NCBI GenBank assembly: GCA_017433295.1
Contig: JAFRHL010000021.1
Location: forward strand, 16,110-80,109
Origin: Eubacterium sp.
Lineage (GTDB): Bacteria > Bacillota > Clostridia > Lachnospirales > Lachnospiraceae
Length of the DNA stretch: 64,000 bases
Direction: 5' to 3'
In this document: positions 1-64,000 of the stretch, piece by piece
Position numbering within the stretch: the first letter of the stretch is position 1
How the letters are laid out: every line of letters starts with the position of its first letter
Translations under genes and position numbers: made by a program
Notes under the pieces: model-generated
What the model was told of the DNA's origin: nothing
The model's database searches: none
Seen by the model: only the letters and a program-made list of their open reading frames with translations

Positions 1-918
1 GCCTTTTTGAACTGCCTGACAGTGGATATGGCCCTGGGCTGTTCCACCAACACCATGCTCCATCTTCCGGCCATCGCCCACGAAGCAGGGGTCGAGCTGA
101 ATATGGACATTGCCAATGAGATCAGTTCCAAAACTCCTAATCTCTGCCATCTGGCTCCGGCAGGCCCCACTTATATGGAAGACCTTAACGCGGCCGGCGG
201 AGTTTATGCCGTAATGAATGAACTGAGCAAGAAGAATCTTCTGAATGAAGACTGCATGACTGTGACCGGAAAGACGGTGGGAGAGAACATTAAGAATGTA
301 TATAATACGGATCCCCAAGTCATCCGTCCCATAGAGAATCCCTATATGCAGACCGGCGGGATTGCGGTATTAAAGGGTAACCTTGCCCCCGATACCGGCA
401 TTGTGAAGCAGTCTGCCGTGGTTCCCGGGATGATGGTCCACGAAGGACCCGCCAGGGTATTTGACTGTGAGGAAGACGCCATTGCAGCCATTAAGGGCGG
501 AAAGATCGTTCCCGGGGATGTGGTGGTGATCCGCTATGAAGGTCCCAAAGGAGGACCGGGTATGAGAGAAATGCTGAATCCGACCTCAGCCATTGCGGGA
601 ATGGGCCTGGGAGAGTCTGTGGCCCTGATCACGGACGGACGTTTTTCCGGAGCTTCCAGGGGAGCCTCCATCGGACATGTATCTCCTGAAGCTGCTGTGG
701 GCGGCCCCATTGCTCTGGTGGAAGAAGGGGATATCATAAAGATCGATATACCGAACAACAGCCTGAACATGGATGTTTCCGAGGAAGAGCTTGCTGCCAG
801 AAGAGCGAAATGGCAGCCCAGGGAGCCTAAGATCACAGACGGCTATCTTCTCCGCTACGCAGCTCTGGTAACCTCAGGTAACCGCGGCGCGGTCCTTGAC
901 ATCAACCAGGTGAAATAA
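1..918 (+). CDS. ilvD: Dihydroxy-acid dehydratase, 3' part
   Basis: Dehydrates 2,3-dihydroxy-isovalerate and 2,3-dihydroxy-3-methylvalerate in valine/isoleucine synthesis; a cytosolic Fe-S enzyme. The reading frame is open from base 1, so the N-terminal half with the first cluster cysteines lies outside the window. Visible family blocks are [11 protein letters not shown] near the start, [13 protein letters not shown] and the C-terminal [16 protein letters not shown], followed by a normal stop. It is 49 bp upstream of ilvB on the same strand, so the two are probably co-transcribed. The identity is clear from the family blocks. Confidence 0.96.
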
Positions 919-967
919 GAGGCAGCCTGATCAGACATAGTGATAAGATATATGAAAGGATAAACTT

Positions 968-2644
968 ATGAAACAGATTCTGAATGGGTCAGAGATCGTC
1001 ATCGAGTGCCTGAAGGAACAGGATGTTGATACCGTGTTCGGATATCCGGGCGGCGCGATCCTGAACATCTATGATGAATTATATAAACACAGTGATGAGA
1101 TCCATCATGTCCTGACCTCCCATGAACAGGGAGCCTCCCATGCGGCTGACGGATATGCCAGGGCCACAGGAAAGACAGGAGTATGCATGGCGACATCCGG
1201 TCCCGGAGCCACCAATCTGGTAACAGGCCTTGCCACTGCCTATATGGATTCTATCCCGGTGGTGGCCATTACAGCCAATGTGGGCGTCAGCCTTCTGGGC
1301 AAGGACTCCTTCCAGGAGATAGACATTAAGGGTGTGACCATGCCTGTCACCAAGCATAATTATATTGTAAAGGAAATTGAAGACCTTGCTCCCACCATCC
1401 GGGATGCTTTCCGTATCGCGGGATCCGGAAGAAAGGGACCGGTCCTCATTGATATTCCGAAGGATGTCACGGCGGCCACCACCTACTATGAGTCTGTGGA
1501 ACCCGAAAAGCTCTATCCTGTCTGCGAGACGATCCAGGAAAAGGATCTGATGGAAGCAGCCCAGATGATCGCAGAAGCCCAGAAGCCCTTTATCCTTGTG
1601 GGTGGCGGATGCACCTTATCAGGGGCCTTTGAGGAAGTAAGAACCCTGGCCCATAAGATCCAGTCTCCTGTCTGCGATACCCTTATGGGAAAAGGTGTTT
1701 TTTCCGGACTGGATCCTTTATATACCGGAATGCTGGGGATGCATGGAACCAAAGCCTCCAACATCGGCGTATCAAGGAGTGACCTCCTGATCGCCATTGG
1801 CTGCCGTTTCAGCGACAGAGTATACGGAAATGCAGATACATTTGCCAGCAACGCAAAAATCATCCAGATCGATATCGATCCGGCGGAGATCAATAAAAAT
1901 ATTATCGTGGACACCTCTATTGTGGGAGATGTTAAGGCGGTTCTGACAGTTCTTAATAAACGGATCAGTGAGAAAGAGCATCCGGAATGGATCGCCGAGA
2001 TTTCGGAGCTTAAAGAGAAGTATCCTCTGACTTACCATCAGGATAAGCTGGCAGGTCCCGCAATCGTGGAAAAAATCTATGACCTGACCGGCGGTGACGC
2101 CATTATCACCACAGAAGTGGGACAGCACCAGATGTGGGCAGCCCAGTTCTATAAATATAAAGAGCCCAGGCAGTTCCTCACGTCCGGAGGACTGGGAACC
2201 ATGGGTTACGGTCTCGGCGCCTCCCTGGGGGCAAAAACGGCAAGACCGGACAAGGTAGTGGTTAATATTGCCGGGGACGGATGCTTCCGCATGAATATGA
2301 ATGAGATCGCCACGGCTACCCGGTCAGAGATCCCTGTGATTCAGGTGGTGATCAATAATCATGTCCTGGGCATGGTCCGCCAGTGGCAGAATCTTTTCTA
2401 TGGACAGCGTTACTCCTCGACGACATTAAATGACAAGGTGGACTTTGTCAAAGTAGCCGAAGCCATGGGAGCAAAGGCCCGGAGAGCAACCACGATCGAA
2501 GAGTTTGAGGCAGCATTTAAAGAGGCACTGGCATTCAATGAGCCTTACCTGATCGACTGTATAATCGACAGTGATGAAAAGGTCTGGCCCATGGTGGCGC
2601 CGGGCGGCTCCATCAGCGAAGCCTTCTCGGAAGAAGACCTGTAA
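968..2644 (+). CDS. ilvB: Acetolactate synthase, large (catalytic) subunit
   Basis: ThDP-, FAD- and Mg-dependent condensation of pyruvate to acetolactate, the first common step of branched-chain amino-acid synthesis. At 558 residues it has the usual length. The N-terminal pyrimidine-binding domain has the SHEQGASHAADGYARATGK block with the catalytic Glu. The C-terminal domain has the ThDP motif beginning GDGCFRMNMNEIATATR and ending at NNHVLGM. The start follows AAAGGA. No ilvN regulatory subunit follows; serA is next, so the small subunit must be elsewhere or absent. Confidence 0.96.
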   Translation: MKQILNGSEIVIECLKEQDVDTVFGYPGGAILNIYDELYKHSDEIHHVLTSHEQGASHAADGYARATGKTGVCMATSGPGATNLVTGLATAYMDSIPVVAITANVGVSLLGKDSFQEIDIKGVTMPVTKHNYIVKEIEDLAPTIRDAFRIAGSGRKGPVLIDIPKDVTAATTYYESVEPEKLYPVCETIQEKDLMEAAQMIAEAQKPFILVGGGCTLSGAFEEVRTLAHKIQSPVCDTLMGKGVFSGLDPLYTGMLGMHGTKASNIGVSRSDLLIAIGCRFSDRVYGNADTFASNAKIIQIDIDPAEINKNIIVDTSIVGDVKAVLTVLNKRISEKEHPEWIAEISELKEKYPLTYHQDKLAGPAIVEKIYDLTGGDAIITTEVGQHQMWAAQFYKYKEPRQFLTSGGLGTMGYGLGASLGAKTARPDKVVVNIAGDGCFRMNMNEIATATRSEIPVIQVVINNHVLGMVRQWQNLFYGQRYSSTTLNDKVDFVKVAEAMGAKARRATTIEEFEAAFKEALAFNEPYLIDCIIDSDEKVWPMVAPGGSISEAFSEEDL

Positions 2645-2724
2645 CTGCCGCAACAGTCGCAGGAAAGTAAAGGACACACAGGCCTTTACCACCATTTATC
2701 ATCACATCAATAAAGGAGTTCATC

Positions 2725-3888
2725 ATGTTTTCGTATAAATGTTTAAATCCCATCGCAGAGTGCGGTATCACACTTTTCGATGATAATTACACTCAGGTGG
2801 AAGATATTCAGGATGCAGATGCCGTTCTGGTAAGAAGTGCTTCCATGCATGACATCACAGAGGTACCCAATCTTCTGGCAGTGGCCAGGGCCGGCGCAGG
2901 AGTAAATAATATTCCCGTCAGCCAGTATGCGGAGAAGGGTATTGTGGTCTTCAATACGCCCGGAGCCAATGCCAACGGTGTTAAGGAACTGGTGATCGCG
3001 GCCATGCTCATGGCATCCCGGGACCTCATCGGCGGAAACGCCTGGGTGGAAGCCAATAAGGACGATGAGAATATCACCAAGGATATGGAGAAGGCGAAAA
3101 AAGCCTACGCCGGTACTGAGATCAAGGGGAAGAGCATCGGTGTCATCGGCCTGGGTGCCATCGGTGTACTGGTGGCCAATGCGGCGAGAGGCCTGGGGAT
3201 GAAGGTTTTCGGATACGATCCCTACCTTTCCCTGTCGAATGCCTGGAACCTTTCCAGGTCTGTCATCCATGTGGACAGTGCGGATGAGATCTTTGAAAAG
3301 TGTGATTTCATCACGATCCACGTGCCGCTCCTTGACAGCACCAGAAATATGATAAATGCAGAAGGAATCGCAAAGATGAAGCCCAATGCCGTTCTGCTCA
3401 ACTTTGCCAGGAACGGGCTTGTGGACGAAGAAGCGGTTGTGGCAGCCTTAAGAGAGGGCCGCATCCGCCACTATGTGACAGATTTCCCGACCCCCACCAC
3501 GGTGGATGAAGAAGGAGTCATTGCATTTCCCCATCTGGGCGCTTCCACGGAAGAATCGGAAGAAAACTGCGCCATGATGGCAGTGGAGCAGCTCAAGGAT
3601 TACCTGGAGAACGGAAATATCCATAATTCCGTCACTCTTGCCAATGTGGACATGGGAGTATGCCGTACTGCCGGCAGGATCGCCGTGATCCACCGCAATG
3701 TTCCCAACATGCTGACCCAGTTTACCGGAGCATTTTCAAGGGACAATATCAATATCACCGAGATGAGCAACACCACAAAGGGCGATTATTCCTATGCCAT
3801 TTTTGACGTGGATAATGTGGTGGACCAGAAAGCTGCGGAAGCCATCAGCAAGATCGACGGCGTACTTAAGGTGAGAGTGATTAAATAA
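2725..3888 (+). CDS. serA: D-3-phosphoglycerate dehydrogenase
   Basis: Oxidises 3-phosphoglycerate with NAD in the first step of serine synthesis. The 387 residues comprise a substrate domain split around a Rossmann domain (GVIGLGAIGVLVANAARG, about residue 139 on), the catalytic ARNGLVDEEA and HLGASTEESEENC segments, and a C-terminal ACT domain (NVPNMLTQFTGAFSRDNINI), which in this family senses serine. Start chosen after AAAGGAG. It lies 80 bp behind ilvB and 39 bp before asd. No serC is adjacent. A general 2-hydroxyacid dehydrogenase is less likely because of the ACT domain. Confidence 0.93.
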   Translation: MFSYKCLNPIAECGITLFDDNYTQVEDIQDADAVLVRSASMHDITEVPNLLAVARAGAGVNNIPVSQYAEKGIVVFNTPGANANGVKELVIAAMLMASRDLIGGNAWVEANKDDENITKDMEKAKKAYAGTEIKGKSIGVIGLGAIGVLVANAARGLGMKVFGYDPYLSLSNAWNLSRSVIHVDSADEIFEKCDFITIHVPLLDSTRNMINAEGIAKMKPNAVLLNFARNGLVDEEAVVAALREGRIRHYVTDFPTPTTVDEEGVIAFPHLGASTEESEENCAMMAVEQLKDYLENGNIHNSVTLANVDMGVCRTAGRIAVIHRNVPNMLTQFTGAFSRDNINITEMSNTTKGDYSYAIFDVDNVVDQKAAEAISKIDGVLKVRVIK

Positions 3889-3927
3889 AGGCAGATGTCA
3901 GGTTTTCTGTCAAGGAAGGAAGATATC

Positions 3928-5013
3928 ATGGAACAAAAACTTAAAGTCGCAATATTAGGCGGTACCGGCATGGTGGGCCAGAGGTTCATTGCCCTTCTGG
4001 AAAACCATCCATGGTTCGAGGTAAAGGCCATAGCAGCCAGCCCCCGGTCCGCGGGAAAAACCTATGAAGAGGCAGTGGGCAGAAGATGGAAGATGACCAC
4101 CCCCATACCGGAAGCAGTAAAGAACATTCAGGTCATGAACGTGAATGAAGTGGAGAAAGTGGCTTCTATGGTGGATTTCGTTTTCAGTGCCGTAGATATG
4201 TCAAAGGAAGAAATACGGGCCATCGAAGATGCCTATGCAAAGACCGAGACCCCGGTGGTCTCCAATAACAGCGCCCACCGCTGGACTCCGGACGTGCCTA
4301 TGGTAGTGCCGGAGATCAATCCGGAGCATTTTGAAGTTATTAAGGCCCAGAAAAAACGTCTGGGAACCACAAGGGGCTTTGTGGCAGTAAAGCCCAACTG
4401 TTCCATCCAGAGTTATGCGCCTGCCTTATTTGCCCTGAAGGAATTTGGCCCCAAGGAAGTGGTGGCCACTACCTACCAGGCTATCTCAGGTGCCGGTAAA
4501 ACCTTTAAAGACTGGCCGGAGATGGAGGGAAATGTGATTCCCCACATCGGTGGAGAGGAAGAGAAATCCGAGCAGGAGCCCCTTCGCTTATTCGGGAAGG
4601 TCGTAGGGGACCATATCGAAAAGGCAGATCTCCCGGTGATTACGACCCAGTGCGTCCGGGTACCGGTTCTTAACGGCCATACTGCCGCCGTATTCGTAAA
4701 ATTTGAGAAAAAGCCCACAAAAGAGGAGATCATTGACCGCTGGACCAGCTTCAGGGGAATCCCTCAGGAACTCAGGCTCCCCAGTGCGCCCGAACATTTT
4801 ATCCGTTACATGGAAGAGGATAACCGGCCCCAGGTAGCCCTGGATGTGGACTATGAGAATGGTATGGGTGTTTCCATGGGACGCCTCAGGGAGGATTCGG
4901 TTTACGATTATAAATTCATCGGTCTTTCCCATAATACCATCCGGGGAGCAGCAGGAGGAGCGGTGCTTTGCGCCGAGCTGCTGACCGCCCAGGGATATAT
5001 CACTGCCAAATAA
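3928..5013 (+). CDS. asd: Aspartate-semialdehyde dehydrogenase
   Basis: NADPH-dependent reduction of aspartyl phosphate to aspartate semialdehyde, the branch point to lysine, threonine and methionine. The N-terminal LGGTGMVGQRF is the nucleotide-binding loop. VKPNCSIQSY carries the catalytic Cys (about residue 158). AISGAGKT and the HTAAVFVKFE region fit the longer archaeal/fungal-like ASADH subgroup. The internal ATG at 3928 was preferred over an upstream in-frame ATG at 3895 because it follows AAGGAAGG at ideal spacing, giving 361 residues. A terminator follows at 5031. Confidence 0.93.
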   Translation: MEQKLKVAILGGTGMVGQRFIALLENHPWFEVKAIAASPRSAGKTYEEAVGRRWKMTTPIPEAVKNIQVMNVNEVEKVASMVDFVFSAVDMSKEEIRAIEDAYAKTETPVVSNNSAHRWTPDVPMVVPEINPEHFEVIKAQKKRLGTTRGFVAVKPNCSIQSYAPALFALKEFGPKEVVATTYQAISGAGKTFKDWPEMEGNVIPHIGGEEEKSEQEPLRLFGKVVGDHIEKADLPVITTQCVRVPVLNGHTAAVFVKFEKKPTKEEIIDRWTSFRGIPQELRLPSAPEHFIRYMEEDNRPQVALDVDYENGMGVSMGRLREDSVYDYKFIGLSHNTIRGAAGGAVLCAELLTAQGYITAK

Positions 5014-5030
5014 GATATAGTTTTGAATTT

Positions 5031-5100
5031 TCGCTGCTGAATACAGATTTCGATTAAGAGGATCCTGATTAAATGTTCAGCAGCGATTTTCTTTAATTTT
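5031..5100 (+). terminator. Rho-independent terminator after asd
   Basis: An 11-bp perfect stem (TCGCTGCTGAA at 5031-5041 with TTCAGCAGCGA at 5076-5086) closes a 34-nt loop and is followed by a T-rich tail to 5100. It would end the ilvD-ilvB-serA-asd transcript just before the MscS gene. Confidence 0.8.
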
Positions 5101-5129
5101 TGACGAGGAATTTTTGTAAGGAGCAAATT

Positions 5130-5987
5130 ATGGAGGAGAACATCAGATCCGTAAAATCTGTTATTACATCTGTTATATACGATTATCTGGGAACCACGGG
5201 AACCAGAGTCCTGGATTTTATAGGAAATTTCATAATCGGATTACTGATCTTACTGATAGGCTTCAAGCTGATCAAACATATTATCAAGATATTTGACCAC
5301 ATTTTTGAAAAATCAAAGATAGATTCAACACTCCGTACTTTTCTGATCTCTTTCTTAAAAATCACCTTAAAAATTCTGGTGATATTTTTTGCGATCACAA
5401 AAATCGGAGTGGGCACCTCATCCATCATTGCCCTGATCGGATCGGCCGGAGTTGCGGTGGGCCTTTCTCTTCAGGGGTCCCTGGCCAATATTGCGGGTGG
5501 AGTCATCCTCCTGCTCATGAAACCCTTTGAAGTGGGAGACTACATCCTGGAGGAAGGCTCTTCAAAAGAGGGAACGGTCCAGTCCATCGGCATCATGTAC
5601 ACAAAACTGCTGAGTCCGGAAACCAAAACCATATTTGTCCCCAACGGCAGTTTGTCCGGTTCGAGCATTACCAACTACACCAGCCAGGGCAAACGGAGGG
5701 TCAAAATACAGATCGGGATCGAATATGATCAGGATATCAGGAAGGTCCGCCAGGTTCTTGCCGGGGTTCTCATTGAAGAAAAAGCTAAACTGGCGGAGCC
5801 TGAGCCACAGATATTCGTGGATGAATTCCAGGACAGCTGTATCTGTATGGGCATCCACTATTGGACGACCCCCCAGGATTACTGGGCATCAAAATGGAGG
5901 GTTCAGGAACAGATCAAGGAAGCCTTTGACAAAAACGGTATCAATATACCATTTAACCGGATGGATATTACCATATTAAGTAAATAA
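5130..5987 (+). CDS. mscS: MscS-family small-conductance mechanosensitive channel
   Basis: Membrane channel that opens on membrane tension and releases solutes during hypo-osmotic shock. 285 residues, close to classical MscS. Predicted TM1 at about 28-50 (FIIGLLILLIGFKLIKH), TM2 about 68-88, and the pore-lining Gly/Ala-rich TM3 about 92-125 (GSAGVAVGLSLQGSLANIAG, then KPFEVGD). A cytoplasmic beta/alpha vestibule domain follows. The ATG at 5130 follows AAGGAG; the upstream TTG at 5100 has no RBS. It stands alone and is convergent with argH, with only 13 bp between stops. Confidence 0.93.
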   Translation: MEENIRSVKSVITSVIYDYLGTTGTRVLDFIGNFIIGLLILLIGFKLIKHIIKIFDHIFEKSKIDSTLRTFLISFLKITLKILVIFFAITKIGVGTSSIIALIGSAGVAVGLSLQGSLANIAGGVILLLMKPFEVGDYILEEGSSKEGTVQSIGIMYTKLLSPETKTIFVPNGSLSGSSITNYTSQGKRRVKIQIGIEYDQDIRKVRQVLAGVLIEEKAKLAEPEPQIFVDEFQDSCICMGIHYWTTPQDYWASKWRVQEQIKEAFDKNGINIPFNRMDITILSK

Positions 5988-6000
5988 TAGAAATGGTAAC

Positions 6001-7383
6001 CTACATATTGTCCTTAATCCATTTTTCATTAATAGCAATGACCTTTTCCATGGCTTCCGGTCCCGGAGCGCCGATGGTATTTCTTTTTTCAATACAGGTC
6101 TTAAGGGATATGGCCTCATAAATATCTTCCTGGAATGCCGGACTGATGGCCCGGTATTCCTCCAGGGGCATCTCATCCAGTGAGATGTTCTTCTCCAGGC
6201 AGTAGAGGACAAGCCTGCCGACGATGCCATGGGCGTCCCGGAAGGGTACGCCGTGGTTGACCAGATAGTCAGCGGCATCCGTGGCGTTGGTAAAGCCGTT
6301 TTTGGCACTGTTTTCCATGATCTCGGGATGGAAGGTGATAGTCTTTAACATGCCGTTAAAGAGGGCAAGACAGCCCTTTACGGTATCATAGGCGTCGAAG
6401 GTGAGCTCCTTATCCTCCTGCATGTCCTTATTATAGGCCAGAGGGAGTCCCTTCATGGTGGTCAGCATGGAGGTCAATGCTCCGTAGACCCGGCCTGTCT
6501 TTCCCCTTACCAGTTCGGCAATATCAGGGTTCTTCTTCTGGGGCATGATGCTGCTGCCGGTGCTGTAGGCATCATCGATCTCCAGGAACCGGTATTCATT
6601 GGAGTTCCACAGGATGATCTCCTCGCAGAAGCGGCTTAAGTGCATCATGATAATGGAAAGAGCAGAGAGCAGTTCTATGACATAATCTCTGTCAGAAACA
6701 GAGTCCATGCTGTTTAATGTCGGTCCGTAAAAGCCCAGCAGTTCTGCGGTCATTTCCCGGTCCAGGGGATAAGTGGTGCCTGCCAGCGCCCCGGAACCCA
6801 GGGGACAGTAGTTCATTCTTTCATATATATCATTCAGACGGCCGTAATCCCGTTTGAACATTTCCATATAGGCCCCGATATGATGCGCCAATGTCAGGGG
6901 CTGGGCTTTCTGCAGATGAGTAAAGCCCGGCATGGCAGTATGGATATGCTTTTTCATGAGATCATGACAGGTAAGGATCAGGCTTTTAAGCTCAGACCGT
7001 ATCGCTGTCAGTTCATCCCTGCTGTAGAGCTTCATGTCCAGTGCCACCTGGTCATTCCTGCTCCTTCCGGTATGGAGCTTTTTGCCGGCATCACCGATCC
7101 TGTCTATCAGAGTTGCCTCCACAAAGCTGTGAATATCCTCATATTCTTCTGTGATCACGAGAGATCCGTTCTCCACATCCCGTAAAATTCCTTCAATCCC
7201 TGCAAGGATCGTATCCTTTTCTTCTTCTGTAAGGATACCGGCTGCCGCAAGCATTTTCACATGAGCCATGCTGCCTTCCATATCCTGACGGTAAAACTTC
7301 TTATCAAAATTAATGGACGCGTTGAAATTATAGACCAGCTGGTCGGTTTCCTTTGTAAAACGTCCTCCCCATAATTGAGCCAT
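6001..7383 (-). CDS. argH: Argininosuccinate lyase
   Basis: Last step of arginine synthesis: cleaves argininosuccinate to arginine and fumarate. 460 residues, the family length, starting MAQLWGGRF after AGGAGG. It carries the fumarase/aspartase-superfamily signature GSSIMPQKKNPDIAEL with the flexible catalytic loop, and TGRSRNDQVALD for substrate binding. It is separate from argG, which is about 3 kb away in the same orientation, with the ABC importer between them on the opposite strand. Confidence 0.97.
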   Translation of the reverse strand: MAQLWGGRFTKETDQLVYNFNASINFDKKFYRQDMEGSMAHVKMLAAAGILTEEEKDTILAGIEGILRDVENGSLVITEEYEDIHSFVEATLIDRIGDAGKKLHTGRSRNDQVALDMKLYSRDELTAIRSELKSLILTCHDLMKKHIHTAMPGFTHLQKAQPLTLAHHIGAYMEMFKRDYGRLNDIYERMNYCPLGSGALAGTTYPLDREMTAELLGFYGPTLNSMDSVSDRDYVIELLSALSIIMMHLSRFCEEIILWNSNEYRFLEIDDAYSTGSSIMPQKKNPDIAELVRGKTGRVYGALTSMLTTMKGLPLAYNKDMQEDKELTFDAYDTVKGCLALFNGMLKTITFHPEIMENSAKNGFTNATDAADYLVNHGVPFRDAHGIVGRLVLYCLEKNISLDEMPLEEYRAISPAFQEDIYEAISLKTCIEKRNTIGAPGPEAMEKVIAINEKWIKDNM

Positions 7384-7414
7384 GATTTTCCTCCTGTCTG
7401 ATCAGTTATACTCT

Positions 7415-7443
7415 ATTTTACATGAAATGATATCATGTTACAA
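7415..7443 (-). promoter_or_regulatory. Predicted sigma-A promoter of argH
   Basis: Read on the minus strand: TTGTAA, a 17-bp spacer, TAAAAT, ending 32 bp from the argH start. The spacer holds an imperfect dyad (ACATGAAATGATATCATGT on the plus strand) that could be an operator. It differs from the ARG-box-like sites at the other arginine promoters. Confidence 0.55.
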
Positions 7444-7492
7444 GCAAATATTCGTCCGATGTTATAAAGATGAAAAAAAGCCGGGTAATCTA

Positions 7493-7554
7493 TTGATTTT
7501 ATCAGCGTTGTTGGATATAATACTGAATAAATATGCGATGCATATAATTATACA
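7493..7554 (+). promoter_or_regulatory. Promoter of the ABC importer with two ARG-box-like sites
   Basis: TTGATT (7493-7498), 17-bp spacer, TATAAT (7516-7521). Directly downstream, over the predicted transcription start, are two AT-rich dyads in tandem: TGAATAAATATGCG (7524-7537) and TGCATATAATTATACA (7539-7554). They resemble the ArgR operator core TGNATAAT..TATNCA and the sites at argC and argG. This points to repression by an ArgR/AhrC-type regulator when arginine is plentiful; the regulator is not in the window. Confidence 0.6.
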
Positions 7555-7572
7555 TGTAAAGGAGATTGTATT

Positions 7573-8385
7573 ATGAAGTTTAAAAAACTGGCAGCACTTG
7601 CATTATCCATGGCTCTGGCAGCTTCCATGCTGATGGGCTGTGGCGGAAGCAGCAGTAAGGATACCGCCGAAAGCGATACACAGGCAGCAGGAAATGAGAC
7701 CGCTGCATTCACTACAGTGAATGATGGCGTTCTTACCATGGCTACCAACGCCCAGTTCCCGCCTTACGAATTCTATGATGGCAGCAACATTGTGGGAATC
7801 GACGCCGAGATCGCCAAGGCAGTTGCCGACAAGCTTGGTCTTGAGCTTAAGATCGAGGATATGGAATTCAACTCCATCATCGGTTCCGTACAGAGCGGTA
7901 AGGTGGACATGGGACTTGCCGGTATGACAGTAACCGAAGAGCGCAAGCAGTCCGTTAACTTTACAGAATCCTACGCTACAGGAATCCAGTCCATCATCGT
8001 AAAAGAAGGCTCCGATATTAAGACAGTAGATGACCTTACCGGCAAGAAGATCGGTGTTCAGCTTTCCACCACAGGTGATATCTACGCAACGGATGACTAT
8101 GGCGAAGAGAACGTGGAGAAGTACAACAAGGGTGCGGATGCTGTTCAGGCACTGATCACCGATAAAGTTGACTGTGTGATCATTGACAATCAGCCGGCCA
8201 AGGCATTTGTAGCAGATAATGAAGGACTTAAGATCCTTGATACAGAGTATACCACCGAAGAGTACGCAGCCTGCCTGTCCAAGGACAATGAAGCACTGCT
8301 TAAGGCTGTAGACGGCGCCATCAAGGAACTGAAAGAAGACGGAACGATCCAGAGCATTCTTGACAAATATATCGTAGCTGACTGA
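7573..8385 (+). CDS. Amino-acid ABC transporter, substrate-binding lipoprotein
   Basis: Captures an amino acid outside the membrane for the permease/ATPase encoded downstream. The signal peptide has a basic start, a hydrophobic stretch and a lipobox LMGC (Cys about 23), so it is lipid-anchored. The SBP family 3 domain shows ATNAQFPPYEFYD, GIDAEIAKAVADKLG and AGMTVTEERKQSVNFT, typical of polar amino-acid binding proteins; the Arg in TEERKQ should bind the substrate carboxylate. The ARG-box-like operator and the flanking arg genes suggest arginine or another basic amino acid; the substrate is inference. Confidence 0.92.
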   Translation: MKFKKLAALALSMALAASMLMGCGGSSSKDTAESDTQAAGNETAAFTTVNDGVLTMATNAQFPPYEFYDGSNIVGIDAEIAKAVADKLGLELKIEDMEFNSIIGSVQSGKVDMGLAGMTVTEERKQSVNFTESYATGIQSIIVKEGSDIKTVDDLTGKKIGVQLSTTGDIYATDDYGEENVEKYNKGADAVQALITDKVDCVIIDNQPAKAFVADNEGLKILDTEYTTEEYAACLSKDNEALLKAVDGAIKELKEDGTIQSILDKYIVAD

Positions 8386-8412
8386 TTATAATTGACAGCA
8401 GCACTGCTTTAA

Positions 8413-8489
8413 GGAACCGGTTCCGGAATCCGGAACGGTTTATGTCTGGTTTATTAAGGGAACTGCAGCTGGCAGTTCCCTTTCTCTTG
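8413..8489 (+). terminator. Tandem hairpins between binding protein and permease
   Basis: Two hairpins lie in the 156-bp gap. The first is AACCGGTTCCGG / CCGGAACGGTT with one bulge (8413-8441). The second is a perfect 9-bp stem GGGAACTGC-AGCTG-GCAGTTCCC (8458-8480) followed by TTTCTCTT. The second reads as a leaky intrinsic terminator, which would make more binding protein than membrane subunits. Confidence 0.65.
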
Positions 8490-8541
8490 TCAAGCTCAGA
8501 GGTGGAAATCCCTGCGTGCGTGTTGCTATTTAATAAAGAAA

Positions 8542-9288
8542 GTGCAGGTAATTATTTTGGAAACATGGTTTTCTGATCTACATGCAAAGTTTATACTGGA
8601 CTTTGTTGAAAAACAGAGATATATCTATATCATTGAAGGTTTAAAGGTTACATTTGAAGTGACCCTTCTTTCTCTCTTTTTTGGAATGCTCATCGGTGCT
8701 GTGATCGCTACGATCCGTACCACCCATGATCAGACCAGAGAAGAATCCAGAAAAGGACCGGGACATTTTATTTTAGGCATCGGGGATGCCATATGCAGGG
8801 CATATCTGACGGTGATCAGAGGAACACCCACCATGGTTCAGCTCCTTTTGTGGTTTTTTGTATTCCTGAAGAATGCGGACAGCAAGATCCTGGTCGCCGT
8901 GGTGGCATTCTCCGTAAACTCCGGCGCCTATGTGGCCGAGATATTCCGGTCGGGTATCATGTCCATCGACCAGGGACAGATGGAAGCGGGACGGTCTTTA
9001 GGCCTCAGCTATAAGGATACCATGCTTGAGATCATCATGCCCCAGGCCATCAAGAACTGCCTGCCGGCCCTGGTCAATGAGATGATCACCCTTTTAAAGG
9101 AGACTTCCATCAGCGGATATATCGGCTTAAATGAGCTGACCAGGGGAGGAGAGATCATTCGTGGTGTCACCTATGACGCATTTCTGCCCCTGATCGTGGT
9201 TGCTCTTATCTATCTTGTGGTTGTAATGTTCTTTACCTGGTGTATGGGAATTCTGGAGAGGAGGCTCAGAAGAAGTGATATACGTTAA
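8542..9288 (+). CDS. Amino-acid ABC transporter permease
   Basis: Inner-membrane channel subunit of the polar amino-acid importer. 248 residues with several hydrophobic helices and the family EAA loop ([16 protein letters not shown], then [11 protein letters not shown]) that docks on the ATPase. The start is uncertain: GTG at 8542 or TTG at 8557, both with weak RBSs. A charged insertion ([11 protein letters not shown]) lies between the first helices. The 3' end overlaps the ATPase gene by 14 bp, indicating translational coupling. Confidence 0.92.
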
Positions 9289-9997
9289 TAATCTGTGTAA
9301 GTCCTTTGGGGATCATGTAGTGCTGAAAGATATCACCGAGCATATTACTCCGGGTGAGAAGCTTGTCATCATTGGTCCCTCAGGTTCCGGCAAGTCCACT
9401 TTTCTTCGCTGCCTGAACCTTCTGGAGCACCCCACATCGGGCCAGATCATTTTTGACGGTGTGGATCTGACAGATCCAAAAACAGACATCAATAAGATCC
9501 GCCAGCATATGGGCATGGTTTTCCAGCATTTTAATCTGTTTCCCCATAAAACCATCATGCAGAACATCACTCTGGCCCCCACCAAGCTTAAACTGATGAA
9601 GGCGGAAGAGGCAAAGGAGGAGGCTCTGAGGCTCCTTAGGATGGTTAATCTTGAGGATAAGGCAGATGCCTATCCCGGTCAGCTTTCCGGCGGCCAGAAG
9701 CAGCGTATCGCCATTGTCCGTTCTCTGGCCCTGAAGCCGAAGATGATGCTCTTTGATGAACCCACCAGTGCCCTGGACCCTGAAATGGTCGGGGAGGTGC
9801 TGGAGGTTATGAAGCAGCTGGCAGACGACGGCATGACCATGGCTGTGGTGACCCACGAGATGGGATTTGCCAGGGAAGTGGGGACCCGGGTCTTTTTTAT
9901 GGACCAGGGCGGGATCCTGGAACAGGGTACCCCGGATGATATCTTCTCCCACGCAAAGGAGGAGAGGACCAGGGAATTTCTGTCCAAGGTGCTTTGA
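9275..9997 (+). CDS. Amino-acid ABC transporter ATP-binding protein
   Basis: Cytoplasmic ATPase that powers the importer. 240 residues with all ABC motifs: Walker [10 protein letters not shown] (about 33-41), Q-loop [13 protein letters not shown], signature LSGGQKQR, Walker [14 protein letters not shown] and the switch His in VVTHEMGF. The order matches GlnQ/ArtP-type polar amino-acid ATPases. The GTG start lies inside the permease 3' end. It is the last gene of the three-gene importer set. Confidence 0.95.
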
Positions 9998-10028
9998 TTC
10001 GTTTTTTGATTTTTCAATCTCAGACGTG

Positions 10029-10055
10029 GGAATCTCGTGACTCTTATGAGATTCC
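10029..10055. repeat. Hairpin after the importer operon
   Basis: An 8-bp perfect stem GGAATCTC / GAGATTCC around an 11-nt loop, 31 bp after the ATPase stop. It has no clean T-tract, so it may aid 3'-end stability rather than terminate. Confidence 0.4.
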
Positions 10056-10082
10056 TCCTGCAGGCCCCCTCTAACCAATAAA

Positions 10083-10140
10083 CCGCCGGGATTCCATGTA
10101 CCATTTACATGAAATCCCGGCGGTCAGGGGACTGTTTTTT
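10083..10140. terminator. Terminator hairpin between convergent genes
   Basis: A long stem-loop, CCGCCGGGATT..CATGTA pairing with TTACATG..AATCCCGGCGG (10083-10123), with TTTTTT at 10135-10140 on the plus side and an AT-rich flank on the minus side. It sits between the converging importer operon and argG and probably serves both. Confidence 0.65.
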
Positions 10141-11365
10141 ATTTCTTATTCTTTTCCACCTCCTGCATCATCATGGCCCGAACCTTCAATGGAAGGCCGA
10201 AGAGTGTGATGAAGCCGTCGGCGTCATGATGGTCGTACATATCGCCCGTGGTAAAGGAAGCCAGGGACTCATTATACAGGCTGTAGGGAGATGTGGTACC
10301 GGCTTTGATGATATTGCCCTTGTAAAGCTTGAACTTTACTTCTCCGGTAACCACCTTCTGGGTGGAGGCCACAAAGGCTTTGATGGCGTCGCAAAGGGGT
10401 GTAAACCATTTCCCTTCATAAACAACCTGGGCCAGCTTGTTGCCCATGTCCTTCTTGACCTCCATGGTGGCCCGGTCTAAAACCAGCTCTTCCAGCTGCT
10501 GATGGGCTTCCATAAGGATGGTGCCGCCGGGGGTCTCGTAAATACCCCGGGACTTCATGCCCACAACCCGGTTTTCCACGATATCCACAATGCCGATGCC
10601 GTGCCGGCCGCCCATCTCATTCAGCTTGCGGATAATATCCGCCACCTTCATATGCTCGCCGTTGATGGTTTTGGGTACACCCTCTTCAAAGGTCATGGTA
10701 ACAAACTCCGCTTCATCCGGCGCTTTCTGGGGCGGCACACTCATCATCAGGATATGCTCATAATTGGGTTCCAGGGAGGGATCCTCCAGTTCGAGGCCTT
10801 CATGGCTTAAGTGCCAGAGATTCCTGTCCCGGCTGTAGCTGGAATCGTTGCCGAAGGGAAGATCGATCCCATGGGCTTTACAGTAGTCGATCTCGGACTG
10901 GCGGGAATCCATCTGCCACCTGCTGTCCCTCCAGGGAGCGATGATCTTAATGTCAGGTGCCAGGGCCCGGATGCTGAGCTCGAAACGAATCTGGTCATTG
11001 CCCTTTCCGGTGGCGCCGTGGCAGATGGCTACAGCTCCTTCCTTTCTGGCAATCTCCACCAGCTTGGCGGCGATACCCGGACGGGCCATGGATGTGCCCA
11101 GAAGGTACTTGTGCTCGTAAACGGCTCCTGCCTGAACGCAGGGCATGATATAGTTTTCCGCAAAATCATCATTGATATCTTCTATATAAAGCTTGGCTGC
11201 TCCGGAATAGAGGGCTCTCTCATCAAGTCCTTCCAGCTCCTTACCCTGACCGCAGTCAACGCAGCAGCAGATCACATCATAATTATAGGTCTCTTTGAGC
11301 CAGGGAATGATGGCTGTGGTATCAAGTCCTCCCGAATAGGCCAGTACAACTTTTTCTTTGCTCAT
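10139..11365 (-). CDS. argG: Argininosuccinate synthase
   Basis: ATP-dependent joining of citrulline and aspartate to argininosuccinate, the step before ArgH. 408 residues, normal length. The N-terminal PP-loop for ATP is AYSGGLDTT; other family blocks are LLGTSMARPGIA, HGATGKGNDQIRFE and YGKDNSS-type segment FGNDSSYSRDRNLWHLS. Starts ATG after GGAGG. Transcribed divergently from argC across a 354-bp control region. Confidence 0.97.
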   Translation of the reverse strand: MSKEKVVLAYSGGLDTTAIIPWLKETYNYDVICCCVDCGQGKELEGLDERALYSGAAKLYIEDINDDFAENYIMPCVQAGAVYEHKYLLGTSMARPGIAAKLVEIARKEGAVAICHGATGKGNDQIRFELSIRALAPDIKIIAPWRDSRWQMDSRQSEIDYCKAHGIDLPFGNDSSYSRDRNLWHLSHEGLELEDPSLEPNYEHILMMSVPPQKAPDEAEFVTMTFEEGVPKTINGEHMKVADIIRKLNEMGGRHGIGIVDIVENRVVGMKSRGIYETPGGTILMEAHQQLEELVLDRATMEVKKDMGNKLAQVVYEGKWFTPLCDAIKAFVASTQKVVTGEVKFKLYKGNIIKAGTTSPYSLYNESLASFTTGDMYDHHDADGFITLFGLPLKVRAMMMQEVEKNKK

Positions 11366-11446
11366 AGTTCATTTATCCTCCGCTTATAAAATATACGTAT
11401 TTAAGATACCGCACAGACCAAATTCCGTCTGCGGCATTTGTACACT

Positions 11447-11475
11447 ATCATACTTCATTCTGCATTAATATGCAA
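11447..11475 (-). promoter_or_regulatory. argG promoter with ARG-box-like dyad
   Basis: On the minus strand: TTGCAT, 17-bp spacer, TATGAT. The spacer contains TGCATATTAATGCA, a near-perfect dyad similar to the boxes at argC and the importer, placed where a repressor would block RNA polymerase. Confidence 0.6.
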
Positions 11476-11512
11476 GGACTTTTTAAAAATATAAATAATT
11501 ATTAATTTATGC

Positions 11513-11570
11513 TTGCTAAAATCAGGCGTAAAGCGTATAATTATGAGGAAATTGCGAATAAATATTAATG
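11513..11570 (+). promoter_or_regulatory. argCJBD promoter with tandem ARG-box-like sites
   Basis: TTGCTA (11513-11518), 17-bp spacer, TATAAT (11536-11541). The -10 is embedded in GTATAATTATGAGG (11535-11548), and a second site GCGAATAAATATTAATG follows (11554-11570). The tandem arrangement repeats that at the importer promoter. Confidence 0.6.
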
Positions 11571-11719
11571 AGGCCAGTATACTTGTGTTTAAAAAGAAAT
11601 TGTGGTATTCTTATCAATCGAAATCGCGAGAAGCCTGGGTCTGAGATTGACGCCTAAAATTCGAGATAGAAAACATGAAAATAATTAGATCATCATTTTA
11701 AAGAGAGGATAGATAAATT

Positions 11720-12760
11720 ATGATAAAAGCAGGGATCATCGGTTCCACAGGATATGCCGGTCAGGAGATCGTCCGTATCCTTCTGGGACATAAAGACGCA
11801 GAAATTAAATGGTACGGGTCCAGAAGTTATATTGATAAGCCCTATGCGGATGTATTCCAGAACATGTTCAAGCTGGTGCCGGATATCTGCAAAGGAGAGG
11901 ACCTTGAAGCCCTCTGCAATGAGGTGGATGTTGTTTTTACAGCCACACCCCAGGGGCTTTGCAGTACCCTGGTCAGCGAATCCGTGTTAGAAAGGGTAAA
12001 GATCATTGATTTAAGCGCCGATTTCAGGATTAAGGATGTGGCGACCTATGAAGACTGGTACGGTTTAAAGCACGGCAGCCCCCAGTATATTGAGGAGGCC
12101 GTATACGGCCTGTGCGAGATCAACCGGGAAAAGATAAAGAAGGCCAGGCTGGTGGCCAATCCGGGATGTTATCCCACCTGTTCCTTCCTGTCCATCTACC
12201 CTCTGGCCAGGGCCGGCCTCATTGATATGAGATCCATCATCATCGACGCCAAATCCGGCACCTCCGGAGCAGGCAGGGGAGCCAAGGTGGCCAATCTTTT
12301 CTGCGAGGTCAATGAGAGCATAAAGGCCTATGGTGTGGCCGGTCACAGACATACCCCGGAAATAGAAGAACAGTTAAGTCTTGCCTCCGGTCAGAAAGCC
12401 CTCATAAACTTTACTCCCCATCTGGTTCCCATGAACAGGGGTATCCTTGTGACGGCCTATGCCAATCTTACGAAGGAGGTCACCGAAGCAGAACTCAGGG
12501 TCCTCTACGAAGAAGCCTATAAAGAGGAACAGTTTGTCCGTTTCCTCAAGGAGGGGGTAAATCCCGAGACCCGCTGGGTGGAGGGCAGCAACTATGTGGA
12601 TGTAAATATAAAATATGACAGCAGGACAAACCGTGTCGTCATGATGGGTGCCATGGATAACCTGGTGAAAGGAGCTGCCGGCCAGGCAGTACAGAACATG
12701 AATCTGATGTTCGGGCTTCCGGAAAATGAAGGCCTTAGGATGCCGCCGGTATTTCCGTAA
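11720..12760 (+). CDS. argC: N-acetyl-gamma-glutamyl-phosphate reductase
   Basis: NADPH-dependent reduction of N-acetylglutamyl phosphate, third step of arginine synthesis. 346 residues. The Rossmann start IIGSTGYAGQEIVRIL and the catalytic ANPGCYPTCSFL (Cys near 150) are typical of the long ArgC type. KSGTSGAGRGAK is the substrate loop. First gene of argC-argJ-argB-argD, with 27 bp to argJ. Confidence 0.97.
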   Translation: MIKAGIIGSTGYAGQEIVRILLGHKDAEIKWYGSRSYIDKPYADVFQNMFKLVPDICKGEDLEALCNEVDVVFTATPQGLCSTLVSESVLERVKIIDLSADFRIKDVATYEDWYGLKHGSPQYIEEAVYGLCEINREKIKKARLVANPGCYPTCSFLSIYPLARAGLIDMRSIIIDAKSGTSGAGRGAKVANLFCEVNESIKAYGVAGHRHTPEIEEQLSLASGQKALINFTPHLVPMNRGILVTAYANLTKEVTEAELRVLYEEAYKEEQFVRFLKEGVNPETRWVEGSNYVDVNIKYDSRTNRVVMMGAMDNLVKGAAGQAVQNMNLMFGLPENEGLRMPPVFP

Positions 12761-12787
12761 TCTATAAAGGTCAGAGGAGGAGCATAG

Positions 12788-14014
12788 ATGAACAATATGA
12801 ATGGTGGTGTCACCGCCCCCGCAGGCTTTTACGCCGCAGGTCTCCGGGCCGGGATCAAAGCCGGGAAAACCAATAAGGATATGGCTATGATCTATTCGGC
12901 TGTACCGGCAGTCTGCGCGGGAACCTTTACGAAAAACGTGGTAAAGGCAGCCCCGGTCCTTTGGGATAAAGAGATCGTTGACAATTACGGCAGCGCCCGG
13001 GCAGTGGTGATCAACAGTGGAATAGCAAATGCCTGTACAGGAAAACAGGGTTATGAAAACTGCAGGCTGGAAGCAGTAAAGACGGCAGAGCTTCTGGATC
13101 TTAAAACGGAAGAGGTCCTGGTGGCTTCCACCGGGGTCATCGGAGCCCAGCTTAATATGGAGATCGTGGAAAAAGGGATAGAAATGCTGGTGCCGGCTCT
13201 TAAAGATACAGCCGAAGCGGCTGATGACGCAGCAGTTGCTATCCTGACCACAGATACCCATAAGAAGGAGATCGCTTTAAGCTGTGTCATAGACGGAAAG
13301 CAGGTCCATGTCGGCGGCATGTGCAAGGGAGCCGGGATGATCCATCCCAATATGGGCACCATGCTGGCCTTTGTCACCAGTGATGTCTGCATAGGCAAAC
13401 CACTGCTGGACAGGCTGGTAAAAGAAATCGTGGAGGATACCTTTAACATGGTATCGGTGGACGGGGATACTTCCACCAATGACACCTGCCTGGTCCTCTG
13501 CAACGGCATGGCGGGCAATAGGGAGCTGAGAGAAGAAGATCCAGACCTGGAAGTATTTAAGGAAGCCTTAAAACAAGTGCTTACCTATCTTGCCAGGCAG
13601 ATTGCCGGAGACGGAGAGGGGTGCACCAGACTCTTTGAAGTCACCTGTCATGGGGCGGCAAGCAGGGAGGATGCAAAGACCATCAGTAAATCCGTGGTCT
13701 GTTCCAGCCTCACCAAGGCCGCTGTTTTCGGAAAAGACGCCAACTGGGGCCGTATCCTGTGTGCCATGGGCTACAGCGGGGTGACATTTGATCCGGAAAA
13801 GGTGGATATCAGCCTGGAAAGCCAAAAAGGCAGCCTTGCCATCGTAAAGGACGGGATCGCGACAGATTACAGCGAAGAATTTGCCACCGAGATACTTTCA
13901 GCCAATCCGGTAAAAGCCATACTGGATATTCACCAGGGGGATGGGAGCGCAACAGCCTGGGGCTGCGACCTGACCTATGAATATGTAAAGATCAACGCGG
14001 ATTACCGGTCCTGA
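12788..14014 (+). CDS. argJ: Bifunctional ornithine acetyltransferase / N-acetylglutamate synthase
   Basis: Transfers acetyl from N-acetylornithine to glutamate, closing the arginine acetyl cycle; many homologues also use acetyl-CoA. 408 residues. The precursor self-cleaves before a conserved Thr, here in MIHPNMGTMLAF (Thr about 191). The residue before it is Gly, where Ala or Met is common. VDGDTSTNDT and the C-terminal GKDANWGRI blocks are present. With argJ in the operon, no separate argE is needed. Confidence 0.96.
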   Translation: MNNMNGGVTAPAGFYAAGLRAGIKAGKTNKDMAMIYSAVPAVCAGTFTKNVVKAAPVLWDKEIVDNYGSARAVVINSGIANACTGKQGYENCRLEAVKTAELLDLKTEEVLVASTGVIGAQLNMEIVEKGIEMLVPALKDTAEAADDAAVAILTTDTHKKEIALSCVIDGKQVHVGGMCKGAGMIHPNMGTMLAFVTSDVCIGKPLLDRLVKEIVEDTFNMVSVDGDTSTNDTCLVLCNGMAGNRELREEDPDLEVFKEALKQVLTYLARQIAGDGEGCTRLFEVTCHGAASREDAKTISKSVVCSSLTKAAVFGKDANWGRILCAMGYSGVTFDPEKVDISLESQKGSLAIVKDGIATDYSEEFATEILSANPVKAILDIHQGDGSATAWGCDLTYEYVKINADYRS

Positions 14015-14083
14015 TCAGTCCGTGGTTCTTATAGTTAAATCAATCGAAGACGACCCGGATCCTATGAATCGAAAGGAGACCCT

Positions 14084-14986
14084 ATGGCAGTATATGAAAC
14101 AGCAGGATATGAAAACATGGACCTGATCATGGAGAAGGCCAATACACTGATCGAGGCCCTGCCCTATATCAGACGGTTTAACGGAAAGACCATCATCGTA
14201 AAGTATGGCGGCAGCGCCATGCTGGATGAGAAATTAAAATATAACGTCATCAAGGACGTAGCCCTCTTAAAGCTGATCGGTTTCAGACCGGTTATCGTCC
14301 ACGGAGGCGGAAAAGAGATCAGCAAATGGGTAAAGCTGAACGGCGGTCAGCCGGAGTTTTACAACGGGCTGCGGATCACTGACAAAGAAACCATGAACAT
14401 TGCAGAAATGGTCCTTAATAAAGTAAATAAAGAACTGGTGGCCATGATGCAGAAGCTGGGCGTTAACGCGGTAGGCCTCTGCGGCAAGGACGGCAACATG
14501 ATCCGGGTAAATAAGAAAATGCCCGACGGCAAGGACATCGGCTATGTGGGCGATGTCAGATCAGTCAACACCGACCTTCTGGAGACCCTGATGGACAGAG
14601 ACTTTGTTCCGGTTATTGCTCCCGTGGGACTGAGTGATGCCTTTGAGGCCTACAACATCAATGCAGATGACGCCGCCTGCGGAGTCGCCAAGGCCATGAA
14701 GGCAGAAAAGCTGGTATTCCTCACCGATATCGAAGGCGTTTATGTGGACCCGGCCGACAAGAAGACCCTGATCTCCGAAATGGATGTGCAGACAGCCAGA
14801 GAATTTATAGATAACGGTGTGGTGGGCGGAGGAATGCTGCCCAAGCTCAACAACTGCATTGAAGCCATAGAGGAAGGCGTTTCCAGAGTCCATATTCTGG
14901 ACGGCCGCCTGCCCCACTGCCTGCTGCTGGAGTTCTTCACACAAAAGGGTATCGGAACAGCCATCATCAAAGAACCTCTGTTCTGA
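14084..14986 (+). CDS. argB: Acetylglutamate kinase
   Basis: Phosphorylates N-acetylglutamate, second step of the pathway. 300 residues, amino-acid-kinase fold: [10 protein letters not shown] (Lys for phosphate), [11 protein letters not shown] for the gamma-phosphate, [12 protein letters not shown] and [14 protein letters not shown]. The longer N-terminal helix region (about 30 residues before the kinase core) is like the arginine-inhibited hexameric ArgB type, so feedback inhibition is plausible (inference). Start follows AAAGGAG. Confidence 0.97.
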
Positions 14987-15054
14987 TCTGTGAGGCGAAA
15001 TCGCCGAGGCCATAACGATATATTTGATTTTATGATGAGAAAGGTAAGATAAGC

Positions 15055-16257
15055 ATGTCAAAAATGCAGGAATATATGGAAAGGGGAGAGCAGTATCTCC
15101 TGAAAACCTATAATCGTTTTCCCGTGGTCTTTGAGAAGGGCGACGGTGTATACCTTCAGGATATGGACGGCAAAAGATATCTGGATTTTGCGGCAGGTAT
15201 CGCCGTGTTTGCCCTGGGCTATAATCACAGGGAATATAATGAAGCATTAAAGGAGCAGGTGGACCTCATTTTACATACTTCGAATCTTTATTATAACAAG
15301 CCGGCCGTGGACGCGGCGGAAAAGATCGTAAAGACCAGCGGTATGTCGAAGGTATTTTTTACCAACAGCGGAACCGAGGCCATTGAGGGAGCCCTGAAGG
15401 TGGCCAGAAAATATGCCTGGCTGAAGGATCCCGGAAAGGACTACGAGTTTATCGCCATGAACCATTCCTTCCACGGAAGAAGCCAGGGGGCCCTTTCCGT
15501 CACAGGAAATGCCCACTATCAGGAAGGCTTTGTGCCGGTGGAAATGAGAGCGGTATTTGCTGATTTCAACAACCTTGAGGATGTAAAATCAAAGATCACC
15601 GACAGGACCTGCGGGATCATCTGTGAGGTGGTTCAGGGAGAAGGCGGAATCTATCCGGCAGATCCGGATTTCCTGAAAGGCCTGAGAGAGATCTGCGATG
15701 AGAAGGACATCCTTCTGATCTTCGATGAAGTCCAGTGCGGTATGGGAAGATGCGGTTCCCTCTATGCCCACGACCTCTACGGGGTCAAGCCGGACGTAAT
15801 GGCCCTGGCCAAGGCCTTAGGCTGCGGCGTGCCGGTGGGAGCCTTTGTGACCAACGAAAAGGCCTCCCATGCCCTGGTTCCCGGAGACCACGGCACCACC
15901 TACGGGGGAAATCCCTTTGCCACCGCGGCGGTAAGCAGGGTATTTGATATCTACGAAGCCAATGATATTGTTTCACATGTAAATCAGGTGGGACAATACC
16001 TTTACCAAAAGCTGGAGGAGCTCAAGGAAAAATATTCACAGATCACAGACCACAGAGGCCTGGGTCTGATGCAGGGGGTCCAGTTTGACGGGCCTGTATC
16101 AAAAATTATCGCAAAAGCCCTGGAAAATGGTCTGGTGATCATCTCTGCGGGTTCTGATATCATACGTTTCGTCCCGCCCCTGGTGATCACGGAGAAGGAC
16201 GTGGATGAAATGATCCGGATCCTGGATCAGACTTTAACAGAATGCGGTTTCCATTGA
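15055..16257 (+). CDS. argD: Acetylornithine aminotransferase
   Basis: PLP-dependent transfer of an amino group from glutamate to N-acetylglutamate semialdehyde. 400 residues, class III aminotransferase: FTNSGTEAIEGALKVAR near the cofactor phosphate, FDEVQCGMGRCG for the pyridine ring and the Schiff-base Lys in MALAKALGCG (about 253). Last gene of the operon; no strong T-tract terminator is seen after it. Confidence 0.96.
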   Translation: MSKMQEYMERGEQYLLKTYNRFPVVFEKGDGVYLQDMDGKRYLDFAAGIAVFALGYNHREYNEALKEQVDLILHTSNLYYNKPAVDAAEKIVKTSGMSKVFFTNSGTEAIEGALKVARKYAWLKDPGKDYEFIAMNHSFHGRSQGALSVTGNAHYQEGFVPVEMRAVFADFNNLEDVKSKITDRTCGIICEVVQGEGGIYPADPDFLKGLREICDEKDILLIFDEVQCGMGRCGSLYAHDLYGVKPDVMALAKALGCGVPVGAFVTNEKASHALVPGDHGTTYGGNPFATAAVSRVFDIYEANDIVSHVNQVGQYLYQKLEELKEKYSQITDHRGLGLMQGVQFDGPVSKIIAKALENGLVIISAGSDIIRFVPPLVITEKDVDEMIRILDQTLTECGFH

Positions 16258-16334
16258 CCGAAGGCTAAGACGGCCGGCATGAAAATGTACAGAATGCTGA
16301 TTTAAAGCCGGGAAGTAATTTGTATAAAACATAT

Positions 16335-16474
16335 AAAAACCTCCATACTATATCTGACGGGCCTGCCGAAGCCGGCAGGCAATAAAAAAGCGATACACGC
16401 TAAAAGCAGGCAGCTTTGGCAGTATTTCCGGAACAGTTTTGCCTGTATTTGTCAGATCATGTATGGAGGTTTTT
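16335..16474 (+). promoter_or_regulatory. Structured leader sequestering the RBS of the YdcZ-type gene
   Basis: Bases 16335-16358 and 16451-16474 are complementary over 21 of 24 positions. The 3' arm contains the GGAGG RBS and ends one base before the ATG, so the closed form hides the ribosome site. Inside the outer stem are an 8-bp hairpin GCCTGCCG/CGGCAGGC (16361-16380), a short AGCG/CGCT hairpin (16389-16401) and a GCAGGC/GCCTGT stem (16406-16446). The GCAGGC at 16406 could instead pair with GCCTGC at 16361, so two exclusive folds are possible. I recognise no known riboswitch class. Confidence 0.6.
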
Positions 16475-16915
16475 ATGTCAGGAATAATAGCAGCATTGAT
16501 ATCCGGAACCCTGATGAGTGTTCAGGGAGTGTTTAATACCCAGGTCACCAGGCAGACCGGAACGTGGGTCACCAATACTTTTGTACAGTTTACAGCTTTT
16601 CTGGTCTGCCTTTTGATCTGGCTCATCAGAGAAAGTAAGCAGACACCCCTTTCCAGTCTGCTGTCGGTGAAACCAGGCTATCTCCTCACGGGAGGCGTGA
16701 TCGGAGCATTTATCACATTTACAGTGATAGCAGGCATGTCCTCGCTGGGTCCCGCCAGAGCGGTAATGCTGATCGTCTGCGCCCAGCTGCTGGCCGCATA
16801 TTTTATAGAACTGCTGGGCCTGTTCGGTGTGGACAGGGCCGGCTTTGACTGGAGAAAACTCCTGGGTACAGGATTATTCCTGGCCGGAATCATTGTCTTT
16901 AAAATGAAAGGGTGA
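16475..16915 (+). CDS. YdcZ/DUF606-type small membrane transporter (DMT superfamily)
   Basis: 146 residues, almost wholly hydrophobic, with about four to five helices. Conserved opening SGTLMSVQGVFNTQVTRQTG and C-terminal GTGLFLAGIIVFKMKG are typical of the DUF606 half of the drug/metabolite transporter superfamily. The substrate is not known from sequence. The ATG at 16475 was chosen over upstream TTG/ATG codons because GGAGG lies 5 nt before it. It is monocistronic and under the structured leader just upstream. Confidence 0.85.
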   Translation: MSGIIAALISGTLMSVQGVFNTQVTRQTGTWVTNTFVQFTAFLVCLLIWLIRESKQTPLSSLLSVKPGYLLTGGVIGAFITFTVIAGMSSLGPARAVMLIVCAQLLAAYFIELLGLFGVDRAGFDWRKLLGTGLFLAGIIVFKMKG

Positions 16916-17050
16916 TCCATGGGAAAAAAATAAGATCCCCCTCTTGTTTTTCTTTGGGAATTTAGGTATCATAAATTAGATACGGGAAGAATTTGTTTTT
17001 CTGGCTCTGTATCATATCTGGTCTGTCTCGGTCAGGAAGGGGTGTCTTGA

Positions 17051-17800
17051 TTGGGAAAACGGATGAAGGAAACGATTAAACGGACAGGTACCATAGTGCT
17101 TCTTGCCGGTCTGTTTTTACTGACCGCATGCAGCCTCCTTACACGGGATGAATCCGGCGAAGAAGGCCTGTTTACGGCCTGTGATGACGGGAAAGAAGTG
17201 ATGACAGCCGCCGAGATGACAAAAGAAGATCAGCCAGCCACAGAAAAGACAAAAGAAGACCAGTCAGCCACAGAAAAGACAAAAGATGACCAGTCAGCCG
17301 CTGAAAGTACAGAAGGCAGCCATGGCCTTCTTTATGTACATGTTTGCGGAGCCGTGAAAAAGCCGGGCCTTTATATGTTTGATATTGGCAGCCGGGCAGG
17401 GGAAGCGGTGGAGGCAGCCGGGGGCTTCAGTGACAAAGCCGATACGGCAGCCGTAAACCTGGCCGCTGTACTGGAAGACGGGCAGCAGATCTATGTGCCG
17501 GACACCACAGGCTCCGGCAGCCAAAGGCAGGCCGCTATCGAAGAGAGTCAGGCCGGTAGCGGTCAGAGTCAGGCCGGCACGTCCGGCGGACATATGGGGA
17601 AGGATGCGGACAGGGTCAATATCAATACTGCCGATGCCGGGACCCTTACCGGCCTCAGCGGAATCGGGGAGGCCAGAGCAGCTGCCATCATTGAATACCG
17701 TCAGAAAAATGGTTCCTTTTCCGCTGTGGAGGACATTCGGAATGTCCCCGGTATCGGAGATGGGATATACAAAAAGATCAAAGATTTAATAAAAGTATAA
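17051..17800 (+). CDS. comEA: ComEA-type DNA-binding competence protein (lipoprotein form)
   Basis: Binds incoming double-stranded DNA at the cell surface during transformation. TTG start after GGAAGGGG. The N-terminus is a signal peptide ending in a lipobox LTAC (Cys about 27); B. subtilis ComEA has an uncleaved anchor instead. Then three exact-length 10-residue repeats (TKEDQ-ATEK), an SLBB domain (YVHVCGAVKKPGLY to IYVPD, about 95-155) and a C-terminal double helix-hairpin-helix (VNINTADAGTLTGLSGIGEA, then NVPGIGDGIYKKI). Followed by a two-component system, not comEB. Confidence 0.9.
   Translation: MGKRMKETIKRTGTIVLLAGLFLLTACSLLTRDESGEEGLFTACDDGKEVMTAAEMTKEDQPATEKTKEDQSATEKTKDDQSAAESTEGSHGLLYVHVCGAVKKPGLYMFDIGSRAGEAVEAAGGFSDKADTAAVNLAAVLEDGQQIYVPDTTGSGSQRQAAIEESQAGSGQSQAGTSGGHMGKDADRVNINTADAGTLTGLSGIGEARAAAIIEYRQKNGSFSAVEDIRNVPGIGDGIYKKIKDLIKV
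17219..17308 (+). repeat. Three 30-bp tandem repeats inside comEA
   Basis: Units 17219-17248, 17249-17278 and 17279-17308 are close copies of a 30-bp unit encoding TKEDQSATEK. They form a charged linker between lipid anchor and SLBB domain. The in-frame unit allows length change without loss of frame. Confidence 0.85.
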
Positions 17801-17816
17801 ACAGAGGTGTCAGAAA

Positions 17817-18506
17817 ATGGGAAAAAAGGTGCTTGTTGTAGATGACGAACGACTGATTGTGAAAGGAATCAAGTTCTCATTGGTTCAGGATGATATGGAA
17901 GTGGACTGTGCCTATGATGGAGAAGAAGCCCTGGAGATGGCCAAAAAGACAGAATATGACATTGTCCTCCTGGACGTCATGCTACCCAAGCTCAGCGGCT
18001 TTGAGGTATGCCAGATGATCCGTGAATTTTCCAATATGCCTATCATCATGCTCACAGCCAAAGGGGATGACATGGATAAGATCCTGGGCCTGGAGTACGG
18101 TGCGGATGACTATATCACCAAACCCTTCAATATTCTTGAGGTGAAAGCAAGGATCAAAGCTATCATGCGCAGAAGCTCCCGCAAGCCTGAAACCGAAGAG
18201 AAGAAGAAGATTTTCGAGAAAAACGGACTTAAGATCGACTGTGACAGCAGAAGGGTATTTACAGAAGGAAAGGAAGTTAGGCTGACAGCCAAGGAATACG
18301 ATCTCCTGGAGCTCCTCTCCTTCCATCCCAATAAAGTATACAGCAGAGAAAACCTTTTAAATATTGTCTGGGGATATGACTACCCCGGTGATGTACGTAC
18401 AGTGGATGTACATATCAGGAGACTTAGAGAGAAAATCGAGAAGAATCCCGGGGAGCCTGTTTATATCCATACGAAATGGGGCGTTGGATACTACTTCCAG
18501 GACTGA
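17817..18506 (+). CDS. OmpR/PhoB-family response regulator
   Basis: Transcription factor activated by phosphorylation. 229 residues: receiver domain with VVDDERL acidic pair, phospho-acceptor Asp about 52 in VLLDVMLPKLSG and Lys in MLTAKGDD; then a winged-helix DNA-binding domain (RLTAKEYDLLELL, NIVWGYDYPGDVRTVDVHIR). Sits 16 bp after comEA and just before its kinase. Target genes cannot be told from sequence. Confidence 0.95.
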   Translation: MGKKVLVVDDERLIVKGIKFSLVQDDMEVDCAYDGEEALEMAKKTEYDIVLLDVMLPKLSGFEVCQMIREFSNMPIIMLTAKGDDMDKILGLEYGADDYITKPFNILEVKARIKAIMRRSSRKPETEEKKKIFEKNGLKIDCDSRRVFTEGKEVRLTAKEYDLLELLSFHPNKVYSRENLLNIVWGYDYPGDVRTVDVHIRRLREKIEKNPGEPVYIHTKWGVGYYFQD

Positions 18507-18517
18507 CGGGTATTTGA

Positions 18518-19978
18518 GTGACCTATATGAGAAAGACACTGAGTTATATACCCTTTGGTGCAGTGCTGGGCGTGCTGGTCCTGGTGATCATGGACCTGTT
18601 TATTGCCATGGGAACGGCGCAGCTTTGCGTTGCCTATGAAAAAAGAGTACTGGAACAAAGGGTAACTTTTGTAAAGAATAAATGTTCTGTGCTTTCCAAC
18701 CAGATCATCAACAACGGGCTGACTGCTTACAACATGTTGAATCCCAAAGATTCAGCAGAGCAAAGAACAAATGAATTAAAGCAGTTTGCTGTAGAACTGG
18801 ATGGAAGAGTACTTATCATCGACAGAGGCTTCAGAGTGCTGGCGGATACCTATGACCAGCATTGCGGACGATGCTATATGGCCAGGGAAATGATCCGGGC
18901 CATGGGCGGGGAGGAAGTAAATTACCGGCGGATCGGAGACTCTTATATACAGGTCATCACCAATGTAAAGGAGCCCGGGTCCGATGAGGTGACGGCGGTG
19001 ATCATAGCAGTTGCCTCCATCCAGGACAGCAACAGGCTGGCTTCCTACCTGTGGTCCCAGAGGGCAACACTTTCCGGACTCTTTTTCCTCATTGCCCTGA
19101 TTTTTTCCGCCGCCGTCATCATGGTGGTTTACCGGAGCTTCCGGAAGACCCAGCGGCAGCTGGATGAGATCAATGCCGGCCATAACGAGGAAGGGTTGAC
19201 AGAGGGCGGCTTCCGGGAATTTTATTCCATGGCGGTCACCTTCAATGCCATCATTAACAAATATAAAGAACTGGAGAACTCCCGTCAGCAATTTGTTTCC
19301 AATGTATCCCATGAGCTGAAGACCCCCATCACCTCCATGAAGATCCTGGCTGATTCCCTCCTGCTTCAGGATAATGTTCCGGCAGAACTTTATGCGGAGT
19401 TTATGAATGATATCGCCCATGAGATCGACAGGGAAAACCGGATCATCACAGATCTTCTGGATCTGGTCAAGATGGATAAGACCCAGTCAGATTTAAATAT
19501 TGATGTGGTCAACATCAATGAGCTTTTAAAGATGATCCTGCGCAGGATATCTCCCATAGCAGAAAAAAGAGGCATTGCTCTCCATCTGGAAACCATGCGG
19601 CAGGTTACCGCGGAGGTCGATGAAGGAAAGCTTTCCCTTGCCTGCACTAACCTTATAGAGAATGCGGTAAAATATAACAGGGACGGCGGAAGAGTGGATG
19701 TCTCCCTGAATGCAGACCATAAGTTTTTCTATATCAGGGTAAAGGATACCGGAGTCGGTATACCGGAAGACTGCCAGGATAAGATATTTGAGAGGTTTTA
19801 CAGGGTGGACAAGGCCCGGTCCAGAGAAACCGGAGGAACAGGCCTGGGACTGGCTATTTCCAGAAGTGTTATTCTGCTTCATAAGGGATCCATCCGCGTA
19901 CATAGCAAAGAAGGGGAAGGATCTACTTTCATAGTGAGGATCCCCCTTAATTATCTGGGGGTAAAGAAGGAAACATGA
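18518..19978 (+). CDS. Membrane sensor histidine kinase
   Basis: Partner of the response regulator 11 bp upstream. 486 residues: TM1 about 12-35, an extracytoplasmic sensor of about 150 residues containing a Cys pair (QHCGRCY), TM2 about 188-210, HAMP-like linker, HisKA with phospho-His about 264 (NVSHELKTPITSMK), and HATPase_c with N-box NLIENAVKYN, G1 DTGVGIPED, F-box FERFYRVD and G2 GGTGLGLAI. GTG start at 18518, ATG at 18527 is an alternative. The stop overlaps the next gene by 4 bp. The signal is unknown. Confidence 0.93.
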   Translation: MTYMRKTLSYIPFGAVLGVLVLVIMDLFIAMGTAQLCVAYEKRVLEQRVTFVKNKCSVLSNQIINNGLTAYNMLNPKDSAEQRTNELKQFAVELDGRVLIIDRGFRVLADTYDQHCGRCYMAREMIRAMGGEEVNYRRIGDSYIQVITNVKEPGSDEVTAVIIAVASIQDSNRLASYLWSQRATLSGLFFLIALIFSAAVIMVVYRSFRKTQRQLDEINAGHNEEGLTEGGFREFYSMAVTFNAIINKYKELENSRQQFVSNVSHELKTPITSMKILADSLLLQDNVPAELYAEFMNDIAHEIDRENRIITDLLDLVKMDKTQSDLNIDVVNINELLKMILRRISPIAEKRGIALHLETMRQVTAEVDEGKLSLACTNLIENAVKYNRDGGRVDVSLNADHKFFYIRVKDTGVGIPEDCQDKIFERFYRVDKARSRETGGTGLGLAISRSVILLHKGSIRVHSKEGEGSTFIVRIPLNYLGVKKET

Positions 19979-20955
19979 GACATATTTACAGGATATTTGC
20001 ATTCTTTCTTCTGAGCCTTTGCATTTGTCTGGTATCCACCGGGTGCGGAAAGGGAAAAGACCGGGATGATGATAGTGAAGATGACCGGTCTGCTGAATCA
20101 GGGATCATAACACTTTACTATCTGAATAAAAATGAAAACGGTCTTAAGGAAGTTCCCTACAGACTGGAACATCGTAATAACACAAAGGCAGCGGTAAATG
20201 AGATCCTGCACCGACTTTCGGATACCAGGGACAGTAATACGGACCAGTACAAGGCATCCATCTATGATGGCATGATCATAAGCTCCATCTCACTGAAGAA
20301 GAAGATATTGACCATAGATTTTGAAAGCAACTATCTTCAGCTGGCCACAGATAAGGAGATTCTTCTCCGGGCTTCCGTTGTAAAATCAATCCTTCAGCTT
20401 AAGGGTGTGAATTCCGTTCTTTTTACTGTGGGCGGAGACAGTCTTGTGGGATCAGACGATAAGTCCATCGGAGCCATGAAAGAAGATACCTTTTTGCTGG
20501 GCAGGGAGGATCTTTACTCCCAGAAGGAAAAGGTGACCCTCTTTTACGCCAATGAGAAGGGGGACAGGCTGGTAGAAGTGCAAAAAGAGATCGAGGTAAC
20601 TGACAACATGCCTCTGGAGATGGGGATGCTTAATGCTCTTATATCAGAGAGCGGCCCGGAAGGGACCAGGAACCCTCTTCCCAGGGACCTTGTCATCAAC
20701 CGCACCCAGGTCTACAATAACATCTGCTATGTGGATCTGGGCAGCCAGATTGAAGAGATCATGCCCGACGTGGAAGATAAGATCAAGATCTATGCCATGG
20801 TAAATACTCTGGTAGACAGGGGCTATGCTTCCCAGGTACAGTTTACCGTAGACGGGAACCCCATGGAAAGTCTTAATGATATCAGTCATTTTGACGAGCC
20901 CATGTCCTGCGATTACTCACTGGCAAAGAAGAAAAAACCCAAAAAGAAAAAATAA
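19975..20955 (+). CDS. GerMN-domain lipoprotein
   Basis: 326 residues. A signal peptide ends in lipobox STGC (Cys about 23), then an acidic linker. Two GerMN (sporulation/germination) domains follow: one starting ITLYYLNKNENGLKEV and one starting VTLFYANEKGDRLVEV. The C-terminus is very basic (KKKKPKKKK). GerMN proteins occur in GerM and LpqB. Overlap by 4 bp with the kinase gene resembles the MtrAB-LpqB arrangement of Actinobacteria, where the lipoprotein modulates the kinase; that role here is inference. Confidence 0.85.
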   Translation: MRHIYRIFAFFLLSLCICLVSTGCGKGKDRDDDSEDDRSAESGIITLYYLNKNENGLKEVPYRLEHRNNTKAAVNEILHRLSDTRDSNTDQYKASIYDGMIISSISLKKKILTIDFESNYLQLATDKEILLRASVVKSILQLKGVNSVLFTVGGDSLVGSDDKSIGAMKEDTFLLGREDLYSQKEKVTLFYANEKGDRLVEVQKEIEVTDNMPLEMGMLNALISESGPEGTRNPLPRDLVINRTQVYNNICYVDLGSQIEEIMPDVEDKIKIYAMVNTLVDRGYASQVQFTVDGNPMESLNDISHFDEPMSCDYSLAKKKKPKKKK

Positions 20956-20992
20956 CTGATGAAACTGAACTGGCGGATATTTAGGAGATGCT

Positions 20993-23440
20993 ATGAAAAG
21001 GCCCTTATTCATTATGTTGACAGGGCTTGTGCTTGGAGAGGCTTTTATCTGTATATCAGGCAGATCAGGGATAATAATACTGGCTTTGTTTATGATGGCG
21101 GCTTTAATATACTATTTCAGCCTGCGCGATAAACAAAGCCCTTTTTATCAAAGTAAATCGATAATCATCCTGCTGGTCTCCTTTGCTTTTCTGGGCAGTC
21201 TTGGTTTATATGGGGACAAAGGGACATCAGGGGATAAAGGCATATCAGGGAGTATCTGTTTACAGGGCAGGGTGACCGACATCCGGCCGGGCAGCGGATC
21301 ATCCCTCCGTGTCCATCTGGACCGGCTGACGGTCACCAGAAGGGGCAATGGAGACTATAAGAAGAGAAAGCTGAAGGGAAGCTGCCTGGTCACCCTGTCC
21401 GGGAACCCTGCCCCGGCGCTTTTGCCGGATGACCGTTTGATGGTCTCAGGAAAGGTAAAGGACCTGCCGGAAGCCACCAACCACGGAGAGTTTGATTCCC
21501 GGGTCTGGTATCTGGGTCAGGGAATCGGATTTATGGTGAAGGCGGAGGATTTCCGGCTGCTTTCCCGGAGCAGATGGTCCGTGAAGGCACTGGCATGGAA
21601 AGTAAAGGAGAAGATATACAGTGTCTATACCCGGGCCCTTTCCGCAGAGGACGCTGCCCTGCTATCCGCCATGGTTCTGGGAGATAAAAGTGATCTGCCG
21701 GAGGAAATACGGAAGGAATACACAGAAAACGGGGCAGCCCATCTGCTGGCCGTCTCGGGCCTTCATGTATCCATCCTGGGAGGAAGCCTGTATCTGTTCT
21801 TAAGAAAACGGGGCTTCGGTTATCTTTCCTCCTGCCTATCCGGCGCCCTTCTCCTGCTTTTTTACGGCTGTATGACAGGATTTGGCAGCTCTGTTTTCCG
21901 GGCAGTGGTCATGTATCTGGTCTACCTTCTGTCCCAGCTTACGGGGGCTGATTATGACCTGATCTCCGCCATGAGCCTGTCAGGGCTGCTCATGCTGATG
22001 GAACAACCGGTAAGGCTGTTTCAGGGCGGATTTCAGATATCTTATATAGCTATCCTGGCCATCGGCCTGGTATTGCCGGAAGCCAGAAGGTTTATGGAAA
22101 CACGATATGAGAGAGCCGGGAATCAGAGGGAAAAAGCAGGAAGCCGGAGAAAAAGAACTCTGATGGAGAAGGCCGGGGCGGCCCTGTTTGACGGGATCGT
22201 CATAAGCGCTGTCACTGCCCCTGCCATCATGTGGATTTATTATGAATGGGCCCCTGCCGGTATCCTGTTGAATCTTATACTGCTTCCCTGCATGGGGCCT
22301 CTGATGGTCTCGGCCATATGCGGCGGTCTGGCGGGTATTTTTCTCATTCAGGCGGGAGCGGCGGCCCTGATACCGGCTGAGATACTGTTGCATTTCTTCC
22401 ACAAATTATTTGTGTTTACAGGCTCTTTTCAGGTGGGGGCCATCATAACGGGCAGACCGGGAATTCCCGAGCTCCTTTTTCTCTATCTGGCAGAGGCGGG
22501 CCTGTTCTGGATCTGGCTGCACCCCCGCAGATTACGGGTCCTTTCGGTTCTGCTGATCATAATCCTGCTCTTTGTGGCTGAGCAGGAGGGAAGCGTTTCT
22601 CTGATGACCACCGCCCGGGACCTTGTGGGCTTTCCGGGAAAGGGGAAAAAGTACATGACCATCCATATGCTGGATGTGGGCCAGGGAGAATGCATCCTGA
22701 TACGGACTTGGGACCGAAAAAGCATTTTGATTGACGGAGGAAGCAGTTCCCGAAGCTCCATTGGCAGGTATGTCATCATTCCGGCTTTAAAATATTACGG
22801 GGTAAAGAAGCTGGATTATGTGATAGCCACCCACATGGATGAAGACCATATTTCAGGTTTAAAGGAACTTTTTAAAGAAGGATTCAGGGCAGACCATGTA
22901 TTTCTTCCGGCCGCAGACCAGGAAGACCCCGTCTGGCAGTCTTTCTACAGGGCAGCCTGGGACGGCGGCGCAAAAGCAACGGCCATGGGGAGGGGGGACC
23001 GGATCCTTTTTAAGGACGCCGAACTGGACTTTTATCATCCCGGCCGGGACTTCAAGCCGGAAGACCGCAATGACGGGTCGCTGGCAGGGGGCTTTATATA
23101 TAAAGACTTTGCCATGTTATTTACCGGGGACCTGGGGGCCGAAGGAGAAGCAGCGCTTATGTCTGCTCTGCCGGCGGAGTTTATAAACAGTCTGGATGTC
23201 CTGAAGGTGGCCCATCACGGATCAAGGTACTCCACCGGCCGGTCTTTTCTGTCCCTCTTTCCGGATATCAAGGCAGCCATAATCTCCGCCGGCAGACGAA
23301 ACCGTTACGGCCATCCCCACCGGGACCTGCTGAAAAGGCTTGCGGATCACGGGATCATGGTTTATGATACTCCAAAACAGGGTGAGATCACTCTGAAAAC
23401 AGACGGCAGCAGCTTTTTTGTCAGCGGGTTTTGCAGATAA
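20993..23440 (+). CDS. comEC: DNA-uptake channel protein ComEC/Rec2
   Basis: Forms the membrane channel for single-stranded DNA in transformation. 815 residues with three parts: N-terminal DUF4131/OB-like region after two helices; the Competence membrane domain (ALSAEDAALLSAMVLGDKS, then HLLAVSGLHVSILGG) with many helices; and a C-terminal metallo-beta-lactamase domain (MLDVGQGECILIRT, ATHMDEDHISGL, VAHHGSRYST) thought to degrade the non-transforming strand. Length and domain order are standard, and it appears intact. Separated from comEA by the two-component/GerMN genes. Confidence 0.95.
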   Translation: MKRPLFIMLTGLVLGEAFICISGRSGIIILALFMMAALIYYFSLRDKQSPFYQSKSIIILLVSFAFLGSLGLYGDKGTSGDKGISGSICLQGRVTDIRPGSGSSLRVHLDRLTVTRRGNGDYKKRKLKGSCLVTLSGNPAPALLPDDRLMVSGKVKDLPEATNHGEFDSRVWYLGQGIGFMVKAEDFRLLSRSRWSVKALAWKVKEKIYSVYTRALSAEDAALLSAMVLGDKSDLPEEIRKEYTENGAAHLLAVSGLHVSILGGSLYLFLRKRGFGYLSSCLSGALLLLFYGCMTGFGSSVFRAVVMYLVYLLSQLTGADYDLISAMSLSGLLMLMEQPVRLFQGGFQISYIAILAIGLVLPEARRFMETRYERAGNQREKAGSRRKRTLMEKAGAALFDGIVISAVTAPAIMWIYYEWAPAGILLNLILLPCMGPLMVSAICGGLAGIFLIQAGAAALIPAEILLHFFHKLFVFTGSFQVGAIITGRPGIPELLFLYLAEAGLFWIWLHPRRLRVLSVLLIIILLFVAEQEGSVSLMTTARDLVGFPGKGKKYMTIHMLDVGQGECILIRTWDRKSILIDGGSSSRSSIGRYVIIPALKYYGVKKLDYVIATHMDEDHISGLKELFKEGFRADHVFLPAADQEDPVWQSFYRAAWDGGAKATAMGRGDRILFKDAELDFYHPGRDFKPEDRNDGSLAGGFIYKDFAMLFTGDLGAEGEAALMSALPAEFINSLDVLKVAHHGSRYSTGRSFLSLFPDIKAAIISAGRRNRYGHPHRDLLKRLADHGIMVYDTPKQGEITLKTDGSSFFVSGFCR

Positions 23441-23467
23441 CAGATTTTAATAAGGAATCAATTCATT

Positions 23468-24460
23468 ATGAAAGAGATCAAACAGCAGATTGCAGACAGG
23501 AATTTTTATAAAGTCTATTTACTATCGGGGGATGAAGATTACCTGGTGGCCCGGGCCGGAAATCTCCTGAAGCGGGCCCTGGTGCGTGAAGGAGATGAAA
23601 TGAACTGCCAGGTACTGGAGTCTTCCAGGATAGACTTTCAGCAGCTGGCGGAAAATGCTCGCACATTTCCTTTTTTCAGCGACAAACGTGTGATCATTTT
23701 AGACCGGACCGGGGTTTTGAAGTCAGGAAAGGATACATTTCTGGATATCCTGAAGGAGCTTCCGGACACCACCTGTATCATTATCCTTGAAAACGAGGTG
23801 GATAAAAGGTCAAAAATCTATAAATGGATCAAGAAGAACCAGTATGCTCGGGAGTTTCTAAAAAAGGACCAGTCCGAAAAGGTACTCCTTAAATGGATCG
23901 CGGCCCTTTTCGGAAAAGAGAACAAGCGGATCAGGGAATCAGACGCCAGATACTTTCTGGAAAGGATCGGCAATGATATGTACCAGATCAGCAACGAGGC
24001 CTCCAAGCTGATCGCCTATACCGGGGATGCCCCGGAGATAAAGAGGGAGGATATTGACAGCATTGTATCCGGAGAGATCCAGAATAAGATATGGGATCTG
24101 ATCTCCTTCATCGCCGGGAGGGACAAGGAAAGAGCCCTTAACTGCTACGGAGACCTGGTTCTGCTCAGGGAGCCTCCCATGCACATCCTCTATCTGCTGG
24201 TCCGCCAGTACAGGATCCTCCTTATCCTGGCGGACATGAAGTCCCGGGGCAGGGGAAATGACCAGATCGCGAAAGAAGCCGGAATCCCCTCCTTCAGCAT
24301 CAGGAGGTATGAATCCCAGCTTGGACAGTATACTCCAGGCGATCTGGAATTTTGCGAAGCCCGCTGCCTTCAGGTGGAGGAAGACATCAAGACCGGCAGG
24401 CTGACAGACCAGATCGGGCTGGAGCTGCTTATTATATCCCTGTCAGACCGGACCCTCTGA
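23468..24460 (+). CDS. holA: DNA polymerase III delta subunit
   Basis: Clamp-loader subunit that opens the beta clamp. 330 residues, usual length. The N-terminal YKVYLLSGDEDYLV and TFPFFSDKRVIIL, the central EVDKRSKIYKWIKK, and the C-terminal collar helices are typical of HolA in Firmicutes. It follows comEC by 27 bp, as in the classical comEC-holA-rpsT order, and is convergent with spoIIP. Confidence 0.93.
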   Translation: MKEIKQQIADRNFYKVYLLSGDEDYLVARAGNLLKRALVREGDEMNCQVLESSRIDFQQLAENARTFPFFSDKRVIILDRTGVLKSGKDTFLDILKELPDTTCIIILENEVDKRSKIYKWIKKNQYAREFLKKDQSEKVLLKWIAALFGKENKRIRESDARYFLERIGNDMYQISNEASKLIAYTGDAPEIKREDIDSIVSGEIQNKIWDLISFIAGRDKERALNCYGDLVLLREPPMHILYLLVRQYRILLILADMKSRGRGNDQIAKEAGIPSFSIRRYESQLGQYTPGDLEFCEARCLQVEEDIKTGRLTDQIGLELLIISLSDRTL

Positions 24461-24549
24461 ATCCTTGTGTGGCATACCCACATGGAAAAGCATGGGCCCG
24501 GGGATATGCCCGGTACATCGAAAAGCAGTAATCTGCGGATATATCCGGC

Positions 24550-25779
24550 TCAGGAGTAGGGTTTCCTGTAGGCTTTCTCTCCGGAGAGCAGCCGAAAGAG
24601 CAGCTCGGCAAGGGGCTTCATGGCATTTTTTGCCTCCCTGACCGTATTGTTCTGGGCACCCACCTCAATCAGGGTGGCTCTTTTCTTTAAATGTAAATTA
24701 TAACGGTAGCCCTTTATGTATATTTTCCTGGTGAGACCAGGATAATACTTGGCAGCCAGCAGCTGCATCTGCAGGCTGAAGGCCAGGTTACCAAGCTTAT
24801 TGGGGTTGTAGAGATAGTCGATATCCCCGACTCCCTTTCTCCGGCTGACCCCGTTAAAGAACATGATCTGGGCGGTTTTTCTGCCATTGATCTTTGTGGT
24901 CAGCCTGATGTTATCGCTGACGGAATCCCGGTGGAGGTCTATGACCACCTTAATGCCGGGATTCTTTTTTAAGATGGCGGATACCCCCTCTGCCGCATAA
25001 TTATATGCCCGGCTCCGGTCCAGCTCTCCGTTTACCATATCATAAATGCTGGTATCGTGGACAGTGGGTATATGGTATTTTTCCTCCAGCTCTTTCTTCA
25101 GGGCTTCTCCCACCTCAACTACGGTGCCTTCCCTGCCCTTTGCCTTCCGGTAGCTTTCGCTGCCGTGGGTATGGTAGATCAGGACCAGCGGTTCATTTCC
25201 TGAAAGATCCAGGGAGAGATCTTTTTTCAATAGCCTTCCGGCATCCGTCTCCTCCTCACTCATGGAAGTGGTCTCGTCAACAATATAAAAATGATTCAGC
25301 AAATAATCCCTGTCAGACAGTTTTTTCAGAGAATAGGTCTTTCCGGTCCCTTTTCCGGGAATAATACCGGGATCCTCCTTTTTGGGCTCCTCATTGGTTT
25401 CATCGGATTCCAGAAAATAATCGGGAACCGTGTCGCTGTAGCTGGCTTTAAAGGAAGCCGTATCATTCCAGTAATCTATGCTGTAGCGCTGGATGGGAAA
25501 GAGCTCCTTCTGGATAAGCTCCTTAAGAAGAGGAAGAAAAATGTTATTTCCCTTATCGGCGCTTCTATGATACAGGGAAGGCACCAGCTCCTCGCACATT
25601 CTCGAAATTAGAAGCTTTCCGGTATTTTCCAGCTGGTAATGCTCCGAATGCAGTTTTCTTTCAATATGAATCCTGGCAGAGTCCAGATTGTGGATCCTTC
25701 CGGATACAATCCCCAGCCAGATGATCAGAAACAAAGATGTCAGGAAAAATTCAAGTCTCCGGATATTATTGCTGTTCAT
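24550..25779 (-). CDS. spoIIP: Stage II sporulation protein P
   Basis: Amidase/endopeptidase that, with SpoIID and SpoIIM, dissolves septal peptidoglycan for forespore engulfment. 409 residues: an N-terminal membrane anchor (about 9-27), a linker, and the SpoIIP catalytic domain with LVLIYHTHGSESYRK, VIDLHRDSV and the late GAQNNT segment (His and Glu zinc ligands). Encoded on the minus strand with gpr. Its presence supports a spore former. Confidence 0.93.
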   Translation of the reverse strand: MNSNNIRRLEFFLTSLFLIIWLGIVSGRIHNLDSARIHIERKLHSEHYQLENTGKLLISRMCEELVPSLYHRSADKGNNIFLPLLKELIQKELFPIQRYSIDYWNDTASFKASYSDTVPDYFLESDETNEEPKKEDPGIIPGKGTGKTYSLKKLSDRDYLLNHFYIVDETTSMSEEETDAGRLLKKDLSLDLSGNEPLVLIYHTHGSESYRKAKGREGTVVEVGEALKKELEEKYHIPTVHDTSIYDMVNGELDRSRAYNYAAEGVSAILKKNPGIKVVIDLHRDSVSDNIRLTTKINGRKTAQIMFFNGVSRRKGVGDIDYLYNPNKLGNLAFSLQMQLLAAKYYPGLTRKIYIKGYRYNLHLKKRATLIEVGAQNNTVREAKNAMKPLAELLFRLLSGEKAYRKPYS

Positions 25780-25790
25780 ATCAGATACCC

Positions 25791-25809
25791 CCTCATATAG
25801 TATATGAGG
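25791..25809. promoter_or_regulatory. 19-bp palindrome upstream of spoIIP
   Basis: CCTCATATA-G-TATATGAGG, 9-bp perfect arms, 12 bp before the spoIIP start. On the minus strand it includes CATATACT, which resembles a sigma-E -10, with a weaker TTATAAA further upstream. It could be an operator, a -10 element or both. Confidence 0.4.
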
Positions 25810-25890
25810 CTTGTTCTATTTTATAACCTTTATCCGGCAGCCGGTTCTTTTTATCACGGGACAGGCGGGCCGGCATTTTATTACGCTTGT

Positions 25891-26859
25891 TTAAAAACCG
25901 GCCACCAGACGGTTGATCCCCTCGGAAATGGTGAAGCTGATCCTGCGGACAGCCTCATCGGCCTCCTTGGGGGTCATGGTGAAATCAAAGAGCCTTCGGT
26001 CCATCATGGAGGCCAGAGTTCTGTAATGCTCCTCAGACTGATGATCCAGCTCCGGGTTAAAATGAATCAGTTCTTTCAGCTCCTGCCTGCCGGCATCGGA
26101 CATTTTCCGGCTGACAGCAGTCAGGATATCCGCGGCCACGGAGGGAATGGAGATCACTGTGGGCACCCCGATGGCTATCACAGGCAGGCCCAGGCTGTCT
26201 TCCGTAAGCTCCATCCTCCGGTTGCCCACACCGGAGCCGGGGGAGATGCCGGTGCTGCTGATCTGAACCGTGCTGTTGAGCCTCTCCAGCCTTCTGGCGG
26301 CCAGGGCATCGATGACAATGACCTTCTCCGGCATGATCTGGCCGATAATGCCCCGGATGATCTCCAGGACCTCCATACCCGTCTGGGCCATGACCCCCGG
26401 TGCGATGGCAGTCGAGATCAGGGCAGTCCTGATTTTATCCTTGTCCATCTCCGGGATACGCTGGGTAAAAGCCGGCCTGGTGATAAGCAGATTATCAATG
26501 ACAAAAGGCCCCAGGGCATCCGGGGTGATATTCCGGTTACCCAGGCCCACCACCAGGACCTTACGGGCCGGACCCAGCAGGCTCCGCAGATTGCCGGCAA
26601 TACAGTCACTCATGTTGTCATGGAAGTCACCATCATTTTTTGAAAGGTCGACCCCTTCCAGGGTGATATAGGTTCCCGGAAATTTCCCGAACCGCCGGGC
26701 AGCCTGGATACTTTTGATCTCTATTCTGCTCTCCTGTATTTCGTTGTTGCAGTAGCTTCTGGTCTCACAGCTGTAGCCTTCCGTTTCATTTTCCCCATCA
26801 AGCTCCTCCCGGATCTCCAGGGCAAGGTCGGTGTGAGAGTAGTAGTGGGATGATTGCAT
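25891..26859 (-). CDS. gpr: Germination (GPR) endopeptidase
   Basis: Spore protease that degrades small acid-soluble DNA-binding proteins at germination. 322 residues from the ATG at 26859, which follows AAGGAGG; an upstream in-frame ATG lacks an RBS. The prosegment region (YYSHTDLALEIREEL) is followed by the GPR domain with ITLEGVDLSKNDGDFHDNM and LVVGLGNRNITPDALGP, and the self-processing/active-site-related Asp and Glu residues. Lies between spoIIP and rpsT as in other Firmicutes. Confidence 0.94.
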   Translation of the reverse strand: MQSSHYYSHTDLALEIREELDGENETEGYSCETRSYCNNEIQESRIEIKSIQAARRFGKFPGTYITLEGVDLSKNDGDFHDNMSDCIAGNLRSLLGPARKVLVVGLGNRNITPDALGPFVIDNLLITRPAFTQRIPEMDKDKIRTALISTAIAPGVMAQTGMEVLEIIRGIIGQIMPEKVIVIDALAARRLERLNSTVQISSTGISPGSGVGNRRMELTEDSLGLPVIAIGVPTVISIPSVAADILTAVSRKMSDAGRQELKELIHFNPELDHQSEEHYRTLASMMDRRLFDFTMTPKEADEAVRRISFTISEGINRLVAGF

Positions 26860-26886
26860 GGGGCGCCTCCTTAAGTGTGTTGATAC

Positions 26887-26915
26887 AAGTATGCCCTGAT
26901 TCTTAAGTTTTATGC
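26887..26915 (-). promoter_or_regulatory. Predicted sigma-F/sigma-G promoter of gpr
   Basis: Minus strand: GCATA, 14-bp gap, GGGCATACTT, ending 27 bp before the gpr start. This fits the GYWTA / GGNRANANTW forespore promoter pattern at all but one position. gpr of B. subtilis is known to be forespore-expressed. Confidence 0.5.
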
Positions 26916-26936
26916 GGGAGTTTTTAAATTTTCCTA

Positions 26937-26965
26937 TTGACAAACAGGCACCAAATCAATAGAAT
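26937..26965 (+). promoter_or_regulatory. Predicted sigma-A promoter of rpsT
   Basis: TTGACA (26937-26942), 17-bp spacer, TAGAAT (26960-26965). A second possible -10, TATAAT at 27002-27007, with TTTACA 19 bp upstream, could give a second start. Both lie between divergent gpr and rpsT. Confidence 0.65.
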
Positions 26966-27051
26966 ATAAGGGTATGTTTACATTGCATTGTCCGTGTCCA
27001 GTATAATGTGAGAGATAAATAATCTAGTATATAATTTTGGAGGTGCACAGA

Positions 27052-27315
27052 TTGGCTAATATCAAATCTGCAAAGAAAAGAATTTCCGTAATCGAGAAGA
27101 AGACATTAAGAAATAAGATGATCAAGTCCCGGGTTAAGACATCTATCAAGAAGGTAGACGCTGCCATGGCAGCAGGGAATAAGGAAGCCGCCACAGCAGC
27201 TTTAACAGCAGCTGTATCAGAGATTTCCAAGGCTGCTTCCAAGGGTATCTATCATAAGAATACCGCTTCCAGAAAGATCTCCCGTCTGACCAAGGCTGTC
27301 AATAAGATGGCATAA
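27052..27315 (+). CDS. rpsT: 30S ribosomal protein S20
   Basis: Primary 16S rRNA-binding protein of the small subunit. 87 residues, very basic, opening (M)ANIKSAKKRI as in the family. The TTG at 27052 is chosen because it gives the conserved N-terminus and follows GGAGGTG by 6 nt; the TTG at 27037 overlaps the RBS. A TTG start may keep S20 under translational autocontrol, as known in E. coli (inference). Confidence 0.97.
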   Translation: MANIKSAKKRISVIEKKTLRNKMIKSRVKTSIKKVDAAMAAGNKEAATAALTAAVSEISKAASKGIYHKNTASRKISRLTKAVNKMA

Positions 27316-27382
27316 CCGGTACTTTACTATAAGAAGTATCAGGGCATTTTCTGGATCATTAATTGTATATTATATATAAAGT

Positions 27383-27424
27383 ATCCCGGAAGGAGCGGCT
27401 GCCTTTCGGGATTTTATTATTTTA
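27383..27424 (+). terminator. Rho-independent terminator after rpsT
   Basis: Stem ATCCCGGAAGG / CCTTTCGGGAT (27383-27411) followed by TTTATTATTTTAT. It closes the rpsT transcript and marks the left edge of the AT-rich three-gene cassette. Confidence 0.8.
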
Positions 27425-27526
27425 TAGGAAATTTTAATATCTTATATAGTAAAAACGCTCCGCTTGCGGACTTTGTTCTCTAAGATGTTCTTGACTTGTT
27501 CATATTTTTTAGGAAAAACTATGTTA

Positions 27527-27555
27527 TTGAAAACAAATTTTACATATGCTATAAT
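27527..27555 (+). promoter_or_regulatory. Promoter of the DUF262/ATPase cassette
   Basis: TTGAAA (27527-27532), 17-bp spacer, TATAAT (27550-27555) with an extended -10 TGC just before it. It is 52 bp upstream of the first cassette gene and shows that the cassette has its own transcription. Confidence 0.7.
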
Positions 27556-27607
27556 TACGGCATATAAGAGATAACTGTGTTTTACCGGGTAGAGTAAGGG
27601 AAATAAG

Positions 27608-28753
27608 ATGGCAGAAAAAACAATAGAGCCAAATGTTATAATGGAGAATGAAGAGGAACTTGAGAACCTTATGTTTTCAGGAGAGGGGGAGAGTCCGCTT
27701 TTTTCCTCTGTCAGAGTGGTAAGGAAAGACTTTTCTGTATTTGAACTATACAGAAAGTATAATAAGAATCCAAGGCAGTTGATGTTGGATGTAGATTTTC
27801 AGAGAAAAAGTGTCTGGGATCCGAAACAGAAACGTGAATTGATTGAAAGTATTCTGATGGGTCTGCCTCTTCCAATTATTTATTTAAAACAACAGAATAA
27901 TGCTACTTATGCAGTAGTAGATGGCAAACAGCGACTATCCACGTTATTTGGTTTTATTGATAACAAGTTTTGCTTAAAAGACCTTAAAATACTTTCTTTT
28001 CTGAATGGAAAATATTTCAAGGATTTAACAGGCGATTATGGTATTTACCAGTCACAATTAGAGGACTATCAATTATATATCCATCTGATTCTTCCTCCTA
28101 CTCCTGATAAAATCCTTTTTGATATTTTTGACAGAGTGAACAGAGGAGGAACAAAGCTGAATAAGCAGGAAATCAGAAATGCATTATATCATGGCAAAGG
28201 CATGGATATGATTTCATCTGTCAACAGATCGCAGATTTTTCAAAAAGTAACCCGTATTAAATATAAAGATGACAGAAGAATGAAAGGTTCTTATCTTATT
28301 ACCAGATTTTTATCCTTTTATCTATTGTTTGAGAACTTGTTATATAAAGATGGGAAACCCTATAATTATTCGGGTGACATAGATGACTTAATAGAGGTTT
28401 CTTTGGCAACCCTTAATAGAATGTCGGATAAGGATTTGCAGAACCTGGAGAGATTGATATCTGAAAGTCTAGAGATTTCAAATGATATTCTTGGAGATGG
28501 TGCTTTTCGCAGAGAAATGAACAGGTCTAAACCCATTAATATGAATATCTTTGAAACTACATTATATTTTATGAATTTGATAAATAATGATAAAGATTTT
28601 ATTCCATATGGAAAGATCAGACTGGCATTAAAGAAAACAATTATGTCAGATGATTTTCTGGATTACATTGGGAACAGCAGAGAGAATACAATAAAAGTAC
28701 ATGGCAGATTTGGTATGATGGATGAGTTATTCAGGGAGCTTCACGATGATTGA
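27608..28753 (+). CDS. DUF262 (ParB/GmrS-like) protein
   Basis: 381 residues. The N-terminal DUF262 domain is clear: DFQRKSVWDPKQKRELIESI, then PLPIIYL and the catalytic-type motif VVDGKQRLSTL (DGKQR about 104-108). FDRVNRGGTKLNKQEIRNA closes the domain. DUF262 is the NTP-hydrolysing half of GmrSD type IV restriction enzymes and also occurs in standalone proteins of defence islands. No GmrD-type HNH nuclease domain is visible here, so it is not a complete GmrSD. Overlaps the next gene by 8 bp. AT-rich compared with lepA and rpsT. Confidence 0.85.
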   Translation: MAEKTIEPNVIMENEEELENLMFSGEGESPLFSSVRVVRKDFSVFELYRKYNKNPRQLMLDVDFQRKSVWDPKQKRELIESILMGLPLPIIYLKQQNNATYAVVDGKQRLSTLFGFIDNKFCLKDLKILSFLNGKYFKDLTGDYGIYQSQLEDYQLYIHLILPPTPDKILFDIFDRVNRGGTKLNKQEIRNALYHGKGMDMISSVNRSQIFQKVTRIKYKDDRRMKGSYLITRFLSFYLLFENLLYKDGKPYNYSGDIDDLIEVSLATLNRMSDKDLQNLERLISESLEISNDILGDGAFRREMNRSKPINMNIFETTLYFMNLINNDKDFIPYGKIRLALKKTIMSDDFLDYIGNSRENTIKVHGRFGMMDELFRELHDD

Positions 28754-29807
28754 GAGGATTCATATTACAGCTTTAAAATCAATCAGAGATTTATCGGTCA
28801 AGTGTTCGAAATTGAATATACTGACCGGCACGAATTCCAGCGGTAAGTCTACCTTTTTGCAGGCGTTATTATTATTTGCCCAGGAGAAGCTTAGTGGTGA
28901 GTTGATTTCTCTGGGTGAATTCAGGGAAGTCAGGAACTATTATATGCCAACAGATGACATCAAAGTGGAAATCTGTGAATCAGATAAAACACAACCTTCC
29001 TGGATACAGTTTTCCGAAGATAAAGATGCGGATAGTTATAAAAAGACGCAATCCTCATCTCATATCAAAGAATGGGGATTACATTATTTATCATGTCACA
29101 GGACAGGAGTTAATGATATATATTTAAAAAACATGCCCGTTGAAGATAATTTTGGAATAGATGGACAATATGCACTGGCATTTTTACTGAAGAATGAAAG
29201 CACCCCTGTATGTGCTGATCTGCTTGTTTATCATGATGAATATACAAATAGTTTGTTTGATCAGGTCAACTACTGGATGAAATATATTATCGATACCAAC
29301 TTAATAGTAAATGACCTGAAAAAGACAAATTATATGCAGGTAAAATACAATAATAATCCTGCGAATAGATCTTCCGAGGCTCTGTTTTGTCGTCCTGTCA
29401 ATGTCGGATCCGGTGTCAGCTATCTGATAAGCATAATTATAACATGTCTTGGCGCTAAGGAAGATTCCGTTATTGTGATTGAGAATCCAGAGATACACCT
29501 ACATCCAAAGGCCCAATCAAGATTGAGTGAATTCTTGTATTTTGTCAGTAATTCAGGACGTCAGTTATTTGTTGAAACTCATAGTGATCACATTTTTAAT
29601 GGGCTGCGTGCAGGAGTAGCTACAGGTCAGATGTCCATGGATCATATTGCTGTTAACTTTTTCGCAATGAATGATCAATATGAAACTTTGAATAATCCAA
29701 TAGTATTTGGAGATTATGGAAGAATAACAGGCACTAATAAAGAAATGTCTCTTCAAGATCTGTTTGACCAGTTTGAGATAGACCTTGATAAAATGATGGG
29801 ATTATAA
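28746..29807 (+). CDS. AAA/OLD-like ATPase with DUF3696-type C-terminus
   Basis: 353 residues from the ATG at 28746 (after GGGAG), overlapping the DUF262 gene. The N-terminus is an SMC/OLD-type ABC ATPase half: ITALKSIRDLSVKCSKLNIL, Walker A GTNSSGKST (about 27-35). The C-terminal half has signature-like SGVSYLISII, Walker B VIVIENPEIHLHPKAQSRL and switch FVETHSDHIFNGLR. A DUF3696-like tail follows. There is no TOPRIM nuclease domain. Such ATPases often act as sensors in abortive-infection systems. Confidence 0.85.
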   Translation: MIERIHITALKSIRDLSVKCSKLNILTGTNSSGKSTFLQALLLFAQEKLSGELISLGEFREVRNYYMPTDDIKVEICESDKTQPSWIQFSEDKDADSYKKTQSSSHIKEWGLHYLSCHRTGVNDIYLKNMPVEDNFGIDGQYALAFLLKNESTPVCADLLVYHDEYTNSLFDQVNYWMKYIIDTNLIVNDLKKTNYMQVKYNNNPANRSSEALFCRPVNVGSGVSYLISIIITCLGAKEDSVIVIENPEIHLHPKAQSRLSEFLYFVSNSGRQLFVETHSDHIFNGLRAGVATGQMSMDHIAVNFFAMNDQYETLNNPIVFGDYGRITGTNKEMSLQDLFDQFEIDLDKMMGL

Positions 29808-29827
29808 AACGGGTATTGATCTGAATT

Positions 29828-30583
29828 ATGAATTATTATATAAATGACTACTCTTTGAGAGGACAGTTTGACAGTATTGAAGAATTTCTTGATTCAATGA
29901 GAGAGTACACTTTTCCTGTATTGGCAAAGATTAATACTGAACAGGGAAGCATTGTATTTAAAAAAGACAATTTATGGAATAAAGAAGTTTGTCATGGAAT
30001 TACACTGAATCAGCTGGCAACAGGCAGATATATCCGCTATCCGGAAATGTCCAATTTTAAAATAAAACTGTTAAAACTTATAAATCAGGAACCTTTCTGG
30101 GATGATGCTGATATTCATAATCTTACTATAAAAGAGTATGGATTTGATAAACAATTCAGTGAGTGTTTTGACACTGTCAACTGTTTCATGAAGGCAATAG
30201 TAGATGACGGGAGAATTATTTCATTTTTTCATCCTGAATACCATGACCCGACACTCCGGGTCATAGTTTTACATAATGGCATAGAAAAGAAATACCTGAT
30301 AGATAATATATATTCGATTTCCTGGTGGGAGTACGAACCTCAGATAAAGCATTGGACTATTTCCCCAGGGTATTATATTGAGATAAGAGCCAGGGAATTT
30401 GATTTTCATCCGCCACATTTCCATGTAAGACTGAATGAATATGAGGCAGTATTTAAACTCAGTGATGGCAGTTTATATAAATATGGAAAAAAAGAGTGGA
30501 AATCCTGGATGATTACCGATATACAAGAGTGGTTTAAGAATAATAAGATAGAACTTAAGGTAATATGGGATTCATTACATTGA
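29828..30583 (+). CDS. Third cassette protein with C-terminal DUF4160-like domain
   Basis: 251 residues. I do not recognise the first two thirds. The C-terminal 65 residues (HPPHFHVRLNEYEAVFKL to WFKNNKIELKVIWDSL) match the DUF4160 pattern: a PPHFHV start and a closing W. DUF4160 proteins are often paired with toxin-like genes. It begins 20 bp after the ATPase gene and ends 45 bp before lepA, so it is the last gene of the cassette. Role unknown; a toxin/effector or regulatory part of the cassette is a guess. Confidence 0.7.
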   Translation: MNYYINDYSLRGQFDSIEEFLDSMREYTFPVLAKINTEQGSIVFKKDNLWNKEVCHGITLNQLATGRYIRYPEMSNFKIKLLKLINQEPFWDDADIHNLTIKEYGFDKQFSECFDTVNCFMKAIVDDGRIISFFHPEYHDPTLRVIVLHNGIEKKYLIDNIYSISWWEYEPQIKHWTISPGYYIEIRAREFDFHPPHFHVRLNEYEAVFKLSDGSLYKYGKKEWKSWMITDIQEWFKNNKIELKVIWDSLH

Positions 30584-30628
30584 GAGTACATTATTTGTTT
30601 AAGAAAAACATTTCCGGAGGAGAAAACA

Positions 30629-32443
30629 TTGGCTGCTACAGATCAGAGCAAAATAAGGAATTTTTGTATCATAGCGCATATCGACCACGGCAAGTCCACC
30701 CTGGCTGATCGTATCATAGAGAAGACAGGTCTTCTTACCGAGCGGGAGATGCAGGACCAGGTCCTTGACAATATGGACCTGGAGAGGGAGAGGGGCATCA
30801 CCATCAAGTCCCAGGCAGTGCGCATCATCTATAAAGCGCAGGACGGGGAGGAGTACACCTTCAACCTGATCGATACCCCCGGTCATGTGGATTTCAACTA
30901 TGAGGTCAGCAGAAGTCTGGCAGCCTGCGAGGGAGCTGTTCTGGTGGTGGATGCCGCCCAGGGCATCGAAGCCCAGACCCTGGCAAATGTTTACCTGGCT
31001 CTGGACCACGACCTGGAGATCATGCCCGTCATTAATAAGATCGACCTGCCCAGCGCGGACCCCGAGAGGGTGGTGGCCGTGATCGAGGATGTCATCGGCA
31101 TCGAGGCCGAGGACGCTCCCAGGATCTCTGCCAAGAATGGGATTAATATAGAAGAAGTACTGGAACAGATCGTTAAGAAGATCCCGGCGCCGGGAGGAAG
31201 CGCAGACAATCCCCTTCAGGCCCTGATCTTCGACAGTCTTTATGATTCCTATAAGGGGGTCATCGTATTTGCCCGGATCATGGAGGGACGGATCCGCAAG
31301 GGAACCAACACGCTGATGATGGCCACCGGCGCCAAAGCCGAGGTGGTGGAGGTGGGAACCTTCGGGGCCGGGCAGTTTATTCCCTGTGATGAGCTGACCG
31401 CCGGCATGGTGGGCTATATTACCGCCAGCCTGAAAAATGTCAAGGACACCCGGGTGGGCGATACGGTCACTGACGCCGACCATCCCTGTCCGGAACCCCT
31501 GCCCGGCTATAAGAAGGTAAACTCCATGGTATTTTGCGGCGTTTACCCGGCAGACGGAGCCAAATACCCGGATTTAAGGGATGCCCTGGAAAAGCTGCAG
31601 CTTAACGACGCCGCCCTCCGCTATGAGCCCGAGACTTCCGTGGCCCTGGGCTTCGGCTTCCGCTGCGGATTCCTGGGTCTTCTGCACCTGGAGATCATCC
31701 AGGAGCGGCTGGAGAGAGAATACAACCTGGACCTGGTGACCACGGCCCCCAGCGTTATCTATAAAGTACATTTAACCGACGGGACGGTCTTTGACCTGAC
31801 CAATCCCACCAATCTTCCCGATCCTTCCACCATAGAGTATATGGAGGAACCCATCGTCTCGGCGGAGATCATGGTGACCAAGGACTATGTGGGCTCCATC
31901 ATGACCCTGTGCCAGGAGCGCCGGGGTACCTACATTTCCATGGAATACATGGAAGAGACCAGGGCCCTGCTCAAATATGAACTGCCCCTTAATGAAATCA
32001 TCTACGACTTCTTCGACGCCCTGAAGTCCCGGTCCAGGGGCTACGCCTCCTTCGACTATGAGATGAAGGGCTATCAGCGGTCAGACCTTGTCAAGCTGGA
32101 TATCCTTATCAACAGGGAGGGAGTGGACGCCCTGTCCTTCATCGTCCACGCGGATTCCGCCTACGAGCGGGGCCGCAAGATCTGCGAGAAGCTGAAGGAG
32201 GAGATCCCCAGGCATCTCTTTGAGATCCCCATCCAGGCGGCTATTGGCAGCAAGATCATTGCCAGAGAGACTGTAAAGGCCGTAAGAAAGGATGTCCTGG
32301 CCAAGTGCTACGGCGGCGATATCAGCAGAAAGAAGAAACTTCTGGAAAAGCAGAAGGAAGGAAAGAAGCGCATGCGGCAGGTGGGAAATGTAGATGTACC
32401 CCAGAAGGCATTTATGAGTGTGCTGAAACTGGATGAGAACTGA
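30629..32443 (+). CDS. lepA: Elongation factor 4 (LepA)
   Basis: Ribosome-associated GTPase that back-translocates or remodels stalled ribosomes. 604 residues. G1 AHIDHGKST, switch region [20 protein letters not shown]3 DTPGH, G4 NKIDLP; then EF-G-like domains and the LepA-specific C-terminal domain ([15 protein letters not shown] end). TTG start after GGAGGAG. In the conserved Firmicutes order it should directly follow rpsT/gpr/spoIIP; the three-gene cassette intervenes. Confidence 0.97.
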
Positions 32444-32482
32444 TGTATCATAGATGAAAGAGAATGATAAGAGGTCAGAGCC

Positions 32483-33697
32483 ATGGAAATCTATATACAT
32501 ATCCCATTTTGTGTGCGAAAGTGCGGCTATTGTGATTTCCTGTCTTTCCCCTGTGGGGAGGAGATGAGAGGCCGCTACTGCCGGTCTCTGATTGAAGAGA
32601 TAAAAAGAACGGCAGAAGCGATCGGGAGCCAAACGGCAGATGCAAAAAGAACGGCGGAAGCGTTAAGGAAGTCAGAGACCAATTGCCCTGGCACCGGACA
32701 GGCCGTTGAAACAGTATTCTTCGGCGGCGGAACCCCTTCCCTCCTGGCCCCGGACCAGATCACCGCCGTCATGACCTGTATCCGCAGCGAATTCTCTCTG
32801 AATGAAGATGCGGAGATCTCTCTGGAGGCCAATCCGGGAACCATGGATGAGGCCAGGCTGTACAGCTGGAGGGAAAACGGAATCAACCGTCTTTCCATAG
32901 GTCTGCAGTCCACCAGAGATGACCTGCTTAAAACCCTGGGGAGGATCCACAGCTTTCAGGATTTTTCCCGGAATTACCAGCTTGCCCGAAGGGCGGGCTT
33001 TGACAATATCAATATTGATATCATGAGTGCCCTTCCCGGCCAGACCCTTTCTGATTATTGTGACACCCTGAAAGTGGTAACGGATTTTTGTCCCGAACAC
33101 ATTTCCTCCTACAGTCTCATCATTGAAGAGGGAACCCCTCTCTCCCGTGACAAAAGGCTGCTGGACCTTCTTCCCGATGAGGAAACTGACCGGAAAATGT
33201 ATGAAAAGACCAAAGAAGTCCTCGGTAAGAAAGGCTACGGGCGCTACGAGATCTCCAATTATGCCCTGGCCGGAAAGGAATGCAGGCACAACAGGGGCTA
33301 CTGGGAGGGGGTGCCCTACCTGGGCTTTGGTCTTGGGGCTTTCTCTTATTTTGGCCATGCAAGGTTTTCCAACGGGACGGATATTCACCGTTATCTGGAA
33401 AGACCATATCTGCCTTTTAGGGAAAGGGCTGATTATGAGGAACAGACCAGGGAACAGGAGATGGAAGACAGGATGATCTTCGGTCTTCGGATGATGAAAG
33501 GGGTTTCAAGGACAAAGTTTGCAGAGGAGTTCGGACTGGACTTGGAAACTTTATACGGAAGGCAGATCCGTAAGTTTCAGGAGATGGGACTCCTTGAAAT
33601 CAGTGGGGACAGGATCCGGTTAACTGATGCAGGAATTGATGTCAGCAACAGAGTATTTGAGGAGTTTTTGCTGGAGGCATCTGGGCAAACCTGGTGA
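32483..33697 (+). CDS. hemW: Heme chaperone HemW (radical SAM)
   Basis: HemN-like radical SAM protein that carries heme rather than acting as coproporphyrinogen oxidase. 404 residues: YIHIPFCVRKCGYCDF holds the CxxxCxYC Fe-S site without the extra HemN Cys; VFFGGGTPSLL, then HemW-type HNRGYW and a C-terminal HemN domain. An extra alanine/threonine-rich segment (about 40-70, two KRTAEA repeats) is inserted after the Fe-S loop. 39 bp after lepA, as in most Firmicutes. The usual next gene hrcA is missing here. Confidence 0.92.
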   Translation: MEIYIHIPFCVRKCGYCDFLSFPCGEEMRGRYCRSLIEEIKRTAEAIGSQTADAKRTAEALRKSETNCPGTGQAVETVFFGGGTPSLLAPDQITAVMTCIRSEFSLNEDAEISLEANPGTMDEARLYSWRENGINRLSIGLQSTRDDLLKTLGRIHSFQDFSRNYQLARRAGFDNINIDIMSALPGQTLSDYCDTLKVVTDFCPEHISSYSLIIEEGTPLSRDKRLLDLLPDEETDRKMYEKTKEVLGKKGYGRYEISNYALAGKECRHNRGYWEGVPYLGFGLGAFSYFGHARFSNGTDIHRYLERPYLPFRERADYEEQTREQEMEDRMIFGLRMMKGVSRTKFAEEFGLDLETLYGRQIRKFQEMGLLEISGDRIRLTDAGIDVSNRVFEEFLLEASGQTW

Positions 33698-34065
33698 ACA
33701 GATTGTTTTCAAGAGTGAGGCGTCCTTTGGGCATATCAGTTTTATAGATGCAGTACCTGCCGATGCTGCAATTTACTATGAGAGGAGAGCTGTCCGGGAC
33801 AGCTGAATCCGCTGATATAAGTTCGGCAAAGTAATATGTGTATATATGTATAAAAAGAGCATTTCCTGTTCATGGTCAAATATACGATCATGAACAGGAA
33901 GAGCTCTTTTTTTCTTATGGTATATTTAATCCTCAATGAAAAAATATCCCCGGGGATTGCGGCTTTCCCGATGCAGGTATCTCGCAGGTTGGGCACTTTA
34001 TCATTTATAATCAGGGAAGAAATGGATTTCTGATAGAAAGATACAGCGGATACAGGAGGACGAAA
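33698..34065. other. Gene-free region between hemW and the recombinase
   Basis: 368 bp. It contains the hemW terminator and about 150 bp upstream of the recombinase in which I see no convincing promoter. A short scrap translating like a degraded protein end follows hemW but has no start or homology I can name. Confidence 0.5.
33856..33914 (+). terminator. Strong terminator after lepA-hemW
   Basis: Stem AGAGC-AT-TTCCTGTTCATG pairing with CATGAACAGGAA-GA-GCTCT (33856-33907), 14-nt loop, then TTTTTTTC. It ends the lepA-hemW transcript and insulates the polysaccharide locus. Confidence 0.85.
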
Positions 34066-34902
34066 ATGGAAATCATCATAAAAGAGAATTATCTCTCAGA
34101 CTTTAAGGCTCAATTAAGATCAGAAGAAAAAAGTGCACACACCATCCAAAAGTATATCCGTGACACAAAGGCCTTTGCGGCTTACATTGGAGAGAACCCG
34201 GTCACTAAAGAGAGGGTCATGGAGTATAAGGAGCATCTAATCAGCCAGGGCTATGCCGTCGGCAGCATCAACTCCATGCTGGCATCCCTCAACAGCTTCT
34301 TAAGATTTATGGGCTGCGACCACTGCCGGGTACGGCATTTGCGGGTGCAGAAATCCATCTATTGTCCCGAGGAGAAGGAACTGACCAGGAATGAATACTT
34401 CAGACTGCTAAAAGCCGCCGGCAAACAGCCCCGGCTAAAAATGATCCTCGAAACCATCTGCGGCACAGGGATAAGGGTGTCGGAGCTTCAATATTTTACA
34501 CTGGAAAATGTGCGCCGGGGCGAAGTCACCGTTTCCTGCAAAAATAAGACCAGGACCATTCTGCTTCCCAGAAAGCTTAGGCTTAAGCTGCTGGATTATT
34601 CCAGAAGGCAGGGGATCAAAGAAGGACACATATTCAGGACCAGGACCGGGGCCCCTGTGAACCGGACCAACATCTGGGCTTCCATGAAAAAGCTCTGCCG
34701 GGAGGCCCGTGTCTGTCCCGGCAAGGTCTTTCCTCACAATTTAAGAAAGCTTTTTGCCCGGACTTTTTACAGTATGCAGAAGGATATCGCGGGGCTGGCG
34801 GATGTGCTGGGACACAGTAATATCAATACGACCAGGATATATATTATGACTACGATAAGGGAGCATCAGAAGAAGATCGACAGCATGGGGCTGGTGGTGT
34901 GA
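34066..34902 (+). CDS. Tyrosine recombinase / integrase
   Basis: Site-specific recombinase, 278 residues. SAM-like N-terminal core-binding domain (about 8-85, SAHTIQKYIRDTKAFAAYIG) and a catalytic domain with Arg I in GTGIRVSEL (about 135), the second-box His/Arg in PHNLRKLF (about 223-226; Lys replaces the usual His after Arg), GHSN and the nucleophile Tyr in TTRIYI (about 258). Size and lack of an arm-binding domain resemble XerC/D and DNA-invertase types rather than phage integrases. Its stop is 13 bp from one of two perfect 24-bp inverted repeats, its likely substrate (inference). Confidence 0.93.
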   Translation: MEIIIKENYLSDFKAQLRSEEKSAHTIQKYIRDTKAFAAYIGENPVTKERVMEYKEHLISQGYAVGSINSMLASLNSFLRFMGCDHCRVRHLRVQKSIYCPEEKELTRNEYFRLLKAAGKQPRLKMILETICGTGIRVSELQYFTLENVRRGEVTVSCKNKTRTILLPRKLRLKLLDYSRRQGIKEGHIFRTRTGAPVNRTNIWASMKKLCREARVCPGKVFPHNLRKLFARTFYSMQKDIAGLADVLGHSNINTTRIYIMTTIREHQKKIDSMGLVV

Positions 34903-34914
34903 AGGGGGAAGGGA

Positions 34915-34938
34915 CATAATTTATATAATGTAGTAATC
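34915..34938 (+). repeat. Left inverted repeat of the invertible segment (IRL)
   Basis: 24 bp, the exact reverse complement of 35307-35330. It begins 13 bp after the recombinase stop. Homology ends abruptly on both sides. Its inner half ATGTAGTAAT is also present, inverted, within the right repeat. Confidence 0.85.
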
Positions 34939-34967
34939 GGTCGTCATGATGGATAAACAGACGCAAA

Positions 34968-35086
34968 AAAAGACAGCAGGAAGTATGCCTGCAAGTTCCG
35001 TTGCTCCTCGAAAGGAAAGAAACCGGACCTGTTTCTTTCATTCTGCGGTGCAAAGTCGCTTTCAGACATACTTCCTGCTGTCTTTT
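34968..35086. repeat. 24-bp imperfect inverted repeat inside the switch
   Basis: 34968-34991 pairs with 35063-35086 with one mismatch; inside are a 9-bp hairpin GAAAGAAAC/GTTTCTTTC (35015-35039) and a GCAA/TTGC hairpin (34991-35004). The outer stem is flanked by A-run and T-run, so it can act as a terminator on either strand. That would insulate the promoter from the recombinase side in both orientations. A MITE-like element or a small structured RNA is the alternative. Confidence 0.6.
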
Positions 35087-35242
35087 CTGCTGAATCGTTT
35101 AAGGCATCATGATATTACCCTTTAAAAAAGTGTCCCTGGCAGGAGTAATTTCTCCTCAAATTGGTAAAATATGGCCTTTTTCGATGTTGATATTAGATAA
35201 GTATTGTCAATTGTAAGACTAGGTTTTGTTCAAAAGACATAA

Positions 35243-35271
35243 TTGATTTTCTGGATGCTATATAGTATACT
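35243..35271 (+). promoter_or_regulatory. Outward promoter inside the invertible segment
   Basis: TTGATT (35243-35248), 17-bp spacer, TATACT (35266-35271), predicted start near 35278. The right inverted repeat lies in the resulting 5' leader. It is the only good promoter seen before the helicase gene and hence before the polysaccharide genes. Confidence 0.65.
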
Positions 35272-35306
35272 ATTAAACACATATCTATCTATTATTTATG
35301 ATATAT

Positions 35307-35330
35307 GATTACTACATTATATAAATTATG
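35307..35330 (-). repeat. Right inverted repeat of the invertible segment (IRR)
   Basis: Exact reverse complement of 34915-34938. The right copy also forms a larger dyad, ATTACTACAT (35308-35317) with ATGTAGTAAT (35328-35337), typical of paired recombinase-binding arms around a crossover region. Confidence 0.85.
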
Positions 35331-35372
35331 TAGTAATTATAGGAGTTTTCGCGGATTCCCGGGAGGTCGTTG

Positions 35373-37601
35373 ATGGCCATTGCGTTGTATGAACACAATG
35401 AGACGGCATACAAGGCAGCGATGAAGCTGCTTTCTGAAAAAGGCAAGGCGGCGGTGATTCATCCCACCGGTACCGGCAAGTCTTTTATTGCCTTCAAGCT
35501 ATGCGAAGACCACCCGGACAAAAAGATATGCTGGCTTTCGCCTTCGGCTTACATTTTTAAGACCCAGGTGGAGAACCTGAAGGCTTCCTTGGCAAAGGAG
35601 AAGCAAAAGCTTCATGGGAAGGAATGCGACCGGTCACAGACAGGGGATGAGGAGGAAGACCTGTCCCCGGTGACTGACAATATTTCCTTTTATACTTATG
35701 CGAAGCTTATGTCCATGCCGGATCCCGAGATCCGGGCCATTGAGGCGGACTACATCATCCTGGACGAGTTCCACCGCTGCGGGGCAAAAATGTGGGGAGA
35801 GGGAGTGGATACTCTGCTCAGTTCCCATAAGGATGTTCCCGTTCTGGGTCTTTCGGCCACGGCGGTACGCCATCTGGATCACTGCAGGAATATGGCGGAT
35901 GAGCTCTTTGAGGGGAATATTGCTTCCGAGATGTCACTGGGGGAAGCCATAGTAAGGGGAATCCTTTATCCGCCCAGGTACATCTTGTCTATCTACAGCC
36001 GCAGACAGGAGCTTGACAAGTATGAGAAGAGGGTCAGGAAGGCGAGAAATGCGGCAGTCCGCCAGAATGCGGAGAAGTATCTGGAGGAGCTGAAGAGGGC
36101 TTTGGAGAATGCGGAGGGCCTTGACCTGGTATTTGAGAAGCATATGACTGTGAAGGACGGTAAGTATATTGTTTTCTGCACAGATTATGAGCATCTTAAG
36201 GAAATGTCGGGAAAGGTTCCGGAATGGTTTGGCCGGGTAGATTCCAGCCCCCATGTTTACATTGCCTATTCAGATGATCCTGCCACCAGCCGTCAGTTTC
36301 AGGAGTTTAAAGCTGACCAGAGCGAACACCTGAAGCTTCTTTTCTGTATAGACATGTTAAATGAAGGAATTCATCTGGATGATATTCAAGGTGTGATCCT
36401 TCTTCGGCCCACGGTTTCGCCCATCGTCTTTAAGCAGCAGATCGGCCGGGCATTTTCGGCCGGGAAGCAGAAGGAAGCAGTAATCTTTGACATTGTATTA
36501 AACATTGAGAACCTATACAGCATCGACGCCCTGCAGGAGGAAATGGACCTGGCCACGGCCTGGTACCGGTCAGCGGGGGAAGAGTCGAAGATCCTCAATG
36601 AACACTTTGAGATCACCTGCGAGGCAGAGGACTGTCTCCGTCTGTTCTCACAACTGAATGAATCCCTGACCGCCTCCTGGAACTACATGTTCTCGGAAGC
36701 GGAGAAATATTATAAAGAAAATGGAGACCTGAACGTACCCAAACGGTACATCACACCATCAGGCTTCTCCCTGGGATCCTGGCTTTCTACCCAGCGTCAG
36801 ATCCATGCCGGAAAGATTCCGGGACGGCTGACAGAGGATCAGGTAAGCAGGCTTGACAGCATCGGAATGTGCTGGCTGAGCCGGACTGACTTAAGCTGGG
36901 ATAAATATTACAGAGCCGCCGAAAAGTACCGGCAGGAGCATGGCCACCTGCTGGTCAAATACAGGGAAAGCTATGACGGCGTCAGGCTCGGCGCATGGAT
37001 CAAGAGCATGCGCACCTACAGAAAAAGTGGTATCCAGAAGAACTATCTCACCCCCGGCAGGATCCGGCAGCTGGATCAGCTGGGAATGGTCTGGGATATT
37101 CCTGATTATATATGGGAGCAGAATTATCACGCTGCCATGCGTTACCACCGGAATTACGGAGATCTCAATGTAAGACCGGATTATATCGATCCGGAGGGGA
37201 TCCATCTGGGCCTCTGGCTCAACCGGGTCCGCAACGTGAAGAACGCTCCGGAGAAATATAAGGACCAGCCTCTCACCATAGAACAGATCAAAGCTCTGGA
37301 CGCCCTGGGCATGACCTGGGGATCAAGGCATGATGAGAAGTGGAACCGGGCCTACCGGGAGGCATGCCGTTACCGGGATCGGTTCGGCAACCTGGATATT
37401 CCGGCATCCTATATCACAGAAGACGGGGAGCATTTCCGGCTGGGAAGATGGCTCAGACGCCAGAAGGAAAGCTGGCAGAAGGGGAAACTCTCAGGGGAAA
37501 GGCTGGAGAAGCTTAAAAAGATCGGAATGGTTTGCACATATCATGAACAATATGAACAGAACAAATCAGAAGAAATCAATATTGTCGGGTCTTACTTTTG
37601 A
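35373..37601 (+). CDS. DEAD/DEAH-box helicase with four helicase-associated (HA) repeats
   Basis: 742 residues. SF2 helicase core: Walker A HPTGTGKSF (about 29-37), DEFH box YIILDEFHRCG, motif III GLSATAVR, motif VI QQIGRAFSAGK. From about 430 to the end are four HA domains of about 70 residues, each W..Y..A..Y....G.L.V...Y....G..LG.WL..R and ending LGM.W. Such proteins are usually unassigned or tied to DNA defence. Here it is the first gene behind the invertible promoter and overlaps capD, so it belongs to the switched operon. ATG at 35373 follows GGGAGG. Role in polysaccharide synthesis unknown. Confidence 0.88.
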   Translation: MAIALYEHNETAYKAAMKLLSEKGKAAVIHPTGTGKSFIAFKLCEDHPDKKICWLSPSAYIFKTQVENLKASLAKEKQKLHGKECDRSQTGDEEEDLSPVTDNISFYTYAKLMSMPDPEIRAIEADYIILDEFHRCGAKMWGEGVDTLLSSHKDVPVLGLSATAVRHLDHCRNMADELFEGNIASEMSLGEAIVRGILYPPRYILSIYSRRQELDKYEKRVRKARNAAVRQNAEKYLEELKRALENAEGLDLVFEKHMTVKDGKYIVFCTDYEHLKEMSGKVPEWFGRVDSSPHVYIAYSDDPATSRQFQEFKADQSEHLKLLFCIDMLNEGIHLDDIQGVILLRPTVSPIVFKQQIGRAFSAGKQKEAVIFDIVLNIENLYSIDALQEEMDLATAWYRSAGEESKILNEHFEITCEAEDCLRLFSQLNESLTASWNYMFSEAEKYYKENGDLNVPKRYITPSGFSLGSWLSTQRQIHAGKIPGRLTEDQVSRLDSIGMCWLSRTDLSWDKYYRAAEKYRQEHGHLLVKYRESYDGVRLGAWIKSMRTYRKSGIQKNYLTPGRIRQLDQLGMVWDIPDYIWEQNYHAAMRYHRNYGDLNVRPDYIDPEGIHLGLWLNRVRNVKNAPEKYKDQPLTIEQIKALDALGMTWGSRHDEKWNRAYREACRYRDRFGNLDIPASYITEDGEHFRLGRWLRRQKESWQKGKLSGERLEKLKKIGMVCTYHEQYEQNKSEEINIVGSYF

Positions 37602-39609
37602 GCATTGGAAAATCATCGCCGGATGTATGGTGGTATATGACATCATCGCTGTCAATGCAGCCTATTTCCTTGCTCTTTTACTGCGCTTTGACTTCAGGTA
37701 TTCTTTTATACCTTCCCAGTATCTGGTTCCCTTTTTCCGTTTCGCTCCCGCCTATACATTCTTCAGTATCGGCACCTTCATTATCTTCAGGCTCTACAGG
37801 AGCATCTGGCGTTTTGCCAGTTATGACGAGCTGATCCGGGTGATCGGGGCTTCCATTGTGACCGCTTTCTTCCATACCATAGTACTCACTGCCCTTTTTC
37901 AGAGGATGCCGCTTTCCTACTATATTATCGGCGCCATTCTCCAGTTCATCCTGGTCCTTGCGGTACGGTTTTCCTACCGTTTTGTCCTGTTGCTCCAGAG
38001 CAGGTCGCGGAGGGGAGAAAACAGCAGGAGCCCTGTTCCCAATATCATGGTGGTAGGTGCCGGCAATGCCGGACAGGCCCTGATCCGGGATATCCGCCTG
38101 GCCCAGGAAGTAAAGGGAAGGGTGGTGTGCATCATCGATGACAACCCCAATAAGAGGGGAAGATACATAGACGGCATAGAGGTGGTGGGCAGCCGGGACT
38201 GCATCCCGGAGGCAGTGAGGGACTACCAGGTGGACAAGATTTACCTGGCCATGCCCAGTGCGAGCCCTGTGGAGAAGAGGGAGATCCTGGAGATCTGCAA
38301 GAATACCTCCTGCGAACTGAAAACCATCCCGGGCCAGTACCAGTTCATCACCGGAGAGATCACCGCCAGCAAGATGAAGAAGGTGGAGATCGAGGACCTG
38401 CTGGGAAGGGACCCGGTCACCCCTGACATGGACGGGATCTCCCGTTTTGTAAAGGGGAAGAGCGTCCTGATCACCGGAGGGGGAGGCAGCATCGGGTCCG
38501 AGCTGGCCAGGCAGGTGGCCGCCCAGAATCCCGCCAGACTTATCCTGGTGGACATTTATGAGAACAATGCCTACGAGATCCAGCTGGAACTTAAAAAAAA
38601 GTATCCAGACCTTGACCTGGAGGTCATCATCGGCTCTGTCAGGGACAGCAGGATGATGTTCAAGGTCTTTGAAAGATTTCGGCCCCAGGTCGTATACCAC
38701 GCGGCGGCCCACAAGCATGTGCCTCTGATGGAGGATACCCCCTGCGAGGCTATCAAGAACAATGCCATCGGTACTTACAAGACGGCCTATGCCGCCATGT
38801 CCCACGGCTGTGAGAGGTTTATCCTCATCAGCACCGACAAGGCAGTCAACCCCACCAACATCATGGGCGCTTCCAAGCGTCTTTGTGAGATGATCTGTCA
38901 GGCCTTTGACCATAAGGTCAAAGAAGGGAAGGCCAGTGAGATCCCCCAGCTCTTTACCCATACGAAGGATGTGGTCACCAGCGTGGGTGTCCTTAAGGAG
39001 CTCAAGGAGACTAAGACGGAATTCGTTGCCGTGCGCTTCGGGAACGTGCTGGGCAGCAACGGGTCCGTGATCCCGGTCTTTAAGAGGCAGATCGAGAACG
39101 GCGGCCCTGTCACCGTGACCCACAAGGACATCGTCCGTTACTTTATGACCATCCCGGAGGCGGTGGGTCTGGTCCTGGTGGCCGGGACCTACGCAAAGGG
39201 CGGGGAGATCTTCGTCCTTGACATGGGGGAGGAAGTAAAGATCGATACCCTGGCCAGGAATATGATCCGCCTGTCGGGTTACAGGCCGGATGTGGACATA
39301 AAGATCGAATATACCGGGCTCCGTCCCGGCGAGAAGCTTTATGAGGAGAAACTCATGGCCGAGGAAGGACTTAGGCGGACACCCAACAAGCGGGTGCACA
39401 TCGGATGCCCGATTCCCTTTGACATCGAAGACTTCCTGGGGCAGCTAAAGGAACTGATGGAGGCTGCCTATAAGAATAAGGAAAATATCCGGGAACTGGT
39501 GGCCGAGGTGGTGAATACCTATCATCCGGAACAAGGCGGGGAAGCCGGTGCCCAGAAAGCGGAAGATGCCCGGGACAGGGCGATGAAGGAGGCAGCTGTG
39601 GCGGGGTGA
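37543..39609 (+). CDS. capD: Membrane nucleoside-diphosphate-sugar 4,6-dehydratase/epimerase (CapD/FlaA1 type)
   Basis: Likely converts UDP-GlcNAc to a 4-keto-6-deoxy sugar, the first step to modified sugars such as bacillosamine or FucNAc. 688 residues: four N-terminal TM helices (about 15-150), a CoA-binding-like Rossmann domain (VVGAGNAGQALIRDIRL) and the SDR catalytic domain with TGGGGSIGSELARQV and STDKAVNPTNIMGASKR (TDK in place of YxxxK motif as in PglF/CapD). The start at 37543 lies 59 bp inside the helicase gene and has a poor RBS, suggesting coupling; ATG 37552 is an alternative. Confidence 0.93.
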   Translation: MNNMNRTNQKKSILSGLTFEHWKIIAGCMVVYDIIAVNAAYFLALLLRFDFRYSFIPSQYLVPFFRFAPAYTFFSIGTFIIFRLYRSIWRFASYDELIRVIGASIVTAFFHTIVLTALFQRMPLSYYIIGAILQFILVLAVRFSYRFVLLLQSRSRRGENSRSPVPNIMVVGAGNAGQALIRDIRLAQEVKGRVVCIIDDNPNKRGRYIDGIEVVGSRDCIPEAVRDYQVDKIYLAMPSASPVEKREILEICKNTSCELKTIPGQYQFITGEITASKMKKVEIEDLLGRDPVTPDMDGISRFVKGKSVLITGGGGSIGSELARQVAAQNPARLILVDIYENNAYEIQLELKKKYPDLDLEVIIGSVRDSRMMFKVFERFRPQVVYHAAAHKHVPLMEDTPCEAIKNNAIGTYKTAYAAMSHGCERFILISTDKAVNPTNIMGASKRLCEMICQAFDHKVKEGKASEIPQLFTHTKDVVTSVGVLKELKETKTEFVAVRFGNVLGSNGSVIPVFKRQIENGGPVTVTHKDIVRYFMTIPEAVGLVLVAGTYAKGGEIFVLDMGEEVKIDTLARNMIRLSGYRPDVDIKIEYTGLRPGEKLYEEKLMAEEGLRRTPNKRVHIGCPIPFDIEDFLGQLKELMEAAYKNKENIRELVAEVVNTYHPEQGGEAGAQKAEDARDRAMKEAAVAG

Positions 39610-39707
39610 GCCCCGCTACCGCTGATGATGCTGGTCACTGAAGTGATTGAGAATTAAGAGATGCAGGATCGCGGAGGGAGAAGAACATAGATTATGTAGT
39701 TAGTCTT

Positions 39708-40160
39708 TTGGATATCAGCCTCTGGTATTATCTGGCGGCCTTCCTTCTGTTCCTGGGAGTGTGGGCAGTAAGCTGGAAGGTCAGCGCCGGGCTGTTGGCC
39801 GGATATGTGTTGTTCATTTTGGCAGTTACGATTCTGAGCCGGACACCTACAGATATGATGAAGGTAGAACTAAAGCTTTTCTGGTCCTATGATATCCCCG
39901 AACTCCGGGAACAGATTATCTGGAATGTCCTGAGTTTTATACCTGTCGGTGTGTTGGGAGCGGTACTTGTCAGATGGAGGGGCATACCGATGGCTGCAGG
40001 GTTGAGTGTGGTCATAGAACTGCTGCAGCTGGTGACCTTGAGGGGGCTCTTCGAATTTGACGATACCATCCATAATTCTGCCGGGGCAGCGGCGGGGGTG
40101 GTAGCATGGATGGTTGTTTGCGGGGAATGGGTGAGGAGAGGCTCGGACGAGAAATATTAG
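39708..40160 (+). CDS. VanZ-family membrane protein
   Basis: 150 residues with four hydrophobic helices and the VanZ pattern: ILSRTPTD, NVLSFIPVGVLGA, VVIELLQLVTLRGLFEFDD, HNSAGAAAGVVAW. VanZ-like proteins are common in cell-wall and polysaccharide loci; function is undefined apart from teicoplanin resistance for VanZ itself. The start is problematic: TTG at 39708 has no RBS, while GGAGGG (39674-39679) sits before an in-frame ATA at 39687. Confidence 0.85.
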   Translation: MDISLWYYLAAFLLFLGVWAVSWKVSAGLLAGYVLFILAVTILSRTPTDMMKVELKLFWSYDIPELREQIIWNVLSFIPVGVLGAVLVRWRGIPMAAGLSVVIELLQLVTLRGLFEFDDTIHNSAGAAAGVVAWMVVCGEWVRRGSDEKY

Positions 40161-40446
40161 TTACTTTTGTTGTGGAAGGAAGGAGAGTGTGTGGGGCTGA
40201 GGGTTTGATGAAAGAAACGTCTCCATGAAAGTTGCCAGCTAACTTTCTTAAAGAGGGTCGCAGAAGGCTTCCGCAAAGGGATCTGACAATCTTCCATAAA
40301 CAGGCGCTTTTTGGAAAGATGGTAAAAATCGGTCAAGTTTGTCAGTAGGGATGATGTTCATTAAAAATCGGCTGAGATCGCCAAGTGTACCGAACATTTA
40401 AGACTAACCACCAGCAGAAACAGCTACAGTTATTGACATCACTAAC

Positions 40447-40730
40447 TGTCTTAAAGAGTCGGTCGGGGTTGAAAATAATGTAGTTTACATTACAAGAGAC
40501 GGTTGGCATGAAAACTACATATTTATTGGACGGCTGAACCTCATCAACTGTCTTAAAGAAGTGGTCTTGGCAAGAGAAGATGAAATTGAATTAGCAGATG
40601 TATTTTTCATCTCCTTCAATGCGTACCAAGGGTGTTTAAGAAAGATCGTGATGTATGGAAGCTCAATAAATCTCTGACGATTCGAGCCGACAGGATACTG
40701 CCGGTTGGAATGGGCAGAGATGTTCAAAAG
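40447..40730 (+). repeat. Diverged direct repeat, copy A
   Basis: Matches copy B (42359-42662) in order: TGTCTTAAAGAG.CGGTCGGGG, GAAAATAATGTAGTTTACATT, GTCTTAAAGAAGTGGTCT, GGGTGTTTAAGA, then a hairpin unit starting GATTCGAG and ending TTGGAATGGG. Non-coding in all frames. Origin unknown; the pattern suggests a mobile or cassette-like unit. Confidence 0.7.
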
Positions 40731-40740
40731 AAAGGAAGAT

Positions 40741-40770
40741 AAAAAAAGAACCACCTCCCGGAGGAGGTGG
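40741..40770 (-). terminator. Terminator of the small minus-strand gene
   Basis: Minus strand: CCACCTCC-TCC-GGGAGGTGG then TTCTTTTTTT, 15 bp beyond the stop of the 102-residue protein. Confidence 0.8.
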
Positions 40771-40784
40771 CAGGCGGCAAAACG

Positions 40785-41093
40785 TCAAGCGATTCGTTTG
40801 GCAAGCAGCAACGGATGCTTTTTGCCGAGCTTGACGTCAGTCACATAGGTGCATTTGTAAGACGCATCTTTGGTGCGGAGCTCACTTCCTTCTTCGATGA
40901 AGAAGTTATGAGTGTCCCGCAACTCGCGGACGGTCTCCTCAAGCACGATCCTGACAGTGTCGCCTTCATCCACGACTTTCGCAAGAAACTCACGGATGTC
41001 TTTTCTATCCTTGTTTTTAAGGACAGTACTAGCGATCCAGACGGGAGTGGGCTGAAGCCCGCTCAGTGCCAATAACAATTTGGTGTCTTTCAT
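40785..41093 (-). CDS. Small protein of unknown function
   Basis: 102 residues, mixed charge, no membrane segment or recognised domain. The ATG at 41093 follows AAGGAGG; it has its own promoter and terminator, so it is a real, independently expressed gene. It opens MKDTKLLLALSGLQPTPVW and is rich in Lys/Asp/Glu. It is the only minus-strand gene in the polysaccharide region and lies between repeat copies A and B. I cannot assign a function. Confidence 0.7.
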   Translation of the reverse strand: MKDTKLLLALSGLQPTPVWIASTVLKNKDRKDIREFLAKVVDEGDTVRIVLEETVRELRDTHNFFIEEGSELRTKDASYKCTYVTDVKLGKKHPLLLAKRIA

Positions 41094-41408
41094 TTTGAAA
41101 AACCTCCTTCGTATTTTCAGGAGCATCTCTTGCGAGAGTCCCTATGTACACGGAGGCACTCCGGACCGCCACACATATTGTACCGCGAAAAGTGCAAGAA
41201 TTCAATAAACCAATGTGACGGTTATGTAAACAAGTTGGACGCCTCCCTTTAGGTAGTGTGGATATTAGCTCTACTGTCTGGCACAGTCAACGCCATTTCG
41301 GATAATAAAAGGCGTAAAAGACAGAGAAAGATTGCTGCCTATATGGGGTAAAATTGCACCAGAACCAACAAAGAACCACGATTCGTACTGCTAAGAAAGG
41401 CTTTGAAG
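41094..41408. other. Divergent intergenic region of two small genes
   Basis: 315 bp. It holds the minus-strand promoter and a leader with a CTCT-CGCA-AGAG hairpin. No clear promoter for the rightward gene and no further gene were seen. Confidence 0.5.
41177..41205 (-). promoter_or_regulatory. Promoter of the 102-residue protein gene
   Basis: Minus strand: TTGAAT, 17-bp spacer, TACAAT, about 84 bp from the start codon. Confidence 0.6.
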
Positions 41409-41852
41409 ATGAAAGCGTTCATGCGAATTGCCCTTGACGAGATGCCGAAAGATCCAGCGCCGATTGAGGCGGGGCAGCAAGCGACCGTCGCGGGATATGA
41501 CGATGCGGGGAACCTGATGGTTTCCTGGGATAATGGAAGCGGACTGAACCTGATCCCCGGCGTGGATAAATATCATGTTGTGGAAACGCCCGAGGAACTG
41601 GATCGCAGCTTCAACTGGCTATACAAACTCCAAATGGAACTGCCCGATGGAGAAAGCAGTAAATGTCCGCGATGCGGGAAACCATTCGATGCCCACAGAG
41701 GAGCAGTCTCAAGAAGGAAGTACGTTATGGTCTGTGACTTGTGCGGGCAGCAGGAAGCGGTAGAGGATTTACTTAAGGCGACAAAGAATGAGGAGCCTAA
41801 AGCCCTGGACGACTGGTACATCATCAAAGTCTGGCAGGGACGGGAAGTGTGA
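41409..41852 (+). CDS. DUF4314-like domain plus zinc ribbon protein
   Basis: 147 residues. The N-terminal half has the small beta-barrel pattern of DUF4314 proteins from mobile elements (EAGQQATVAGYDDAGNLMV, SWDNGSGLNLIPGVD). The C-terminal half has two CxxC pairs (CPRCGKPF and CDLCGQQE), a probable zinc ribbon. The ATG at 41409 is preferred; a TTG two codons upstream also fits. The family is typical of conjugative elements, which suggests this stretch is remains of one. Confidence 0.7.
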   Translation: MKAFMRIALDEMPKDPAPIEAGQQATVAGYDDAGNLMVSWDNGSGLNLIPGVDKYHVVETPEELDRSFNWLYKLQMELPDGESSKCPRCGKPFDAHRGAVSRRKYVMVCDLCGQQEAVEDLLKATKNEEPKALDDWYIIKVWQGREV

Positions 41853-41880
41853 ATCTACTGGCATCATTTCTCGGAGAAAA

Positions 41881-42048
41881 TGAACATTATCCCCCGATGC
41901 AAAATCGGGAAGCACCTTGAAAATCAAAAATGAACATTATCCCTCGGGATGTGATGTGCGGAAAAGAATGAACATCACCCTTCGGAGAAAATGAACATCA
42001 TCCCTCGGGACTTAATGTGGCGAAGTCAAAAATGAACATTATCCCTCG
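41881..42048 (+). repeat. Five spaced copies of a 16-bp repeat
   Basis: TGAACATTATCCCTCG or close variants at 41881, 41931, 41969, 41992 and 42033. Spacing is irregular (50, 38, 23, 41 bp) and no cas gene is near, so it is not a CRISPR. Multiple short copies of this type occur as transposase-binding sites at the ends of IS21- and Tn7-like elements; that identity is inference. Confidence 0.75.
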
Positions 42049-42358
42049 GAATGTGATGGGCTGTAACGAAATGGCTTTTTTCTGTGACGAAATTGGGTGT
42101 TTAAGACAGAATGTCATTTCCTTCAATGTGAAAAAGTGCGGAAAGTTTCCGCATTCCTGAAACGTCTTTAAGATAGATGGGGATGCAGATTTTTGTAATA
42201 AGGTACTAATAAATGCGGCTTAAATAGCGTGTTTTTTATCTATATTGCACAACAAATTTACTCTCTCACTAAAATATGTACAAAACATATAACCCCCAGG
42301 GTCGTATGAAACTTACATACCGCCGGAGCATCTTGCTACAAGGTTGTAGATTACATTC

Positions 42359-42662
42359 TGTCTTAAAGAGCCGGTCGGGGTTGAAAATAATGTAGTTTAC
42401 ATTCAAAGAGACGGTCGGCATTGAAGATGTACATTTATTGGAGCGTGCAGGGTCACGGAGTGTCTTAAAGAAGTGGTCTGGGTTGATAGAGATGAAGTTG
42501 TAATAAGGGAGATATTGTTCATCGGATTTCACGGAAACCGAGGGTGTTTAAGACAAAGCGGGAGGTTGAGGAGGCTCAATAAGAATTTCCTCTAACGATT
42601 CGAGACGATGATGGGGATCATCGTTTGGAATGGGTGGAGAAAAGTACAGCAGACGTTCAAGT
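42359..42662 (+). repeat. Diverged direct repeat, copy B
   Basis: Second copy of the unit at 40447-40730, running up to the toxin gene start. Its terminal hairpin is ATTCGAG-ACGATGAT-GGGG-ATCATCGT-TTGGAAT (42597-42632). Confidence 0.7.
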
Positions 42663-42663
42663 T

Positions 42664-42930
42664 ATGTTTGAAATAAACTACTCCGGGAAGTTTAAGAGAG
42701 ACTACCGCCTGATGAAGAAACGTGGCTACGATATGGAGGTCCTACGCGATGTGGTCGACTTGCTGAGAGCAGGTATTCCGCTGGATGATAAATATCATGA
42801 CCATCAGCTTGTCGCTGATTACGCAGGCAGCCGTGAGTGCCACATTAGACCTGACTGGCTGCTCATTTACTGGAAAGGGCAAGATTATATCGAGCTTCAG
42901 AGGACAGGGACACACAGTGATCTGTTTTAA
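42664..42930 (+). CDS. YafQ/RelE-family mRNA interferase toxin, orphan
   Basis: 88 residues. RelE/ParE-superfamily fold pattern of the YafQ branch: FEINYSGKFKRDYRLMKKRG, DKYHDHQLVADYAGSRECHI, RPDWLLIYW and a C-terminal LQRTGTHSDLF with the His used in YafQ ribosome-dependent cleavage. No DinJ/RelB antitoxin precedes it; the upstream DNA is non-coding repeat B. The ATG has a weak RBS. It may be silent, controlled by an antitoxin elsewhere, or a remnant. Confidence 0.82.
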   Translation: MFEINYSGKFKRDYRLMKKRGYDMEVLRDVVDLLRAGIPLDDKYHDHQLVADYAGSRECHIRPDWLLIYWKGQDYIELQRTGTHSDLF

Positions 42931-42944
42931 GAACAGTCTCTTCC

Positions 42945-42998
42945 GATTCGAGTTGATGAAAAATGTTCACCGGTTGGAATGAGCAGAGACGCTCACAA
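42945..42998 (+). repeat. Partial third copy (C) of the hairpin repeat
   Basis: GATTCGAG, stem TTGATGAA / TTCACCGG, then TTGGAATGAGCAGAGACG. It matches only the terminal hairpin part of copies A and B and lies 14 bp after the toxin stop, so the toxin is bracketed by copies B and C. Confidence 0.65.
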
Positions 42999-43162
42999 TA
43001 CTTTATCTACCACACAGTGGTCTGAGTTTGCGAAAAAACGGTGAGGGCTACTGTACTAAAGGTATTTTCGGAGCACATATGTAATCGTATCGTTAATACC
43101 CACATGTGTGGATTTCATAGGATATAGGAATCAATAGACGAAGAAGAAATCGAGGAAACATA

Positions 43163-44527
43163 ATGGAAAAGAGAACAATCAGTTTTAGTCCGCCTGACAT
43201 CACCGAACTTGAAATTAATGAAGTCGCAGAAGCATTGCGTTCTGGTTGGATAACTACGGGACCGAGAACAAAGATGCTGGAATGCCGGCTTGCTGCATAT
43301 TTTGAAACTGGGAAAACAGATATTGACTGCACTAGCCGGGAGGCGATTGCAAAGTATAGCCAGAAGGTTGTGTGCTTAAATTCTGCCACGGCTGCGGAAG
43401 AATTGAACCTTCGCATCCTCGGCGTTGGCCCAGGTGATGAGGTGATAGTCCCAGCATATTCTTATACCGCTTCTGCGTCTGCCGCGATCCACTGCGGTGC
43501 AACGGTAGTGTTTGTGGATATTCAGAAAGATGGTGATCCGGATACTCATTGTCCGGAGATGGATTACGACGCCCTGGAAGCAGCTATTACTGAAAAGACC
43601 AAGGCGATCATTCCAGTTGATCTTGGTGGTATTGTCTGCGACTATGACCGGATTTTTGAGGTCGTGGAGCGGAAGAAGGATCTGTTCAATCCTATGATTT
43701 CCGATGGTACTCCATTATCAGATCTTAGTTCTGCTATCCAGCGCGGTTTGGGTTGTGTGGCGGTCGTATCCGATTGTGCTCACAGCCTTGGAGCGAGCCG
43801 TGTGGTGAGCAGAACCGGAGAAGGCAAGATCGTACCAACCCGCCGCTACTGTGGCAGAATCGCTCATTTTTCAAGTTTCAGCTTCCATGCGGTGAAAAAC
43901 TATACTACCGCCGAAGGTGGGGCAAGTACATGGTGCTTACCATCCTCCGTCTACGACGAGGGCGTGACGGATGCACAGATTTATAAGTTCTATCAGCTCT
44001 TATCTCTCCACGGCCAGAACAAAGACGCTCTGGCAAAAACGAAGGTCGGTGCTTGGGAATACGACATTATCGGGCCGTGGTATAAGTGCAACATGACGGA
44101 TATCATGGCGGCGATCGGTTTGCGGCAGTTGGATAGGTACCTATGCCTGCTAGATAGAAGAGTTGAGATGATGGCGAAGTATGACGCGGCTTGCGATGCG
44201 TTGGGAATAAGTCATATGGTTCATCATGTCGAGGGAATGGATAGTTCTAATCATCTGTACCTGATAAGAGTGCCGGGGATAGATGTTGAACAGAGGAATT
44301 TGATAATAGAGAAGATGGCTGAATGCGGTGTGTCCACCAATGTTCACTACAAGCCGATGCCAATGATGACTGCATATAAAGAGAGTAGCGGTGGGATAGG
44401 GCTGTATCCAAACGCTTATGACTATTATAAGAACTTAATCACGCTCCCGTTCCACACATTGCTGTCGGATGAGGACGTGGAGTATGTATGTGAGACGTTA
44501 AAGGAAGTAGTTAGTGAAGTTTGTTAA
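43163..44527 (+). CDS. DegT/DnrJ/EryC1-family sugar aminotransferase
   Basis: PLP enzyme that aminates a nucleotide-linked keto-sugar, probably the CapD product. 454 residues, longer than the usual 370-390. It starts with the family FSPPDITELEINEVAEALRS. CLNSATAAEE and DCAHSLGA bind PLP, and the Schiff-base Lys is in SFHAVKNYTTAEGG. Extra length comes from a segment at about 50-70 (FETGKTDIDCTSRE) and one near 165-200. The start follows GAGGAAA. First gene of the second part of the polysaccharide locus; overlaps VanZ by 14 bp. Confidence 0.92.
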   Translation: MEKRTISFSPPDITELEINEVAEALRSGWITTGPRTKMLECRLAAYFETGKTDIDCTSREAIAKYSQKVVCLNSATAAEELNLRILGVGPGDEVIVPAYSYTASASAAIHCGATVVFVDIQKDGDPDTHCPEMDYDALEAAITEKTKAIIPVDLGGIVCDYDRIFEVVERKKDLFNPMISDGTPLSDLSSAIQRGLGCVAVVSDCAHSLGASRVVSRTGEGKIVPTRRYCGRIAHFSSFSFHAVKNYTTAEGGASTWCLPSSVYDEGVTDAQIYKFYQLLSLHGQNKDALAKTKVGAWEYDIIGPWYKCNMTDIMAAIGLRQLDRYLCLLDRRVEMMAKYDAACDALGISHMVHHVEGMDSSNHLYLIRVPGIDVEQRNLIIEKMAECGVSTNVHYKPMPMMTAYKESSGGIGLYPNAYDYYKNLITLPFHTLLSDEDVEYVCETLKEVVSEVC

Positions 44528-44870
44528 ATGGGCTCTGGTAGCCGGCTATATCTTTTTCATACTGACACAGACAATACTGTTTCGATCAACGCACCCGGAA
44601 CCGATTTTCAAACCGCTATTTTGGGAACTTCAGAATGGCTACTGGTCTGATATCTGGCAAAATACTCTGTTGTTCATGCCGCTTGGATTTCTAATCGGTG
44701 GTTGGAAAGGAGTTGTGGGGGGCTTCCTTGTTTCCTGTTCTATAGAAACAGTACAGTACTTTACTCGATTAGGATTTTGTGAATTTGATGATGTGTTGAA
44801 TAACACAATTGGAGCTGGACTTGGAGCCATCCTTCTTCACACTGTTCGCAAATGCTTAAAAGAAAAATGA
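44514..44870 (+). CDS. Second VanZ-family membrane protein
   Basis: 118 residues. GTG start inside the DegT gene. VanZ pattern: GYIFFILTQTILFRS, NTLLFMPLGFLIGGW, VSCSIETVQYFTRLGFCEFDDVLNNTIGAGLG. A shorter relative of the protein at 39708, with the same E..Q....G..EFDD..N...G core. Three to four helices. Function in the locus unknown. Confidence 0.85.
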   Translation: MKFVKWALVAGYIFFILTQTILFRSTHPEPIFKPLFWELQNGYWSDIWQNTLLFMPLGFLIGGWKGVVGGFLVSCSIETVQYFTRLGFCEFDDVLNNTIGAGLGAILLHTVRKCLKEK

Positions 44871-44882
44871 AGGTTAATAAGG

Positions 44883-45527
44883 ATGGAAAATATGTATAGA
44901 AGATATATTAAACGATTACTTGATTTGATCATTAGTATTATAGGCTTTCCTTTCTTCTTAATAGCCCTCATCGTATTCGGACCAATCATAAAGGCAACGG
45001 ATAAGGGACCGGTTTTCTACAATGCGAAAAGAATTGGAAGGAACGGAAAACTGTTTAAAATGTTCAAGTTCCGTTCAATGTATGTTAATGCACCAGATAT
45101 CCGCTTAGCTGATGGATCTACATACAACGGAGAAGACGATCCCAGAGTAACCAAGGTGGGAAAGTTCATGCGTGCAACCAGCATCGACGAACTCCCGCAG
45201 TTAATCAACATGCTGAACGGAACGATGAGCTTAATTGGCCCGCGGCCCGATCCCCCAGATTGGCTTGATAAGTATCCAGAAGATATAAAGGTGTTCTTGA
45301 CCGTTCGCCCCGGATTGACCGGCTACAGTCAAGCATATTTCCGTAATGGTGCTGACGGTGAGCAGAAGATGAAGAACGATGCGTACTATGCACAACACGT
45401 TTCTTTCCTCTTTGATGTAAAGATTTTTTTTAAGACTATTGCCACTGTCCTTGGACATGAAGGAACATACAAAGATACATCGTCAGAAGAAGAAGCCGTA
45501 AAGCAGGCAGAAGCTCTGAAAAAGTGA
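44883..45527 (+). CDS. Undecaprenyl-phosphate sugar phosphotransferase (priming transferase)
   Basis: Transfers the first sugar-1-phosphate to undecaprenyl phosphate at the inner membrane, starting the repeat unit. 214 residues, single N-terminal helix (about 10-35) and the bacterial sugar transferase domain: YNAKRIGRNGKLFKMFKFRS, VTKVGKFMRATSIDELPQL, NGTMSLIGPRPDPP, RPGLTGYSQ. It lacks the long N-terminal membrane half of WbaP, matching PglC/EpsL-type monotopic enzymes. With CapD upstream, a diNAcBac- or FucNAc-like first sugar is plausible (inference). Confidence 0.94.
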   Translation: MENMYRRYIKRLLDLIISIIGFPFFLIALIVFGPIIKATDKGPVFYNAKRIGRNGKLFKMFKFRSMYVNAPDIRLADGSTYNGEDDPRVTKVGKFMRATSIDELPQLINMLNGTMSLIGPRPDPPDWLDKYPEDIKVFLTVRPGLTGYSQAYFRNGADGEQKMKNDAYYAQHVSFLFDVKIFFKTIATVLGHEGTYKDTSSEEEAVKQAEALKK

Positions 45528-45546
45528 TGAGAAGGAGTGCGGCAGA

Positions 45547-46599
45547 ATGGTTAAAGAATATGGCTATGAATACGATGCCGTACTCAATGAGCAAATATGG
45601 AAGGCTACAGAGGGCAAGGTAACAGATCAAAAGCTGATGGGTGCCAATTGCCTACGTAGTGGAAGGGATGCGCTTAAGGCGATTGCAAGAGAATATGAAC
45701 CCTGTGTGGCTCTATTGCCAGCTCTCGCCTGTGATTCTATGGTTCATCCCTTCGAATCGTATGGACACAAGATTCAGTATTATAGGCTGAATGAAGATTA
45801 TTCGATTAATCTGGAAAGTTTGAAAATTGGAGAAGAAAAGACTCTTTTCCTCTATGCTGATTATTTCGGGAAGCCGGCAATACAGGATGAGGAGCTTGAG
45901 AAGCTCAGAACACGTGGAAACATTATCTTCATTGAAGACAGAACCCACAACTTAGTCTGGGAGAGACGGTATAGCTTCAAGTCTGATTACATCATGGCAA
46001 GTCTCCGAAAATGGTTTCCTGTTCCGGATGGTGGATTACTCTGGGGCGAGATTACAAAGCCGCTTGGAAACGATACAACTTTCTCTATGACACGACTTAA
46101 AGCCCAATGCATGCGACATGAATTTTTAGTTTGTGGAGAAGAGAGCATAAAGACGGAGTATCGCAAGATCTTCTCTACAGTTTCTGATTTGATGGACGAA
46201 GATGGGCCGAGTGCTATGTCTGCTTACGCTTATGCGTTGGCGAGGGATACGGATTGGGATGAGGTGCGGAAAGCGAGGCAACAGAATGCTGAAGCTCTGA
46301 TCTCGATTCTGTCCACATCCCCCTATGTTAGTTTCATCCAGAATCAGTCTGGCAAAAGCGACCTCTATGTGTCATTTATCGTTCCCAACCGGGATGAGGT
46401 GCAGAGAAAGCTATCAGCAGAGGGAATCTTCAATACTATTATCTGGCCTCTGATGGACGAGCAGAAACACGTTTGCTCAGTAGCAAAAATCACCGAGGAA
46501 AACATGCTAGCTGCTCCGTGTGATCAGCGATATTCAACAGATGATATGAAAACAATAGGTGCTGAAATTGTGAGGGTTATAGCCGATGTTAACGGATAA
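45547..46599 (+). CDS. PLP-dependent aminotransferase-fold protein
   Basis: 350 residues. Fold-type I pattern: N-terminal LRSGRDALKAIAREY, VALLPALACDSMVHPFE, a TLFLYADYFGKPA segment, acidic IEDRTHNLV and a Lys-containing loop SLRKWFPVPDGGLLW that fits the PLP lysine. Distant from DegT; related proteins of unknown reaction occur in O-antigen loci. It overlaps the ATP-grasp gene by 14 bp, so both probably act on the same substrate, for example amino-acid or amino-sugar decoration. Confidence 0.72.
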   Translation: MVKEYGYEYDAVLNEQIWKATEGKVTDQKLMGANCLRSGRDALKAIAREYEPCVALLPALACDSMVHPFESYGHKIQYYRLNEDYSINLESLKIGEEKTLFLYADYFGKPAIQDEELEKLRTRGNIIFIEDRTHNLVWERRYSFKSDYIMASLRKWFPVPDGGLLWGEITKPLGNDTTFSMTRLKAQCMRHEFLVCGEESIKTEYRKIFSTVSDLMDEDGPSAMSAYAYALARDTDWDEVRKARQQNAEALISILSTSPYVSFIQNQSGKSDLYVSFIVPNRDEVQRKLSAEGIFNTIIWPLMDEQKHVCSVAKITEENMLAAPCDQRYSTDDMKTIGAEIVRVIADVNG

Positions 46600-47791
46600 A
46601 GCAAACGAAACACAGAAAACGATAATGATCCTTGGCGCAAGCATCCTCCAACTTCCGGCGATTGAGAAAGCTGTGGAGATGGGGTTGAAAGTAGTAGCCC
46701 TTGATATGAATCCCGAGGCAGTTGGATTTAATGTCCCAAGTGTCATTAAAGAAGTAATCAGCACCATTGATATACCAGCCGCCGTTGAAGCGGCAAAGAG
46801 ACATCATATTGATGGCGTTATGACGCTTGCGACCGACATGCCGATGCGCACGGTGGCGGCTGTAGCGAAGGAATGTGGGATTGTAGGTGTATCAGAAGAT
46901 ACTGCTGTAAAGGCAACCGATAAGAGCGTGATGCGCGAAGCGTTGAAGGCTGTTGGAGTCCCGGTTCCGAAGTTCTTTAGGGTGACGAATAAGGAAGAAT
47001 TCAAAGCTGCGGTAGATCAGATCGAAGGTCCGTTTATGGTCAAGCCCGCTGATAGTTCCGGTAGCAGAGGGATTCTGAAGGTGGAAGAAAGGGAAAACCT
47101 CGACTCCACTTACGAATACACTAAGCATTTCTCCCATAACGGTGTTGTGGTTGTCGAAGAATGCATGACTGGACCTGAGGTTAGTGTAGAAACGCTTGCT
47201 ATAGACGGAGAAGTCCACGTAATTCAGATAACCGATAAGATAACTACCGGTGCTCCTCATTTTGTTGAGATGGGTCATACACAACCTACAAGACTTGATT
47301 GTGCTGAAGAAATTAGGAAAGTAGCTGTCGCAGCGAATAAAGCAATTGGAATTGAAAATGGCCCATCACACACAGAGATAATTGTAACCGAAGATGGGCC
47401 GAAGATTGTTGAACTTGGAGCGCGTTTAGGTGGTGACTGCATTACTACGCACTTGGTTCCTTTATCTACTGGTGTTAATATGGTTGAGGCTTGCATTAAG
47501 ATAGCACTCGGTGAAAAACCAAGTATCACTCCGACAATGTACTGTGGCTCTGCTATTCGTTATTTTCATCAGCATGCGGGTGTTGTGAAGAGTATCGAAG
47601 GGCTGACGGAGGCAGAAGGAATGCCAGGCGTGAAGCAGATTTCCATTGTCCATGGTGTTGGAGAGAAAATCACTGAGATAACTGATAGTGGATCTAGAAT
47701 GGGGTTTGTGATTGCGCAGGGTGTAGATGCGGAAGATGCTGCATACAATTCTGAAACCGCAATGGCTTCTATTCATGTTGAGGTACTTTGA
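46586..47791 (+). CDS. ATP-grasp ligase
   Basis: 401 residues. Order typical of PurK/carbamoyl-phosphate-synthase-like ATP-grasp enzymes: N-terminal Rossmann-like ILGASILQLPAIEKA, ATP-grasp core GPFMVKPADSSGSRGI, VVVEECMTGPEVSVETLAI, metal-binding HTEIIVTEDGPKIVELGAR. Such enzymes join a carboxylate to an amine with ATP, so it may attach an amino acid or acid to an amino sugar. ATG overlaps the PLP gene. Stop TGA directly abuts the next ATG. Confidence 0.85.
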   Translation: MLTDKANETQKTIMILGASILQLPAIEKAVEMGLKVVALDMNPEAVGFNVPSVIKEVISTIDIPAAVEAAKRHHIDGVMTLATDMPMRTVAAVAKECGIVGVSEDTAVKATDKSVMREALKAVGVPVPKFFRVTNKEEFKAAVDQIEGPFMVKPADSSGSRGILKVEERENLDSTYEYTKHFSHNGVVVVEECMTGPEVSVETLAIDGEVHVIQITDKITTGAPHFVEMGHTQPTRLDCAEEIRKVAVAANKAIGIENGPSHTEIIVTEDGPKIVELGARLGGDCITTHLVPLSTGVNMVEACIKIALGEKPSITPTMYCGSAIRYFHQHAGVVKSIEGLTEAEGMPGVKQISIVHGVGEKITEITDSGSRMGFVIAQGVDAEDAAYNSETAMASIHVEVL

Positions 47792-48904
47792 ATGAGGATA
47801 GCAATTCTTGATAATGGAACGAGTGATAAGGCATCAGATAGGGTAGAACTAGTCGCCACCCTACAGTCGTTGGGCTATGAAGTGTCAATTGGCGGAATAT
47901 ACTCAGGCACTCTAAATGAATACTACACAAATAATAACATAAAATTTCTTGCATTGGATGCGAGTAGAAATAACACAAATCCTGTCGTCGAGTTATTATC
48001 GATATTCAAAAACGCAAAGATTTTGAAGAATGAGACTATTGAAAATGTTATAATCTACGGCATAAAAAACCATCCATCAATGGCCGTTGGTGCAAAAATT
48101 GCGGGAATAAACAACATTATATGTGTTGTAAATGGTAGCGGAAATCTTTTCAGAATTGAAGGAATAAAGGGTGCCCTGCTAAGAACAATGGCTTTTCCTG
48201 TATTGAGAATCGCATATCGTGGTTGCAAATCAATCTGTTTCCAGAATACCGATGACCTGAAGCTCTTTCAGGAGAAAAAACTAATTTCTAAAAACACAAA
48301 TACTTTTATAACAGGTGGATCTGGCGTAAATCTTGAAGGTTTCCCATTTTGTGATATGCCAAATGAAAATAGGTTTCTTTTTCTTTCAAGGATAACTGCA
48401 TCTAAAGGACTGCTTGAGTTCTGCAAAGCAGCAAGGATTGTAAAAAAAGAGTATCACGATGCAATCTTTGATATTGTTGGACCTCTTGATTCTACAGTCG
48501 AGAATAATAGCGTCCATCAAGAATTGGAGTCAGCAGTCAACGACAATATTGTGAATTATCATGGATATACTGACGATGTTCCATCATGGATGAAATCATG
48601 TCGTTATTTTGTGTACCCTTCTTTTTACCCGGAAGGGGTTCCCAGATGTGCAATTCAAGCTCTAGCTACAGGGCGGCCGATAATCACATGCAATTCGCCC
48701 GGATGCAAAGAAACAGTAATAGATAAATATAATGGATTATTGATAGAGCCTAGAGATGTTTTGGGTTTGGCTGAAGGAATGAGATGGCTTATCGAGCACA
48801 AAGAAGAAGCAGAAGTAATGGCTATTAACTCCCGTAAATATGCTGAAGAGAAATTTGATGTGAATATTGTTAATGAACAAGTGATTGGAAAAATGCTTGA
48901 ATGA
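47792..48904 (+). CDS. Glycosyltransferase, GT4-like
   Basis: 370 residues, GT-B fold. C-terminal Glycos_transf_1 domain: FLFLSRITASKGLLEFCKAA, ANHGYTDDVPSW-type segment HGYTDDVPSWMKS, YPSFYPEGVPRCAIQALATG with E..P..E-like nucleotide-sugar site, then VIDKYNGLLIEPRD. N-terminal half divergent. Adds one sugar to the lipid-linked repeat on the cytoplasmic face. Its ATG follows the previous stop without a gap. Donor and acceptor cannot be read from sequence. Confidence 0.9.
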   Translation: MRIAILDNGTSDKASDRVELVATLQSLGYEVSIGGIYSGTLNEYYTNNNIKFLALDASRNNTNPVVELLSIFKNAKILKNETIENVIIYGIKNHPSMAVGAKIAGINNIICVVNGSGNLFRIEGIKGALLRTMAFPVLRIAYRGCKSICFQNTDDLKLFQEKKLISKNTNTFITGGSGVNLEGFPFCDMPNENRFLFLSRITASKGLLEFCKAARIVKKEYHDAIFDIVGPLDSTVENNSVHQELESAVNDNIVNYHGYTDDVPSWMKSCRYFVYPSFYPEGVPRCAIQALATGRPIITCNSPGCKETVIDKYNGLLIEPRDVLGLAEGMRWLIEHKEEAEVMAINSRKYAEEKFDVNIVNEQVIGKMLE

Positions 48905-48970
48905 AGGCAAAGTGTATGGTTCCTTTTCCAATGAATAGAAAACACGCTGAATGTTTTGGAGATATAATGC

Positions 48971-50053
48971 ATGAAGACAATAATAACAGTTTTGGATGAC
49001 ATATCTGAAACCAGCATGCCTTTTAATGAATTCGTGCTGTACAGGTCCAATCATTATCATGATGAAAAACAGATTCTGATTATTTGTGGAGCAAGAGGAA
49101 ATCTACCTAAGGTCGTGATCCCGGAAACTCTCGACATAAAGTATGCGGGGCGTAAACTGAGCAATATAAGGAAAACGATTATAGAAACAACCGAGGAACT
49201 AAAGAGACTGAACACTCCCTATGTAATTCACATGCATCAGGTGCAGTCTGGGTTCCTTGCTGAGATGGCGATGCTTGGAACGGGATTCAGGAAAAAGGTT
49301 CTTTTCACCGTTCATAGTACATTTTCTGGCTATAAGTTTCACAACAAGGTTCTCAGTTTCATAAATACGCTCCTTGCACAGAGGACAACTTGTGTAAGCA
49401 ATGCATCCTATCAGGATTACCCTGAGATAATTAAGCAGATAAAACACGATCGCATTCAGGCGTTACAAAATGGCGTGGATACAGAACGGATAGATAAAGC
49501 GATTCCTGTAACACATAATAGGATTCCAACAGGTATTAATTTCATTTATGTTGCTCGTTTGGTTCCAATAAAAAACCATAAGTTTTTAGTAGATGTTTTA
49601 TCCCGCTGCGATGAGAAGATTTACTTCACGTTCGTAGGGGCAGAAGACAAAGAACAGGAAGTGAGGAGGAAAGCCAAAGATCTGGGTGTTGAAGATCGTA
49701 TTTCATTCACAGGGCTGATTCCGAGAAATGATGTTTTCGCCCTGCTACAAGAGGCTGATTATTATATTTCGTCCTCCACGCTTGAGGGATTGCCTGTCTC
49801 CGTTTTAGAAGCCATGTACTGCGGACTTCCTTGTCTCTTGTCTGACATCCCTCAACACCGGGAAGTAGCAGGAGATAGGGCGATTTTCCTTCCATTTGAT
49901 ATTGAAAAGTGGGCGACAGAGATTAACAGAATCGCAGAATTACCGACCGAGGAACGGCAGAAGATAAGCCAACAGATTAGGTCTTACGTAAAGGATAATT
50001 TCTCCTTGGAAGCGATGCATAAAAAGTATGACGCTGTTTATGAACTGCTCTGA
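48971..50053 (+). CDS. Glycosyltransferase, GT4 family
   Basis: 360 residues. N-terminal acceptor domain with HMHQVQSGFLAEMAML and LFTVHSTFSGYKFH; C-terminal donor domain FIYVARLVPIKNHKFLVDVL, FTGLIPRNDVFALLQEADYY and SSSTLEGLPVSVLEAMYCGL (EGxPxxxxE). Cytosolic or membrane-associated sugar transfer to the repeat unit. Separated by 66 bp from the previous gene and followed by the kinase-like fusion. Confidence 0.92.
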   Translation: MKTIITVLDDISETSMPFNEFVLYRSNHYHDEKQILIICGARGNLPKVVIPETLDIKYAGRKLSNIRKTIIETTEELKRLNTPYVIHMHQVQSGFLAEMAMLGTGFRKKVLFTVHSTFSGYKFHNKVLSFINTLLAQRTTCVSNASYQDYPEIIKQIKHDRIQALQNGVDTERIDKAIPVTHNRIPTGINFIYVARLVPIKNHKFLVDVLSRCDEKIYFTFVGAEDKEQEVRRKAKDLGVEDRISFTGLIPRNDVFALLQEADYYISSSTLEGLPVSVLEAMYCGLPCLLSDIPQHREVAGDRAIFLPFDIEKWATEINRIAELPTEERQKISQQIRSYVKDNFSLEAMHKKYDAVYELL

Positions 50054-50129
50054 AGTAATGATACCCCGTAGGTTGGGAAAAGGATTATATAATGGCGGGA
50101 CTATAAAACGGCATTGGAGGGAAAACAGC

Positions 50130-51593
50130 ATGTTATCATCAATTGAACGATTACTGAAAGCTCTGGATGAGCATAAAATAATATATTGTCATTGGAAAAG
50201 CAATGAACACTTAGGCGAAGCTCTGGACGGGGACACGGATTTAGATGTGTTGTTTGATCCTGCCCAACGGACGGAGCTTGAGCGCATTTTTGATGAGTGT
50301 GGTTTAAAACGATTCAGAGCGACTCCGCTCATGCAGTATAACGCAATAGAGGACTTTATCGGCTTCGATCAGGAAGCGGCAAAAATCTGGCATGTTCATA
50401 CGCACTATCGTATGACGTTGGGTGAAAAGCACCTGAAGGGATATACGATTACACCGTGGGGGTCTATTTTGCTGAAAGATAGGGTCAGGATTGGAGAAGT
50501 CTGGACTTCCAATCCCGCAGATGAATTCGTTCTTCTCCTTTGCCGCATAGCATTAAAGCTCCGCTGGAGAGACGTAGGGCATGGGCTTGGTAAGGATGAT
50601 CAGGCGGAGCTTGCATGGCTTCGAGAGCAAATTGATAAGGAAAAGGTAGCGACAGCCGCAGGAAAGATGGTCGGAGAGAGGAGTGAACAACTCATACTCG
50701 GATTATACGAAACTGACCTCAAGAAAAAATCACAATTCGTTCCTCTGCAGAAGACACTCCGCAAAGAGCTGAAACCATATACAGCTTACAGCAGGGCAGG
50801 CTCTTGGTTTGTCCGTACAAAGCGGGAAATCTTCTGGCTGTATGGCGGTGTTAAAAGACGTCTGGGTTGGAGCAATTACAGTGCTAATCGCCGTGTCTCT
50901 CCTGCTGGAGGAGTTGTTGTCGCTTTGCTCGGATGTGATGGCGCTGGAAAATCAACAACCTTGGAGTATATTTATAACGAATTTAGAAAAAAACTGGATG
51001 TGGTAACTATATACCTCGGCAGTGGAGATGGAAGCAGTTCAATTCTTCGAGCACCAATGAAAATAGTTGCATTGAAAGTTGGTGGAAGAGGAATCGGAAA
51101 AACTGTTGAAAAAGAGTATGCTGAAAAAAAGGTTTCATTCAAGGCAAGAGTTTTCAGCTTCGCAAAATTTGTATGGGCAGTTACTCTCGCTTTAGAAAAA
51201 AAGGGGAAATTGAGAAAAATGGTAAAAGCGAGAAATAATGGACTTCTTGTTCTTACTGATAGATATCCTCAGATAAACATGCCTGGAGTTGGTGATGGAC
51301 CACTTCTGGACAAATATAGAGGCAAAAGTGGACTTGTAAAAAAAATAGCAAATTGGGAACATAGGATTTATGAAAGTTTTTCAGTTAACGCCCCAGACTT
51401 GATGATTAAACTCATGGTCCCTACTGAGGTGGCTATTTCGCGAAAGCCAGAAATGACCGCTGAAGAAATTGATAATAAAAAAGCAATAGTTATGGGAATA
51501 AATGTATCAGAGCATCAAGTAGTAATTGATACATCCCGTCCTTTCGAGATTACACGTGGAGAAGTAATGAAGGAAATATGGAATCTGATTTGA
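50130..51593 (+). CDS. Nucleotidyltransferase-like / thymidylate-kinase-like fusion protein
   Basis: 487 residues from the ATG at 50130 (after GGAGGG; longer in-frame starts lack an RBS). The N-terminal 170 residues look like a nucleotidyltransferase-type domain: HWKSNEHLGEALDGDTDLDV with a D.D.DV acidic set. After a linker, a P-loop kinase domain starts near 290: VVVALLGCDGAGKSTTLEYI, with VLTDRYPQINMPG matching the DR[YF]P motif of thymidylate kinases. Such proteins occur in polysaccharide loci and are thought to phosphorylate a glycan rather than dTMP, but the substrate is unproven. Confidence 0.75.
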   Translation: MLSSIERLLKALDEHKIIYCHWKSNEHLGEALDGDTDLDVLFDPAQRTELERIFDECGLKRFRATPLMQYNAIEDFIGFDQEAAKIWHVHTHYRMTLGEKHLKGYTITPWGSILLKDRVRIGEVWTSNPADEFVLLLCRIALKLRWRDVGHGLGKDDQAELAWLREQIDKEKVATAAGKMVGERSEQLILGLYETDLKKKSQFVPLQKTLRKELKPYTAYSRAGSWFVRTKREIFWLYGGVKRRLGWSNYSANRRVSPAGGVVVALLGCDGAGKSTTLEYIYNEFRKKLDVVTIYLGSGDGSSSILRAPMKIVALKVGGRGIGKTVEKEYAEKKVSFKARVFSFAKFVWAVTLALEKKGKLRKMVKARNNGLLVLTDRYPQINMPGVGDGPLLDKYRGKSGLVKKIANWEHRIYESFSVNAPDLMIKLMVPTEVAISRKPEMTAEEIDNKKAIVMGINVSEHQVVIDTSRPFEITRGEVMKEIWNLI

Positions 51594-52303
51594 TGAGAAA
51601 TACTCTACATATTGAATTTTATGGTATTCCTGGATGTGGTAAAACAACTATTGCAAATTTGGTTTCCAGAAAATTGGAATCGCAAGGTTATATCTTGGTG
51701 ATCCCGGATAAGCGACTTAAATATGATCGAAATCCTTTTTACCGGAAAATTATGAAGTTGTTTACGACGATTAAATATAGTCTCACACATCCTGTGACGT
51801 TATTGAAAATCATCTGCTTAACTAAGAAGAATGGCTACAAAAAAATCAATAATCAGATTACACATATTGTGAATATCATTCCTAAAATATACATATATAA
51901 CAGCACTCCCGCGAATAAGATTGTTGTTTGGGATGAAGGAATAACGCAATCTTCGGTTTCTCTTTCGGTTAATAGTCTTGTTTCCGTAAAAGAAAATGAA
52001 AATGCAATAATTGATTTGATTGATAAGAATATAATTCAAATACATGTATATTTGGTAGTAGAAATGAAGATTGCTTTAGAGAGAATGGATAAAAGAGCCA
52101 CAAATGACTCTCGAGTGGAGAAAGAGCACAATAAGGAAAAGCAACTTGCATTTTTACAGAAATTTGAGGATGTTTGTAACTCTTATGATAAGGATATCGT
52201 AATTAATGTGGGAGATAAATCTGTCGAAGAAATCGCCAACGAAGTGCTGAGTAAGTTAATAGAGAAAATCAAGATGGTTGAGAACAATATTTCGCTCTGC
52301 TGA
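51593..52303 (+). CDS. P-loop kinase-like protein
   Basis: 236 residues. Walker A FYGIPGCGKTTIANLVSRKL at the N-terminus, a DEG Walker-B-like VVWDEGITQSS, and a lid-like basic segment MDKRATNDSRVEKEH. Resembles dTMP kinase/zeta-type small-molecule kinases. The ATG shares a base with the stop of the fusion gene (TGATG), the usual coupling overlap; ATG 51578 is the other choice. Two kinase-like genes in a row suggest phosphorylation of the glycan or a precursor (inference). Confidence 0.72.
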   Translation: MRNTLHIEFYGIPGCGKTTIANLVSRKLESQGYILVIPDKRLKYDRNPFYRKIMKLFTTIKYSLTHPVTLLKIICLTKKNGYKKINNQITHIVNIIPKIYIYNSTPANKIVVWDEGITQSSVSLSVNSLVSVKENENAIIDLIDKNIIQIHVYLVVEMKIALERMDKRATNDSRVEKEHNKEKQLAFLQKFEDVCNSYDKDIVINVGDKSVEEIANEVLSKLIEKIKMVENNISLC

Positions 52304-52371
52304 AAGGTATTACACTTCTCCTTAAAAGTGAAATAAAGCGGCTACTGAATCGAAATTAAGGAAAGAGAATC

Positions 52372-53457
52372 ATGAAAATTCTATTTTATATTAGCACAAT
52401 ACGAGGCGGCGGAGCTGCTAGAGTAATGACGAACATTGCAAATGCGTTCTCAACTAAAGGGTATACTGTTTACTTTGTGACAAATTTCCCTGATTATCAT
52501 GAATATACATTAAACGGTAACATTAAACGTTTTAACCTTGAAGCAACAGAAAACAAACAAAATGTCATATCGAAGAATATAAAAAGAATTAGCGCATTAC
52601 GAATAATTATCCATAATGAAAAGCCTGATGTCAGTGTTTCTTTTATGGGGGAAAACAATTTTCGACTTATAATGGCAGCATTTGGATTTGCCACAAAAAG
52701 TGTTGTCTCGGTTCGAAACGACCCAGCAAAAGAATATTCTTCAAGATTTTCAAAAATGATTGCCGATTTTTTATACAAGAGAGCTAATGGTATCGTTTTT
52801 CAAACAGAAGATGCCAGAGCCGCTTTTCCTCAAAAAGTACAAGAAAAATCGAGGATCATTTATAATCAAGTGGATGAAAGGTTTTATCATCAAAACGAGA
52901 ATCTAGGTAAATATATACTTGCTTGTGGAAGATTAAGTAATCAGAAGAACTACCCACTATTGTTAATGGCATTTGCTGAATTGCTGAAGGAGTTCCCGGA
53001 AGAACAATTAAGAATATATGGGGAAGGAACCCTGAAAGAAGAACTGACAACGCTTACGAAAGAATTGGGGATAGAGCAGTCGGTCCATTTTATGGGTTTT
53101 TCGACCGACATGGTAAGTATATATAGGGATGCTAAATTTCTTGTGATGACTTCTGATTACGAAGGAATGCCGAATGTCATTTTAGAGGCGCTTGCCTCAT
53201 CAATCCCAGTTATTTCAACAGATTGTCCATGTGGTGGCCCAAGGATGGTAATAAAGAACGGTGTTAATGGATACTTAATTCCTGTTGGAGATATCGAGAG
53301 TCTTACAACGAATATGAAGCGACTGTTAAATAACATGGAAATGTTATATAACATGAAAAACAATGCATATCTGTCTGCACAAAGATTCTCAAGCGGGAAT
53401 GTATTTAAGATGTGGGAGAATTTTATTCTTGAAGTTTCGAGCAACAGGAATCGCTAA
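52372..53457 (+). CDS. Glycosyltransferase, GT4 family
   Basis: 361 residues. Opens MKILFYISTIRGGGAARV, the glycine-rich acceptor loop of GT4 enzymes; donor domain YILACGRLSNQKNYPLLLMA, HFMGFSTDMVSIYRDAKFLV, TSDYEGMPNVILEALASSIP. EpsD/WbnE-like. AT-rich, like its neighbours from 47.8 kb on. Followed by a 580-bp gap before the polymerase. Confidence 0.93.
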   Translation: MKILFYISTIRGGGAARVMTNIANAFSTKGYTVYFVTNFPDYHEYTLNGNIKRFNLEATENKQNVISKNIKRISALRIIIHNEKPDVSVSFMGENNFRLIMAAFGFATKSVVSVRNDPAKEYSSRFSKMIADFLYKRANGIVFQTEDARAAFPQKVQEKSRIIYNQVDERFYHQNENLGKYILACGRLSNQKNYPLLLMAFAELLKEFPEEQLRIYGEGTLKEELTTLTKELGIEQSVHFMGFSTDMVSIYRDAKFLVMTSDYEGMPNVILEALASSIPVISTDCPCGGPRMVIKNGVNGYLIPVGDIESLTTNMKRLLNNMEMLYNMKNNAYLSAQRFSSGNVFKMWENFILEVSSNRNR

Positions 53458-54037
53458 GTCTTCTTAGTCACATATTTGTTCTAATTATTTGTGATTATTC
53501 TGCGCTATGGGGGCACCCCGACCGTAATTCAGAGTACCTTGACCACGCATGAGAGCAGTTGCCTCAATCCGCGGTTCAAAGCATACCTTGCCGATCTGCC
53601 AATTTCAACGGTAAGGCTCTCTGATCGGCTATAATAGCCACATAGACATTGTCAGGCCGGCAAGATCAGGGCAATTAAGCGGAATAAGGTTAGCTGCGCT
53701 GCGATCTACCTGCTCTGATAAGCAACTTGATTTCACCGAACAAGCGTCAGAGCACGATCTGAAATCGCGGCATAATTAATTTGAAAGGCTTTATGCTGCG
53801 CAACCAGTTTCTTGACTTTTTTTAGGCTGCTTTCCAAGTTCCTCTCACCTAACCATAATGAATCTACTACGCTTGCACTAATTACTTATCCCTTGATTCA
53901 GATGGGTATAATAGAGAGGAATATATGATTAATAAGACGAATTGTAAGGAATCTATATAGTAGTGTATTCTCCTAATTGGACAAATGGCCTTATAGAATT
54001 ATTGTTTTCAATTTAGAAGGATGAAAGGATTTCATAA
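53458..54037. other. Gene-free 580 bp between glycosyltransferase and polymerase
   Basis: No intact gene. GC content is visibly higher than in the genes around it. A minus-strand open stretch near 53745-53860 (QHKAFQINYAAISDRALTLV) ends in stops and has no start, so this may be the decayed end of an insertion sequence. TATAAT at 53907-53912 with TTACTT 19 bp upstream is a weak promoter candidate for the polymerase gene. Confidence 0.45.
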
Positions 54038-55309
54038 ATGTTACAAGCAACATATATCGTTTTGTTTTTTGCTGTACTATTAACAGCTCTAAAAAAGAAA
54101 AGGAATATCAGCTTTACGTTTGTATATCTCCTTTCTTCCGCGCTTTTTTACTTCAATGCATTTGAAGGAGAGATTTTTGTTGGAAGACTTAATCAGTTAG
54201 GAGTGGAGTCATATTCTATTTACTATGGAACATACATAATTCTGATAATTAATATATTACTAACATTCCTAATCCTCTTGCAAGAAAAAGAAAATATTGA
54301 GTTCGTGCACAAGGAAGAACAGAACGGCGAAAACATAGTAATAAAACTATTCATTGTAGGGATTTTTGTACTTAGCATTTATATGGGAATGAAATATAAC
54401 ATTCTAACACGTATTTCTTATAACAAAACAGAATTGGCCAATGAAGCTGGTAGCCTGGGAACATACTTTAAATATCTGGCGACTTTTGCAGCCGTTTATC
54501 TATATACACAAGAAGGCAAACCGTACTCGCTCATGTGGAAAATAATGGGCACTATCCCGATACTCTCAACTTTTTTATATGGTAATCGTTCCTATCTAGT
54601 TATTACTATTATTGCCATTGTTTTTGATAAGATATATAAAAACTGTTATGTTAAGAATTCAACACTATTCTCCTATTTATCAAAGCATAAAAAACTTGTA
54701 ATGGGGATGGCTTTGCTTGTTTTTATTGTGCTTGCAGTTAAAGGAATCACCGGGGCTCTTTTTACGGGAAATACTGAATTAGTAATAGCGAGAATAACAA
54801 ATCCAGAGTATTACAAGCAAGTATTTTATGTATCGGAGCCAAATGTTATTATATGTAATCTAGACACGATTGTTGTAAATAAATATCATATTGACAGTTC
54901 TTCATATATACTGTTATGGGCTTATCTACTTCCTTTTGCGACTGGCCTCATATTTAATGCGTTTGGCTTTGAGAATTTTACTTATGTATATCAAAGAACT
55001 CTATTTGGGACAACTAATAGAGCAAGCACTTATCTCGGGGAGGCATACGCAAATGGAAGCTATATTATGGTTGCCGTTATCGTATTATTTGTTCTGAGTA
55101 TGCTTTTGCTTGTTTTTCGGGGCTATAATCGTTGCCGCTCAAATGTGTCAAAATGTACATTGCTATTAATCGGGATTGATACAGCTTTCTATCTACAAAG
55201 AAACAGTATGTCCTTTCAATTTAGTAGAATACGAGATTACTTATATATTGCAATATTGTTATTTTTAATAATCGGCATTGTAAATAAAGATCACAAAATT
55301 AGATTATAA
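54038..55309 (+). CDS. wzy: Wzy-type polysaccharide polymerase
   Basis: 423 residues with 10 or more hydrophobic helices and a large external loop in the second half (about 240-320, rich in Asn/Tyr). Length, topology and position next to the flippase are those of O-antigen/capsule repeat-unit polymerases; sequence conservation in the family is always low. Works outside the membrane, joining lipid-linked repeats flipped by Wzx. No clear RBS motif of high quality (AGAAGGATG region). Confidence rests on topology and context. Confidence 0.75.
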   Translation: MLQATYIVLFFAVLLTALKKKRNISFTFVYLLSSALFYFNAFEGEIFVGRLNQLGVESYSIYYGTYIILIINILLTFLILLQEKENIEFVHKEEQNGENIVIKLFIVGIFVLSIYMGMKYNILTRISYNKTELANEAGSLGTYFKYLATFAAVYLYTQEGKPYSLMWKIMGTIPILSTFLYGNRSYLVITIIAIVFDKIYKNCYVKNSTLFSYLSKHKKLVMGMALLVFIVLAVKGITGALFTGNTELVIARITNPEYYKQVFYVSEPNVIICNLDTIVVNKYHIDSSSYILLWAYLLPFATGLIFNAFGFENFTYVYQRTLFGTTNRASTYLGEAYANGSYIMVAVIVLFVLSMLLLVFRGYNRCRSNVSKCTLLLIGIDTAFYLQRNSMSFQFSRIRDYLYIAILLFLIIGIVNKDHKIRL

Positions 55310-55340
55310 GAGTTTTTGGGCAGCTTGAAGGGGGAATTAT

Positions 55341-56846
55341 ATGCGCGGAAAGCGACTTGCAAAGAATACAGTTACTTCGCTCCTTGCTCAGATTACAACA
55401 ATAATATGTGGGTTTATTTTACCACGGCTAATTCTTCAGACATTTGGTTCAGAAATTAACGGCCTTGTAAATTCGGTAAACCAGTTTCTGCATATTATAG
55501 CCTTTATGGAACTTGGAGTAGGTGCTGTAGTTCAGTCATCTTTATACAAGCCTCTGGCAGATAAAGATAATGAGACTACAAGTAAAATTATGGCTTCTGC
55601 TTCCAAGTTTTTCAGGTGGCTGGGCAGGATACTCTTAGTATATGTCATTGTTCTGATGGCGATATATCCCTATATCGCAAACCAGAATTTTACTCATTTA
55701 TATTCTGCTTTATTAATAGCGGCGATATCGATAAGCTACTTTTCCCAATATTATTTTGGCCTGGCAAATCAAATGCTATTAATTGCTGACCAAAGAGGAT
55801 ATATAAACTATATAGCACAGATTATTACATTAATCGCAAATACTATTCTCTGTGTCTTAGTTATTAATCTTGGTGCCTCTATCCAGTTGGTCAAACTTGT
55901 TACATCCTTAGTTTACCTGCTTCGACCGCTATTTCTTCAATACTATGTGAACAAACATTATCAGATTGATAGAAAAATCAGTTACGAAGGGGAACCGATA
56001 AAGCAGAAATGGAATGGTATTGCCCAGCACGTATCTTCAGTTGTGCTTGATGGAACAGATAACATCGTTCTAACAGTACTATCGACATTATCAGCAGTTT
56101 CAATATACTCAGTCTATCATCTGGTTGTTTACGGAGTAAAAAATCTGTTCACTTCAATGGCAAACGGGGGGATTCAGTCTTTACTTGGTGAGCTGTACGC
56201 CAAGAAGGAAGAAAAAAAATTGCTTTCCGCCTTCTCTTGGACAGAATGGTCTTTACACACAGGAGCAAGTTTTTTATTTGCATGCACTGGGGTGTTAATT
56301 GTACCGTTTGTCAGTGTATATACAAAGGGAATTACAGATGCAGAATACATACAGCCACTATTTGCGATTTTGATTGTGTCAGCAAACTGTGCGCATTGCC
56401 TACGTCTCCCGTACCATATCATGATTAAGGCAGCAGGTAGATATAAGGAGACCCAAAACTCGTATATTATTGCAACGGTCATGAATATAATAATCTCTGT
56501 TATTACAGTAAAAATGTGGGGGTTGATAGGTGTTGCAATCGGCACTCTGACAGCAATGTTATACCAGACTATATGGATGGCTGTATATAATTCCAAGCAT
56601 ATCTTGCGCTGGCCGATTAGTAAGTTTTTAAAGCAAATGTTAATTGATCTTGTCTCTATTGCAGGTTGCTATGTTGCTTGTATACCCATTCAATTGCACA
56701 GTATAACCTATAAATCATGGATATTTATGGCAGTAGAATGCTCATTGTTATGTTCCGCAGTTTTCCTGATAATTAATATCATATTCTATCGAGATAAGTT
56801 GGTAAGATTCTCTGGCGTAATCAGGGAGCGAATTGTAAAAAGATAA
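55341..56846 (+). CDS. wzx: Wzx-type polysaccharide flippase
   Basis: 501 residues, 12-14 helices, MATE/MOP superfamily. N-terminal RLAKNTVTSLLAQITTIICG and FGSEINGLVNSVNQFLHII are typical of Lachnospiraceae and streptococcal repeat-unit transporters. Exports undecaprenyl-linked repeat units. 31 bp after the polymerase gene, start after AGGGGG, so the two are co-transcribed. Confidence 0.92.
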   Translation: MRGKRLAKNTVTSLLAQITTIICGFILPRLILQTFGSEINGLVNSVNQFLHIIAFMELGVGAVVQSSLYKPLADKDNETTSKIMASASKFFRWLGRILLVYVIVLMAIYPYIANQNFTHLYSALLIAAISISYFSQYYFGLANQMLLIADQRGYINYIAQIITLIANTILCVLVINLGASIQLVKLVTSLVYLLRPLFLQYYVNKHYQIDRKISYEGEPIKQKWNGIAQHVSSVVLDGTDNIVLTVLSTLSAVSIYSVYHLVVYGVKNLFTSMANGGIQSLLGELYAKKEEKKLLSAFSWTEWSLHTGASFLFACTGVLIVPFVSVYTKGITDAEYIQPLFAILIVSANCAHCLRLPYHIMIKAAGRYKETQNSYIIATVMNIIISVITVKMWGLIGVAIGTLTAMLYQTIWMAVYNSKHILRWPISKFLKQMLIDLVSIAGCYVACIPIQLHSITYKSWIFMAVECSLLCSAVFLIINIIFYRDKLVRFSGVIRERIVKR

Positions 56847-56860
56847 TTTGGAGGAGCAAC

Positions 56861-57383
56861 ATGAACTGGTTAATGAATCTTCGCATAAAGCTTGCGAACG
56901 GTAATAAAAGAGTTGAACTATATAAGAAACTCGGATTGAACGTAGATGGGGGGGGTGGATTCGTTCATTGGGAATCGTGTTAGCTTCGGCGCAGAGCCAT
57001 GGTTGGTTACGATTGGATCTCATGTTCGGATCACCGAAGATGTACGGTTTATTACACATGATGGCGGACTATGGGTTGTAAGGGATATGTATCCTGAATA
57101 TAAGAAGGTAGACATGCTTAAGCCAATTTTTGTCGGAAACAATGTGCACATTGGGATCAACGCAGTAATAATGCCTGGTGTACACATCGGTAATAACTGC
57201 ATTATTGGAGTTGGAGCTGTTGTGACAAAGGATATTCCTGATAATAGTATTGCGGTTGGGGTACCCGCCAGAGTCATTGAAACTGTGGATGAATATGTTC
57301 AAAAGAATAAGGATAAGTTTATTAATACAAAGGGCATGACAAAGGAACAAAAAAAGAATTATATCATGAAGAATCTATTATAA
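56861..57383 (+). pseudogene. Hexapeptide-repeat acyltransferase gene, frameshifted at a G8 tract
   Basis: Starts ATG at 56861 after GGAGGAG and reads MNWLMNLRIKLANGNKRVEL to the run of eight G (56948-56955), then hits TAG 14 codons later. One G fewer joins it to the frame that encodes [39 protein letters not shown] and [11 protein letters not shown]: a left-handed beta-helix acetyltransferase of about 173 residues in total (CapG/WbbJ type). It would O- or N-acetylate the glycan. All other parts are intact, so this looks switched off rather than decayed. Confidence 0.85.
56948..56955 (+). repeat. Poly-G tract (G8) in the first acyltransferase gene
   Basis: Eight consecutive G in an otherwise AT-rich gene, about 29 codons from the start. 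The frame break lies exactly here. Seven or ten G would give an open frame. Confidence 0.9.
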
Positions 57384-57651
57384 AGGTTTATGAGATGATC
57401 TAAGCTATGAATATTATTGAAAAGGATTAGGTGAGATATGGGACTAGAAAGATGCCACGATGCGGTACGAATCAGGCTTTATTGAGCAGATCATAAATGT
57501 CACAATGCCATAGGCGGTTTCCAATCTCCGGACTCAAGGGAAACCGAAACCAGAATTTTCAATATACGTTGTCGAATTATTGCATTTTTTGTGAACAGTT
57601 CTGCCATAAACAATAATAATTCTTCTTTAGTCAGTAGTGAGGGCTTTAATA
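57384..57651. other. Short gene-free region
   Basis: 268 bp between the acyltransferase gene and the GT2 gene. Scraps only; no frame longer than a few dozen codons and no clear promoter. Confidence 0.4.
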
Positions 57652-58701
57652 TTGAAATATGGGTGTCTTATAAGCGTTGTTATACCAGTTTATAATGTTA
57701 AGGATTATATTGTCGAGTCCTTGGAAAGCGTTATTCACCAAACTTATAGTAACCTTGAAATAATTATTATTGATGATGGTTCTACAGATGATTCTCAATT
57801 TATTTGTGAAAAGTATAAAAAAATAGATGCACGTATTATAGTAGTTCATCAAGAAAACAAAGGGCTGAGTGCTTCTCGAAATGTTGGATTAGACATGATG
57901 AATGGTGAGGCTGTTGTTTTTCTTGATTCTGATGACGCCTATCATCCGAATTTTATTAGAACGATGATAGAAACTATGATTAATGAGCAGTCTGACATTG
58001 TTGTGTGTAAATATACAGTTCATAGAACAATCGAAACAATGATCAGGGGTAATCAAGACATAGTATATCCAATTGCTGAACATGGTATGTATGATAGGCC
58101 AAGCGCACTTAAAGCCCTTGCAGAAGGTAGTATTGATATACATGTATGGAATAAAATATATAAAAAGGAACTATGGAATGATACGCGTTTTCCAGAGGGG
58201 CATGTGTATGAAGATATGGATACAACGTTTCGCATTTTCAATTTATGCAAAAGTGTATATGTTTTAAATCAGGCGTTGGTTTTATATAGAAAAAGACCAA
58301 ACAGTATTACGAAAACTATGTCATGGGATAATATATGCGATAGATTAGTTGCCACCGCTCACTTTACATCATTCGTTGTGGATAATAAAGAAGGAGTATT
58401 CACCGATAAGCAAAAAAACCGAAGACATTTGGCCTGCCTTAATTCAATGATTATTCTATATTGCTATTACTATGATAATAATAACAATGAAGATAATCAT
58501 ATAGAGTTAAAGGATATAGATAAAATAATTATGGATAAGGGTAAAGAAATCAATATTGCAAATGGTGGGCACTTAGTCAGAGTTGTGTATTTCATGCTCC
58601 AACGATGTCCTAGTTTTATGACAAAAGGATTCAAGTTTTATCATGCATCATTGCCTTCAGTAAAAAAAGTGTTCAGGTATATGAAGAATGCGATCAAGTA
58701 G
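57652..58701 (+). CDS. Glycosyltransferase, GT2 family
   Basis: 349 residues, GT-A fold: LISVVIPVYNVKDYIVESLE, IIIDDGSTDDSQ, HQENKGLSASRNVGLD and VFLDSDDAYHPNF with the DxD-type metal site, then a His/Lys segment WNKIYKKELW and EDMDTTFRIF with the ED catalytic pair. A TTG at 57652 gives the usual N-terminus and follows GAGGG; a GTG at 57637 is the longer alternative. Adds a sugar from a nucleotide donor. Confidence 0.92.
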   Translation: MKYGCLISVVIPVYNVKDYIVESLESVIHQTYSNLEIIIIDDGSTDDSQFICEKYKKIDARIIVVHQENKGLSASRNVGLDMMNGEAVVFLDSDDAYHPNFIRTMIETMINEQSDIVVCKYTVHRTIETMIRGNQDIVYPIAEHGMYDRPSALKALAEGSIDIHVWNKIYKKELWNDTRFPEGHVYEDMDTTFRIFNLCKSVYVLNQALVLYRKRPNSITKTMSWDNICDRLVATAHFTSFVVDNKEGVFTDKQKNRRHLACLNSMIILYCYYYDNNNNEDNHIELKDIDKIIMDKGKEINIANGGHLVRVVYFMLQRCPSFMTKGFKFYHASLPSVKKVFRYMKNAIK

Positions 58702-59143
58702 TAATCTGAGTCACTGACAGGACTGGAGGCAAAAAGCGATTATAACACTTCAGACAAAGCGAAAGATCACAATTGATAAGAAACTTGCAAGAACTTAGAC
58801 GGAGATGTACATAAGGTCAAAGAAATATACGAAGCGAAGCAGTATGAGGTAGAATCACTGTTGGATCAGAAGTCTAAAGAGGATCTCAAAGAGATTTATA
58901 GCTGCATGCAAAAAGAAGATCGATGAAAATAACTCGCCTATGAGGAAAAGGAAGAGAATCGATTCCATGATGGTGGATTTGCTATATCCCAATATGACTT
59001 ATATATATGACAACAGCAATGTCATTTGGGCTTCTATGCAAGAGTCATAGAAACTGTTTATGAGTATATATAAAAATAGGATGGATTTGTTGATACTAAG
59101 AGAATGAAGAAAACAGTTTTTATACAAGCTGGGAGATTAGATT
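58702..59143. other. Gene-free region with decayed fragments
   Basis: 442 bp. The left part (about 58760-58930) translates in pieces as a charged coiled-coil-like sequence broken by stops. The right part is the acyltransferase scrap listed separately. Confidence 0.45.
58993..59110 (+). pseudogene. 3' scrap of a hexapeptide acyltransferase
   Basis: Aligns base by base with 57220-57340 of the first acyltransferase gene: ATGAC.TATATATGACAAC, then CAAGAGTCATAGAAACTGTTTATGAGTATAT.. in the same order as CCAGAGTCATTGAAACTGTGGATGAATATGT. It contains stop codons and no start. It is the remains of a former or recombined second copy. Confidence 0.65.
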
Positions 59144-59694
59144 ATGATTACTGACAAAAAATCACTAAAAGAATATCTTGAAGCCGATAAGATTGCACTT
59201 GGAATGAAGGGGAAAAAACCACCTATTTTTGGTCATGAGGTGTGGAAATATGAAGTAGCATTGAGGCACATAGAGTATTATCAAAATACACATGGGGGGG
59301 GGTACTGAGTAAAGCTAAAAAGTGCTATTGGAAATTCCGATTTCATAAACTTTCGGTGCTTCTTGGCTTCCATATATCTCCCAATGTTTGTGGAAAAGGT
59401 CTGGCAATATCACATTCAGGATGCATTGTGATTAATGGAAATGCAAGAATTGGAGAAAACTGCTCGATTCAACAATGTGTAAATATAGGACGGAATCATG
59501 AGCTCAACGACGTTCCAATTATAGGAGATAATGTGTATATTGGACCTGGTGCAAAATTATTTGGTAGAATAACAATCGCTAACGGATGTGCAATAGGTGC
59601 AGGAGCGGTGGTTACAAAATCATTCTTAAATCCAAACATGAATATTGTTGGAAATCCAGCGCATGAGAACGGCATTCGAAAGGAAGGATTATAG
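59144..59694 (+). pseudogene. Serine-acetyltransferase-like acyltransferase gene, frameshifted at a G9 tract
   Basis: ATG at 59144 reads MITDKKSLKEYLEADKIALG and WKYEVALRHIEYYQNTH up to nine G (59294-59302), then stops (GGGY-TGA). With ten or seven G the frame continues VLSKAKKCYWKFRFHKLSVL, then CysE-like hexapeptide repeats: PNVCGKGLAISHSGCIVING, CSIQQCVNIGRN, IGAGAVVTKSF, VGNPAHENG. About 183 residues when in frame. Such proteins in polysaccharide loci acetylate sugars. Both halves are otherwise clean. Confidence 0.85.
59294..59302 (+). repeat. Poly-G tract (G9) in the second acyltransferase gene
   Basis: Nine consecutive G about 50 codons from the start, at the exact point where the frame breaks. 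It is the second G-run of this kind in the locus, both in acyltransferase genes. Confidence 0.9.
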
Positions 59695-60034
59695 GCGTTA
59701 AATGCCGACAGGTTTGAGCACATTGCACGGCGGAATTGAGCAATCTTGACGATAGTACTTCAAGACTGCTCAACACACTGGTAAGTGTCACCCTGCTGTT
59801 CATCTGCAAAAATTAGCGCCAGGACGCATGCCGTAATATTGTAGAATGGATCTCTCATAAATGCTGTATATAGTAGATGCTGTCGCATAGGCATTGCAGT
59901 TAACGATGGTAGTCAGAAAACCAGTATTTGAACCCCAATCCCCTAATCAAGCCATGAACTCTTGCGCACGGGATCCTTGCAAGTAACCAGATATTGAAGG
60001 GGATGCCAAGGGTTAGAAGGAAAGGAAATCAGAC
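59695..60034. other. Gene-free region at the right end of the polysaccharide locus
   Basis: 340 bp; no gene, no strong promoter, no hairpin with a T-run. Base composition changes back to more GC, marking the boundary between the polysaccharide locus and the accessory genes to the right. Confidence 0.4.
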
Positions 60035-61645
60035 GTGTCAACATTCAAAATCTTTTATTCGTGGCAGTCTGATTTGCCAGGAAATAAAACAAGAAATTTT
60101 ATCCGTGACTGCATTGATGATGCCATAGCATTTGCAGGAGAATCGGAAGCAATAGAAGCAGTACGAGATGAAGCAACAAAAGATACTACGGGATCACCCA
60201 ATATCGTCACCACACTGTTTTCTAAAATAAATGATTGTGATCTGTTTGTAGCCGATGTCAGCCTTTGTTTCACTGGAGATGTGAAGAAGAAACAGGGTGG
60301 GAAGGATTTGATCAAGCATTCTCCGAATCCGAATGTTCTTCTGGAACTTGGTTATGCAGTCAAAACGCTTGATTGGGATCATGTTATTTGCCTTTATAAC
60401 ACTGACTTCGGGTCAGATTATCCCTTTGATATTGCCCAGAATCGAAGGACTCCATATAGCTTGGATGGAAGGGATAAAGCTTCCGTTCGTCGAGAAGTTG
60501 CTAAAATAATCTTTGACAACATAAAGACATTGAAGGGGCAACCCCCAAGAGCGAAAGCGGGTGTGGCTTCTCATATCATCGGCACATACGATTTTGTGCA
60601 ACAAAAAGTCACAGGAGCGTTAGTGGCTCTTGAGATAGGAAAATGCGAGAGCTATCAGCTCCATAATGATGAGTTGCTGGCAGAATCAAAAGAGATTGTG
60701 ACGGAGATTCAAAGCATTACAGATAAGATGATGGCCAAAGCGGAAAGGGAAAAGCTAAAGGTGGCCGTTACTGATATTCCGCATCCTTCAACCCTAGGTC
60801 TTGATAATCTCCAGATGAAACAGAATGCTATCCACGCTATTGCAGAATCCTACAAGGCATCAGAGACTCCTGTTGTTTGGAAAGATAATGCGCAGGATCG
60901 TGAACGAATCAAGAAATGGCTTGGTATTGATGTAGGCGATGATTTCTTTGACCTCGGTGGCTTGAAGCAGATTGTTCAACTTCTTAATCTAAATGGGGCA
61001 ACCTTGGGCGGAACGGATGAAGAGAAGGAAAAATATGATAAACTTCAGGAATTATCGTACAAACTACTGCTTTTGGATGTGAGAATAAAGTATTTGAATA
61101 CCTTCGAAGGAATGTGTTTTATCCCGTTAGCTATACAGAATATATCACGCACACAGGATTCGAATATTCATATTGTCGTGAATGTGGAAGCAGGAGAAAT
61201 AGTGGATCCGAATGAGCATCTTATCTTGGAAGAGTTCGAAGGCCTTCAAGGAATGCTCTGTAAAGACGATGAAAATGAAAAAGATGCTGGAATAATTGCT
61301 GAGTTGTTCTTACTATCAGAGGACGGTGTTATCCACACGGAAGAAGAAACGTGGTATCCAACAGCACCGAAGGCACCTATTCTCACCCGTTATGGATTCC
61401 AAATGCCTGAAAAAACAAAAGAGGATTATCAATCTGAACTCAAAGAATTTATAGCTTCAGGTGATGGACGTGGCTATTATGAGTTTGATGTTAAAAAACT
61501 TCGCCCAGGTGAATGTAGGTGGTTAAGCACAGGAATGCTAATCAAACCATTCGATGGCAAAGTCAAGGTGAATTATCGAATCCACTCTGATCATTCGAGC
61601 GGGGAATTAAGCGGGGAACTGGAATGGTTATCGAGTAAAACATAA
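60035..61645 (+). CDS. TIR / deoxyribosyltransferase-like domain protein
   Basis: 536 residues, GTG start after AAGGAAA. The first 150 residues form a flavodoxin-like TIR/NDT-type domain: KIFYSWQSDLPGNKTRNFI, TLFSKINDCDLFVADVS and HSPNPNVLLELGYAVKTL, where the E in LELGYA matches the catalytic Glu position of NAD-cleaving and nucleoside-cleaving relatives. The remaining 370 residues are unfamiliar (helical 190-290, then beta-rich). Proteins with this start are scattered in accessory regions and some TIR-like relatives are anti-phage NADases; that activity here is inference. Monocistronic. Confidence 0.7.
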   Translation: MSTFKIFYSWQSDLPGNKTRNFIRDCIDDAIAFAGESEAIEAVRDEATKDTTGSPNIVTTLFSKINDCDLFVADVSLCFTGDVKKKQGGKDLIKHSPNPNVLLELGYAVKTLDWDHVICLYNTDFGSDYPFDIAQNRRTPYSLDGRDKASVRREVAKIIFDNIKTLKGQPPRAKAGVASHIIGTYDFVQQKVTGALVALEIGKCESYQLHNDELLAESKEIVTEIQSITDKMMAKAEREKLKVAVTDIPHPSTLGLDNLQMKQNAIHAIAESYKASETPVVWKDNAQDRERIKKWLGIDVGDDFFDLGGLKQIVQLLNLNGATLGGTDEEKEKYDKLQELSYKLLLLDVRIKYLNTFEGMCFIPLAIQNISRTQDSNIHIVVNVEAGEIVDPNEHLILEEFEGLQGMLCKDDENEKDAGIIAELFLLSEDGVIHTEEETWYPTAPKAPILTRYGFQMPEKTKEDYQSELKEFIASGDGRGYYEFDVKKLRPGECRWLSTGMLIKPFDGKVKVNYRIHSDHSSGELSGELEWLSSKT

Positions 61646-61762
61646 CTTGCAAACTCCGACATATTCAGTAATCACCGCCGATGGTAAAATAAAATCAATC
61701 CAACAACGCGATACATTATGATCATTCTATTACAGACGGTCAACGGTACCATTCAAAGGAAC

Positions 61763-62023
61763 GTGATCACCATTGAAATAAGAATCCAAGCGGCGAAGCA
61801 AATCCGAAAATTGCGGCAAGAACGGAATTAGACTCAACAGTATCTTGCAGAAATCACAAATCTCCCCGGCCCGTGGTCGGTAAGCAGGTTGGAAACGAGA
61901 GGAACGGACAGTCTGAGTACACTTCAAATAATCTGCGATGCGTTTGGAATTGAAGTCTGGGAGTTGCTGAGGGTTGCGAGTGATTTGTCGGACGAGTTCA
62001 AAAATGAAAGCATAAAACGATAG
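61763..62023 (+). pseudogene. XRE-family regulator with an amber codon
   Basis: From GTG 61763 (after AAAGGA) the frame gives 86 residues of a helix-turn-helix regulator: AAKQIRKLRQERN, stop, TQQYLAEI, WSVSRLETRGTDSLSTLQII, CDAFGIEVWELL. A single TAG at 61829-61831 interrupts it at codon 23, where family members carry a Leu or similar (TTG to TAG is one change). The rest is intact, so inactivation is recent. Confidence 0.65.
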
Positions 62024-62174
62024 CCTTGGCGAAGATGAAATATGATTATTTGCTGTGAGCATCGGCAATACTGACAGTATCGACGCGACTGAAAAGAAAT
62101 AATATGCAAATTGAAAGCCACAGATGAGTGTGGACAACGGAACCGGAAAGCCGGTATTTTTTTAGACCGTTTAA

Positions 62175-62189
62175 ATCGTTTTGTAACGG
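62175..62189 (+). repeat. 15-bp direct repeat, left copy
   Basis: ATCGTTTTGTAACGG, identical to 63020-63034 and preceded in both by CGTTTA. It lies just before the RBS of the HTH gene, so it may be its operator. Confidence 0.6.
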
Positions 62190-62206
62190 TTATAAAGGAG
62201 AAGACA

Positions 62207-63004
62207 ATGGGACGCAAACCAAAACACCCAGAACATAAGCAACAAGCCGAGAAGCTGATGAATGAGCTGCTTGATGGCGTTGTGGAGATATGGACGGGGA
62301 TGAAGGAACCGCAATTGAACAAAGTGTCAGAGGAACTGGAGATGTCCCCGGCGAAGATTCGGAAGCTGCTGATCACAGCCGGGGTACGGGACGGCGAGCG
62401 GTATTACGAGAATGCGGTGGCGGATAGAGTGCTGAAGCTGTGGAGGGAGAAAAAGAGTGTGGCCGAGGTAAGTGTGGAGACCGGGCTCAGCAAATCATCT
62501 GTCACAGGATATCTTCCACACTCGAAAATCATCTATAGCCTTGATACTTTGTCTGCTGAAGCGGAGCGAATCAAACTTTTCAGATCACGTCAGCGGGCGT
62601 GTGAGGAACTAAGATCAGCTATCGGTACAGATGAGCAGTCCCTCGCTCTCTGGACTTGCATCTGCCTTTTCCAGCACTATCCCTTCCAAACTCTCGGTCG
62701 TGGCAAGGATCACACAGGAGCGACGAAGTTCAGCTATGAAGTGAGTGCAGAGGGCAAGGCTGGCGGCCGGCATTACGATGGCCCGAGTGTGGACGGCTAT
62801 GGGAATGAGATGTGGGTGACCGTGGCTGGGGAAAAGCGGGAGAAGAGTATAAGCAGGAGCACCGTAGAACTTGGATTGAAAAATGCGCTGGAAGAGCAGA
62901 AGAGAACCGGTTTCGTATCCGGCCCGCGGAAGTTGAACACACCAGGCGCTCATTCGTACTTGTACGCTTTATTCCTGCGATTCGGCGTGATCACGGCGGA
63001 GTGA
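62207..63004 (+). CDS. Helix-turn-helix DNA-binding protein of mobile-element type
   Basis: 265 residues from ATG 62207 (after AAAGGAG). Starts with a short basic N-terminus; two HTH-like segments follow, LNKVSEELEMSPAKIRKLLI and SVAEVSVETGLSKSSVTGYL. The C-terminal half (YEVSAEGKAGGRHYDGPSVD, VTVAGEKREKSISRSTVELG) is not a domain I recognise, but it recurs in Lachnospiraceae accessory regions. Probably a regulator; flanked by identical 15-mers. Confidence 0.7.
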   Translation: MGRKPKHPEHKQQAEKLMNELLDGVVEIWTGMKEPQLNKVSEELEMSPAKIRKLLITAGVRDGERYYENAVADRVLKLWREKKSVAEVSVETGLSKSSVTGYLPHSKIIYSLDTLSAEAERIKLFRSRQRACEELRSAIGTDEQSLALWTCICLFQHYPFQTLGRGKDHTGATKFSYEVSAEGKAGGRHYDGPSVDGYGNEMWVTVAGEKREKSISRSTVELGLKNALEEQKRTGFVSGPRKLNTPGAHSYLYALFLRFGVITAE

Positions 63005-63019
63005 GCGTGGTCGTTTAGC

Positions 63020-63034
63020 ATCGTTTTGTAACGG
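63020..63034 (+). repeat. 15-bp direct repeat, right copy
   Basis: ATCGTTTTGTAACGG, 16 bp after the HTH gene stop. Identical to the left copy. Confidence 0.6.
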
Positions 63035-63268
63035 AAAAAGCCTGCTGGAGCCAATAACCGGCGTGACTAAACTGCCCGAAATCAGGCCCCGTTTTTTGTC
63101 CAGTTTATGGCCCGATATAAATGAAGAATTCACTTGCAAATTACTCCAAACAGAGTGATGAATAACGTGCGGCCGGGGTAGCCGGGAGCGGCGCCGAGGG
63201 TAGCTGGGGTGAACTGGCCAACAACATCATTACACGGAGCTGCACAGCAGCTCGGAAAGGAGAACAGC

Positions 63269-63712
63269 ATGATCAAAAGACTGTACAAGGAAGCGGTAAA
63301 TGAAGGAGTCTTTCAGGAAGCATATTCTTTGGCCGGATTTGAGGACAAAGAGAATGTAGAGGAACTGAAGACCACACTGGAAGAGTACGGGAAGAAGCTG
63401 GATAGAATGCCGAATCGGAATCTCTCCGCTGAAAAGTACGCAGATGAGTTAGTTGATGCGCTGTACGGAGACGCCCAGGACTTACTTGGAGTCGAGATGA
63501 TCCACAGTTTGGGAGGAGAAGAAAAGGCGATGGGCATGACCTACGGCGAATTCTACGCTTACAATAAGGCGGCTCAAGTGTGGCTTGATTTCCTGCTCAC
63601 CAAGGGCGTCTCAGACGACAAGACAGAAGATGAGTGGGAAGCCGTATACCTGGAAGCAGAAGATCTCCTTTGGGAAGAGTTCAAACGGCGTATGGCTCTG
63701 AAGAGAGCCTAA
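63269..63712 (+). CDS. Acidic helical protein of unknown function
   Basis: 147 residues, start ATG 63269 after AAAGGAG. Mostly helical and acidic: MIKRLYKEAVNEGVFQEAY, MGMTYGEFYAYNKAAQVWLD and a C-terminal EDLLWEEFKRRMALKRA. No signal peptide, membrane segment or domain I can name. The good RBS and a terminator right after support a real gene. Sits between two accessory genes. Confidence 0.65.
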   Translation: MIKRLYKEAVNEGVFQEAYSLAGFEDKENVEELKTTLEEYGKKLDRMPNRNLSAEKYADELVDALYGDAQDLLGVEMIHSLGGEEKAMGMTYGEFYAYNKAAQVWLDFLLTKGVSDDKTEDEWEAVYLEAEDLLWEEFKRRMALKRA

Positions 63713-63717
63713 GAAAC

Positions 63718-63768
63718 AGCCGGGGCGGTAGTGTGGTTTTGAACTGCACTGCTTCCCCCGGCTTTTTA
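63718..63768 (+). terminator. Rho-independent terminator
   Basis: Stem AGCCGGGG (63718-63725) with CCCCGGCT (63756-63763), inner GTG/CAC pairing, then TTTTATC. It ends the 147-residue protein gene. Confidence 0.75.
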
Positions 63769-63770
63769 TC

Positions 63771-63800
63771 TTGACAAACACAGTCAGTTGGCTGTATAAT
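63771..63800 (+). promoter_or_regulatory. Strong promoter of the last gene
   Basis: TTGACA (63771-63776), 18-bp spacer, TATAAT (63795-63800); both boxes match consensus exactly. 36 bp to the start codon. Confidence 0.75.
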
Positions 63801-63836
63801 ACAACCAGTTGAACGACATTCGATTGGAGGACTGCT

Positions 63837-64000
63837 ATGATCCTGAAAAACTATACCGGCGTTGAAGATAACTACCTTCTCCGGATCCTGCAAGACTGCT
63901 TGACTGCCTACCACGATTTATATGAACCGGCGAGTAGCGAAGTAGAGTTCATACTGTTCGATTCGCCTGACAAACTGAAGGAGATCCGTGCCATCCTCAC
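63837..64000 (+). CDS. Unknown protein, 5' part only
   Basis: ATG 63837 after TTGGAGG, behind a consensus promoter. The 54 visible codons read MILKNYTGVEDNYLLRILQD, then a mixed alpha/beta sequence (VEFILFDSPDKLKEI). No family recognised. The gene runs out of the window. Confidence 0.65.
   Translation, partial: MILKNYTGVEDNYLLRILQDCLTAYHDLYEPASSEVEFILFDSPDKLKEIRAIL

Follow-up and report, generated by a model that had tools for sequence, protein, structure and literature searches.

The window, by which we mean the whole 64,000-nucleotide stretch of Eubacterium sp. DNA analyzed, contains a tyrosine recombinase gene, a short segment bounded by inverted repeats, and behind it a helicase gene followed by a long series of polysaccharide genes (Table 1). 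The site-specific recombinase gene (34066-34902) adjoins the segment and the arms around this short segment are identical (25/25 bp), as expected of the inverton class.

Table 1. Features of the locus and their positions in the window
Feature	Positions	Strand	Basis and remarks
XerC/D-like tyrosine recombinase, 278 aa, presumed dedicated invertase	34066-34902	+	Pfam Phage_integrase 3e-21, SAM_1
Left recombination site, core TTTATA at 34920-34925	34914-34938	+	Perfect 25-bp inverted partner, family motif
Predicted invertible segment, 368 bp between repeats	34939-35306	.	Bounded by both sites; relatives' homologous segments in both orientations
Dispersed structured hairpin element, 131 nt	34962-35092	.	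Fold z -9.2/-9.5 on the two strands
Promoter-like TTGATT-17-TATACT	35243-35271	+	-10 ends 60 bp from segment end; faces helicase (ON)
Right recombination site, core at 35320-35325, inverted register	35307-35331	-	Perfect 25-bp inverted partner
SF2 helicase, four HA stretches, first gene after the switch	35373-37601	+	Pfam HA 9e-69, ResIII, DEAD, Helicase_C
UDP-GlcNAc 4,6-dehydratase-like protein	37330-39609	+	Polysacc_synt_2 3e-113
VanZ-like membrane protein	39708-40160	+	Domain match
Remaining polysaccharide cluster	43163-58701	+	Family matches

The original prediction placed a tyrosine recombinase gene 13 bp before the left repeat; the Phage_integrase and SAM_1 matches bear out the enzyme, whereas the distance from its stop codon is 11 bases. 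Residues R137, H224, R227, H250, and Y259, placed by motif positions, are those we take to be catalytic. Scored against curated equivalog models, the enzyme reaches 131.6 bits for XerA (cut-off 220), 104.3 for XerD (329.6), and 102.9 for XerC (335.15), and so falls outside all three. At a threshold of E 0.001, its own genome has only two other relatives, both weak. At E 1e-50, 7 of the 24 genus genomes and 77 of the 397 family genomes have a relative, the window's own genome included in both counts. Four genomes (G076, G093, G196, and G300) have at least six matches each, and some genomes may carry many switches with this kind of recombinase.

Of the two perfect 24-bp inverted repeats claimed earlier (34915-34938 and 35307-35330), the perfection stands and the length does not, each arm measuring 25 bp. 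At the search settings used this is the top-scoring inverted pair within the 64-kb window, and the longest perfect arm obtained by simulation was 13 nt (200 first-order Markov runs, 2.5-kb region, arms at most 600 bp apart); given these two results we rejected a chance origin of the repeats. The dyad noticed in the right repeat is real and is the recombination site itself: both copies carry the family consensus ACATAAT-N4-ATTATGT, which represents the majority letters of both site copies at 98 loci of recombinase relatives. A search with a 23-nt part of the arm, allowing at most three mismatches, found no copies of the site beyond these two in the 2.9-Mb, 91%-complete genome.

The relatives were assembled from 140 other listed genus and family matches, 39 of 40 named loci, and the window, giving 180 loci, 178 of them distinct (L117 duplicates L026 and L283 duplicates L279; L040, a short match, was left out). 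An inverted pair was scored as lying directly behind the recombinase if it reached a score of at least 15 and started at most 100 bp from the recombinase stop; only loci extending 600 bp or more beyond the gene were counted. Such a pair is present at 124 of 148 distinct loci, compared with 1 of 140 upstream control windows under the identical test and 0 of 756 random control windows taken from a smaller locus set. The 24 loci that fail include L101, the most similar relative in the same genus (62% identity), as well as L032, L202, and L131; the L202 pair scores 13, under the threshold, and the L131 pair did appear in a separate scan. At L032 (about 5858-8179) inverted sites enclose about 2.3 kb.

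For a comparison of cores without circularity, both sites were located by their outer letters alone and the 6-bp core was compared afterwards. Two sites were found at 95 of the 148 loci; their cores are inverted-identical in all 95 and direct in none, and 72 distinct cores are represented. Cores that vary across genomes but are equal within a pair fit the requirement of a strand-exchange site. The window sites are, we presume, dif-like in layout, and the best family matches of the enzyme are XerA, XerD, and XerC, so the sites might be read as attachment or dimer-resolution (dif-like) sites between which the promoter is incidental. That reading is highly improbable given the uniform inversion of the cores (95/95, never direct), the distance of the enzyme below the XerA, XerD, and XerC cut-offs, and the fact that within the genome the site adjoins only this recombinase gene.

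The TTGATT-17-TATACT element reported earlier as aimed at the helicase operon is present and points in that direction. As a bare consensus match it is within chance (6 promoter-like sites in 2 kb vs. 4.3 expected); its position matches that of its counterparts in relatives. Segments in the relatives have a median length of 280 bp (range 197-510); that of the window measures 418 bp with its repeats and 287 bp once the hairpin element is subtracted, near the median. Using simple scores with weights of our own, so that promoters as well as terminators are predictions, we scanned 124 segments without a position limit and obtained 85 OFF, 16 ON, and 23 undecided, the -10 ending 40 to 80 bp from a segment end in 92 of the 101 decided segments. 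Limiting the scan to 40 to 95 bp gave 95 OFF, 17 ON, 11 undecided, and 1 unscorable, and among the first 56 segments, scanned with no limit, the -10 lay at 48 to 72 bp in 39/39 OFF and at 37 to 135 bp in 8 ON segments. The window is assembled ON and most scored relatives OFF; as a guess, the OFF excess among assemblies would be consistent with the recombinase being transcribed antisense in the OFF state.

Both orientations are represented among homologous segments. BLAST among the 56 segments returned 138 pairs in the same orientation and 41 in opposite orientation, the latter count including some short matches that reflect palindromic parts and one genome present twice (L026, L082). Long opposite matches link L004 with L015 (222 bp), L007 with L015 (207 bp), and L034 with both L010 (181 bp) and L011 (157 bp); within the genus, L071 is opposite to L067 and L068 over just 63 bp, and to L067 over 146 bp more. 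Opposite orientations are observed across species. Assembly breaks inside the switch would be expected if a sample held both orientations, and contig ends within 450 bp of the recombinase number 28 behind it vs. 7 before it (n = 179 loci, p 0.0005; the set includes two near-identical pairs and three ends from G261, and is partly non-independent), as compared with 15 behind and 17 before at 450 to 3000 bp; contig ends near the recombinase may have other causes. A first subset comprising 96 of the 140 matches had given pairs at 102/114 loci, 0/107 upstream, cores agreeing in 81/81, and contig ends of 19 vs. 6 of 135; the share of pairs is lower in the more distant matches, which were added last.

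Site pairs, core identity, both orientations in homologous segments, and contig ends make an invertible promoter switch heading a surface-polysaccharide locus, as originally proposed, the best reading. The sites, the enzyme, the promoter-like element, and the family-wide conservation are seen in the sequence, and on this footing we consider it very probable that the recombinase inverts the 368-bp segment and so switches the helicase-led polysaccharide genes ON and OFF. The enzyme would bind the two sites, swap strands at their common 6-bp core, and invert the segment. With the segment ON, as assembled, the promoter would drive the helicase together with the polysaccharide genes that follow; with the segment OFF, the promoter would face the other way, into the 3' end of the recombinase gene, where antisense transcription may damp the recombinase, and a hairpin with T7 between recombinase and operon would act as a terminator. 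We infer both flipping in the window strain and the resulting ON/OFF expression.

The hairpin element is an addition to the original prediction. Writing out the flipped sequence places the T7 after the hairpin on the side toward the helicase and operon, a terminator-like arrangement. The genome has 57 matches to this family, reduced to 38 places once hits on both strands are merged (the window copy and 37 more); 16 of the 38 places form eight head-to-head pairs, 104 to 301 bp apart, and matches occur in 9 of 24 genus genomes, including the window's own. Among 14 aligned copies, both-sided changes occur in 18 of 32 predicted pairs, and two internal strands are nearly invariant. As a known RNA the element was rejected: nothing in the window matches Rfam at gathering score, the best E-value for the segment being 0.023 (malK-II, 26.6 bits vs. 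a gathering score of 52.9).

Orientation could also exert its effect by way of a non-promoter element such as this hairpin while the main promoter lies outside the segment, a reading compatible with inversion. The flipped hairpin does end in T7, and the available text on the pdcB switch of Clostridioides difficile describes a contributing promoter upstream of that switch (PMC9286219); the relatives' segments mostly have a promoter-like element at a similar place, and we regard this alternative as unlikely. Quite unlikely, in our estimate, is a decayed switch, in which the sites and enzyme are relics, the segment is fixed ON, and the operon is constitutive. It would accommodate the single orientation at hand, the 131-nt dispersed element within the segment, and the 24 of 148 relatives without a pair by our test; the two 25-bp arms are nevertheless identical, the recombinase ORF is intact with its expected motifs, and both the promoter and the start codon sit at suitable positions.

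Behind the switch as we read it, the first-ATG ORF of the dehydratase gene overlaps the helicase, and its true start is probably later. The distal cluster encodes a DegT aminotransferase, a sugar-1-P transferase, an ATP-grasp protein, glycosyltransferases, a weak Wzy match, and a hexapeptide transferase, together with some ORFs without a family match. An island interrupts the polysaccharide locus at 40423-42998. Because of it the reach of the transcript over the whole cluster is uncertain, and the island may cut later genes off from the switch. Two direct repeats of 148 nt lie within it, 1912 bp apart and 76% alike; it also carries a gene for a YafQ-type toxin (42625-42930), a DUF4314 gene, and, at 41862-42070, repeated units around AATGAACATTATCCCTCGG.

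The genes behind the relatives' switches are more varied. Pfam assignments of the first genes (51 of 52 listed) include Band_7 (5), DUF7601 (5), and signal peptidases (3), with two each of BspA repeats, collagen repeats, LPXTG anchors, and HA domains; the 88 later genes (87 of 116 listed and one of L025) include camelysin, sortase, pilin, and polysaccharide families. This spread indicates varied cargo, surface proteins included. A whole helicase behind the pair was found, among 79 loci checked besides the window, only at L025, where the gene after the helicase is a Polysacc_synt_2 dehydratase, like that of the window. The first genes of L121 and L125 match the window helicase only in its C-terminal part, which bears the HA domains.

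Several known systems resemble parts of this arrangement. Mpi of Bacteroides is a serine enzyme acting on many regions, and UpxY, a NusG-like antiterminator, is the typical first gene of Bacteroides capsule loci; the first gene here is an HA helicase, which sets the window apart from a UpxY-type locus. The fim switch of Escherichia coli has a promoter in its segment beside tyrosine recombinases, and differs in having two recombinases, other sites, and other cargo. Its segment is likewise short, about 300 bp in the available part of one survey (PMC5903667). From the same kind of excerpt, the Bacteroides capsule promoters share with the window an invertible promoter ahead of polysaccharide operons (Mpi, PMC5903667; UpxY, PMC11892184), and we also count their several loci per genome as a likeness. 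The C. difficile switches likewise have a short segment and short inverted repeats (RecV, PMC5903667; pdcB, PMC9286219), the pdcB switch being described as 174 bp with 19-bp repeats and a promoter inside (PMC9286219); RecV serves several switches (PMC5903667), whereas the window switch lies directly behind its own recombinase.

Closest by description is inverton group 139, paired with invertase group 35, in Clostridia of the human gut, which, in the available text, has 32 of 33 invertons clostridial and a tyrosine-type recombinase/integrase close by in non-regulatable orientation, from a study that detected invertons in sequencing reads and gives a median of 3 invertons per genome for Firmicutes_A (PMC11892184). 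Unlike the window, the group has no helicase or polysaccharide cargo named for it in that text (PMC11892184). In the portion available of the second survey, 14 of 15 inversion-positive Firmicutes are Clostridia, and the commonest functions near their inversion sites are signaling and chemotaxis, not polysaccharide (PMC5903667). With clostridial invertons beside a tyrosine recombinase already in print, and a recombinase family of varied cargo, the window switch is of a kind already known. Among the literature matches listed, judged by titles and the starts of abstracts, we found no helicase-led invertible polysaccharide operon, nor, in a scope mostly outside subscription papers, a link of such a helicase with several kinds of invertase.

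The less expected part appears, from the loci compared, to be that helicase-led polysaccharide loci have site pairs beside differing machinery: a small XerC/D-like enzyme, an in-segment integrase, or a serine recombinase. At E 1e-100, 14 of 397 family genomes have orthologues of the helicase (P0002), 7 of them with at least two copies; at E 1e-50 an orthologue is present in 2 of 24 genus genomes, the second having internal stops. Across the order they occur in 6 of 392 genomes, adding G735, G544, and G673. A PF03457 search at 1e-20 matched 1 of 295 genomes, a limit too strict for a 64-residue domain and hence little informative. The SF2 motifs are invariant in 17 aligned sequences. Profile matches in solved structures comprise a putative helicase (7clg), a type I restriction R subunit, and RadD, with weak matches to FANCM and another putative helicase. 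A named defense protein was considered and rejected, as PADLOC gives partial matches, the best being PbeA (3e-21, residues 14-377).

Upstream sequence exceeds 1000 bp at 20 of the helicase loci (24 and the window together), and in 15 of these an inverted pair ends at most 320 bp from the helicase with a score of at least 17, a score limit chosen after initial inspection; such a pair is also present at L162, where 967 bp are available. At 40% identity or more the pair is present at 16 of 18 loci from 12 genomes, as compared with 0 of 342 control ORFs. L157 barely reaches the score limit, and L162 and L179 are near-identical sisters, the L179 helicase containing a stop with the pair retained. 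By this upstream test no pair precedes the helicase at L154, at L170 (a helicase with stops), or at L180-L182, which have 31 to 34% identity and come from G544 and G673, of another family of the order; L153, L155, L160, and L165, whose sequence starts 124 to 256 bp before the helicase, are outside the count. Downstream proteins of 15 helicase loci (84 of 85 listed) include Glycos_transf_1 (14), Bac_transf (13), and DegT (9). At L154, which lacks a pair, polysaccharide genes were recognized before the helicase and none after it.

The recombination machinery of these loci is diverse. At L157, L161, L163, L164, L168, L169, and L171 the segment spans 1.2 to 1.6 kb and encloses the gene of a Phage_integrase protein of 327 to 392 aa, with minus-strand placement in L168 and L171; the protein of L163 has little in common with the window recombinase (55 aligned residues at 33%). 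A serine Resolvase gene lies directly before the segment at L162 and L166 (158 and 154 bp). Segments are 308 to 438 bp at L152, L156, L159, and L167 and 916 bp at L158; in the part of the ORFs scanned, no recombinase was recognized beside these five, and a recombinase-motif ORF lies 2.5 to 3.6 kb upstream at L158. By eye, the arms of L152, L158, and L159 resemble those of L169, and those of L167 resemble L163 and L168, a likeness that makes action in trans possible. L163 and L168 belong to one genome, G413. Their segments match in opposite orientation (1430 bp, 76.6%), their integrases are 78% identical, and a TTGACA-17-TATAAT points away from the helicase in one and toward it in the other; the alignment suggests that a single genome has its two loci in opposite states.

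The placement of the helicase ahead of polysaccharide genes suggests an operon-tied role, for example in elongation of a long transcript, like UpxY. We tentatively propose, as possible rather than probable, that the family's phase-variable polysaccharide operons have the HA-domain SF2 helicase as a dedicated component, a functional UpxY counterpart that either aids RNA polymerase along the long operon or acts between loci. Under this proposal such operons would have recruited unrelated tyrosine and serine invertases repeatedly, and a genome would often have two such loci, each in a different state. At L152, a NusG-domain gene after the helicase (7148-7924) recalls LoaP or UpxY antiterminators.

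The arrangement offers a sequence rule for spotting candidate phase-variable surface-sugar loci in clostridial bacteria and a possible reason for assembly breaks at such loci, and it makes the helicase a candidate regulator or helper of polysaccharide expression. Cell-to-cell variation of the sugar coat would bear on phage resistance, immune recognition, and colonization. Elsewhere in the window, three genes at 27608-30583 match PADLOC NsnA, NsnB, and NsnC and form a candidate anti-phage system.
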